The position numbers and the translations under genes were made by a program. This document shows positions 1-33,245 of a stretch of 33,245 bases of DNA, piece by piece. The first letter of the stretch is position 1. Each line of letters starts with the position of its first letter. The notes under the pieces were generated by a model. The model made no database searches, was not told the origin of the DNA, and was given only the letters and a program-made list of their open reading frames with translations. Source of the DNA: a virus; IMG/VR virus record IMGVR_UViG_3300010883_000209, positions 1-33,245 of that record; one strand, given 5' to 3'.

Positions 1-54
1 AAAAACGAATATCGTCGCCCAAACGACCCAAAGCGACGAAAACCGTCGGTGTAC

Positions 55-103
55 CTTGCCCGGCGCGACGAATTTCGTACACACAACTTGCCCGGCGCGA
101 CGA
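55..103. repeat. 17-bp direct repeat pair
   Basis: CTTGCCCGGCGCGACGA occurs exactly at 55-71 and again at 87-103, starting 32 bases apart. Because 32 is not a multiple of three, the copies would be read in different frames, which argues against coding here. A small inverted repeat, ACGAA-T-TTCGT, lies at 68-78 between them. They could be binding sites or recombination remnants; I cannot assign a role. Confidence 0.7.
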
Positions 104-333
104 TAACCGTAATGTACGCCCAATGCACACGACCAGGCTTTTTTACGAACATGCGAGCTAAAAAATTGGTCGAAAATTGGTGCCAAAAACGCTTGCATTG
201 TGCGCCTTGTGCGCCCATAGTGGTTGGCATGGTAAACGTAATAAATACAATCGCAATCGGGGTAAGGGGTACTACGCCTCGCGCACCTATTACGGCATTG
301 CCTAACACAGTTAATCGAAAGGTAATTTCGAAA

Positions 334-903
334 ATGGTAAACAAAGTAATAATTTACGATGGTGCCAAAGTGCTAACGGCCGCAAGGCTTCGCAAAATTG
401 GCGAATTGCTAGGCTTTAACGATAGCGTTAAGGCACGCGGGCAAGGTTGGGGCATAAAGTCGGTCGAAGTCGGCCATAGCTTGCCCGCAACCCGCCAACA
501 GGCGCACGCAATCGCGACAAACTACCTTGCGGCTATTGGTACGCCCGGCGAAGTAACAGGCACGCCGAATATACACTTCGCACCGGCGAAGTCGGCGGGC
601 AAGCTAACGTCGCATAAGCCGAATTACCACCCTCGCAACTTTGCGAAGCGCGTACCCGGTTACAACCTGCTATGCGCCGAACATGGCAAAATACAGGGCG
701 ATAAGTGCATCGCAGCTTGCCAATGGGGTATGGCCGACGCGGTAACGGGCAAATGGGCCGCCGACGCGCTAGCGCCGGTAAAGGCGAAAGCGCCGAAAGC
801 CAAAGCTACCCCGCGAGTAGTACGCACTAGGGGCAACGGCCCCGCTAACAAGCCCACACAGCCGAAAAAACCCGACTCGGGTAGTAAGGTAGCCAATGGC
901 TAA
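334..903 (+). CDS. Hypothetical basic protein with Ala/Lys/Pro-rich tail
   Basis: A 189-residue basic protein starting MVNKVIIYDG. The first two thirds look globular and include two cysteine pairs' worth of Cys near residues 115-135 (LLCAEHGK, DKCIAACQWG). The last 45 residues are Lys/Ala/Pro-rich and probably disordered. I recognise no family. The frame is open upstream to the window edge, so a longer form starting with GTG at 49 is possible. I chose the ATG at 334 because AAAGGT lies ten bases upstream, the same arrangement as the next gene, and because TGA cannot occur here, so open frames are long by chance. Gly uses no GGA, Arg no AGA, and Ser only TCG/AGC/AGT, as the DGA/TCH ban dictates. 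A hairpin follows directly after the stop. Confidence 0.6.
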   Translation: MVNKVIIYDGAKVLTAARLRKIGELLGFNDSVKARGQGWGIKSVEVGHSLPATRQQAHAIATNYLAAIGTPGEVTGTPNIHFAPAKSAGKLTSHKPNYHPRNFAKRVPGYNLLCAEHGKIQGDKCIAACQWGMADAVTGKWAADALAPVKAKAPKAKATPRVVRTRGNGPANKPTQPKKPDSGSKVANG

Positions 904-908
904 ATAGC

Positions 909-936
909 ATGGCCCCGGCGTAAATGCCGGGGCCAT
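909..936 (+). terminator. Strong GC-rich hairpin after the first gene
   Basis: ATGGCCCCGGC at 909-919 pairs perfectly with GCCGGGGCCAT at 926-936 around a 6-base loop. It begins six bases after the preceding stop codon. There is no T-tract, so it may be an attenuator, an mRNA-stabilising hairpin or a bidirectional structure rather than a full intrinsic terminator. Confidence 0.6.
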
Positions 937-981
937 TGCCTACACAAACCGCAACCCTAAGCCTACAAGGTACACAAAACC

Positions 982-1278
982 ATGCTTACAAGCACCAAAC
1001 TCGAACGACTAATCGATGCCGCCGAACATAGCGGGCCGGTAATCGTCGTACATGCTAACGAAAAATCGACAGGCAACAACGACGATAGCGCCAATTTCGA
1101 CAGGCTTTATGTTACGAATTGCTACCCAAAGCGCAGTACCAAAAACGGTTACGAATGGTACCTATTCGAAAGCGAAGGCGAAAAACAGCTATTTTGTATC
1201 GACATAGCCGACATACATTACGTCGGCTACGACTTAGGGCCGCGCCCTATGGCGGTTTATACCGCGATACTGCTATAG
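982..1278 (+). CDS. Hypothetical small protein
   Basis: A 98-residue mixed-charge protein (MLTSTKLERLIDAAEHSGPV) of unknown family. An N-terminal helix is followed by probable beta strands (RLYVTNCYP, YEWYLFESEG, QLFCIDIADI). AAGGT lies ten bases before the ATG and serves as a reduced Shine-Dalgarno, matching the arrangement of the upstream gene. It sits between the hairpin at 909-936 and the terminator at 1291, so it is either the last gene of a short operon or its own unit. Codon choice obeys the DGA/TCH ban and the stop is TAG. No function can be inferred. Confidence 0.65.
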   Translation: MLTSTKLERLIDAAEHSGPVIVVHANEKSTGNNDDSANFDRLYVTNCYPKRSTKNGYEWYLFESEGEKQLFCIDIADIHYVGYDLGPRPMAVYTAILL

Positions 1279-1290
1279 GTTAGCCCCTAC

Positions 1291-1323
1291 AAGCCGCCTA
1301 CACACCATGTAGGCGGCTTTTTT
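1291..1323 (+). terminator. Intrinsic terminator
   Basis: AAGCCGCCTACA (1291-1302) pairs over 12 bp with TGTAGGCGGCTT (1308-1319) around loop CACCA, followed by a run of six T (1318-1323). This is a textbook rho-independent terminator and closes the transcription unit of the DGA/TCH-free block. Confidence 0.9.
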
Positions 1324-1532
1324 GCGCCCATTGGTGTAAGGTACCGGCCCAAGTTATAAAGGCACCTAAAAACGCCAAACCGTTAGGTCTTGAAAACCCC
1401 AAATGTAACCAGAGTATGATTTCAGTACCTAAATTTCAGGTGGAAATGAGAGGTCGCGACAACTGACCCCCCCTTTGTATAAAAGAGTATTGAAAAAAAA
1501 TTTTATTTTTGAGAGGTAAAAACTTCCCTGTG

Positions 1533-1548
1533 GGAACCTATCGGTTCC
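1533..1548. promoter_or_regulatory. Inverted repeat, possible operator
   Basis: GGAACC-TATC-GGTTCC is a perfect 6-bp inverted repeat ending 15 bases before the -10 element at 1564, so it covers the -35 region. It could bind a dimeric repressor or form a small hairpin. The -35 itself is weak, which fits a regulated or activator-assisted promoter. Confidence 0.4.
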
Positions 1549-1560
1549 TTGTAAAGAGTG

Positions 1561-1569
1561 TGGTATACT
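1561..1569 (+). promoter_or_regulatory. Extended -10 promoter for the small-gene operon
   Basis: TGGTATACT is a TGn extended -10 with hexamer TATACT, predicting a start near 1576 and a leader of about 50 bases before the first gene. There is no good -35 hexamer at 16-18 bases, as is usual for extended -10 promoters. Confidence 0.55.
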
Positions 1570-1627
1570 GTGTGTACAAGTTAATTTGGGCAGGGAAATT
1601 AAGAAAACTTCCCACGTTTAAAAAGAA

Positions 1628-1885
1628 ATGGAGACGAAGAATAAAGAAATGACTAGAATGAGAATGTATACATTAAGCCAACATCATCACTTTGGGAATG
1701 TAGTAAAGCACTCACATGTATTACCATATATACCTGTAGACCGAGAATTATATCCTCTGGGCCAGTTTATTATTATGTCATGTAATATCGAAGGGCATCA
1801 TGAAGTTAATGAGCTTGTGCGTGATGATAATAATAATTATGTGATTATAAAGCATCAGGCAGAACATTTTGGGGTGACGTTATGA
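1628..1885 (+). CDS. Hypothetical small protein
   Basis: An 85-residue protein with many His residues (LSQHHHFGNVVKHSHVLPYI; later EGHHEVNELV and KHQAEHFGVTL) and probable beta strands. I do not recognise a family. The His clustering could bind metal but no defined motif is visible. The start is uncertain: ATG codons at 1628, 1649, 1658 and 1664 are all in frame and none has a clear Shine-Dalgarno. The stop overlaps the next start as ATGA, which indicates translational coupling. It is the first gene after the promoter at 1561. Confidence 0.6.
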   Translation: METKNKEMTRMRMYTLSQHHHFGNVVKHSHVLPYIPVDRELYPLGQFIIMSCNIEGHHEVNELVRDDNNNYVIIKHQAEHFGVTL

Positions 1886-2238
1886 ATATGAAAGAAGGAT
1901 ACGCCAAGATTAGATTATTGCCGGACAAATGGATAAGGATGGCTGATTTAGAAGGTGCATATGATGGACCAATATTAGGTTATGTAAGTGCAGCGAGACA
2001 ATTACGAGAAATAATTGAGGAGATGGATGGTAGTATTGAAGGATATACTCATGTAGAGGCTTTGAATATTATTGCTTCTCAGAACAATGGAGTAGTGAAA
2101 ATAGTAGACGCGATAGATAAGTTCTATGCAGCAGGTCTTTCACAATCTTCTCGTTCTAACCTTAGAGCACACATCCAACAGGTATTAACAAATGAAGATT
2201 TTAAAAGAGTTTCATATGGAGTATATAGGAAAAAGTAA
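1882..2238 (+). CDS. Hypothetical protein with possible HARE-HTH-like winged helix
   Basis: A 118-residue protein. The C-terminal half (about residues 50-118) runs from GYTHVEALNIIASQ through helices to a terminal FKRVSYGVYRKK. That layout, a first helix carrying an Ala-Leu-x-Ile pattern and a closing strand of the type F-x-R-V-x-x-G-V-Y, resembles the HARE-HTH/winged-helix fold found in some DNA-binding and restriction-related proteins. This is pattern resemblance only. The gene is coupled to the previous one through ATGA and is followed by further small genes, so a regulatory or DNA-binding role is plausible. Confidence 0.6.
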   Translation: MNMKEGYAKIRLLPDKWIRMADLEGAYDGPILGYVSAARQLREIIEEMDGSIEGYTHVEALNIIASQNNGVVKIVDAIDKFYAAGLSQSSRSNLRAHIQQVLTNEDFKRVSYGVYRKK

Positions 2239-2271
2239 TGACTAAGAAGCATAAAATACAGGAGGAGAAAA

Positions 2272-2448
2272 ATGGAAATAAGAATAATCAAAATGGGAAT
2301 ATCTTTAACATCACCATTTAGTGAACAGGTAGATCTTAGTTTTGATGTTAAAGATAAAGATACAGAAGAACTAAGAACTATATATGATGGATTAATACAA
2401 GGAGATAATGTTTACCAGTTAACCTTAACAAGATCGAAAGAAAAATAA
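2272..2448 (+). CDS. Hypothetical 58-aa protein
   Basis: A short acidic protein, MEIRIIKMGISLTSPFSEQV to TLTRSKEK, with a strong GGAGGAG Shine-Dalgarno just upstream (2261-2267) and a TAA stop. An N-terminal strand pair and a helix around KDTEELRTIYDGLIQG are predicted by eye. No family is recognised. The strong ribosome site, operon-like spacing and codon use matching its neighbours support a real gene. Confidence 0.6.
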   Translation: MEIRIIKMGISLTSPFSEQVDLSFDVKDKDTEELRTIYDGLIQGDNVYQLTLTRSKEK

Positions 2449-2483
2449 CATGGCTAACAAATTCGAGACGGAGGCACATAGAA

Positions 2484-2945
2484 ATGATAGTTAGGAAGTT
2501 AAGACATTGGTTTAGCATGAAGAGCCGCTTGGAGCGCGAGAAGGCCAATCTTGAGCGGGCACTCATTAACGTCACAGAGCGGCAAGTCTTGGCATCAGAA
2601 GTAGAGACACTACGCGCCAGAATGATCGAGCCTATTACCCCATCACAAGTAGTAGTAGAATCAATGCCTAAGACGATACTGGAGAAGGCAGGGTTAATCA
2701 AACGCCTAGATGGACGTACCTCTCCTGTCCAAGAAATGGCGTTTGCGATATTGGAGGAGTTCAACGGGGAATACTTAAACACTTCTCAGATTGCCGCCCT
2801 GATACAAGACAGGTTTGCCTACAAGATTAGTCCAGCGACTACAAGTTCGGCCATCCGATTACTCCGTAACCGAGGGGCTATCGCCAAGAAGCCAAAATCA
2901 TGGCTGTACACCTTCGTTATGATCCCACAAGAAGAAAAGGTTTAA
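2484..2945 (+). CDS. Coiled-coil plus winged-helix-like protein
   Basis: A 153-residue protein. Residues about 10-50 are charged and heptad-like (SRLEREKANLERALI, ASEVETLRARM), suggesting a coiled coil that could dimerise. Residues about 80-145 look like a winged helix: SPVQEMAFAILEEF, then LNTSQIAALIQDRF, then ATTSSAIRLLRNRGAIAK, ending in a strand, WLYTFVMI. The middle segment reads like a helix-turn-helix. GGAGG lies nine bases before the ATG. The product is probably a sequence-specific DNA-binding protein, but it could instead be an accessory packaging factor given its position before the terminase genes. Confidence 0.65.
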   Translation: MIVRKLRHWFSMKSRLEREKANLERALINVTERQVLASEVETLRARMIEPITPSQVVVESMPKTILEKAGLIKRLDGRTSPVQEMAFAILEEFNGEYLNTSQIAALIQDRFAYKISPATTSSAIRLLRNRGAIAKKPKSWLYTFVMIPQEEKV

Positions 2946-2964
2946 TACCTCATAGAGGATAGAT

Positions 2965-3291
2965 ATTAAATATATAATTACTGAATTTCAACTAGATAGT
3001 ATAAAGAGTATACGTCGTCAATTAAAGGAATTAGATAAAAAGCTTAAGAAAAGTGAACTAACAGATTTAGAGTATCTTAATGAAATTTGGATAATAGAAG
3101 GGCAATTTACTCAATACACTAGAGCAGCACAAACAATATATTGGAAAGGATTAAGGAGAGAAGAATATGAGCAAGAAAAACGAGGCCAAGAAGAAACTGC
3201 CAGTAAGGGAACGAAGGATGGTGTACACATTTCTAAGAACCGATCTGATCGAAGAAGTAGACATACTAAGCATAAAAACAAAGATTCCTAG
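2965..3291 (+). CDS. Possible 108-aa protein with ATT start, overlapping the next gene
   Basis: An open frame begins just after an AGAGGA ribosome site (2954-2959) with ATT as the only sensible initiation codon at the right distance; no ATG, GTG or TTG serves it well. The first 65 residues read like a real helical protein (SIKSIRRQLKELDKKLKKSE, then LTDLEYLNEIWIIEGQF). The last 40 overlap the ribbon-helix-helix gene in another frame and are very basic, so that part may be an overlap artefact. ATT starts are rare but known (infC). Without this gene the stretch 2946-3166 would be empty in an otherwise packed operon. Confidence 0.4.
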   Translation: MKYIITEFQLDSIKSIRRQLKELDKKLKKSELTDLEYLNEIWIIEGQFTQYTRAAQTIYWKGLRREEYEQEKRGQEETASKGTKDGVHISKNRSDRRSRHTKHKNKDS

Positions 3292-3427
3292 GCAGGAGTT
3301 GATTGATATTGCTATGGGTAGTTTTATTGGAAGGATTAGTAAGGGTAAAATAACAATTGATGAAATAAAGAAAGTGAGATCTAAATACGAGTTAATCCCA
3401 CAGGTTCGTAGACAAGCTAAAAAATAA
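3167..3427 (+). CDS. Small ribbon-helix-helix-like DNA-binding protein
   Basis: An 86-residue, strongly basic protein. A Lys-rich N-terminus (MSKKNEAKKKLPVRERR) precedes a strand, MVYTFLRTD, and two helices (LIEEVDILSIKTKIPRQELI and DIAMGSFIGRI). This is the strand-helix-helix order of MetJ/Arc-type repressors. AAGGAGAGAAG precedes the ATG. It is the last gene before a terminator, in front of the structural operon, so control of early or late transcription is the natural guess. Confidence 0.65.
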   Translation: MSKKNEAKKKLPVRERRMVYTFLRTDLIEEVDILSIKTKIPRQELIDIAMGSFIGRISKGKITIDEIKKVRSKYELIPQVRRQAKK

Positions 3428-3448
3428 GGTTCGTGTTGCAATACACGC

Positions 3449-3479
3449 GGGCGATATAAGGTACAGTCCTAATTCGCCC
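3449..3479 (+). other. Structured intergenic element
   Basis: GGGCGA (3449-3454) can pair with TCGCCC (3474-3479), enclosing a smaller AGG/CCT pairing (3459-3461 with 3468-3470). This imperfect two-part hairpin lies between the last small gene and the terminator at 3496. It could be an RNA processing site, a small RNA end or a protein-binding site. Confidence 0.3.
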
Positions 3480-3495
3480 CTGTGACCCTCCTTAA

Positions 3496-3529
3496 ACCCC
3501 CGGTGTTAGCGCACCGGGGGTATTTTTTT
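3496..3529 (+). terminator. Intrinsic terminator before the structural genes
   Basis: ACCCCCGGTG (3496-3505) pairs with CACCGGGGGT (3512-3521) around a 6-base loop, followed by a run of seven T. It separates the small-gene operon from the terminase operon. Confidence 0.92.
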
Positions 3530-3551
3530 ATTACCCCGTTGTGAATTACCA

Positions 3552-3560
3552 TGTTATGAT
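3552..3560 (+). promoter_or_regulatory. Extended -10 promoter for the terminase operon
   Basis: TGTTATGAT is an extended -10 (TGn plus TATGAT) between the terminator and the first structural gene. The predicted start near 3567 would leave a leader of only about nine bases before the ATG at 3576. The same TATGAT hexamer with TGn recurs before the holin-like gene. TTGTGA-18-TAAGAT (3539-3568) is an alternative pair. Confidence 0.45.
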
Positions 3561-3575
3561 GGTAAGATATATGAC

Positions 3576-4169
3576 ATGGGACGTAAGAAGCTTGCTGTTG
3601 ATGTTCGAGAGAAGCTATTTGTTCTATGGGTAGTACATGAGGGAAACTCTAACCGTGTAAAGCACGGAATGATTGACCTTCACGATATAACTCTTTCCCG
3701 TAATACAATAATCCGAACCGCAAGGCGTGAAAACTTCGACGCTCATGCGATGATTGCTCGCCAGAAGATGATGGCCGAGTTAGGTACCAATGTTCCCGAT
3801 GTAAATTCCATGCGAATGGTTAAGATCGGCATGGATATGTTGCAGTTTGATGAAATGCTTATCAAACAGCTTAAGATCTACATGCGAGGTGACAAGCGTG
3901 CAAGATGTGACATTAAAGATCTTAAAGGTGCTATGGAAGTCGCCAAATTTGTTTCATTAAATCTTACTTCCATGACAGGTGTTGATCCTAAAAGGAACGC
4001 GCTTGAGAAGGCTGCTGATGCTATGGGGCATAGTATTGCTAAAGATGCGCTTGAGATTCTTAAGGACGCCGGACCTGAAGAGTCTGCTAGAGTAATCAGC
4101 AAGCTTAAGGAAAATATCCTTAACGGTAGCAATGGCACGGTCATTGAGATACCGGCAGTACGTAGATAG
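3576..4169 (+). CDS. Terminase small subunit (putative)
   Basis: A 197-residue protein immediately before the terminase large subunit, sharing its stop base with the next start (TAGTG). The N-terminal 55 residues look like a helix-turn-helix (VREKLFVLWVVHEGNSNRVK, then DITLSRNTIIRTARRENF), the DNA-recognition element of small terminases. A helical middle and a C-terminal helix-rich part (AKDALEILKDAGPEESARVI) would form the oligomeric ring and contact TerL. No strong Shine-Dalgarno is visible before the ATG, and the promoter lies so close that the mRNA leader may be very short. Assignment rests on position, size and the HTH-like N-terminus. Confidence 0.7.
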   Translation: MGRKKLAVDVREKLFVLWVVHEGNSNRVKHGMIDLHDITLSRNTIIRTARRENFDAHAMIARQKMMAELGTNVPDVNSMRMVKIGMDMLQFDEMLIKQLKIYMRGDKRARCDIKDLKGAMEVAKFVSLNLTSMTGVDPKRNALEKAADAMGHSIAKDALEILKDAGPEESARVISKLKENILNGSNGTVIEIPAVRR

Positions 4170-5821
4170 TGACTACTACTTTCCAACGTAATTCTAATGA
4201 TCTATTACAGGAAATGGATCCTGAACAGATTAAGAGAGATTTAGCACAACAAAATATTATAATATGGACTGATGCTCATATTCGCACTGAAAAAGGTGTG
4301 AAGATGGAGTATCACAATCGCCCTTATCTTCCTCAGATTATGGAAGACTTTAGCGATCACATCGTAGTAACTAAGTCGGCTCAAGTTGGTCTTACCCAGA
4401 CTTCAATAGTTAAATCTCTTTTCGTTGCTGATACTGGTCATCGCACGATTATTTACACGTTCCCTACTAAAGGAGACGTGATGGAATTTTCTAAGGCAAG
4501 GTTTGGAGCAATAATTGCTGACTCAGCTTACCTTAGTACAAGAGTACAAGATACTAATTCTGCCGAGTTAAAGAAAGTAGGTGATTCACATATCTACTTC
4601 AAGGGTACGTTTACAGAACGCCAAGGGTTGTCTGTTCCTAGTGATGTAAACGTCCATGATGAATTAGACTTTAGTGACCCTAATGTCCGTGATGTCTATT
4701 CATCTCGCCTTGATGTTTCTGACTTAGCATGGGAGTGGGATTTTTCTACTCCGACTATTCCAAACTATGGTATTGATGCACTTTGGCAGAAAAGTGACAA
4801 GCACGTTTGGAGAGTCATTTGCCGAGGATGTGGTAAAGATCAGCAGATTAGTTTCTTTAAAAACATTTTCCGCAAAAAGGGCCACCCTTATTATTGGGGA
4901 TGTAGGAAGTGCGAAAAGACTATTGACCGTTCAGTTGGTCGATGGGAAGCAAAGTATCCCAAACGTCATATACGCGGGTATTATGTTCCTCAGTCGATTT
5001 GTGGAGTCATCAAGGCTGGTAAGCTTAAGAAGGTATATAAAGATGCTCCCAATAAGCCACTAGGAATGAAGAAGTTCTTCAACTATAACCTTGGTAAACC
5101 TTATGAATCTGGCGATACGTCGCTTACTAGGAAGCTTATCCTTGATCGAGTTGTTCCAGGCACAGTGGAACAGGGCAAGATCTTCTTTGGTGTTGATCAA
5201 GGTGATGTGCTACATCTCGAGATTACTAAGGAGATAGATGGTAGAAGAATTGTAGTAGGACTACATAAGCTTCACAGTTTTAAAGAGCTAGAAGATATGC
5301 TCAAGTATTGGAAGCCTTCTATTTGTGCGATTGACGCATTACCCAACCATCAAAATGCGTTAGATCTTGCTAAGGTTTATCCTAATGTTATAGTGGTATA
5401 CTACGATACAGGGATGAAGACTAGAAGCCTAGATAAAGATACTTGGACAGATGATCTTAAGAAAAGTAAGGTATCTGTACCAAGAACTGAAGCTATGGAT
5501 CATACCGCTTCTTTATGGCAAAGAGGTTTGGTGTCTATTGAGCACCACATAGGTCTTACTTCTATTGAAGAGTTTGCTGTACATATGAGCAATATCAAAA
5601 GAGATATTGTTGATGATGCGCGTACTGGTCAGCAGAAACCTATATGGAAAGCTGTTGGCCCAGATCACTATCGTCATGCTGATATATATAACTGGATAGC
5701 ACAACAGATTGCATCTAATAGTAGATCTTCAGAGATGGCTACTTCTGGACACAATACTAGTGAAGTTGGTTTTGCTGGTGCGGTTGGTAAGAATTTATTT
5801 GATGATAAGGAAATTTGGTAA
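4169..5821 (+). CDS. Terminase large subunit, GpA family
   Basis: A 550-residue packaging motor that cuts concatemeric DNA and pumps it through the portal. The ATPase part shows a deviant Walker A, KSAQVGLTQ (69-77), with the lysine at its start as in lambda gpA (KSARVGYSK), and a Walker B ending DELD (164-167). A four-cysteine zinc site follows (C218/C221 and C245/C248), typical of GpA-type terminases. The nuclease part offers D343 (FFGVDQG), D389 (CAIDA) and D505 in HADIYNW. The start is GTG, overlapping the TerS stop by one base. The next gene follows as TAATG. Length fits the family, slightly short of lambda gpA. Confidence 0.93.
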   Translation: MTTTFQRNSNDLLQEMDPEQIKRDLAQQNIIIWTDAHIRTEKGVKMEYHNRPYLPQIMEDFSDHIVVTKSAQVGLTQTSIVKSLFVADTGHRTIIYTFPTKGDVMEFSKARFGAIIADSAYLSTRVQDTNSAELKKVGDSHIYFKGTFTERQGLSVPSDVNVHDELDFSDPNVRDVYSSRLDVSDLAWEWDFSTPTIPNYGIDALWQKSDKHVWRVICRGCGKDQQISFFKNIFRKKGHPYYWGCRKCEKTIDRSVGRWEAKYPKRHIRGYYVPQSICGVIKAGKLKKVYKDAPNKPLGMKKFFNYNLGKPYESGDTSLTRKLILDRVVPGTVEQGKIFFGVDQGDVLHLEITKEIDGRRIVVGLHKLHSFKELEDMLKYWKPSICAIDALPNHQNALDLAKVYPNVIVVYYDTGMKTRSLDKDTWTDDLKKSKVSVPRTEAMDHTASLWQRGLVSIEHHIGLTSIEEFAVHMSNIKRDIVDDARTGQQKPIWKAVGPDHYRHADIYNWIAQQIASNSRSSEMATSGHNTSEVGFAGAVGKNLFDDKEIW

Positions 5822-7179
5822 TGGTACAAGCTAAGACTGCACTAGCTAAACAGAAAAAGGGTGACAAACCTGTTGTAGCAGAGATAGGCCAAACTCTTGC
5901 CACTCCTGGTTTTGGCGATTCCATGGATCTATGGGATAATGAAGGTATTCCTCTTCGAAAATTAGATGCTATGTTCCGTAAGGATGGACAAGTAGCTGGT
6001 TTGTATAGACTTATCACTACACCTATCCGAAGAGCAAGCTTTATAATACATCCTAAGCATAAGCGGGCGAACCGCGAAGCCAACTTTATAGCAGATATTT
6101 TTAATAACTCCTATGCAGATGGTGGGATGCGTATACCTATTCATCAGGTACTCGCAACAATACTACGCATGATGCTCGATGGATGGGCACCTCATGAAAT
6201 AGTGTGGCGCATAGATGAAGATGGCTTTGTTAGAGTAGACAAGATTGCTCATCGTCCTTCTAATAGTATGAGAGTTACGTTGAATAGTCATGGAGAAATT
6301 ACAGGTTATCATCAGAATCGTTCGATAGTAGCAAACCTCTTAACTGGTAAAGCTGGTGAGATACCTATTCCCGCGGATAAAATGCTTCACTTCGTATATG
6401 GGCGTGAATTTAATGCTATCTTTGGTAGGTCAATATTCACACAAGCTTTCTATCACTTTGAAAAGAAGCATAAGCTTTACTACATCAGCCATGTAGCTGC
6501 GCAGATAAGAGCGTTGGGACTTCGCATGGTTACGGCTCCAGCTGAAGAAAGTCCTGAAAATATAAAGAAATTCATGGATATGGTTGCGAAACTTGGTTTC
6601 AATAGCACTATCCTAGTACCTGATAAATATACCTTGGAACTATTGGCGAATAGTGCATCTCCTATAGATGCTATGCCGATGATCAATCATCATGATAGTC
6701 AAATGGGTAAGTCAGTTCTTGCTCAGGTTCTTGACTTGGGAGCTGAAGGTTCGTCCGGAAGCTTCAAGCTATCTGATACTCATCAGAATATTTTCATAGA
6801 TAACCTTGAATTGATATCTAGGGATATTGCAAGCGTTATCAATAATTTCCTTATTCCAAAGCTTATTGATTGGAACTTTGGTACAAAGAATTATCCTAAG
6901 CTAGAGTTCCTACCTTTTGATAAGAGAACTCAAACTACTATATCTTCTTTGTATCAGCGTATTGCTACAGGCCGTACTCTTAATACTACTCCTCAGTTCT
7001 TCCTTGAATTGGAGAAACAGGTCGCTGCTGATCTTAATCTCGATATTGACTATGAACCGATTGAGGATGAGACAATTGAGAGACTAGAGAAAAAAGTAGA
7101 AGAGCCTCTTAACAAACCACCAGCAGGTCAGGTCGCTCCGGCTACACCGGCAAAAACTGTTAATAATAAAAAGGAATAA
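5821..7179 (+). CDS. Portal protein (DUF935/Mu gp29-like)
   Basis: A 452-residue protein in the portal position between TerL and the capsid protease. It forms the dodecameric DNA channel at one capsid vertex. Supporting stretches are LITTPIRRASFIIHP near the N-terminus, a DGWAPHEIVWR segment typical of DUF935 portals, and a helical stem region with KMLHFVYGREFN and GRSIFTQAFYHFEKK. The C-terminal 40 residues are charged and Pro-rich (EEPLNKPPAGQVAPATPAK), probably disordered. I chose the ATG overlapping the TerL stop (TAATG); a TTG six bases upstream is also in frame. Combining a Mu-type portal with a lambda-type terminase is a mosaic arrangement. Confidence 0.85.
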   Translation: MVQAKTALAKQKKGDKPVVAEIGQTLATPGFGDSMDLWDNEGIPLRKLDAMFRKDGQVAGLYRLITTPIRRASFIIHPKHKRANREANFIADIFNNSYADGGMRIPIHQVLATILRMMLDGWAPHEIVWRIDEDGFVRVDKIAHRPSNSMRVTLNSHGEITGYHQNRSIVANLLTGKAGEIPIPADKMLHFVYGREFNAIFGRSIFTQAFYHFEKKHKLYYISHVAAQIRALGLRMVTAPAEESPENIKKFMDMVAKLGFNSTILVPDKYTLELLANSASPIDAMPMINHHDSQMGKSVLAQVLDLGAEGSSGSFKLSDTHQNIFIDNLELISRDIASVINNFLIPKLIDWNFGTKNYPKLEFLPFDKRTQTTISSLYQRIATGRTLNTTPQFFLELEKQVAADLNLDIDYEPIEDETIERLEKKVEEPLNKPPAGQVAPATPAKTVNNKKE

Positions 7180-7190
7180 ATTTACCCCCA

Positions 7191-7219
7191 TTGTCAATAC
7201 TTAAAATATCAAGTATCCT
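7191..7219 (+). promoter_or_regulatory. Promoter for the capsid genes, with internal inverted repeat
   Basis: TTGTCA (7191-7196), a 17-base spacer and TATCCT (7214-7219) form a sigma-70-like promoter, with a predicted start near 7226 and the ATG at 7248. Within it, ATACTT (7197-7202) and AAGTAT (7211-7216) form an inverted repeat that overlaps the -10, a possible operator. It sits in one of the few real gaps between structural genes. Confidence 0.5.
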
Positions 7220-7247
7220 TTGAATTAAGCATTAATCTGGAGATAAT

Positions 7248-8720
7248 ATGAGTAAAAGCCTTATACTGAAAGCAATAGCTGAGGAGCCGTGGGCAATCCT
7301 TCCTAAAAAAATGGAAACGATTATTCATGTCTCTACTCTACATGCTCTCGGTGCTAAATTTTCCGCTGAAGAAATTGCAGAAAAAATAGGTCCAATTAAA
7401 GCTGAGCAGGAGGGTAGGCGAAAGAATAGTGTTGGATCTGTAGCAGTCTTGCCGATTGTCGGCACTTTATCTAAACGTGCTAATATGCTTGAACAGTCAA
7501 GTGGTGGTGCGTCTACTGATGCTATAGGACAAGCATTCCTTCAGCTTGTCAATGATCCTAAAGTTAGTTCTATTATCCTCGATATAGACTCTCCTGGTGG
7601 TACTGTTGCTGGTACTACTGAGTTAAGTAATCTCATCTTTGAAGCACGTGGGAAGAAACCAATTATTGCTGTAGCCAACTCTCTTGCAGCTTCTGCTGCA
7701 TTGTGGATAGCTACTGCTGCTGACAAATTTATCGTAACACCTTCTGGATTGGTTGGATCTATAGGTGTTTTTACTGTACACAACGATATTTCCAAGAATC
7801 TTGAACAGGAGGGCATTAAGGCAACAATAATTAGTGCTGGTAAGAAGAAAGTAGATGGTAATCCTTTTGAACCTCTTAGCGACCGTGCTAAGAAAGATAT
7901 TCAAGCGATGGTTGATGATATGTTCTCAGAATTCGTTAGCACAGTAGCACGCAACCGCGGAGTTACTGCTGAATTCGTTATTGAGAACTTTGGTCAAGGC
8001 GACGTAATGAGCGCTGAGGCCGCAGTTAAAGTTGGATTGGCAGACAGTGTAGCAACACTACGCTCAGTGATCAAGGTTAGCCTTGCCACTTCTTCCAGCC
8101 GTAAATCCCAAAGTAAAACGAACAGTGTAACTAGAGATTCACGTTCGCATAAAGAAATTATAGTAGTAGATGCACAGGAGGGACATATGTCTAATAGTGC
8201 AAGTGGTGGTGGTGATCAGATCACCGAGAGTGAACTCCTCGAAGGTTTGAAGGAGTATGGTATCAATGCTGAAAGTCTTGTTGATGTTAAAGCTTCATTG
8301 AAAGATGGCGCTAAGGCAAAGACTGAACTTAAAGCATTGGAAGATAAGAAGCCCGTTCCTGCTTTGGCTTCTAGTGATATCGCTAAACTTGTTAAAATCA
8401 ACAAGGAACAGGCGTCTCGTATTTCCATTCTTGAGGACGCAAGTGCTAAGTCTATGGCTGTTGCTGCTGTAGATGGTTTTATTCGAGAGGGTAAGATCAC
8501 AACTTCTCAGAAAGATGCTTATGTCGAGTTGGCAGTAAGTAACACTGAGCAGTTTAATGCTATCATGGCTAATGCACCTGTTGTTATTGATATCGAGGAA
8601 AAGGGTGGTAATGAGGCGGAAGCGACTTATGGCACCGAAATGACTGAGGAGCAGGCAGCTATAGAATCTAAGAGAATCGTTGATGCATCTGGTGTCAATG
8701 GGAAGGGAGCTACTAACTAA
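7248..8720 (+). CDS. Prohead protease (S49) fused to scaffold domain
   Basis: A 490-residue protein that should cleave scaffold and capsid precursors during head maturation. Residues about 60-275 are an S49/SppA-like serine protease: VLPIVGTLSKRA, the oxyanion-region motif DIDSPGG (112-118), the catalytic Ser in NSLAASAALWIA (probably S149), GSIGV, and the catalytic Lys in AGKKKVDGNPF (199-201). Residues about 314-490 are a scaffold-like region whose VDGFIREGKITTSQKDAYV segment resembles the C-terminal part of Mu-like I protein. GGAG precedes the ATG. An internal in-frame start at 8187 should make the scaffold alone, as with lambda C/Nu3. Confidence 0.9.
   Translation: MSKSLILKAIAEEPWAILPKKMETIIHVSTLHALGAKFSAEEIAEKIGPIKAEQEGRRKNSVGSVAVLPIVGTLSKRANMLEQSSGGASTDAIGQAFLQLVNDPKVSSIILDIDSPGGTVAGTTELSNLIFEARGKKPIIAVANSLAASAALWIATAADKFIVTPSGLVGSIGVFTVHNDISKNLEQEGIKATIISAGKKKVDGNPFEPLSDRAKKDIQAMVDDMFSEFVSTVARNRGVTAEFVIENFGQGDVMSAEAAVKVGLADSVATLRSVIKVSLATSSSRKSQSKTNSVTRDSRSHKEIIVVDAQEGHMSNSASGGGDQITESELLEGLKEYGINAESLVDVKASLKDGAKAKTELKALEDKKPVPALASSDIAKLVKINKEQASRISILEDASAKSMAVAAVDGFIREGKITTSQKDAYVELAVSNTEQFNAIMANAPVVIDIEEKGGNEAEATYGTEMTEEQAAIESKRIVDASGVNGKGATN
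8187..8720 (+). CDS. Nested scaffold protein (Nu3-like) from an internal start
   Basis: A strong AGGAGGG site (8176-8182) sits five bases before an in-frame ATG inside the protease gene. Initiation here yields a 177-residue protein beginning MSNSASGGGDQITESELLEG. It contains a charged helical middle and the helical segment FIREGKITTSQKDAYVELA, ending in an acidic tail. This is the lambda Nu3 arrangement, in which the scaffold is made from within the protease gene in the same frame and shares its C-terminus. The product would template capsid assembly and be removed by the protease. The position of the ribosome site exactly at the domain border is the main support. Confidence 0.8.
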   Translation: MSNSASGGGDQITESELLEGLKEYGINAESLVDVKASLKDGAKAKTELKALEDKKPVPALASSDIAKLVKINKEQASRISILEDASAKSMAVAAVDGFIREGKITTSQKDAYVELAVSNTEQFNAIMANAPVVIDIEEKGGNEAEATYGTEMTEEQAAIESKRIVDASGVNGKGATN

Positions 8721-9367
8721 TGAGTGAAATAACTGAATGGTCAGATGAACAGATTCGAGCAATCCTGTTTGACAGGCAGGGTTTGACTAAGTATCCAGGT
8801 GGTCTGCCTGTTGCGGCTGGCGCTAGAGCTATTCGTGATGGAGATATTCTAGCCAAGGAAACTACTGGTAATACGGTCATCGTTTGTAAGCGTACAGAGC
8901 TTGCAGCCGCTGAGCCTCAGACTGAAACCTTAATTTTGGTCGATGATGCACATCCGTTTGAGGTTGCTGACGTTGTGCAGATTGGTGATGAGGCGACGAC
9001 TCTCAATGTTGTTAGTCTCAACTACGACACCAACGTAATAACGATGGGTGCTCTGACTCACGCTACTGGTCAGGATGTTGATGCAATATTCCACGTTGCT
9101 GCGCTTGCTCAGGACGATGCGTTGGGTATTGCACTGACAGGTGTATATAAGAGGGATGCAGCAGCTTCTGGTCTTAATGTAGATTTGGTTACTCCAGCAT
9201 CTACCGTGTTCTATGGTGACATTGCTATCACTGGTCGGTTCCGACTTGATCAGCTAAGGAACTTCCGCGCAGGTAATGTGATGGATACTTCTCTTGGTGG
9301 TCTTGAACTTGCTGATAACAATACCTATGTTATCTCAACCCCTAGCACCAACTACTCGCAGACTTAG
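8720..9367 (+). CDS. Head decoration protein (putative)
   Basis: A 215-residue protein between scaffold and major capsid protein, the place of lambda gpD. It overlaps the preceding stop by one base (TAATG). The sequence is beta-rich with turns such as KETTGNTVIVCKRTEL, VVQIGDEATTL and GALTHATGQDVDAIF, and ends VISTPSTNYSQT. It is longer than gpD (about 110 residues) and starts with a helical arm, SDEQIRAILFDRQG, that could insert among capsomers. It would sit on the outer surface and stabilise the expanded shell. Assignment is by position and composition. Confidence 0.7.
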   Translation: MSEITEWSDEQIRAILFDRQGLTKYPGGLPVAAGARAIRDGDILAKETTGNTVIVCKRTELAAAEPQTETLILVDDAHPFEVADVVQIGDEATTLNVVSLNYDTNVITMGALTHATGQDVDAIFHVAALAQDDALGIALTGVYKRDAAASGLNVDLVTPASTVFYGDIAITGRFRLDQLRNFRAGNVMDTSLGGLELADNNTYVISTPSTNYSQT

Positions 9368-9386
9368 AAAGGAGCGTTAATAAATT

Positions 9387-10382
9387 ATGTCTAATGAACT
9401 TTCGATTTTTGAACCTCGCGTACTTAACGGAGTAATCCGTGAGTTTGAGGGACCTGAGCAGATGGTCGGCCATCAGCTTGTTGGTACTCCTGAGCATGAT
9501 CCTGCTCCTACATGGGAGTATGATATTGAGCGAGAAGCGCGTGGTGCTCAGCTATCACATAACAGCTATGGCTCAGAAGCCCGTATAGTCGATCAGCTTC
9601 CTTACGGACATTTGGAAGGTGGTTACGCTTATCTTCGAGATAAGAAACAATTTAATCCCACTACTCTTAGATGGCTTCGAGAGGCTGGTAAGTCCCAGCT
9701 TGCACGTGGACAGGCAGAACGCCGAGTAACTAAGGAACTTCAGGCTCTCCGAATGGAGCACCTGAGGTCTGAAGAAATTGCTATCTGGGCTATGCTCACT
9801 GGCAGTTGGGCTTACACCCTTATGAATGGTGCGACCGTCACGGTTAACTACCGACTTCCTGCTGCTCACACTCCTACCGTTGGTACGGATTGGGGTGCTG
9901 GTGGTGACGATCCTGTTGGTGACCTCTTCGCTTGGAAGAGAGTTGTTAGTCGTGCAAGCGGCTTCCCAATCAGGCAGGCATGGTTGAACGGTGCAACCTT
10001 TGAGACCTTCTACAACCTAGCAGAGGTCTCTGCCAATCTGTCCGATGTCCAGAGGGATAAGTACAGGAATGAGGGTATGGTACCTAGGTTCCTAGGTATT
10101 GATTGGTTTGAGTATGATGGTGGCTATCAGAACGCTGCTGGTACCTTCGTACCCTATATTCCGGATGAGCGAATTATCTTTATCGCTCCCGGTGGAACAG
10201 ATAATCTGTCGATGAACTACGGTCCGTCAGCAGACCTTGGTGCGCCTGAGATGCACACTGGTCCATTTACTAAGTCGTGGGACGAGGAAGATCCTTCTGG
10301 TAGGCAGTTCTTGCTTGAGCAGAACTACATGCCGTTCTTGAAGAAGCCCTTCCAGATTCTCACGGCAGACACAACCGCTTAA
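9387..10382 (+). CDS. Major capsid protein (lambda gpE-like)
   Basis: A 331-residue protein that should form the HK97-fold shell. It follows the decoration gene and has an AAAGGAG ribosome site. Segments fitting lambda E-type capsid proteins include an N-terminal arm with Pro-rich PAPTWEYDIEREAR, a helical spine region (RVTKELQALRMEHLRSEEIA, followed by IWAMLTGSWAY), FPIRQAWLNGATFETFYN, and a C-terminal ERIIFIAPGG strand. Length is close to lambda gpE (341). Codon use is a little more G/C-ending than in neighbouring genes, as expected for the most highly expressed virion gene. Confidence 0.88.
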   Translation: MSNELSIFEPRVLNGVIREFEGPEQMVGHQLVGTPEHDPAPTWEYDIEREARGAQLSHNSYGSEARIVDQLPYGHLEGGYAYLRDKKQFNPTTLRWLREAGKSQLARGQAERRVTKELQALRMEHLRSEEIAIWAMLTGSWAYTLMNGATVTVNYRLPAAHTPTVGTDWGAGGDDPVGDLFAWKRVVSRASGFPIRQAWLNGATFETFYNLAEVSANLSDVQRDKYRNEGMVPRFLGIDWFEYDGGYQNAAGTFVPYIPDERIIFIAPGGTDNLSMNYGPSADLGAPEMHTGPFTKSWDEEDPSGRQFLLEQNYMPFLKKPFQILTADTTA

Positions 10383-10395
10383 TAGGGGTGGAACG

Positions 10396-10812
10396 ATGGC
10401 AAAACGATATAGGATGCTAGTGACCGGTCTAACGGTCAAAGGCTTTGGTGTTGTCACCAAAGGTGATATTCTTACAGAGGCACAGATGGGGGAATTGCCC
10501 CTAAGTCTTAAAGAACAGAAGGCGCACTTTAAGGGCGGGAAAATTAAATACGTTTTGATTGGTAGTCCAGAGGAATCAGTAATTAGGGATGTGCTTGAAG
10601 GCACTATGTCCGATGAAGATATTATCTCTGCTGTGCAGAGCGATATCCCAGGTGCTCCTACTGTTAGCGATGCTGATACAAGGCTGAATGATGGTGTTCC
10701 TGAGCACCATCAACACAATGAAGAAGATGGTCTTGATAAAGAAGAGGCTAAGGCAAGGAAGAAAATAGCTAAAGCTAAGAAGACCAAGAAGACCAAGAAA
10801 TTAAAGTCGTAA
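10396..10812 (+). CDS. Head-associated protein with lysine-rich tail
   Basis: A 138-residue protein just after the capsid gene, with AGGGGTGG before its ATG. The first 55 residues form a small beta-rich domain (RYRMLVTGLTVKGFGVVTKG). The middle is acidic, and the last 26 residues are very basic (EEAKARKKIAKAKKTKKTKK). Similar small proteins with a conserved first domain lie between capsid and connector genes in many phages, but I cannot name a family. The cationic tail could contact packaged DNA or the inner capsid face. Confidence 0.6.
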   Translation: MAKRYRMLVTGLTVKGFGVVTKGDILTEAQMGELPLSLKEQKAHFKGGKIKYVLIGSPEESVIRDVLEGTMSDEDIISAVQSDIPGAPTVSDADTRLNDGVPEHHQHNEEDGLDKEEAKARKKIAKAKKTKKTKKLKS

Positions 10813-10843
10813 GGCGCTACTAGCGCATCGTAAGGGGAGAGGA

Positions 10844-11371
10844 ATGGGCGTTCTAGGAGTTCTAACAGTTCAGCAGCTTGATATTCGTTCAAGGGTTAAC
10901 TTTGAAACGGGTAATGATGATGCTGATCAAGAGGCCAAGACAATGTGGATTGATCTAGCTGAAGACATGATGAATATGTTTGAGCTAGATACCGCGCTTG
11001 TAGGCTACACCAATATCATGGCTTGGGTCGCCCAGAAACTTGTAGAACATCTATTCCTCTCCAATGCAGAAGATAATGTACGAATTGCTAACAATAATTT
11101 TAAGACGGAACGATTAGGTTCGTATTCATACACTAAGGGTCCTATGGCTGCATCAGATAGGTCCATATTTGAAACGCTGCCTGATATTATCAAACCTGTA
11201 TTCGCTAGGTTCATTAAGAACCGACATCCAATTGGAATAACAACATCCGTCTTTCATCAAAGGACACACCTTGATGGAGACGTTGCAACTACAGATTGGC
11301 TAGATCACGAAGTACCTTGGGCAGATCTCTCATCAGCAGAGATTGACAAGAGACTCGTTGGAGTTAATTAA
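10844..11371 (+). CDS. Head-tail connector (adaptor, gp6/gp15-like)
   Basis: A 175-residue helical protein carrying the adaptor signature: a long helix pair (KTMWIDLAEDMMNMFELD and IMAWVAQKLVEHLFLS), then FKTERLGSYSYTKG, which matches the pattern E-R-(I/L)-G-x-(Y)-S-Y found in SPP1 gp15/HK97 gp6-type adaptors. It would form a ring under the portal. A GGGGAGAGGA ribosome site precedes the ATG, and a small palindrome, GCGCTA-C-TAGCGC (10814-10826), lies in the upstream gap. It shares its last base with the start of the next gene. Confidence 0.75.
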   Translation: MGVLGVLTVQQLDIRSRVNFETGNDDADQEAKTMWIDLAEDMMNMFELDTALVGYTNIMAWVAQKLVEHLFLSNAEDNVRIANNNFKTERLGSYSYTKGPMAASDRSIFETLPDIIKPVFARFIKNRHPIGITTSVFHQRTHLDGDVATTDWLDHEVPWADLSSAEIDKRLVGVN

Positions 11372-11817
11372 TGGCTAATTTTATCTATAATGTAGCGAAA
11401 GCCGGATTAGCCGATGGTAGCATTGATTGGGATACGCATACAATCAAAGTTCTATTGCTTGAATCCGATGCAGGGGAAAATAAAGACAATGCGACAATTA
11501 CAGGTTTACTTGTCGGATCAACTGAACTCACCAGTACCGGATATGCAAGACAGACCCTCGCGGGTAAAGCCGTTACACAAGATGACCCTAATGATAGGGC
11601 TGAACTCGATGCCACAGATCCCACTTTTACAAATGTTCAGCAGCTTGCTGCGGAGACTATAACGGGATTTGTTGTTTACAGACATGTGACAAACGATACT
11701 GATAGTATCCCTATCCTTCATGTAGATACTGCAACAGGATTACCTATTACTCCCAATGGTTCTAATATAGCAATCAATATTAACGCTGAGGGTCTTATTC
11801 AGTTGGCGGACGCCTAA
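11371..11817 (+). CDS. Phage structural protein, head-fibre-like (putative)
   Basis: A 148-residue beta-rich protein of a type often found among head-neck genes: an opening ANFIYNVAKAGLADGSIDWD, a strand TIKVLLLESDAG, GYARQTLAGKAVTQDD, and a closing pattern ETITGFVVYRHVTNDTDSIP. The exact virion role of this group is unclear; small head fibres or fibre-attachment subunits are the usual suggestions. It overlaps both neighbours by one base and lies directly before the giant fibre gene, so it may serve as the base on which that fibre is mounted. Confidence 0.6.
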   Translation: MANFIYNVAKAGLADGSIDWDTHTIKVLLLESDAGENKDNATITGLLVGSTELTSTGYARQTLAGKAVTQDDPNDRAELDATDPTFTNVQQLAAETITGFVVYRHVTNDTDSIPILHVDTATGLPITPNGSNIAININAEGLIQLADA

Positions 11818-14800
11818 TGTCATTTCAAATCCCAACACTTGATGACGCAGCTTTTCCTGATCAGGCTGCTGTAGATCCTGTAGACTTTAACATACTTGTT
11901 GCCGCCCATATAGGCACCGGCGTTATAAGCGGCTGTGCTGTGACGGCTCAAGGTGTTCCCAGCATGTCCGTAGACATAGCTGCTGGCGAAGTCGTGGTCG
12001 GTAAGGTATCGGTAACGGTTAGTAGTGGCTCTGTGCTTCTAGGAGCTGCTCATGCAACAGACCCGAGATTTGATCTAATAGTATCAGATAATCTTGGTGT
12101 TAAATCTGTTGTAGCAGGCTCAATTGTAAGCTATCCTGAGTTTCCTGCTATTCCTGTGAATAGTGTTGTACTTGCATCTGTTTATATTGGTGGTGCTGAT
12201 ACAGACATTGATGCGAATCAGATTATTGATAAGCGCGTTCTTGTTGGAGCATACTTTAAGGATTCGGCTCTAATATACGACGACGGCAATTCCGAGTGGA
12301 CTGTCCAGACTAAGAATGTTGCTGGTACACTAACTGATAGAGTAAAGGTACAGGCAAATAGTAATACTCCTCATCTAGATATCACAACTATGCCGATTAT
12401 TTGGTCGGCTGCTGGACGCGCTGTAGTAGGTTCTCAGTATAGCCATGGAAGAGATGATGGATTAAAGCTACACGGTAATGTTCCTACAGGTGCATCTTTT
12501 GAATGGTCAGTTAATGATGTAGCTAAAGTTACTCTTGATGTAACTTCAATGATCTTAGCTGCTACTGTGTCCTTGACTGCTGTAGGAGGGGGATCTCTAA
12601 CAGGAACATGGACCGACTTAGGAACAGTGACAACGGTCGATATTAATGGAGGGACTATAGATGGTTCTATCATTGGTGGAGCAACGCCCGCTGCTATCAC
12701 TGGTACGACCATTGATGCTAATACAGATTTCACTGTTGGTGCATTGGTCATTACTAATGGAGTAATTACTGATGCTACTGGTCTTTTAATAACTGCTGTT
12801 CTTACTACAGTAAGTGGTGGTTCCCTCACAGGTACTTGGACAGATCTTGGTACAGTCACTACAGTAGATATCAATGGTGGGACTATTGATGGTTCTATAA
12901 TAGGCGGAACAACACCAGCCGCAATTACAGGAACTACGATAGATGCTACGACTGACGTTACCATCGGTTCATTAGTAATCACTGATGGAGTCATAACAGA
13001 CGCTACGGGCCTCTTAATTACTGCTGCGCTTACATCGGTAAGCGGTGGCTCGCTCACAGGTACGTGGACAGATTTAGGGACAGTCACTACTGTAGATATT
13101 AATGGGGGAACTGTAGATGCTTCCATTATTGGTGGAGCAACTCCCGCAGCAGGAACATTCACGGCATTAATAGCTAACACAAGTCTTGTTATTAACGCGA
13201 CTACTTCGATAACATCAATTCTTGATGAAGATGCGATGGGATCAAATAGTGCGGTCGCTCTTGCTACTCAGCAAAGTATTAAAGCATATGTTGATGCTCA
13301 GGTTGCTACAGCCGATACTCTTGCTGAAATATTAGCTATCGGTAACATTTCTGATGGTACCAATCTTATTATCTCTGTTGGCGATGTACTAACTACAGAT
13401 ACAATTAGTGAAACAGGTGTTGGTACGGGTGTTACTATAGATGGTGTCCTAATAAAGGATGCAGGCATTACTGCGACTGGTGGTGGTTCTCTAACAGGAA
13501 CATGGTCTGATCTAGGCACAGTCACTACTGTTATAATCAACGGCGGTACAATTACTGGTATCACTGACATTACCGTAGCTGATGGAGGAACAGGACGTTC
13601 TACTAGCACTACTGCTTATGCTCTTTTGGCTGCTGGTACAACTGCTACAGGAGCACATCAAACTCTAGCCGCTGGTGCAACTACAGAACTCCTTGTGGGT
13701 GGTGGCGTTGCTGCCCTTCCTGTGTGGACAACTGCTACTGGTTCTGGGGCACCAGTGAGGGGAACAAGTCCAACTTTGGTAACCCCGGCTTTGGGCACTC
13801 CTGCTAGTGGTGTTGCTACAAATCTTACAGGAACAGCATCAGGATTGACAGCAGGAAATGTCACTACAAATGCTAATCTAACAGGACATATAACTTCTAC
13901 AGGTAATGCCGCTGTACTTGGCTCATTTACTTCGGCTCAATTAAAGACGGCGTTGACTAATGAAACAGGTTCTGGCTCAGCAGTATTTGCGACATCACCT
14001 GTCTTAGTTACACCAGCTTTGGGTACTCCCGCTAGTGGAGTCTTAACCAATGCTACTGGTCTGCCAATAGCAACTGGCGTTAGTGGATTGGCGGCAAATA
14101 TGGCAGCTTGGTTAGCTGTAGCATCTAGCGTCAATCTTATTGCGGTGGTTAGTGATGAGACTGGTTCAGGTTCTCTTGTATTTGCAACATCACCAACTCT
14201 AGTGACTCCTGCATTGGGTACACCCGCGAGTGGTGTCATGACCAATGTGACGGGGACAGCATCTGGTCTAACAGCAGGGAATGTCACCACAAACGCCAAT
14301 CTAACTGGTCATATTACTTCTAGTGGTAACGCTGCTGTTCTTGGTTCGTTCACTTCCCTTCAGTTAAAAACGGCCCTAAGTGATGAGACTGGCTCTGGGG
14401 CAGCTGTCTTCGCAACGTCACCAACCTTGGTTACTCCGGTATTGGGAACACCAGCTAGCGGAGTTGCTACCAACTTAACAGGGACGGCATCAGGGCTAAC
14501 TGCGGGTAATGTCACAACTAATGCGAATTTGACTGGTCATATAACCTCTGTAGGTAATGGCGCTGTCCTTGGGTCTTTCACTTCATTACAATTGAAGACT
14601 GCATTGTCTGACGAGACTGGATCAGGGTCATCGGTATTTGCTACATCTCCAACCTTCATTACACCTGTTTTGGGTACCCCTGCAAGTGGAGTAGCTACAA
14701 ATCTCACAGGGACAGCTTCAGGATTGACTGCGGGCAACGTCACAACAAACGCGAACTTGACTGGTCATGTAACTTCCACAGGAAATGCTGCCGTACTTGG

Positions 14801-16229
14801 ATCTTTTACTTCTTTGCAGCTTAAAACTGCATTGTCTGACGAGACTGGTTCTGGATTAGCGGTATTTGCAACATCACCGACTTTTACTACTCCTGTGCTT
14901 GGAGTCGCATCAGGTACAAGTTTCCAGGGTATAATTGGTAATGTTACTCCCGCAGCTATCACTGGCACTACCATTGATGCTACTACCGACTTTACGATTG
15001 GTGCCACGGTTATCACAGATGGTGTCATTACTGACTCTGGCGGGCTGTCAATCGTAGCAGACGTGCAAATGAGTGCAGACGCCGACAGTAACGCCTTCAA
15101 ATTCGATGCTTCGCAGTATAGCGGGCAAGGCTCGTTCGCCTTCGGTGACCCCGGCGGAGCGCCCAACTACGTTTATATCAGGCCGGTCGTAACACTTCCC
15201 TCCGGCCAGTCCTTCTCCGGTCTCAGCGTGACGCATCAGGCCATAACCACGGCGGGCGATAGTGGCACGCACGCGCTCATTACCGGCGGGTATTTCGCTA
15301 GTCCGGCCGTTACCAAAGGAGCCGTAGGCGACACAATCACCGCCACGGCTTCGGCTTACTTTACCAGTGTGGAGGGCGACGGCGTGAGCAACTACGCCAT
15401 CTTCTCCGACTCTGGCCTCAACCGCTTCGACGGTGCCATCTACGGCGGGGACGGTGCGGTTGGCGCTCCTAGTTACGCCTTCACGTCAGACACCGATACC
15501 GGCATGTATCGCATCAGCGCGAACATCGGGGCGCTGGCCGCTGGTGGGGTGAAAATAGCCGAGTGGACTACCAACCAGATTGAGATATTTGGGGCGGCTG
15601 CGGCTGGCGCTACTTTGCGGCTGACCTCGCTGGACTCCGACCTGCAAGACCTAGACCCCATCGGCTCGATTCTTTTTGAGTCAAACGACGCACAAGTCGC
15701 GGCCTCGCCAGCGGCGTCTATCAACGTCTTAGCTAGTCGAGAAGTCACGGGCACCGGCGACGACGATTACGAGATGAATTTCTGGGTCAGCGAGAAGCGT
15801 TTTATGCGGCTGGATGCCCACACTGGCGCTCTGACCATCAACCCCGACAACTTAGGGACGTTTAACCAGACTTCTATATATAAACGGGCCTTTATGTACA
15901 GCGGCGTATTCAATCAGGACCAAGGCGCAGATGTCGCTTCGACTAATACTCTCGACGTTGGGATGGACGGAAATTGTTTTGAGATTACAGGCACGACCCA
16001 GATCAACACGCTTAACGATTCCGGCTTTCAGGACGGGACCGTCATAACGCTCCTGTTCACTAGCACGCCGACGGTCAAGCACGGGGAAGTTACTTCTGGG
16101 GCGAATAACACAATTCTCCTTGCAGGTGCGGCAGACTTCGTGGCGAGCGCGGGAGACACCTTGACCCTGCTGCTCTGTGAAATCGGCGGAACCCAAGCAT
16201 GGCGCGAAGTAAGCCGAGCGGTAATTTAA
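11817..16229 (+). CDS. Giant repeat fibre (head/neck or tail fibre)
   Basis: A 1470-residue fibre. Residues 1-150 form a virion-attachment-like domain (VVAGSIVSYPEFPAIPVNSV). A first repeat array follows (SLTGTWTDLGTVTTVDINGG units), then a spacer, then a second array (TPALGTPASGVATNLTGTAS units). Both have a 76-residue period. A half unit of the first family (TPAAITGTTIDATTDFTIG) closes the arrays. From about residue 1075 the DNA becomes GC-rich and the protein non-repetitive, with GAPSYAFTSDTDTGMYRISA, a motif common near fibre tips, and an aromatic end (AWREVSRAVI). It would bind the host surface as a trimer. Its position between connector and head-closure genes suggests a head or collar appendage rather than a baseplate fibre. 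Confidence 0.85.
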   Translation: MSFQIPTLDDAAFPDQAAVDPVDFNILVAAHIGTGVISGCAVTAQGVPSMSVDIAAGEVVVGKVSVTVSSGSVLLGAAHATDPRFDLIVSDNLGVKSVVAGSIVSYPEFPAIPVNSVVLASVYIGGADTDIDANQIIDKRVLVGAYFKDSALIYDDGNSEWTVQTKNVAGTLTDRVKVQANSNTPHLDITTMPIIWSAAGRAVVGSQYSHGRDDGLKLHGNVPTGASFEWSVNDVAKVTLDVTSMILAATVSLTAVGGGSLTGTWTDLGTVTTVDINGGTIDGSIIGGATPAAITGTTIDANTDFTVGALVITNGVITDATGLLITAVLTTVSGGSLTGTWTDLGTVTTVDINGGTIDGSIIGGTTPAAITGTTIDATTDVTIGSLVITDGVITDATGLLITAALTSVSGGSLTGTWTDLGTVTTVDINGGTVDASIIGGATPAAGTFTALIANTSLVINATTSITSILDEDAMGSNSAVALATQQSIKAYVDAQVATADTLAEILAIGNISDGTNLIISVGDVLTTDTISETGVGTGVTIDGVLIKDAGITATGGGSLTGTWSDLGTVTTVIINGGTITGITDITVADGGTGRSTSTTAYALLAAGTTATGAHQTLAAGATTELLVGGGVAALPVWTTATGSGAPVRGTSPTLVTPALGTPASGVATNLTGTASGLTAGNVTTNANLTGHITSTGNAAVLGSFTSAQLKTALTNETGSGSAVFATSPVLVTPALGTPASGVLTNATGLPIATGVSGLAANMAAWLAVASSVNLIAVVSDETGSGSLVFATSPTLVTPALGTPASGVMTNVTGTASGLTAGNVTTNANLTGHITSSGNAAVLGSFTSLQLKTALSDETGSGAAVFATSPTLVTPVLGTPASGVATNLTGTASGLTAGNVTTNANLTGHITSVGNGAVLGSFTSLQLKTALSDETGSGSSVFATSPTFITPVLGTPASGVATNLTGTASGLTAGNVTTNANLTGHVTSTGNAAVLGSFTSLQLKTALSDETGSGLAVFATSPTFTTPVLGVASGTSFQGIIGNVTPAAITGTTIDATTDFTIGATVITDGVITDSGGLSIVADVQMSADADSNAFKFDASQYSGQGSFAFGDPGGAPNYVYIRPVVTLPSGQSFSGLSVTHQAITTAGDSGTHALITGGYFASPAVTKGAVGDTITATASAYFTSVEGDGVSNYAIFSDSGLNRFDGAIYGGDGAVGAPSYAFTSDTDTGMYRISANIGALAAGGVKIAEWTTNQIEIFGAAAAGATLRLTSLDSDLQDLDPIGSILFESNDAQVAASPAASINVLASREVTGTGDDDYEMNFWVSEKRFMRLDAHTGALTINPDNLGTFNQTSIYKRAFMYSGVFNQDQGADVASTNTLDVGMDGNCFEITGTTQINTLNDSGFQDGTVITLLFTSTPTVKHGEVTSGANNTILLAGAADFVASAGDTLTLLLCEIGGTQAWREVSRAVI
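12591..13157 (+). repeat. Fibre repeat family A, period 228 nt
   Basis: Units beginning with the codons for GSLTGTW start at 12591, 12819 and 13047, exactly 228 bases apart; the third is cut short. A further copy of the unit's opening starts at 13485, and a copy of its second half lies near 14937-15060. The encoded residues are nearly identical, but the DNA differs at many third positions. Confidence 0.9.
13757..14900 (+). repeat. Fibre repeat family B, period 228 nt
   Basis: Anchor codons for T-P-(A/V)-L-G start at 13782, 14010, 14205, 14433, 14661 and 14889. Spacings are 228, 195, 228, 228 and 228 bases; the 195-base unit replaces the LTAGNVTTNANLTG part with ATGVSGLAANMAAWL. The units keep the stretch SGLTAGNVTTNANLTGH unchanged in protein, while synonymous codons vary between copies. 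Confidence 0.9.
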
Positions 16230-16548
16230 TACGGACGTCATAGGAGATTGATATGGGATTAAATGCAAGCGTAGTTATTGGATCACGGACCTTGACGAAT
16301 GTTTACCTCCACTTGCGGGAGATTAACTTGGACCCGGCCAGAGATGTCGTGGAAGTTCAGGTGGACACCTACGACACTGAACAGGCGTGGAAAGACAACC
16401 TCGCCATTCTCAGTACCGAGCGCATAGCAATCAACACCGCCGCCATCCGTGGCGTGGCGTTTACGTCCGCCTATGCTCTAGTCAAGGCAGCTGTCTCGGG
16501 ATCAACCGACTTGAACGCCAACCCGGACCCGACAGTCATACCTGAATA
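15040..16548 (+). other. GC-rich segment: fibre tip plus following gene
   Basis: From about 15040 the sequence abruptly becomes GC-richer, with C- or G-ending codons (GACGCC, GGCACG, CTGGCC), within one continuous frame. This persists to the end of the 98-residue gene, and AT-rich DNA resumes at about 16550. It looks like an acquired cassette holding the receptor-binding end of the fibre and a small companion gene. Confidence 0.7.
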
Positions 16549-16549
16549 A
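16253..16549 (+). CDS. Hypothetical small protein linked to the fibre tip
   Basis: A 98-residue protein with an AGGAG ribosome site six bases before the ATG. Sequence such as TLTNVYLHLREINLDPARDV and TERIAINTAAIRGVAF suggests a small beta/alpha domain. It lies straight after the fibre gene and shares the GC-rich codon use of the fibre tip rather than that of the next gene. A fibre chaperone or trimeric cap is conceivable, but no family is recognised. Its stop overlaps the next ATG (TAATG). Confidence 0.6.
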   Translation: MGLNASVVIGSRTLTNVYLHLREINLDPARDVVEVQVDTYDTEQAWKDNLAILSTERIAINTAAIRGVAFTSAYALVKAAVSGSTDLNANPDPTVIPE

Positions 16550-16851
16550 TGCCGTCGAATAATAGACAGCATGTACTGAAGACTACTAGACTAAGAGATA
16601 CAAGTATCTCAGGAGTAGTTTATGTATTGAAGATTGGCGGACAGGCAATATTACCTTCGCCAGTTGTAGCTGAATATACAGTACCGCTACAGGCTATGGC
16701 CTTTAGTATATCTATCACACCAATCGTTTTGGAGGCATCAATACCAACTTCGGCACTAACCCTTAACGACGATGGCTTAGTATACTCCATAACAGATACT
16801 GTGGCTGCTGTATATACAGTCACAACTACCGCTGTTCCCGTGGTGACATAA
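16549..16851 (+). CDS. Hypothetical beta-rich structural protein
   Basis: A 100-residue protein, Val/Thr/Ile-rich with alternating hydrophobic residues (TVPLQAMAFSISITPIVLEA; AAVYTVTTTAVPVVT), pointing to an all-beta fold, probably Ig-like or a short fibre piece. It has no obvious ribosome site and depends on the TAATG coupling to the gene before it. Codon use returns to the AT-rich pattern of the main phage genes. It is followed by another one-base overlap. Confidence 0.5.
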   Translation: MPSNNRQHVLKTTRLRDTSISGVVYVLKIGGQAILPSPVVAEYTVPLQAMAFSISITPIVLEASIPTSALTLNDDGLVYSITDTVAAVYTVTTTAVPVVT

Positions 16852-17159
16852 TGGCAATACAAATATTTGAAATAGAAACTCTTGTTAGATTTGCAGGCAA
16901 CTTTCAACTTAGTGCAGTAGACATTGATCCTACTACGATAACAGTGAAGATTCTTGAACCAACATTGACTAATACATCGTATGTGTATGGAATAGCTGCA
17001 GAAGTTATTAAAGATAGTGTTGGTGATTATCATATAGATATTAATTTGGATCATGAGGGTATATGGTATTATCGTTGGGAAGCGGTCGGCGCTGCTGAGG
17101 TTCAAATATCTAAAGAAGGTGCTGTTAAAGTTAAGTCTAGTAGTTTCTTGAATCAATAA
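16851..17159 (+). CDS. Ig-fold-like phage structural protein
   Basis: A 102-residue beta-sandwich-like protein: LVRFAGNFQLSAVDIDPTTI, then TVKILEPTLTNTSYVYG, then GDYHIDINLDHEGIWYYRW, ending with EGAVKVKSSSFL. The pattern G-x-Y-x-x-D ... G-x-W-Y-Y-R-W is common in small proteins coded among head-tail joining genes and reads like an Ig or carboxypeptidase-regulatory-like fold. A decorating role on the neck or capsid is plausible. It overlaps both neighbours by one base. Confidence 0.6.
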   Translation: MAIQIFEIETLVRFAGNFQLSAVDIDPTTITVKILEPTLTNTSYVYGIAAEVIKDSVGDYHIDINLDHEGIWYYRWEAVGAAEVQISKEGAVKVKSSSFLNQ

Positions 17160-17506
17160 TGACAACTACAATGATGAATCAACGGTGTGATATTCTATTA
17201 CTCACACCGGGTACAAAATCCACTGAAGGTAGAGCTACTAAGACTCAAACTAATTTACATACAGGACTACGTTGCAGGTTTGATTCGCTGAGGGTTCGTT
17301 CCAGAGAGCTTGATACAGTTAATCAACCACAAGAAACAAGGCGTGGTATCATATATGTAGAATATAAGTCTGATATAACTAATGCTAATAGGATATTGCT
17401 TAATGAAGAAACTTTTCATATCGTAGCAATTAATTCTATTAACTATAATGGTTCAGCTGGATTTAGTCATCTTGAAATCGAAGTCGTAACAGTTAAGAAC
17501 GCTTAG
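17159..17506 (+). CDS. Head closure / head-tail joining protein
   Basis: A 115-residue beta-barrel-like protein of the SPP1 gp16/HK97 gp7 head-tail joining type. Features are the N-terminal MMNQRCDILLLTPGTKS strand, TNLHTGLRCRFDSL (the usual loop before a short beta barrel), RRGIIYVEYKSDI, and EETFHIVAINSINYNGSAG, followed by a strand with HLEIEVVTV. It would sit below the adaptor ring and close the DNA channel. Gene order with the tail-completion candidate that follows supports this. Confidence 0.75.
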   Translation: MTTTMMNQRCDILLLTPGTKSTEGRATKTQTNLHTGLRCRFDSLRVRSRELDTVNQPQETRRGIIYVEYKSDITNANRILLNEETFHIVAINSINYNGSAGFSHLEIEVVTVKNA

Positions 17507-17531
17507 AGGAATAAATTGAGAAAGATATATA

Positions 17532-18221
17532 ATGAATAGACAGATTAGAGGTAGATTCGGGCGAATTGGAAATCTAACTGGAACAGCGGCTCTCCTTGCC
17601 GTTGAGGATATATCTTCACCTGTTAGTACAGTTATTGATGCTTATGATAAGATAAGCTTGTATCTCTCAACGGGTGCTAGAGGTGTTGGTACCTTTACGG
17701 GTCAGCCCGGAGATACTGAGACCGTCCTCATCGACGGTAGAACTTATACCTTCCAGGCTGCATTGACAGAAGTAGATGGAAACGTTCTTATTGGCGCTGC
17801 TGCTGATAATACTCTACAGAACCTTGTAGATGCTATTAATCTTACGAACGTTGGTGATGGGCCTGGGACCGGTTATGCAGCGGGTATGACAGCTAACACA
17901 AGTGTAAGAGCTGTCATTGATCTTGATGCTAATACCATTACTGTCTATTCACTAATAGTAGGAGCAGCGGCTCTTGCGATAGCAATTACAGAGACTGCTG
18001 CTAACTTTGCTTGGGATGGTGCCACAATGGGTGCCGTCGCTAGTCCAATTACTGTCACTGTTGATTTTTCACCTGACGGTACGAATTGGTATGAAGATAA
18101 TACTGTTGTTCATACTGATGTGAATGATTCGATTACTGAGTATACAGTAGTCGGTACCAATATGAGAATTACTGGTAATAATGTGATGGGAGTACAGGCA
18201 CAGATTTTTGGTGCCTTCTAA
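17532..18221 (+). CDS. Phage structural protein with GDTETVLIDGRTYTF domain
   Basis: A 229-residue protein. Residues about 55-145 carry a domain seen repeatedly in phage virion proteins: GDTETVLIDGRTYTF, then GNVLIGAAADNTLQNLVDAI, then a strand pair. Residues about 165-229 form a second beta domain (TVTVDFSPDGTNWYEDNTVV). The first 45 residues include a likely basic helical start. It lies between the head-closure and tail-completion genes, so a neck or collar decoration is likely. The ribosome site is weak (GAGAAAG). Confidence 0.6.
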   Translation: MNRQIRGRFGRIGNLTGTAALLAVEDISSPVSTVIDAYDKISLYLSTGARGVGTFTGQPGDTETVLIDGRTYTFQAALTEVDGNVLIGAAADNTLQNLVDAINLTNVGDGPGTGYAAGMTANTSVRAVIDLDANTITVYSLIVGAAALAIAITETAANFAWDGATMGAVASPITVTVDFSPDGTNWYEDNTVVHTDVNDSITEYTVVGTNMRITGNNVMGVQAQIFGAF

Positions 18222-18223
18222 CG

Positions 18224-18754
18224 TTGATTCGATTTACTGAAAATTTTAGTCAGCTTGGAGCTTTCTATAATACTCATGCAGTCATTACTGTACCTGAGTT
18301 AATGGAAGAATCCGCCGAGGATCTTGCTGACCTTATTACTGCTAAAACGAGGAACTATATACCAGCGGCTCACAGGCTTGCTCCAGGACAACGAACTACG
18401 CAAACAGCTACAGGCAGGCTTTGGTCGAGTTGGGGAACCGCTTCGAGGCGTACAGACGACTCAGAGTTTAACCCCGGCGATGCCGTAAGGCGTATTAGTA
18501 AGCAAACAGGTAGAAGTACGCGAATAAAGATACAAGTTGGTACAGAAGTTCCTTATGCTCAACTTGTAAATGATGGTCGTGGTCCTGGTAATCGTTACGC
18601 TTATCATTTTATAGAGAAGGGGCGAATGGATGCAGAAGCGGTAGCTGGTCCTGCTATGGAAGATAAGTGGAGAGACAAGTTAACTGGAACTGCCGCATTA
18701 AGTTCTTTTCGTGCTAGTGCTCAAGCTAGGAATGTGAAGGGTCGATTTGTTTAG
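18224..18754 (+). CDS. Tail completion protein, HK97 gp10-like (putative)
   Basis: A 176-residue protein with the layout of neck/tail-completion proteins: an N-terminal helix (LMEESAEDLADLITAKTRNY), a central basic loop (GRLWSSWGTA), the typical VGTEVPYAQLVNDGRGP segment, and a C-terminal helix pair (YHFIEKGRMDAEAVAG). The pattern V-x-Y-A-x-x-V-(N/E)-x-G-R-G is the best signature. TTG is the start codon, three bases after the preceding stop, without a clear ribosome site, so translation is probably coupled. Confidence 0.7.
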   Translation: MIRFTENFSQLGAFYNTHAVITVPELMEESAEDLADLITAKTRNYIPAAHRLAPGQRTTQTATGRLWSSWGTASRRTDDSEFNPGDAVRRISKQTGRSTRIKIQVGTEVPYAQLVNDGRGPGNRYAYHFIEKGRMDAEAVAGPAMEDKWRDKLTGTAALSSFRASAQARNVKGRFV

Positions 18755-18762
18755 GGTGGGAT

Positions 18763-18978
18763 ATGGTACTACTAGATCAACATGGTGAGGAGATCGCTCC
18801 TGTTAAAGCAGTTGAGTTTGATGAAGTAATCATTCACAATAAGTTTGTAAACTCTCTTGGTATTCGTGCTAAGAAAAAAGGTAGGACTATTGAGTTTGAA
18901 ATTCTACCGAGGACGATGGACGAACCCGGTATCACCCTTGTTCCAGTAAATGGGAATTACATAATTGAGATCAACTGA
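18763..18978 (+). CDS. Hypothetical small protein
   Basis: A 71-residue protein (MVLLDQHGEEIAPVKAVEFD) with probable beta strands and the segment SLGIRAKKKGRTIEFEILPR. The GGGTGGGAT just before the ATG resembles the ribosome sites of the capsid-tail and chaperone genes. It overlaps the following TTG-start gene by 14 bases. No family is recognised; position suggests a small neck or tail-completion component. Confidence 0.5.
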   Translation: MVLLDQHGEEIAPVKAVEFDEVIIHNKFVNSLGIRAKKKGRTIEFEILPRTMDEPGITLVPVNGNYIIEIN

Positions 18979-19789
18979 CGAAATATTCTCGATAGGTAAG
19001 TACCTAAGTGATAAGTTCACTACTTTGAGTACGGTAGAGACTGCTCGCTTCGTAGGAGCAATTCCTCGCCCATCAGCTAGGATAATACTAGCTGCTGAAA
19101 GTTCTCCAAGTATAGGTTCCGTGGGTTATCTTGATGAACGTAATTGGATTATTTGGTATCATGCAAGTAGCGAAGCTGATGCAAGAGTAGTAGCCGACGA
19201 AATAAAGATGGACTTAAAGTCTGAGAAGAAGATTGATGCTTATCTTCATGACTTTCCATTTCTTGCTCCGACGATGTTTGATAGTACGGGTGGCTCGTTA
19301 GCAGTCGCCAGCTATGACATTAAGATAACAGGAATTAGAGGAGCGCAGGAAACCAACCCTAGTGTTGTGGTGACTGGCGTTGTAGCTACTGGCAAAAATT
19401 CCTTGGTAATCAATTTACCTAAGATTCCTTCATCCTATACGGAGTTTGATTTCTATAGGATTTATGCTTCTGTCGAAGGAGGCACCCCTATATTACAAGC
19501 TACGGTTGCACATTCTGCAGGAAGAGAGTATAATCAGACTTACACGTTGACATCAATAATATCTGGAGGGGCGGAACCCCCTACAGAATCCGAGGTTCCA
19601 TATAAGACTATATTTATTAGGGAGGTTGATTCTGAGATAATAGAGGATGCAGACGACGATGGTGTATTCGATGCGAGAATATCTTTGTTGACCAGAAGTC
19701 ATGGTTTCATTGTATCCTCACAACCTAGTCTTATTAATACCGTTACAGTTACACATGAGGATAGACTAACTACATTTGATGTAACTTAG
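18965..19789 (+). CDS. Putative tail terminator with fibronectin-like insert
   Basis: A 274-residue protein starting at TTG inside the preceding gene. The first 110 residues (EIFSIGKYLSDKFTTL, VGYLDERNWIIWYHASSE, ADARVVADEIKMDLK) suit a tail terminator/Mu gp37-like fold, which caps tube and sheath at the neck. Residues about 115-215 look like a fibronectin- or Ig-type insert (YDIKITGIRGAQETNPSVVV; FDFYRIYASVEGGTP), before the fold closes at the C-terminus (YKTIFIREVDSEIIEDAD). Its position just before the sheath is right for a terminator. The function is inferred from order and length, not from a diagnostic motif. Confidence 0.55.
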   Translation: MRSTDEIFSIGKYLSDKFTTLSTVETARFVGAIPRPSARIILAAESSPSIGSVGYLDERNWIIWYHASSEADARVVADEIKMDLKSEKKIDAYLHDFPFLAPTMFDSTGGSLAVASYDIKITGIRGAQETNPSVVVTGVVATGKNSLVINLPKIPSSYTEFDFYRIYASVEGGTPILQATVAHSAGREYNQTYTLTSIISGGAEPPTESEVPYKTIFIREVDSEIIEDADDDGVFDARISLLTRSHGFIVSSQPSLINTVTVTHEDRLTTFDVT

Positions 19790-19797
19790 GAGTGAAT

Positions 19798-20025
19798 ATG
19801 GTAAAGAAAATTGAAATACCCAAAGAGGAGGAGCCTAAGTACGCTATAGATTATTTGAGAGCTAATGCTTATGCTCTCTTTGATGGAACGGCTCAGCATA
19901 CTTTTGCAGGAGCCGTACAACTTGCTAAAATAAAACCTGATGCGCAAATTACTTTGAAAAGAATGCGTACTGCTATTAATGCTTATAGGAATAAACCTAT
20001 TGAAAGAAAAAGAGGGAGGGTTTAA
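19798..20025 (+). CDS. Hypothetical small protein before the sheath gene
   Basis: A 75-residue, basic, helical protein (MVKKIEIPKEEEPKYAIDYL, then FAGAVQLAKIKPDAQITLKR). TAGGAG lies five bases before this ATG, which I prefer to the in-frame GTG six bases upstream that overlaps the ribosome site. The sheath start follows immediately after the stop codon. No family is recognised. Small helical genes at this place occur in other contractile-tail operons. Confidence 0.55.
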   Translation: MVKKIEIPKEEEPKYAIDYLRANAYALFDGTAQHTFAGAVQLAKIKPDAQITLKRMRTAINAYRNKPIERKRGRV

Positions 20026-21504
20026 ATGTCTGGAACATGGAGTAGAGGCGATGTAACTCTTGATACGCAGCGTCCTGGTTTGTTTGCAAACTTTCTTGCA
20101 CAAGCCACTACTGCTATTAAGGGAGGTCTATCTGGTACTGTTGGTGCAGTTATAGCGGCCCCTTGGGGACCGGATGAAGAAGTTACTACAGTATCAGATA
20201 TTGGTACCATTAAAACCCTCTTTCGAGAGGTAGATACTGGTGTCTTCACTGGTTGGTTTACTTTGAGTAATATACTCAAGGGTGGTGCTAAAGAAATTAA
20301 AGTTTATAGGTTGGTTGGTCCAGCGGGTGCTAAAAGCACGCGAGTTCTTGTTGATACTACTGGTGCTCCTGTTAATGTTCTTACTGTAGATGGTAAGTAT
20401 AAGGGAGCAAGAGCTAATAGCTTCACTATTACGGTAGCGGCTAATGCGATTAATGCTAGTCGTAAGGATATCACTCTTATTGAGAGTGGTACTACTTTGA
20501 AAATCTGGACGACACGGCTTGATAATGCTGCTACTGGTCTTATGGCAGATATTGTTGACCAGATCAACAATGATTCATCTAATTCGTGGATCACTCTTAC
20601 TCTTATCGCTACTGGTAATGAAACACTTGCTAATCTTGTAGCGACGGCAATGGCGTCTGGTGTTGATGACGAAGGAAACATTGTTGGTGCTGATTATGAT
20701 GAGGCAATGGATGCCTTTGAAAATGAATCTGCTAACATTCTTTACTTTGACACTATTGATGACACAATAAGAACTGCTATCGCTACTTGGATTGGTGTAG
20801 AGCGTACAGCGGGTCGAAGGAAAATGTGGGTCACTGGTTCAGATACTGCTGACGCGGTATCTGCTGCTAAGACTGATGCTGAGTTGAGAGACTCAGAAGG
20901 TATTATCCACGTTCATCCAGGCTTTAAGCGTCTTAATGTGGCAGCCGTGGAAACAGCCTATGGAGGTTATCAAGCTGCTGCCCGCGTAGCAGGAATGCTT
21001 GCTGGTTTGGCTCTTAACGAGTCCCTTACTTTCCAGAAGGTGGACGATATCATTGATCTTGAGACAAGGCTATCCAACGCGGATATACAGTCTCTATTCT
21101 CAAGTGGTGTTATGCCGCTTGTGTATGATGGTAGTTCTTTTAGGGTTGAGAAAGGGATTAACACCCTAACGAGTCTCGCTAGTACAGCAACACTGAAGCA
21201 GGATGTTAGTAATAAGAAAGTCAGGGTTATTCGTATCCTTGACAATGTTAATAACTCTCTTGCAACAGCGGTTGGCGATAATGTTATAGGGAAGATTGCT
21301 AACAATACAGAAGGCCAAGATTCTGTACTATCAATCATGCGTACATTCTTGTCAGGCTTGGTACAGGATGGTTTGATCAACTCTGGTTTCACTCTTGAGA
21401 CTGACGAAGATAACGATCCTGCTGACGATATGTATTTTGTCAAAGTTGGTATCCAGCCGATAGATGCCATTGAATATATGTACCTGACTGTGGAGGTGAG
21501 CTAA
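20026..21504 (+). CDS. Tail sheath protein (XkdK-like)
   Basis: A 492-residue contractile sheath subunit. It begins SGTWSRGDVTLDTQRPGLFA and shows the usual order: an N-terminal domain with GTVGAVIAAPWGPDEEV, typical of phage sheath proteins, then FTLSNILKGGAKEIKVYRLV, a variable middle, then the conserved core HVHPGFKRLNVAAVETAYGG, AARVAGMLAGLALNESLTF, and the C-terminal VRVIRILDNVNNSLATAVGD and an EYMYLTVEV end strand. Length matches PBSX XkdK (about 465). An AGGGAGGG ribosome site precedes the ATG. The tube gene follows directly. Confidence 0.92.
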   Translation: MSGTWSRGDVTLDTQRPGLFANFLAQATTAIKGGLSGTVGAVIAAPWGPDEEVTTVSDIGTIKTLFREVDTGVFTGWFTLSNILKGGAKEIKVYRLVGPAGAKSTRVLVDTTGAPVNVLTVDGKYKGARANSFTITVAANAINASRKDITLIESGTTLKIWTTRLDNAATGLMADIVDQINNDSSNSWITLTLIATGNETLANLVATAMASGVDDEGNIVGADYDEAMDAFENESANILYFDTIDDTIRTAIATWIGVERTAGRRKMWVTGSDTADAVSAAKTDAELRDSEGIIHVHPGFKRLNVAAVETAYGGYQAAARVAGMLAGLALNESLTFQKVDDIIDLETRLSNADIQSLFSSGVMPLVYDGSSFRVEKGINTLTSLASTATLKQDVSNKKVRVIRILDNVNNSLATAVGDNVIGKIANNTEGQDSVLSIMRTFLSGLVQDGLINSGFTLETDEDNDPADDMYFVKVGIQPIDAIEYMYLTVEVS

Positions 21505-21505
21505 A

Positions 21506-22018
21506 TTGGCCGATAAATATACTGCTGAGAAAACGATTAATGGGTCGTTTGGTAAGCTTCTATTCGAGGGTGTAGTCATGGCAAACGTGTCTTCTGTAGA
21601 AGCTAGAATTACTGTAGCTAATCAGTCCATTATGCCTGCTGGCTCAAGGGTCACTCAGTATAAAGCTATGGGAATTGAAGGGTCTGGATCCTTTACTATC
21701 TGGCGCGTTTCTTCTGAGATAATCTCGAGATTCGTTGATGCGTTTAGTAAGAGTAGCGATCTTACCGCTCTAGGTGGTGGTGCGTCTGTTAATGGATTGT
21801 CTCTTAATATCCAACAGAACGACCCTGAGATTCGGGGAACTGGTGGTCCGCCGTCGCTTCCAGATATGCCTACGGTATCTATAGCACAGCGTGAAGATAT
21901 CCAGTTGGGTAGAGTTAAACTGTGGGAACTTCCCATAGGGTTCTCTGTTGATGACCTTTTGTCGCAGCAGATAACATTTACATTTGAAGAAATGACAATG
22001 GTTAAGTCAATAGTTTAA
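21506..22018 (+). CDS. Tail tube protein (XkdM-like)
   Basis: A 170-residue protein that should polymerise into the inner tube. It has the XkdM pattern: KTINGSFGKLLFEGVVMANV, then VEARITVANQSIMPAGSRVT, KAMGIEGSGSFTIWRVSSEI, NDPEIRGTGG, LGRVKLWELPIGFSV, ending ITFTFEEMTMV. TTG is the start, two bases after the sheath stop, with a good GGAGGTGA site inside the sheath gene's last codons. Confidence 0.9.
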   Translation: MADKYTAEKTINGSFGKLLFEGVVMANVSSVEARITVANQSIMPAGSRVTQYKAMGIEGSGSFTIWRVSSEIISRFVDAFSKSSDLTALGGGASVNGLSLNIQQNDPEIRGTGGPPSLPDMPTVSIAQREDIQLGRVKLWELPIGFSVDDLLSQQITFTFEEMTMVKSIV

Positions 22019-22039
22019 TCAGTTAATAGGGGTGGAACA

Positions 22040-22564
22040 ATGAGCAAGAAAAATAAGGACAAGAAACGTAAGAGTTCTGATGAGGCACAGTTGAAAGTAG
22101 TTGAAAGCCAAAGTGAAGATGAAGAGCAGGAAGAGGTTGATGATTTATCAGCCGAAGCTTTACTAGCATGGGATGGTGATCTTCAGCAAGTAGAAACGAT
22201 TACACTGAGGAAAAGGGATAATCGTCCTGCTATTGATATTGTTACTCGTAGCTTGGCTCCACGTGAATTTCGTCAAATCGAAGAACAGGCTTCTGATTAT
22301 GAACGAGTTGGTGGTAAGAATGTAAAAGTTGCTGATGACGATAAAAGTTCTAAGCTAATGATATTCAAGGGAGTAAACAGCCCTGATCTTTCATCGAAAC
22401 CACTTCAGCAAAAATTCAACAAAGGTCCTAATCCTGAAGATATAATTGAATATATCTTTGATCAGGGCGACCAAGCCTTGATTATGCTTTCAGTCAACAA
22501 GCTTAGTGGTATGACAGATGATGTCATTACAGAAACAAGGCGACTGGAAAATTTAGGGAAATAG
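22040..22564 (+). CDS. Tail assembly chaperone, unshifted form (XkdN/lambda gpG-like)
   Basis: A 174-residue chaperone that coats the tape measure before tube assembly. The first 45 residues are charged and probably disordered (Lys-rich, then acidic); the remainder is a helical domain (LAPREFRQIEEQASDYERVG; EDIIEYIFDQGDQALIML; DDVITETRRLENLGK). AGGGGTGG precedes the ATG. Its last codons contain a canonical -1 slippery site, so a minority of ribosomes should make a longer protein. Position between tube and tape measure is diagnostic for this gene class. Confidence 0.88.
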   Translation: MSKKNKDKKRKSSDEAQLKVVESQSEDEEQEEVDDLSAEALLAWDGDLQQVETITLRKRDNRPAIDIVTRSLAPREFRQIEEQASDYERVGGKNVKVADDDKSSKLMIFKGVNSPDLSSKPLQQKFNKGPNPEDIIEYIFDQGDQALIMLSVNKLSGMTDDVITETRRLENLGK

Positions 22565-22752
22565 TCGTTGCAAGATTCGACAACGACGAAGAATTTCAAC
22601 GCATAGGCGTAATAGCATACCATTACAACATGCGCCCTCTGAAGGTACTAAGTATCCCAGAGGGCGAACAGGAGTTAATGCTTGTTACAGTTACTAGGGT
22701 TTTAGGGGGCGGCGAAGATGAGCTTTCCCCTACTGATACAGGGACGACTTGA
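22040..22752 (+). CDS. Tail assembly chaperone, -1 frameshift product (gpGT-like)
   Basis: After slippage at A AAT TTA (22549-22555), ribosomes continue in the -1 frame from 22555 to a TGA at 22750-22752, adding about 65 residues: REIVVARFDNDEEFQRIG, YHYNMRPLKVLSIPEGEQ, ELMLVTVTRVL and GGGEDELSPTDTG. The extension reads as real protein, fills the otherwise empty 22565-22717, and overlaps the tape measure start by 35 bases. Frameshifted chaperones at this exact site are conserved in long-tailed phages (lambda G/GT). The total is about 237 residues. There is no independent start with a good ribosome site for the extension. Confidence 0.85.
22549..22587 (+). promoter_or_regulatory. -1 programmed frameshift signal
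   Basis: The heptamer A AAT TTA is in the correct phase (X XXY YYZ), with zero-frame codons AAT TTA re-pairing as AAA TTT. The zero-frame stop TAG follows at 22562. Eight bases after the heptamer, GTCGTTG (22564-22570) pairs perfectly with CAACGAC (22581-22587) around a 10-base loop, a plausible stimulatory hairpin at the usual distance. The same heptamer is known from Rous sarcoma virus gag-pol. Confidence 0.85.
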
Positions 22753-25033
22753 ATCGTTAGGTGTAACGACGGGCTTTCAGAATATAGCCCGTAGTGCAAC
22801 AGCGGTAGGTAGAACGTTCCAAAATATAAACGCTAACGCTATGGCTGCTCGTAGATCAACCGAGCAATTAGCTGCGTCTTCTATTGCTGCCCAAAGTGCT
22901 GCTGTTAGGCAAATGAGAGGTCCTGGTGGAAGATTTGGTAGTGGTTTTGGTGTTGGTTCTTCTGAGAATCCAACAGCAGGAGGATCCTTTGGCTCAAGAG
23001 CGCAAGCTGCTGATGCTCTTGAAAATATAAGGAAGTATAATGGTGTATTAGGACAGACTGTACAAAATCAAGAGAAACTTGCGAAGGCGACTAAAAAGTC
23101 AACTAATGCTAATAGAAGACAAGGCGTTAGTTTCTTCCAACTATTGTCACTGATGGCTAAATTCGGTATAGCCATGCAGATCATTTCCCTTCCAGGTAAA
23201 ATCATTAGTGGATTCATGTCGATTGTTAAAGCTGGAGTTGCGTTTGAAAAGGGGATGGCTGACATCAACTCTTTGGTTAGAATGTCCACAGAAGATGTTA
23301 GTAGATTGGGAGTGGCCCTACAGAGGGTAGCAATCGAGACTGGGGCTGCTGGCGACTTGGTGAAAGCTGGTAAGGAAGCTGCATCTTCTATTGATGCTGT
23401 TGTGCTTTCAAAAGCGCAAGAAATTGAAGGTGTAGTTGGTAGACTATCTGCTGAGGCATCAACAATCCGTGACATGGTTCAGCTCGCCGCAGAAGTTTCA
23501 GTCGCTGGTGGCAATATCCCAATTGAGGATACGATCAAAGCTGTCTCCAAGATTATGGCTGCATTTGGTATCACAACCAGACAAGCTAGAGAAGAGATGG
23601 ATGTATTCTTCAACACAGTTGACTTGGGACAGATTACTGCTCAGGAGTTGACTGGTAGTATTGGTGAGATAGCTGGCTCAATGGCTCAGTTGTTTAGCCT
23701 AGACCCAAGGAAAGCAAGAGACGAGTTTAGAAAGACAATGGCTGTGTTCTCGGCCATGACCCAGACACTTGGACCTAGGGAGTCAGCTACCGGCCTTCGC
23801 AACATGATCAAGAACTTCCAGGCACCCTCTAAGGAAGTTAGAAGGTTCACGAAAGAACTTGAAGCGTATGGTGTACAAATTTCATTGAATGATGTTATAT
23901 CTAATGGTTTCGCTAATACTATTAAGGAAACATTTAGAGGACTTGGTCCTCATGGAGTCGTGGTTAATGACCTTGTTAGAGAGCAGAAAGAACGTGGTAA
24001 GTTAGTTGATCTTCAGGTAGAGGAGAACTTTAGGATGTCAGAAAGTGCAAGGTTGTACGGTGTTCTGATGCCTAACGTAAGAGGCTTTAGGGGAATGATT
24101 GCTGGTTTGGTACAGGAAGGTAGAACCATGAACGAATTCCTTGAAACCTTTGAGACTAGTTCTGGGGCGATGGACCGAGCGTTAGATATCAACTCGGATA
24201 CAGTCACTAACTTGGGTGAGAGATTTAAGTCCATAATTAATACAATCAAAGTAGGCTTATTTGATAGCTTAAGAAAGCCTATTTCTGATGGTCTTTCGAT
24301 GGTCAATAAATGGCTTGACACCATTATCAAAACTGAACAATTCCAGAGTGCTTCATTCACTGAGAAATTTGGGATGCTGTTTGATGGAATAGGTGCTGCT
24401 GCTCAGCATTGGATGGATAGTGGTGGTTCAGATCAGATAAAACAAGTATTTGAGAAAATAAGCGGAGTAGCTATTTCTGTCTTAAACAAGACAGTATTTA
24501 ATCCCAAATTCATTGACGCTGTAGTACAGATTGGTGTCGCTATGGGTAGGGGTATATTGAAGGGAATGGCTTCGGGTGCTCTTGATGCCATTACTCCAGG
24601 TATGCTTACCAAAGAATCAGGCGATAAACACCGAGACGCAATGGCACGGAACCGAGCAGCTATCAATCTACAGTATTTAGAAGGTCTCTCATACGGTGAC
24701 GCACTGAGAGAAGTGGATCGACGGGCTAATATAAAAGAACAAAATGAATTTGGTCAGGCGTCGCATAATGAAAATCTCAGGTTAAGTGGTGCTTCTTTGC
24801 TTGGTGCTGTTGCTGCTGAGCCAGGAAAAGCAGGAATAGTATTACAAATCGACAATATTTCCATAGGTGGTCCAGGTACTAATATGGGGAATGCAGAAAC
24901 TCAAGCACAAGTTGAAGAAGTGGCTGCATATCTTGCTGAAGAGTTTCAGCGAAAGGTAAGCGATGTAGATATGAGTGCGGTTGAAGATGCTGCTGCTGCT
25001 ACTACTAGAGCAGGAGGGGTGGTACTACCCTAA
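22718..25033 (+). CDS. Tail tape measure protein
   Basis: A 771-residue protein that fixes tail length and is ejected ahead of the DNA. It starts in a helical, Ala-rich segment (GFQNIARSATAVGRTFQNIN), has Gly/Ser-rich linkers (GPGGRFGSGFGVGSSENPTA), a hydrophobic stretch around residues 145-175 (FQLLSLMAKFGIAMQIISLP), and a TP901-type tape-measure core (VAFEKGMADINSLVRMSTED, then VSVAGGNIPIEDTIKAVSKI). At about 1.5 Å per residue it predicts a tail near 115 nm. No lysozyme or peptidase domain is visible. The start lies inside the -1 extension of the chaperone, preceded by GGGGGCGGCG. Confidence 0.92.
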   Translation: MSFPLLIQGRLESLGVTTGFQNIARSATAVGRTFQNINANAMAARRSTEQLAASSIAAQSAAVRQMRGPGGRFGSGFGVGSSENPTAGGSFGSRAQAADALENIRKYNGVLGQTVQNQEKLAKATKKSTNANRRQGVSFFQLLSLMAKFGIAMQIISLPGKIISGFMSIVKAGVAFEKGMADINSLVRMSTEDVSRLGVALQRVAIETGAAGDLVKAGKEAASSIDAVVLSKAQEIEGVVGRLSAEASTIRDMVQLAAEVSVAGGNIPIEDTIKAVSKIMAAFGITTRQAREEMDVFFNTVDLGQITAQELTGSIGEIAGSMAQLFSLDPRKARDEFRKTMAVFSAMTQTLGPRESATGLRNMIKNFQAPSKEVRRFTKELEAYGVQISLNDVISNGFANTIKETFRGLGPHGVVVNDLVREQKERGKLVDLQVEENFRMSESARLYGVLMPNVRGFRGMIAGLVQEGRTMNEFLETFETSSGAMDRALDINSDTVTNLGERFKSIINTIKVGLFDSLRKPISDGLSMVNKWLDTIIKTEQFQSASFTEKFGMLFDGIGAAAQHWMDSGGSDQIKQVFEKISGVAISVLNKTVFNPKFIDAVVQIGVAMGRGILKGMASGALDAITPGMLTKESGDKHRDAMARNRAAINLQYLEGLSYGDALREVDRRANIKEQNEFGQASHNENLRLSGASLLGAVAAEPGKAGIVLQIDNISIGGPGTNMGNAETQAQVEEVAAYLAEEFQRKVSDVDMSAVEDAAAATTRAGGVVLP

Positions 25034-25704
25034 TGCCTTTTAAGAAAGATGTCACTATCGCATTGATGGTTCCTTTCCATCTTGGGGGTTATTCGTATCA
25101 AGAGATACCAGTTAATCCTAATCGTATTTCGTTTACCACAGGACACCGTGTAATACGACCTACGGTACTAGGTATAGGCGAGTTAAATCAAGTAGGTCCT
25201 AGAAAGCTTAAAACCATTGTCTGGTCGTCCCATTTTCCAGAGTTTACAGATACTTACGTTAATTACCCGGCAAGTAGTTTGCAAACGCCTAAATGGTGGA
25301 AAGATCGCTTTGAGGGATATCAGCATAAACCTCTAACTCTGGCTATAACAAATATAGGATTAATTGAAGTTACGCTGGATAGTTTTCTATGGGATTATGG
25401 TGGTAGGACTGGTAAAGATATAAACTATGAGGTTAGATTCTCTGAGTACAAACAGGTTGTTATTAGATCAATTGATACTAAGGAATTAGTTTCATCTCCC
25501 AATATGCCTGTTAATGCTTTTTCTTTTGTACCAACAAAATACATTGAATATAAGCTTAAAGAAGGTGATACATTACAAGCATTATCTTTCAGATATACAA
25601 TAAATAGATACACGATTTTAGATATCAATAAAATTACGAACTTTGATTCATTTGAAGTAGGACAGATAATTAAATTGCCTCTCCTACCCACTTCGAAATG
25701 GTAA
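25033..25704 (+). CDS. LysM baseplate hub protein (XkdP-like)
   Basis: A 223-residue protein linking tail tube and hub. Residues 1-150 form a beta-rich domain beginning FKKDVTIALMVPFHLGGYSY and including FTTGHRVIRPTVLG. Residues 172-216 are a LysM domain (YKLKEGDTLQALSFRYTINR; VGQIIKLP), which in this family helps the tail tip meet peptidoglycan or packs in the hub. The start overlaps the tape measure stop (TAATG), and the end overlaps the next gene by seven bases. Length is close to XkdP. Confidence 0.88.
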   Translation: MPFKKDVTIALMVPFHLGGYSYQEIPVNPNRISFTTGHRVIRPTVLGIGELNQVGPRKLKTIVWSSHFPEFTDTYVNYPASSLQTPKWWKDRFEGYQHKPLTLAITNIGLIEVTLDSFLWDYGGRTGKDINYEVRFSEYKQVVIRSIDTKELVSSPNMPVNAFSFVPTKYIEYKLKEGDTLQALSFRYTINRYTILDINKITNFDSFEVGQIIKLPLLPTSKW

Positions 25705-26858
25705 GAGCCGAAGTACTCTCCAAATTCAAAATCATCTTGCAGAAGCGAGATGGTACTGGATCATATATTCTATTCGATCCTGCTAAGGAGAACGCTAGTA
25801 TAGTTGAAAGTATTAACTACACTGGAACTATCGACACGCCAGTAGTGGATGCTTCTTTAATTGTTCGTGACGTTGGTTCTAATTTCATAAGTAATGGTGA
25901 TAAGGTTTATTTAGTTGGTCCTATACCAACATTTGAAGGAACTGAGAAACAACAAGAAATACATGTCTTTTATGTATTAGAACGGGTTAATAATTCTGAA
26001 CGCGCTAATGTAACTTTTGAATTAAGGAATGGTGCTCATTGGATTACATCATCTTTATATTGGCTAAAACTAGAATTTAATGAAAGTGTTTCTCAATTCA
26101 TAAAAAGAACTACTAGAAGTCACGACGTTCCAGTATCATCTATAGTTAGAATCCCTTTCCAACCTAGTCCTGAGCTTTTTCAGAATACAACATTGCATGA
26201 TGCTTGGGTAAAAGTCCTTGCTATGGCTACGATAGATACTGGCATAAGTTATCGAATAAGATGGGATTCTGTAGGTCTAGTTGTAGAGGAAGTTCTTGTT
26301 CCTAGAAGAGCATGGTGGTTTGAAATAGATGAAGCTAGTAGTCGTAATAATATGATTAGGACTATCCGTACTCAATCTATACTAGATTCTTCATTCCTGA
26401 ACGAATTAGTAGGTGTCATCCCTCCTGGTAATAGTGCTGTTGCAAGTGATGATGCAGAAGAAAGTCTTGATGTAGTTAGAACTGTGGTTGCCACTAATGC
26501 TAATAGTGTTAGAAAATTTGGTCTATTTAGGAAACAAGTTAATGTTTCAACATGGGGTGACACACAAGAAATTAATCGCCGTCTAAAATTTATGTTAGAA
26601 GATGGTTCTGAAAAAGATACTGTAGCATTTGAAACTCTTGCATTAAATAATATCATCCCTATGGATAGAATATATATAAGTCACAAGCAATTAGATATTC
26701 TTGGACAATATTATGTAACTAGTGTGAAAACTACTATTGATTATAGTGGGTTTTTAACTAGAATTTCTTGTAAGAGAAGAATTGGTGTTTCACAATCTGT
26801 TAAAGATCAGATGAATAAGTCTGACAATACCCCTGATGCAATTCATGGTGATGGATAA
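25698..26858 (+). CDS. Baseplate hub protein (XkdQ-like)
   Basis: A 386-residue hub subunit of the T4 gp27/Mu gp44 class. Typical segments are SINYTGTIDTPVVDASLIVR near the start, GDKVYLVGP, HVFYVLERVNNSERANVTFE, SQFIKRTTRSHDVPVSSIVR, and late YVTSVKTTIDYSGFLTRISC. The short segment LEFNESVSQFIKR introduces the usual kinked helix. It would form a trimeric ring at the end of the tube on which the spike sits. It starts within the last codons of the LysM gene. Confidence 0.85.
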   Translation: MVRAEVLSKFKIILQKRDGTGSYILFDPAKENASIVESINYTGTIDTPVVDASLIVRDVGSNFISNGDKVYLVGPIPTFEGTEKQQEIHVFYVLERVNNSERANVTFELRNGAHWITSSLYWLKLEFNESVSQFIKRTTRSHDVPVSSIVRIPFQPSPELFQNTTLHDAWVKVLAMATIDTGISYRIRWDSVGLVVEEVLVPRRAWWFEIDEASSRNNMIRTIRTQSILDSSFLNELVGVIPPGNSAVASDDAEESLDVVRTVVATNANSVRKFGLFRKQVNVSTWGDTQEINRRLKFMLEDGSEKDTVAFETLALNNIIPMDRIYISHKQLDILGQYYVTSVKTTIDYSGFLTRISCKRRIGVSQSVKDQMNKSDNTPDAIHGDG

Positions 26859-26860
26859 TC

Positions 26861-27568
26861 ATGAGTCTTACTACAGATAAATTACTTAGAGCAATAGACA
26901 CTAGAATAGATGAGCGTATAACATCTCGTGGTGTACCTCATCTTGGAAAAGTATTATCAGTATCATCCACAGAATTAGAAATAAAGATGTTGGATGTATA
27001 TTCAGGAGATGCTGATAATCCCAATGTCATTCTTAAGTATTCAGAGGGTTTCTTTTTAACTCCTACACTGGCTACATTCGCCGTCGATGAATTTGTATTA
27101 CTCCAGCCTGTAGGTAGAAAATTCTTGGTACAAAGAATTGCTAATGTAGCAGATAACTTTGTACCTAAACTTGATACAGTAATTGCAAAGACAGCAGACG
27201 AAACTGTTAATAACTCTAATGTACTTCAGAATGATAATCATTTTCTTTTTACAGCTAAAGCAAATACTATCTACTTAGTCGATATGATTTTGCTATTTAA
27301 TAATCCAGGTGTGCAGGTTTCTAAATACTTTTGGAGTCTTCCTTCTGGAACAGCAAATGGTCTTTCTTATATAGAAGATGTAATTGGTCAATACGTTAAT
27401 GTTAGTAGGAATTTTACATCTGCTGGTAAAGATATGCTAAGTGGAACATGGACATTACAAATTGGTATAACTGCCGGACCAGTTAATTTTCAATGGGCAC
27501 AGAGCGTTGCTGAAGTAGTAAATCTTGATATGTTGACTGGTTCTATTATGAGAGTAAGAGAAGTATAA
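26861..27568 (+). CDS. Baseplate spike-like protein with C-terminal appendage domain
   Basis: A 235-residue protein in the XkdR/gpV position. Residues about 1-95 look like a small OB-type domain (HLGKVLSVSSTELEIKMLDV; FVLLQPVGRKFLVQRI). Residues about 105-235 form a separate beta domain found in various virion proteins: VIAKTADETVNNSNVLQNDN, FTAKANTIYLVDMILLFNNP, ending NFQWAQSVAEVVNLDMLTGS. The second part is probably a carbohydrate-contacting or decorating domain. Joining the two is unusual for the short XkdR-type protein. The next gene overlaps by one base. Confidence 0.65.
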   Translation: MSLTTDKLLRAIDTRIDERITSRGVPHLGKVLSVSSTELEIKMLDVYSGDADNPNVILKYSEGFFLTPTLATFAVDEFVLLQPVGRKFLVQRIANVADNFVPKLDTVIAKTADETVNNSNVLQNDNHFLFTAKANTIYLVDMILLFNNPGVQVSKYFWSLPSGTANGLSYIEDVIGQYVNVSRNFTSAGKDMLSGTWTLQIGITAGPVNFQWAQSVAEVVNLDMLTGSIMRVREV

Positions 27569-28023
27569 TGACAAGTCTTCTTCCTTCAGTATCGCTTAGC
27601 CCGACTCCTTTTGATGTTGCGGATTTTGATACTGAGCTAGTGGTAGAATTTGATAAATCCGTTGTATTTGACTTCGATACAGGGGAATATCCTCTCGAAG
27701 GTGGGAACCTAAGATTTGTCACTGAACGAGATAATGTGATACAATGGATACGGATGGCATTGCAGACACAGGCTAGAGCTTATGCCATTTATTCAAACGG
27801 ATATGGTTCAGAATTAATAGGTGTTCTTGGTAAAGGTGTTGCCGCTTCTCTTATTCCAGATATGTTAAACCAATTTATTAATCAAACTCTCTTAAGTGAT
27901 GATAGGATAATCAGTGTTGAAACTGAAAATATTGTCCATACAGATGATTATGCGACGGCTGATTTAACCGTGACATTAACCAATACAGAGATTATTGTAT
28001 TGTCAGAAAGCTGGAAATTCTAA
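27568..28023 (+). CDS. Baseplate wedge protein (XkdS/gp25-like)
   Basis: A 151-residue protein of the DUF2634/gp25 class, forming the sheath-proximal part of the baseplate wedge. Signature segments are KSVVFDFDTGEYPLEGGNLR, then DNVIQWIRMALQTQARAYAI with YSNGYGSELIG, which is the hallmark of this family. The length agrees with XkdS. It overlaps both neighbours by one base and precedes baseplate J as in PBSX. Confidence 0.87.
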   Translation: MTSLLPSVSLSPTPFDVADFDTELVVEFDKSVVFDFDTGEYPLEGGNLRFVTERDNVIQWIRMALQTQARAYAIYSNGYGSELIGVLGKGVAASLIPDMLNQFINQTLLSDDRIISVETENIVHTDDYATADLTVTLTNTEIIVLSESWKF

Positions 28024-29390
28024 TGGTATTAGCAGTCACTAGGTCAATACCAGTAACGGGGCGATTTGGCGAATCTACTCCTATTACGATAACAGGCACT
28101 GATTTTACTTCACCTGCTTCTGTCGTAATACAGGGACTCGTTGATATAGATGCAGAGAATGTTGTAGTCGTTAGTGCTACATCCATTACATGCTTAGTCC
28201 CTGCTACATTAGATAATGGTTCTTATGGTGTCGAAGTAACTTCAGGTGGAAATACAGCCTCCGCTAGTAATTCGTTCATTGTAGTTCCAGGATTACCAGC
28301 AAAGCCATTTGAGCGAGAATCATTTGCTAATATAATTAATCGGGTAATGAGTAGGCTACCCGATGGTTATGATAAACGAGAAGGTTCATCGTTTTACAAT
28401 ATACTATCTCCTATGGTTATGGAGATAGCAGATGTTTGGACACGAATGGATCAAGCAATAGATCTTGCGTTTGTACCTACATCAGAAGGTATTTACTTAG
28501 ATCTTGCTGCTGTGCAGTTTGGAATATCAAGACAATCTGCTGTCAAAGCTACAGGCGAAGTGAGTTTTGTATCATCCGCTGCAACAACTGTTCCAGCAGG
28601 AACACAGGTTAGCACTACGGCAGCGCCCGGTGGTACCCCGATAGTATTCGAGACAGGGGCAGCGGTGGTCATAGCATCTGCTACTACAACTGCGATTGCT
28701 ATTACTGCGGTAATAGCCGGTACCGCTGGTAACGTCGCTGCTACGACGATAAATAGACTTGTCGGTACAGTGAATAACATCTCATCCGTTAGTAACGTCG
28801 CTGTTACTGCGATTGGTGCAGACGAGGAGACGGACGAAGAACTGCGATCTAGAACTTTGACAATCGTAAGACAACCTAGTCACGGTGGTAACATCGGAGA
28901 TTACTTGCGATGGGGTAAGGAAGCAAGTCCTGATATTGGTAAGGTAGGAGTATATCCACTACATGCTGGAAATGGTACGGTACAGGTCTTGATCTTAACT
29001 AGATCTGGAAGTATACCTAGTGCTGCATTGATACAGACAGTTCAAGATTACATTGATCCTGTTGCACCGGCGACTACAGGTAAGAGTCCTATTGGAGCAA
29101 CTGTGACAGTCGCGGCTCCTAGTGCTATTGTAATAACTGTTGATGTAACATTATCTGTTCTTCCTGGCTTTACTAATTCAGAAGTAATTGCTGCGGCAGA
29201 TACTGCAATTGATGCTTATGTAGATTCTCTTGCTATAGGAGCAGACGTAACCTTCCATGGAATGGCAACAGCTATCATGGCTGTACCAGGAGTAAATACA
29301 ATATCAGTGTATTCTGTTAATGCAGGAACCGCTGATATTGTAATAGCTGCAAATCAATATTCAACTAATGGCGCACATACAGTAGATTAG
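28023..29390 (+). CDS. Baseplate J-like protein (XkdT) with N-terminal TIG/Ig domain
   Basis: A 455-residue wedge protein. Residues about 95-455 are baseplate J-like: FANIINRVMSRLPDGYDKRE, SPMVMEIADVWTRMDQAIDL, EGIYLDLAAVQFGISRQSA, VPAGTQVSTTAAPGG, ADEETDEELRSR, and a C-terminal domain with PVAPATTGKSPIGATVTVAA. Residues about 8-88 form an extra IPT/TIG-like Ig domain (TGRFGESTPITITGTDFTSP; ATLDNGSYGVEVTSGGN), which standard XkdT proteins lack. The addition probably projects from the baseplate rim. Confidence 0.88.
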   Translation: MVLAVTRSIPVTGRFGESTPITITGTDFTSPASVVIQGLVDIDAENVVVVSATSITCLVPATLDNGSYGVEVTSGGNTASASNSFIVVPGLPAKPFERESFANIINRVMSRLPDGYDKREGSSFYNILSPMVMEIADVWTRMDQAIDLAFVPTSEGIYLDLAAVQFGISRQSAVKATGEVSFVSSAATTVPAGTQVSTTAAPGGTPIVFETGAAVVIASATTTAIAITAVIAGTAGNVAATTINRLVGTVNNISSVSNVAVTAIGADEETDEELRSRTLTIVRQPSHGGNIGDYLRWGKEASPDIGKVGVYPLHAGNGTVQVLILTRSGSIPSAALIQTVQDYIDPVAPATTGKSPIGATVTVAAPSAIVITVDVTLSVLPGFTNSEVIAAADTAIDAYVDSLAIGADVTFHGMATAIMAVPGVNTISVYSVNAGTADIVIAANQYSTNGAHTVD

Positions 29391-29399
29391 GATTTAATT

Positions 29400-29714
29400 A
29401 TGGCATTACCTGAAGTCGGTATAGAAGTAGCAATAGCTAATCTTGTGGAAACTACCATTGTCACGCATACTGGTGTAGCTGGTACTTTCTTGCGAGGAAT
29501 TAGTGGATATGGTGGAGATGCAGCAGAATTGCTTCTTAAAGTAGATGGGACAGTTATTCATGTTCATTCTATTGAAGAAGCTGCTGCAAATGAGAATAAA
29601 CCATTCAATAGTCCATTTACACCATATGCTCTTGTAGGTGCAGAAACAGTAATTCTTACAGTAACAAGATTAGAAACCACGGCGACATTTAACTTCCGAG
29701 GCGTAATCTACTAA
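29400..29714 (+). CDS. Hypothetical baseplate-associated protein
   Basis: A 104-residue protein inserted between baseplate J and the DUF2313 protein, genes that are usually adjacent. The sequence is beta-rich (ELLLKVDGTVIHVHSIEEAA; VILTVTRLETTATFNFRGVI) with the pattern of a jelly-roll or Ig-like decorator. TAGGA stands nine bases before the ATG. No family is recognised. An accessory baseplate or fibre-attachment part is likely from position. Confidence 0.55.
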   Translation: MALPEVGIEVAIANLVETTIVTHTGVAGTFLRGISGYGGDAAELLLKVDGTVIHVHSIEEAAANENKPFNSPFTPYALVGAETVILTVTRLETTATFNFRGVIY

Positions 29715-30370
29715 TGGCTGATACGATTGTACAACAAAGTCTATCAGGTGTAGAGGCTGTTAATACTCAACCTGACCACTTTGATCGCATGATGCAGTTG
29801 CTTCCTAATGAATATTGGGAATCTAGTGTATTGAAAGCTATTTTTCGTGCAGTCTTGCCTGAACTTGAAATGTTAATTGCATTTGCTAAGACTCAGGAAG
29901 CTGAATCAGATACACAAAATCAACAGTATCTAGATAATGAAATTGGTTGGGGTTATGAGAAACTAGCTAATCAGTTCTATGCTATGTCAGCTAATAAGCT
30001 CTTAGAGGAATGGAAGTTTGTTGTCGATGTACAGAGCGGTGATTCTACATACATTGAAACTAGGAACCGACTAAAGCTGATATTAACACCTAATCAAACT
30101 AACTCGGAAGGCGATCTGGCAGCAGAGTTACTCCCAGAAGGTACGCTAATCGTTCTTACAGAAGATATAGCTAACTACACAATCCAGGTAACTATTGATG
30201 TTCCTACAGCAGCTATGGCTAACGCTGTCGCTGAAAGAATAAATAGAATAAGACCATCGCATTTAGGTGGAACAGTAGAAGCATTTGCTTTTCTTATAGG
30301 TGATGGACATCTTATAGGTGATGGAAAAGTAATTGGTCTTTCAAGTACATTGGGTGGAATAACGATTTAA
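29714..30370 (+). CDS. Baseplate protein, DUF2313-like (XkdU/YmfQ)
   Basis: A 218-residue protein following baseplate J, as in PBSX, where it joins wedge to fibre network. Typical features are HFDRMMQLLPNEYWESSVLK, LEMLIAFAKTQEAESDTQNQ, the LDNEIGWGYEKL turn, and TYIETRNRLKLILTPNQTNS, with YTIQVTIDVP near the end. The last 35 residues, IGDGHLIGDGKVIGLSSTLG, form a Gly-rich tail with a small repeat (IGDG-x-(L/V)-IG) that could anchor the following fibre gene. Confidence 0.75.
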   Translation: MADTIVQQSLSGVEAVNTQPDHFDRMMQLLPNEYWESSVLKAIFRAVLPELEMLIAFAKTQEAESDTQNQQYLDNEIGWGYEKLANQFYAMSANKLLEEWKFVVDVQSGDSTYIETRNRLKLILTPNQTNSEGDLAAELLPEGTLIVLTEDIANYTIQVTIDVPTAAMANAVAERINRIRPSHLGGTVEAFAFLIGDGHLIGDGKVIGLSSTLGGITI

Positions 30371-30379
30371 GGAGGTATT

Positions 30380-31282
30380 ATGCCAGCTACACCGACAGGA
30401 TTTTGGAACGCCGGAGTTTCTACAAAAGAAGAAGTAAATGAAGCTAATATGAATCGTACTCTTGTTCAGTACGATCCTTTAGCTGCTAACCTACATGCAG
30501 CAACATTTGAGGGTATTCTTTCAGGTGTTAGAGATAAGATGACTTTGTTTCGTGCTAATGGTACGATCAATGAAGACTTGTTGCAGAAACTTGGAATAGC
30601 TGGTCCTTCTAGCGTATTCAGTGGAGCAGCTAATGGTAAGTTAATTTTATGGAGATATGAGGAAGGCGCGCCTAATCTTGTAAAAGCTACTGCTGGCGTT
30701 TTTCCAGGGGTAGACTCCGATGATTCATTTGGTAGGTTACTTACAGTAAATGGTACGTCTAGTGGATATATTGAATACAAAGATGGAACTTCTAATCCAT
30801 CTCTACCTAATTTCGTTGCAGCGTATGATATTCTCTTTAGTCATTTAGACCACTCAGCCAATATTCTTGCTAATGCAGCAGGTGTTAGATCATTCTTTGG
30901 TCTATTTGATTCACCAGGAGCTGATGATTTTCCTACTGCTACTGATGTATGTGTAGGTTTCAAAGCAGAGCTTGGTGGTGCTAGTTTTGATTGTGTTAGT
31001 GGAGATGGTGTTGCACTACAAAGCACTAATATTCCTGCTACCGCAGCAGGCGCAGGCGGATTCATCCAAGGTCACTTATTCCAATTCTGGTATCATGAAT
31101 CCGCAGAAACGGTGTACTTCTTTTACGATGGAGTATTAGTAGCCACTCACACCACTAGAGTACCTAATGCTACTGGATCTGGGCAGATTTACGTCGTACT
31201 TAGTTCTGATGGTGGTGGTGCTGGTGGAGTAGCAACCTTGAATCCTGCAATGACCGCCGTTAGTTGGCACGCACCTCTTTAA
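30380..31282 (+). CDS. Tail fibre-like protein with lectin-type domain (putative)
   Basis: A 300-residue protein after the last baseplate gene, with a strong AAGGAGG site. Residues about 1-75 read like a fibre-attachment part (GFWNAGVSTKEEVNEANMNR; FEGILSGVRDKMTLFRANGT). Residues about 80-300 are beta-rich, with AAYDILFSHLDHSANILANA, FVAAYDILFS and VYFFYDGVLVATHTTRVPNA, the last like the strand-turn pattern of concanavalin/laminin-G-like jelly rolls. It is a good candidate for the receptor-binding protein at the tail tip, separate from the giant fibre at 11817. Confidence 0.6.
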   Translation: MPATPTGFWNAGVSTKEEVNEANMNRTLVQYDPLAANLHAATFEGILSGVRDKMTLFRANGTINEDLLQKLGIAGPSSVFSGAANGKLILWRYEEGAPNLVKATAGVFPGVDSDDSFGRLLTVNGTSSGYIEYKDGTSNPSLPNFVAAYDILFSHLDHSANILANAAGVRSFFGLFDSPGADDFPTATDVCVGFKAELGGASFDCVSGDGVALQSTNIPATAAGAGGFIQGHLFQFWYHESAETVYFFYDGVLVATHTTRVPNATGSGQIYVVLSSDGGGAGGVATLNPAMTAVSWHAPL

Positions 31283-31291
31283 GGAAAAATA

Positions 31292-31633
31292 ATGTATTTT
31301 AGAAAACAAACAATAGAAGAGCAGATTCGATCAACTCTAGGGATTGCTGTTATGATATCACAATTTCCCGGAGGTAAGATGAAAATTACTAATGGTGATG
31401 GATCAGAGTTAAGTGCTACGAATAAAACGAAGCTTCTTACTTTGATGACGTCTATTGGATTTGCTGAATTAAGTACAGATGAAGAAATAGATCAGCATTT
31501 TTCCACTCTAAGACAAGTAGCTGATCCTGATAATCCAGTTCCAATCATTGATAACTTTGGAGCACAGGTAGAAGATAAAGATGGTATTAAAATGACTCAA
31601 CCAGGATTAAAAGAAGAACGAATAAGAATATAG
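31292..31633 (+). CDS. Hypothetical small protein
   Basis: A 113-residue acidic protein (EEQIRSTLGIAVMISQFPGG; SIGFAELSTDEEIDQHFSTL), with an AAGGAAAAAT site before the ATG. No family is recognised. It is the last AT-rich gene of the tail operon, so it may be a fibre accessory or chaperone, as small genes following fibre genes often are. Confidence 0.5.
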   Translation: MYFRKQTIEEQIRSTLGIAVMISQFPGGKMKITNGDGSELSATNKTKLLTLMTSIGFAELSTDEEIDQHFSTLRQVADPDNPVPIIDNFGAQVEDKDGIKMTQPGLKEERIRI

Positions 31634-31661
31634 AAGTGATGTATGAAAACTGTCCATACTT

Positions 31662-31690
31662 TAGACAAGTGTATTTGTTATTGATATGAT
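31662..31690 (+). promoter_or_regulatory. Promoter before the holin-like gene
   Basis: TAGACA (31662-31667), a 17-base spacer and TATGAT (31685-31690) preceded by TGA form a promoter with an extended -10 (TGATATGAT). It lies in the gap between the tail operon and the membrane genes and shares its -10 core with the promoter at 3552. Predicted start is near 31697. Confidence 0.6.
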
Positions 31691-31728
31691 TGTTACGAGT
31701 TAAGTTTGGTAAATGAAGGGAGACGGTT

Positions 31729-31905
31729 ATGTTTGGCACAGTAAGGCCGCAAATCTTTTTAGCGATCCTGTGCGCGACCTCATTTTCTTGTCTATCCATT
31801 TGGATAGGTTGGCAGATGGGGGCAGTTGAGGTAGTCACGGCCATAATCGGAGGTCTCTTCGGATTCCTCGGCGGCGTAAGCCTAAAGGTTCTAGAAAATG
31901 AATAA
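31729..31905 (+). CDS. Small two-helix membrane protein, holin-like
   Basis: A 58-residue protein, MFGTVRPQIFLAILCATSFS through IWIGWQM to SLKVLENE. Two hydrophobic segments (about residues 8-27 and 33-51) flank a short turn, and the C-terminus is short and charged. This is the size and layout of small class II holins, which form lysis pores, although other small phage membrane proteins look alike. AAGGGAG lies seven bases before the ATG. It has its own promoter, overlaps the next gene by eight bases, and is GC-richer than the tail genes. No endolysin is within the window; it would be expected further right. Confidence 0.65.
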   Translation: MFGTVRPQIFLAILCATSFSCLSIWIGWQMGAVEVVTAIIGGLFGFLGGVSLKVLENE

Positions 31906-32983
31906 AATTATAAGGATATTTTCCACGTTTATACACCTGTTAGTTGATGCTTTCTGCTATCCCTTCCGCATGGTGTACCGGGGGCTATGCAAGGTCTACG
32001 CGGGCCTCTGCGCTATCGGACGGGCCATCATAGCCACGCCGGGGGCAATCGTAAGGTCACCCCTTCGGGCTTACCGGCGAGTGGTTAAGGGCCGAGACTG
32101 GTTGCTGGCAAAAATTGAATACGCTCAGGCTGAGTCCGCCAAGTGGAAGACCGCCTTCCAGATTGTGAAAGCCCCGTACTCGTTCCTCCGCATGATGGGC
32201 CTTAATCCTCAAATGGCGATTGGTTTGCTGGTCGCGGGGTCTACTGTTGGAACCGGTGTGGTCGTGACTGAAACCGTCTTCGCTGATAGGTCGTTTCAAA
32301 GAGGCGATGCAGGGGTGTACACGGCTCCTACGGACGTTCCCACCAGCTATGTAGATGGAGATAACACTCTACGAATAGATCTCGGTTCTACTGCGGTTAG
32401 AGAGATTACCATTGAGAACGTCTCAGTGGGTACGGTGTTCACGGGGTCCGCCCTGCCGTCAGGTGAGGCAAATGTAGTGCAGATATCTGGCAATGTAGTA
32501 TCGGGAGGAGTAAATACTAAACTAGAAATAGGAACTCTAATCTTTGAGAAGTCCCGGTGCCGCACTCTTACTCTAAGTGATATAGACGCACATACTATAA
32601 TTGTTACCGGAAATGCCAGCGACGGCCAGTCCATAGCGCCTTCACCCGGCACATCTCGAATGTTGGCGATTGGCGGTGGTCACCACCAAGCAGACGCAAT
32701 GGTGACGAGCGGTGGCACCTATGACCGTATCTGGATACAAGCGCCTACGTCTGGTGTAAATGGACGCATAGGGACACTAAGGCTTACGAACCTCTACACC
32801 AAGGGGGGCGACTGCGTCCTGTCAAAACTCACGATAGGTGAATTGCGAATCGAGCTAAACGAGATCGGCTACGGCGACGGCTTCGCAATTAAGGACTTCA
32901 AGATAGAGACCTCGACCACTGGCGCGAACGTCACGATCACAGACAACGTCGAAGTGTCGATTTCGGAACCAGCAACTCAGTAG
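31898..32983 (+). CDS. Membrane-associated beta-rich protein of unknown function
   Basis: A 361-residue protein. Residues 1-70 are basic and amphipathic with hydrophobic runs (IFSTFIHLLVDAFCYPFRMV) and several Arg/Lys; a probable membrane span lies at about 104-128 (NPQMAIGLLVAGSTVGTGVV). The rest, from about 130, is rich in short beta strands (LRIDLGSTAVREITIENVSV; TLTLSDIDAHTIIVTGNASD; GRIGTLRLTNLYTKGG), as in right-handed beta-helix proteins. It overlaps the holin-like gene, and its GC-rich codon use matches that gene. A lysis-stage, surface or membrane-tethered virion role is possible. I do not recognise the family. Confidence 0.6.
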   Translation: MNKIIRIFSTFIHLLVDAFCYPFRMVYRGLCKVYAGLCAIGRAIIATPGAIVRSPLRAYRRVVKGRDWLLAKIEYAQAESAKWKTAFQIVKAPYSFLRMMGLNPQMAIGLLVAGSTVGTGVVVTETVFADRSFQRGDAGVYTAPTDVPTSYVDGDNTLRIDLGSTAVREITIENVSVGTVFTGSALPSGEANVVQISGNVVSGGVNTKLEIGTLIFEKSRCRTLTLSDIDAHTIIVTGNASDGQSIAPSPGTSRMLAIGGGHHQADAMVTSGGTYDRIWIQAPTSGVNGRIGTLRLTNLYTKGGDCVLSKLTIGELRIELNEIGYGDGFAIKDFKIETSTTGANVTITDNVEVSISEPATQ

Positions 32984-32998
32984 AGCACAGGAGAACCC

Positions 32999-33245
32999 GT
33001 GAACCCGTTTATAGCCCTCGTCCTTAAATACGCCCGCCCTTACATGATTGGCGAAGTCAAAAAGTACCTCGGGAACGGCCTGCCCGATATCTACGTGACA
33101 GTCATGGAGAACAACATCGACCTCCTCGACACGGCGATGACCGCCGCCGCGGACGGCAATCTTACCAAGAATGAAAAGAGGGCTCTCGCGGCCACGGCCA
33201 AACGCATGGCATCCACCCTTCCGGCCCTGATCGACGCGCTCCCGA
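32999..33245 (+). CDS. Hypothetical protein, cut by the window edge
   Basis: An open frame starting at GTG with a CAGGAG site upstream. The visible 82 residues are MNPFIALVLKYARPYMIGEV, KKYLGNGLPDIYVTV and then helical, Ala-rich sequence (GNLTKNEKRALAATAKRM). It continues past the right end. An N-terminal hydrophobic segment and amphipathic helices are visible. It follows the membrane-associated gene by 15 bases in the same GC-rich style, so both probably form one unit. Function unknown. Confidence 0.55.
   Translation, partial: MNPFIALVLKYARPYMIGEVKKYLGNGLPDIYVTVMENNIDLLDTAMTAAADGNLTKNEKRALAATAKRMASTLPALIDALP

Follow-up and report, generated by a model that had tools for sequence, protein, structure and literature searches.

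Phages that avoid restriction sites typically show partial depletion of palindromes of 4–6 bases, and in phage T5 the pre-early region is free of EcoRI sites, the host enzyme being known. Phage CAjan reportedly carries a 7-deazaguanine DNA modification placed in a GA context. A survey of restriction-site avoidance in phages explains why short words are depleted on both strands by evasion of enzymes that recognize these sites (PMC6286503). The chlorella virus nickases Nt.CviPII (/CCD) and Nt.CviQXI (R/AG) are virus-encoded and recognize degenerate non-palindromic trimers (PMC7019647), and the Ssp phosphorothioate system, a host defence acting at CCA, combines a 3-base non-palindromic motif with nicking (PMC9646914). 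The stretch of viral DNA analyzed here, 33,245 nucleotides from IMG/VR record IMGVR_UViG_3300010883_000209 (hereafter, the window), begins with a block that has in common with the surveyed phages the depletion of short words on both strands.

In our recount of window positions 1–1387, the words AGA, GGA, TGA, TCA, TCC, and TCT (together DGA/TCH) each occurred zero times, while the remaining 58 trinucleotides were all present. GA always lies within CGA (51/51) and TC always lies within TCG (30/30), as the first-pass annotation had counted. Its judgement that chance could hardly produce such a pattern is borne out by a probability of ~10^-33 (10^-33.4) for 81 of 81 sites obeying, given the frequencies of C before G and G after C. 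Under an order-1 Markov model built from the block, ~50 forbidden words are expected against the 0 observed; without the rule, one such word is due approximately every 28 bp (~50 in 1.4 kb). Stretches without DGA/TCH reach at most 78 bp in the rest of the window and 120 bp in other viral DNA totalling 144 kb. The forbidden words are depleted beyond composition on both strands and control DNA is normal. Since no other tri- or tetranucleotide shows a comparable depletion, the target is precisely DGA/TCH; CAG/CTG is only mildly low (14 vs. 25). A codon effect was considered and rejected, because the non-coding DNA also obeys and synonymous codon reshuffling of the two genes, P1 and P2, breaks the rule (mean 31 forbidden words, minimum 16, in 2000 trials), in keeping with the earlier description of a strand-symmetric, frame-independent rule. 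The block is a real and very strange feature, whose mechanism we infer below.

Scans of IMG/VR with P1 and P2 peptides recovered a second viral contig of 14.8 kb, L003 (IMGVR_UViG_3300009786_002482). Window positions 1–10947 align to L003 3852–14797 with 99.6% identity over 10.9 kb (an L003 position minus 3851 gives the window position); the two records are nearly identical and the samples may be related. L003 extends to the left past the window start and shows ordinary phage-like DNA flanking the block on both sides. The whole block measures 1432 bp (L003:3806–5237), of which the window holds the right 1387 bp (window 1–1387, unstranded) and L003:3806–3851 supplies the left end. Of the extent first assigned, the right end is correct and the left end was set by the window start; the leftward look that the first-pass annotation had proposed shows the rule holding in L003 up to the left edge.

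Both edges are sharp. The final violation before the block is a TCT at L003 3803, and the first one after it is a TCT at window 1388, followed by TGA at 1391 and AGA at 1411, beyond which forbidden words return to a normal density of about one per ten bases. The flanks contain 12 violations in 99 bp on the left and 11 in 100 bp on the right, against 0 in the block, and the GC content shifts from ~0.50 in the block to 0.36 outside the right edge. The rest of the window (1388–33245, plus strand) is ordinary phage DNA encoding TerL of the GpA type, a Mu-type portal, and structural genes; forbidden words have normal frequencies there, so the carrier shows no genome-wide depletion. The block forms an island between genes of this tailed phage, and a search with TerL for phages related to the carrier returned L003 only. 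A 1470-amino-acid protein with many VTGTASGLTAGNVTTNANLTGHIT-type repeats, partly GC-rich relative to its surroundings and apparently a tail fibre, is encoded at window 11817–16229, and to the left of the block, L003:1484–1720 and 2933–3124 encode two small orphan phage proteins that are paralogues (..GTSGxELxLxQ..).

With regard to signs of a transposon or integron, no recombinase was seen, and the edges carry a weak inverted match and an imperfect direct repeat. The inverted match, found by eye, pairs CCTTAACGGT with ACCGTTAGG (L003:3813–3822 and window 1379–1387) and could be due to chance, as ACCGT recurs in the repeat array described below. The direct repeat, TAGAATTCAGGTGGA / TAAATTTCAGGTGGA, matches at 13 of 15 positions and lies just outside both edges (L003:3766–3780 and 5280–5294, the latter being window 1430–1444). 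The related TTCAGGTGGA is also present at window 16356 and 28241, and these direct repeats are possible recombination or regulatory sites.

The two records differ by 24 substitutions in a 139 bp segment at window 765–903 (plus strand), which encodes the P1 tail, by 2 elsewhere in the block, and by 9 in 9.56 kb outside it. Both versions of the segment are without forbidden words, while 24 random substitutions would be expected to create ~5.3 violations (probability of none, 0.001–0.002). The segment looks like one exchanged with a second rule-obeying source. Because two diverged versions both obey, at least two alleles or kinds of rule-obeying DNA exist in nature.

P1 (window 334–903, plus strand) encodes an orphan protein of 189 amino acids with a variable Ala/Lys-rich tail, and P2 (982–1278, plus strand) encodes one of 98 amino acids. 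Profile and tblastn searches found no relatives of either in Pfam, PHROGs, or phage or plasmid records, and no nickase or methyltransferase was matched in these two genes. Degenerate-peptide scans of viral and genome contigs, for some of which the alignment was padded with invented conservative variants solely to loosen the patterns, returned L003 only, and blastn of the block against plasmids and phages added no further match. Single-sequence AlphaFold models reached pLDDT values of 39 (P1) and 45 (P2), too poor for use. All 24 Asp and Glu residues of the two proteins are preceded by a codon ending in C, the pairs EE, KE, KD, and QE are absent, and the base after a codon ending in TC is always G. 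The stop codons are TAA and TAG, with TGA unused; the absence of TGA also accounts for spuriously long frames, among them the open one that precedes P1. Both genes have a natural appearance and seem adapted to the rule.

Upstream of P1, four copies of GCGACGAnnnYCGT form a non-coding array at window 5–110 (unstranded); three are direct and recur every 32 bp (33, 65, and 97), and the fourth is inverted (reverse complement, 5–18). In L003 they lie at 3856–3869 (minus strand), 3884, 3916, and 3948. The array is perhaps operator- or iteron-like. A promoter-like site, TTGCAT-17-CATAGT, whose spacer holds two TGTGCGCC repeats, was read by eye at 194–222 (plus strand) and was not among the sites returned by a consensus promoter scan; the canonical TTGACA is impossible under the rule because it contains TGA. 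Similarly, AGGAG is barred because it contains GGA, and the candidate Shine–Dalgarno (SD) sequences, assigned by context on the plus strand, are AAAGGT upstream of P1 (319–325) and AAGGT upstream of P2 (965–971). P1 is followed by a terminator-like hairpin, GGCCCCGGCGTAAATGCCGGGGCC, with a weak T tail (910–935, plus strand), and P2 by an inverted repeat, AAGCCGCCTACA..TGTAGGCGGCTTTTTT, resembling an intrinsic terminator (1291–1325, plus strand; L003 5141–5169). The SD AAGGT, the TAA/TAG stops, and the placement of Asp and Glu suggest long-term adaptation to the rule. Motif scans with CTTGCCCGGCGCGACGA, the TGTGCGCC pair, and the GCGACGAnnnYCGT pair hit unrelated contigs only, all of which break the rule. 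The TTGTGCGCCTTGTGCGCC pair of the promoter-like site recurs, in one identical context, at L012:4641, L013:8594, and L014:912; these three phage contigs are low in GC and break the rule.

The sharp edges, the different composition, the orphan genes, and the second allele point to import from a rule-obeying donor, and we consider it probable that the block was recently acquired from a replicon that avoids DGA/TCH throughout its genome because an enzyme selects against these words. The donor would be some other mobile DNA, a co-infecting phage or satellite being the likeliest and a plasmid a possibility, and its DNA would have entered the intergenic space of the tailed phage horizontally and recently. 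In the donor genome, selection against the non-palindromic trinucleotide 5'-DGA-3' / 5'-TCH-3' would be absolute on both strands, most simply because of an enzyme that recognizes so short a site in double-stranded DNA. Such an enzyme might be a donor-encoded nuclease or nickase for destroying host DNA, word avoidance taking the place of methylation in marking self, or a defence of the host, restriction or modification-dependent, whose 2–3 base site tolerates CGA/TCG. We favour the donor-encoded nuclease; the data fit a host defence alike. CGA and TCG may be spared because the enzyme reads the third base or because the donor's host methylates the C of CG. Among the causes that the first-pass annotation had listed, a replicon of unfamiliar biology combined with avoidance of a TCH-acting enzyme fits best with the sharp edges, the two alleles, and the adapted signals and proteins; the GA-dependent modification system on the same list is neither favoured nor disfavoured by the data. 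The heavy cost that a total ban would impose on a whole genome counts against such a donor, and neither a donor genome nor a second rule-obeying element appeared in the viral, genome, phage, and plasmid scans made.

It is unlikely, by comparison, that the rule is kept in place in a functional part of the phage itself, such as first-injected early DNA with anti-restriction genes, which, like the pre-early region of T5, must lack the sites of a host enzyme until protection sets in. The block would suit such a part in that it lies between genes, ahead of the structural genes, carries two small genes of early type served by a promoter-like site and a terminator of their own, and keeps the rule in both alleles. 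However, the edges are sharp to the base, violations resume at normal density right outside them, even in the flanking non-coding DNA, and the block's composition differs; moreover, 24 of the 26 block substitutions fall in the one 139 bp stretch, which looks more like the import of an allele than like slow evolution in place. Avoidance of a CRISPR PAM or a primase start trinucleotide, in place of a nuclease site, is quite improbable. In its favour, PAMs and primase sites span 2–3 bases and act on both strands, and motif depletion has been reported in phages of CRISPR hosts (PMC4246573). PAM depletion is normally partial, however, since a protospacer match is also required; we know of no PAM or primase site that corresponds to TCH/DGA, and a primase needs its sites for replication.

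A mutational origin, in which a TC-context deaminase erased TCH on both strands while methylation shielded the C in CG, is very improbable, contrary to one proposal of the first-pass annotation. Deaminases of this context exist, DddA acting on TC in double-stranded DNA, and the block has an excess of AA/TT dinucleotides (243 vs. 165). The process is nevertheless disfavoured because its expected product, TTH, is not enriched relative to TTG (observed/expected: TTA 56/72.8, TTT 85/85.8, TTC 35/29.3, TTG 67/55.1). In addition, the genes and hairpins are intact, 0 of ~50 sites are left, and the positions of Asp and Glu depend on which codons were chosen beside them, something that mutation by itself would not bring about. 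The first-pass annotation had also suggested looking nearby for a deaminase, methyltransferase, or nickase gene; none turned up among the products scanned from genes within or adjoining the block. As for an assembly chimera or artificially recoded DNA, an extremely improbable source, the window does start inside the block, at an assembly end. L003, however, runs through the block, has phage DNA to its left and right, and carries a different allele of it; a chimera formed at a contig end, or another assembly artefact, was rejected on this ground. The orphan genes with their terminators look natural, and a recoding scheme with a DGA/TCH rule is not known to us.

Beyond import from a rule-obeying donor, the preferred reading, there is a wider claim on which our own judgement is evenly balanced. 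An undescribed lineage of phages or other replicons may have entire genomes without DGA/TCH and distinguish its own DNA from foreign DNA by avoiding these words; an enzyme that it carries, or meets in every host, would attack DNA bearing the trimers, and its proteins, promoters, and ribosome-binding sites would have been rebuilt around the ban. If this is true, the ban dictates which amino acids can be neighbours, which stop codons are used, and how Shine–Dalgarno and promoter sequences are spelled, and a genome can use the absence of a word as a self signal in place of chemical marking. It would also indicate an undescribed enzyme with a 2–3 base target; with its specificity given beforehand by DGA/TCH, such an enzyme is open to direct search and assay. 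To our knowledge, no enzyme has TCH/DGA specificity and no sequence avoidance is stronger than a total three-letter ban. No account of such a rule was found in the literature searched, in agreement with the first-pass annotation.

Among the known systems, the chlorella virus nickases Nt.CviPII and Nt.CviQXI and the Ssp system are the closest by site type. The nickases have the very type of site needed here, but their sequences differ. Chlorella viruses carry cognate methyltransferases, whereas the block would be protected by sequence avoidance and such a gene was not found among the genes scanned. The Ssp system has another motif and senses a mark instead of the bare word, and ssp genes were not seen here. 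GA, the context of the CAjan-type modification, is the core of the block rule too, but modifying phages keep GA while the block loses it unless C precedes, and no DpdA/TGT homologue was found in the genes scanned. In the case of T5, one part of the genome is free of a restriction site, as in the block, but the site is a 6-base palindrome and the region has no base-sharp edges. In contrast to ordinary restriction-site avoidance, three non-palindromic trimers and their complements are wholly absent from the block, with CGA and TCG left in place.
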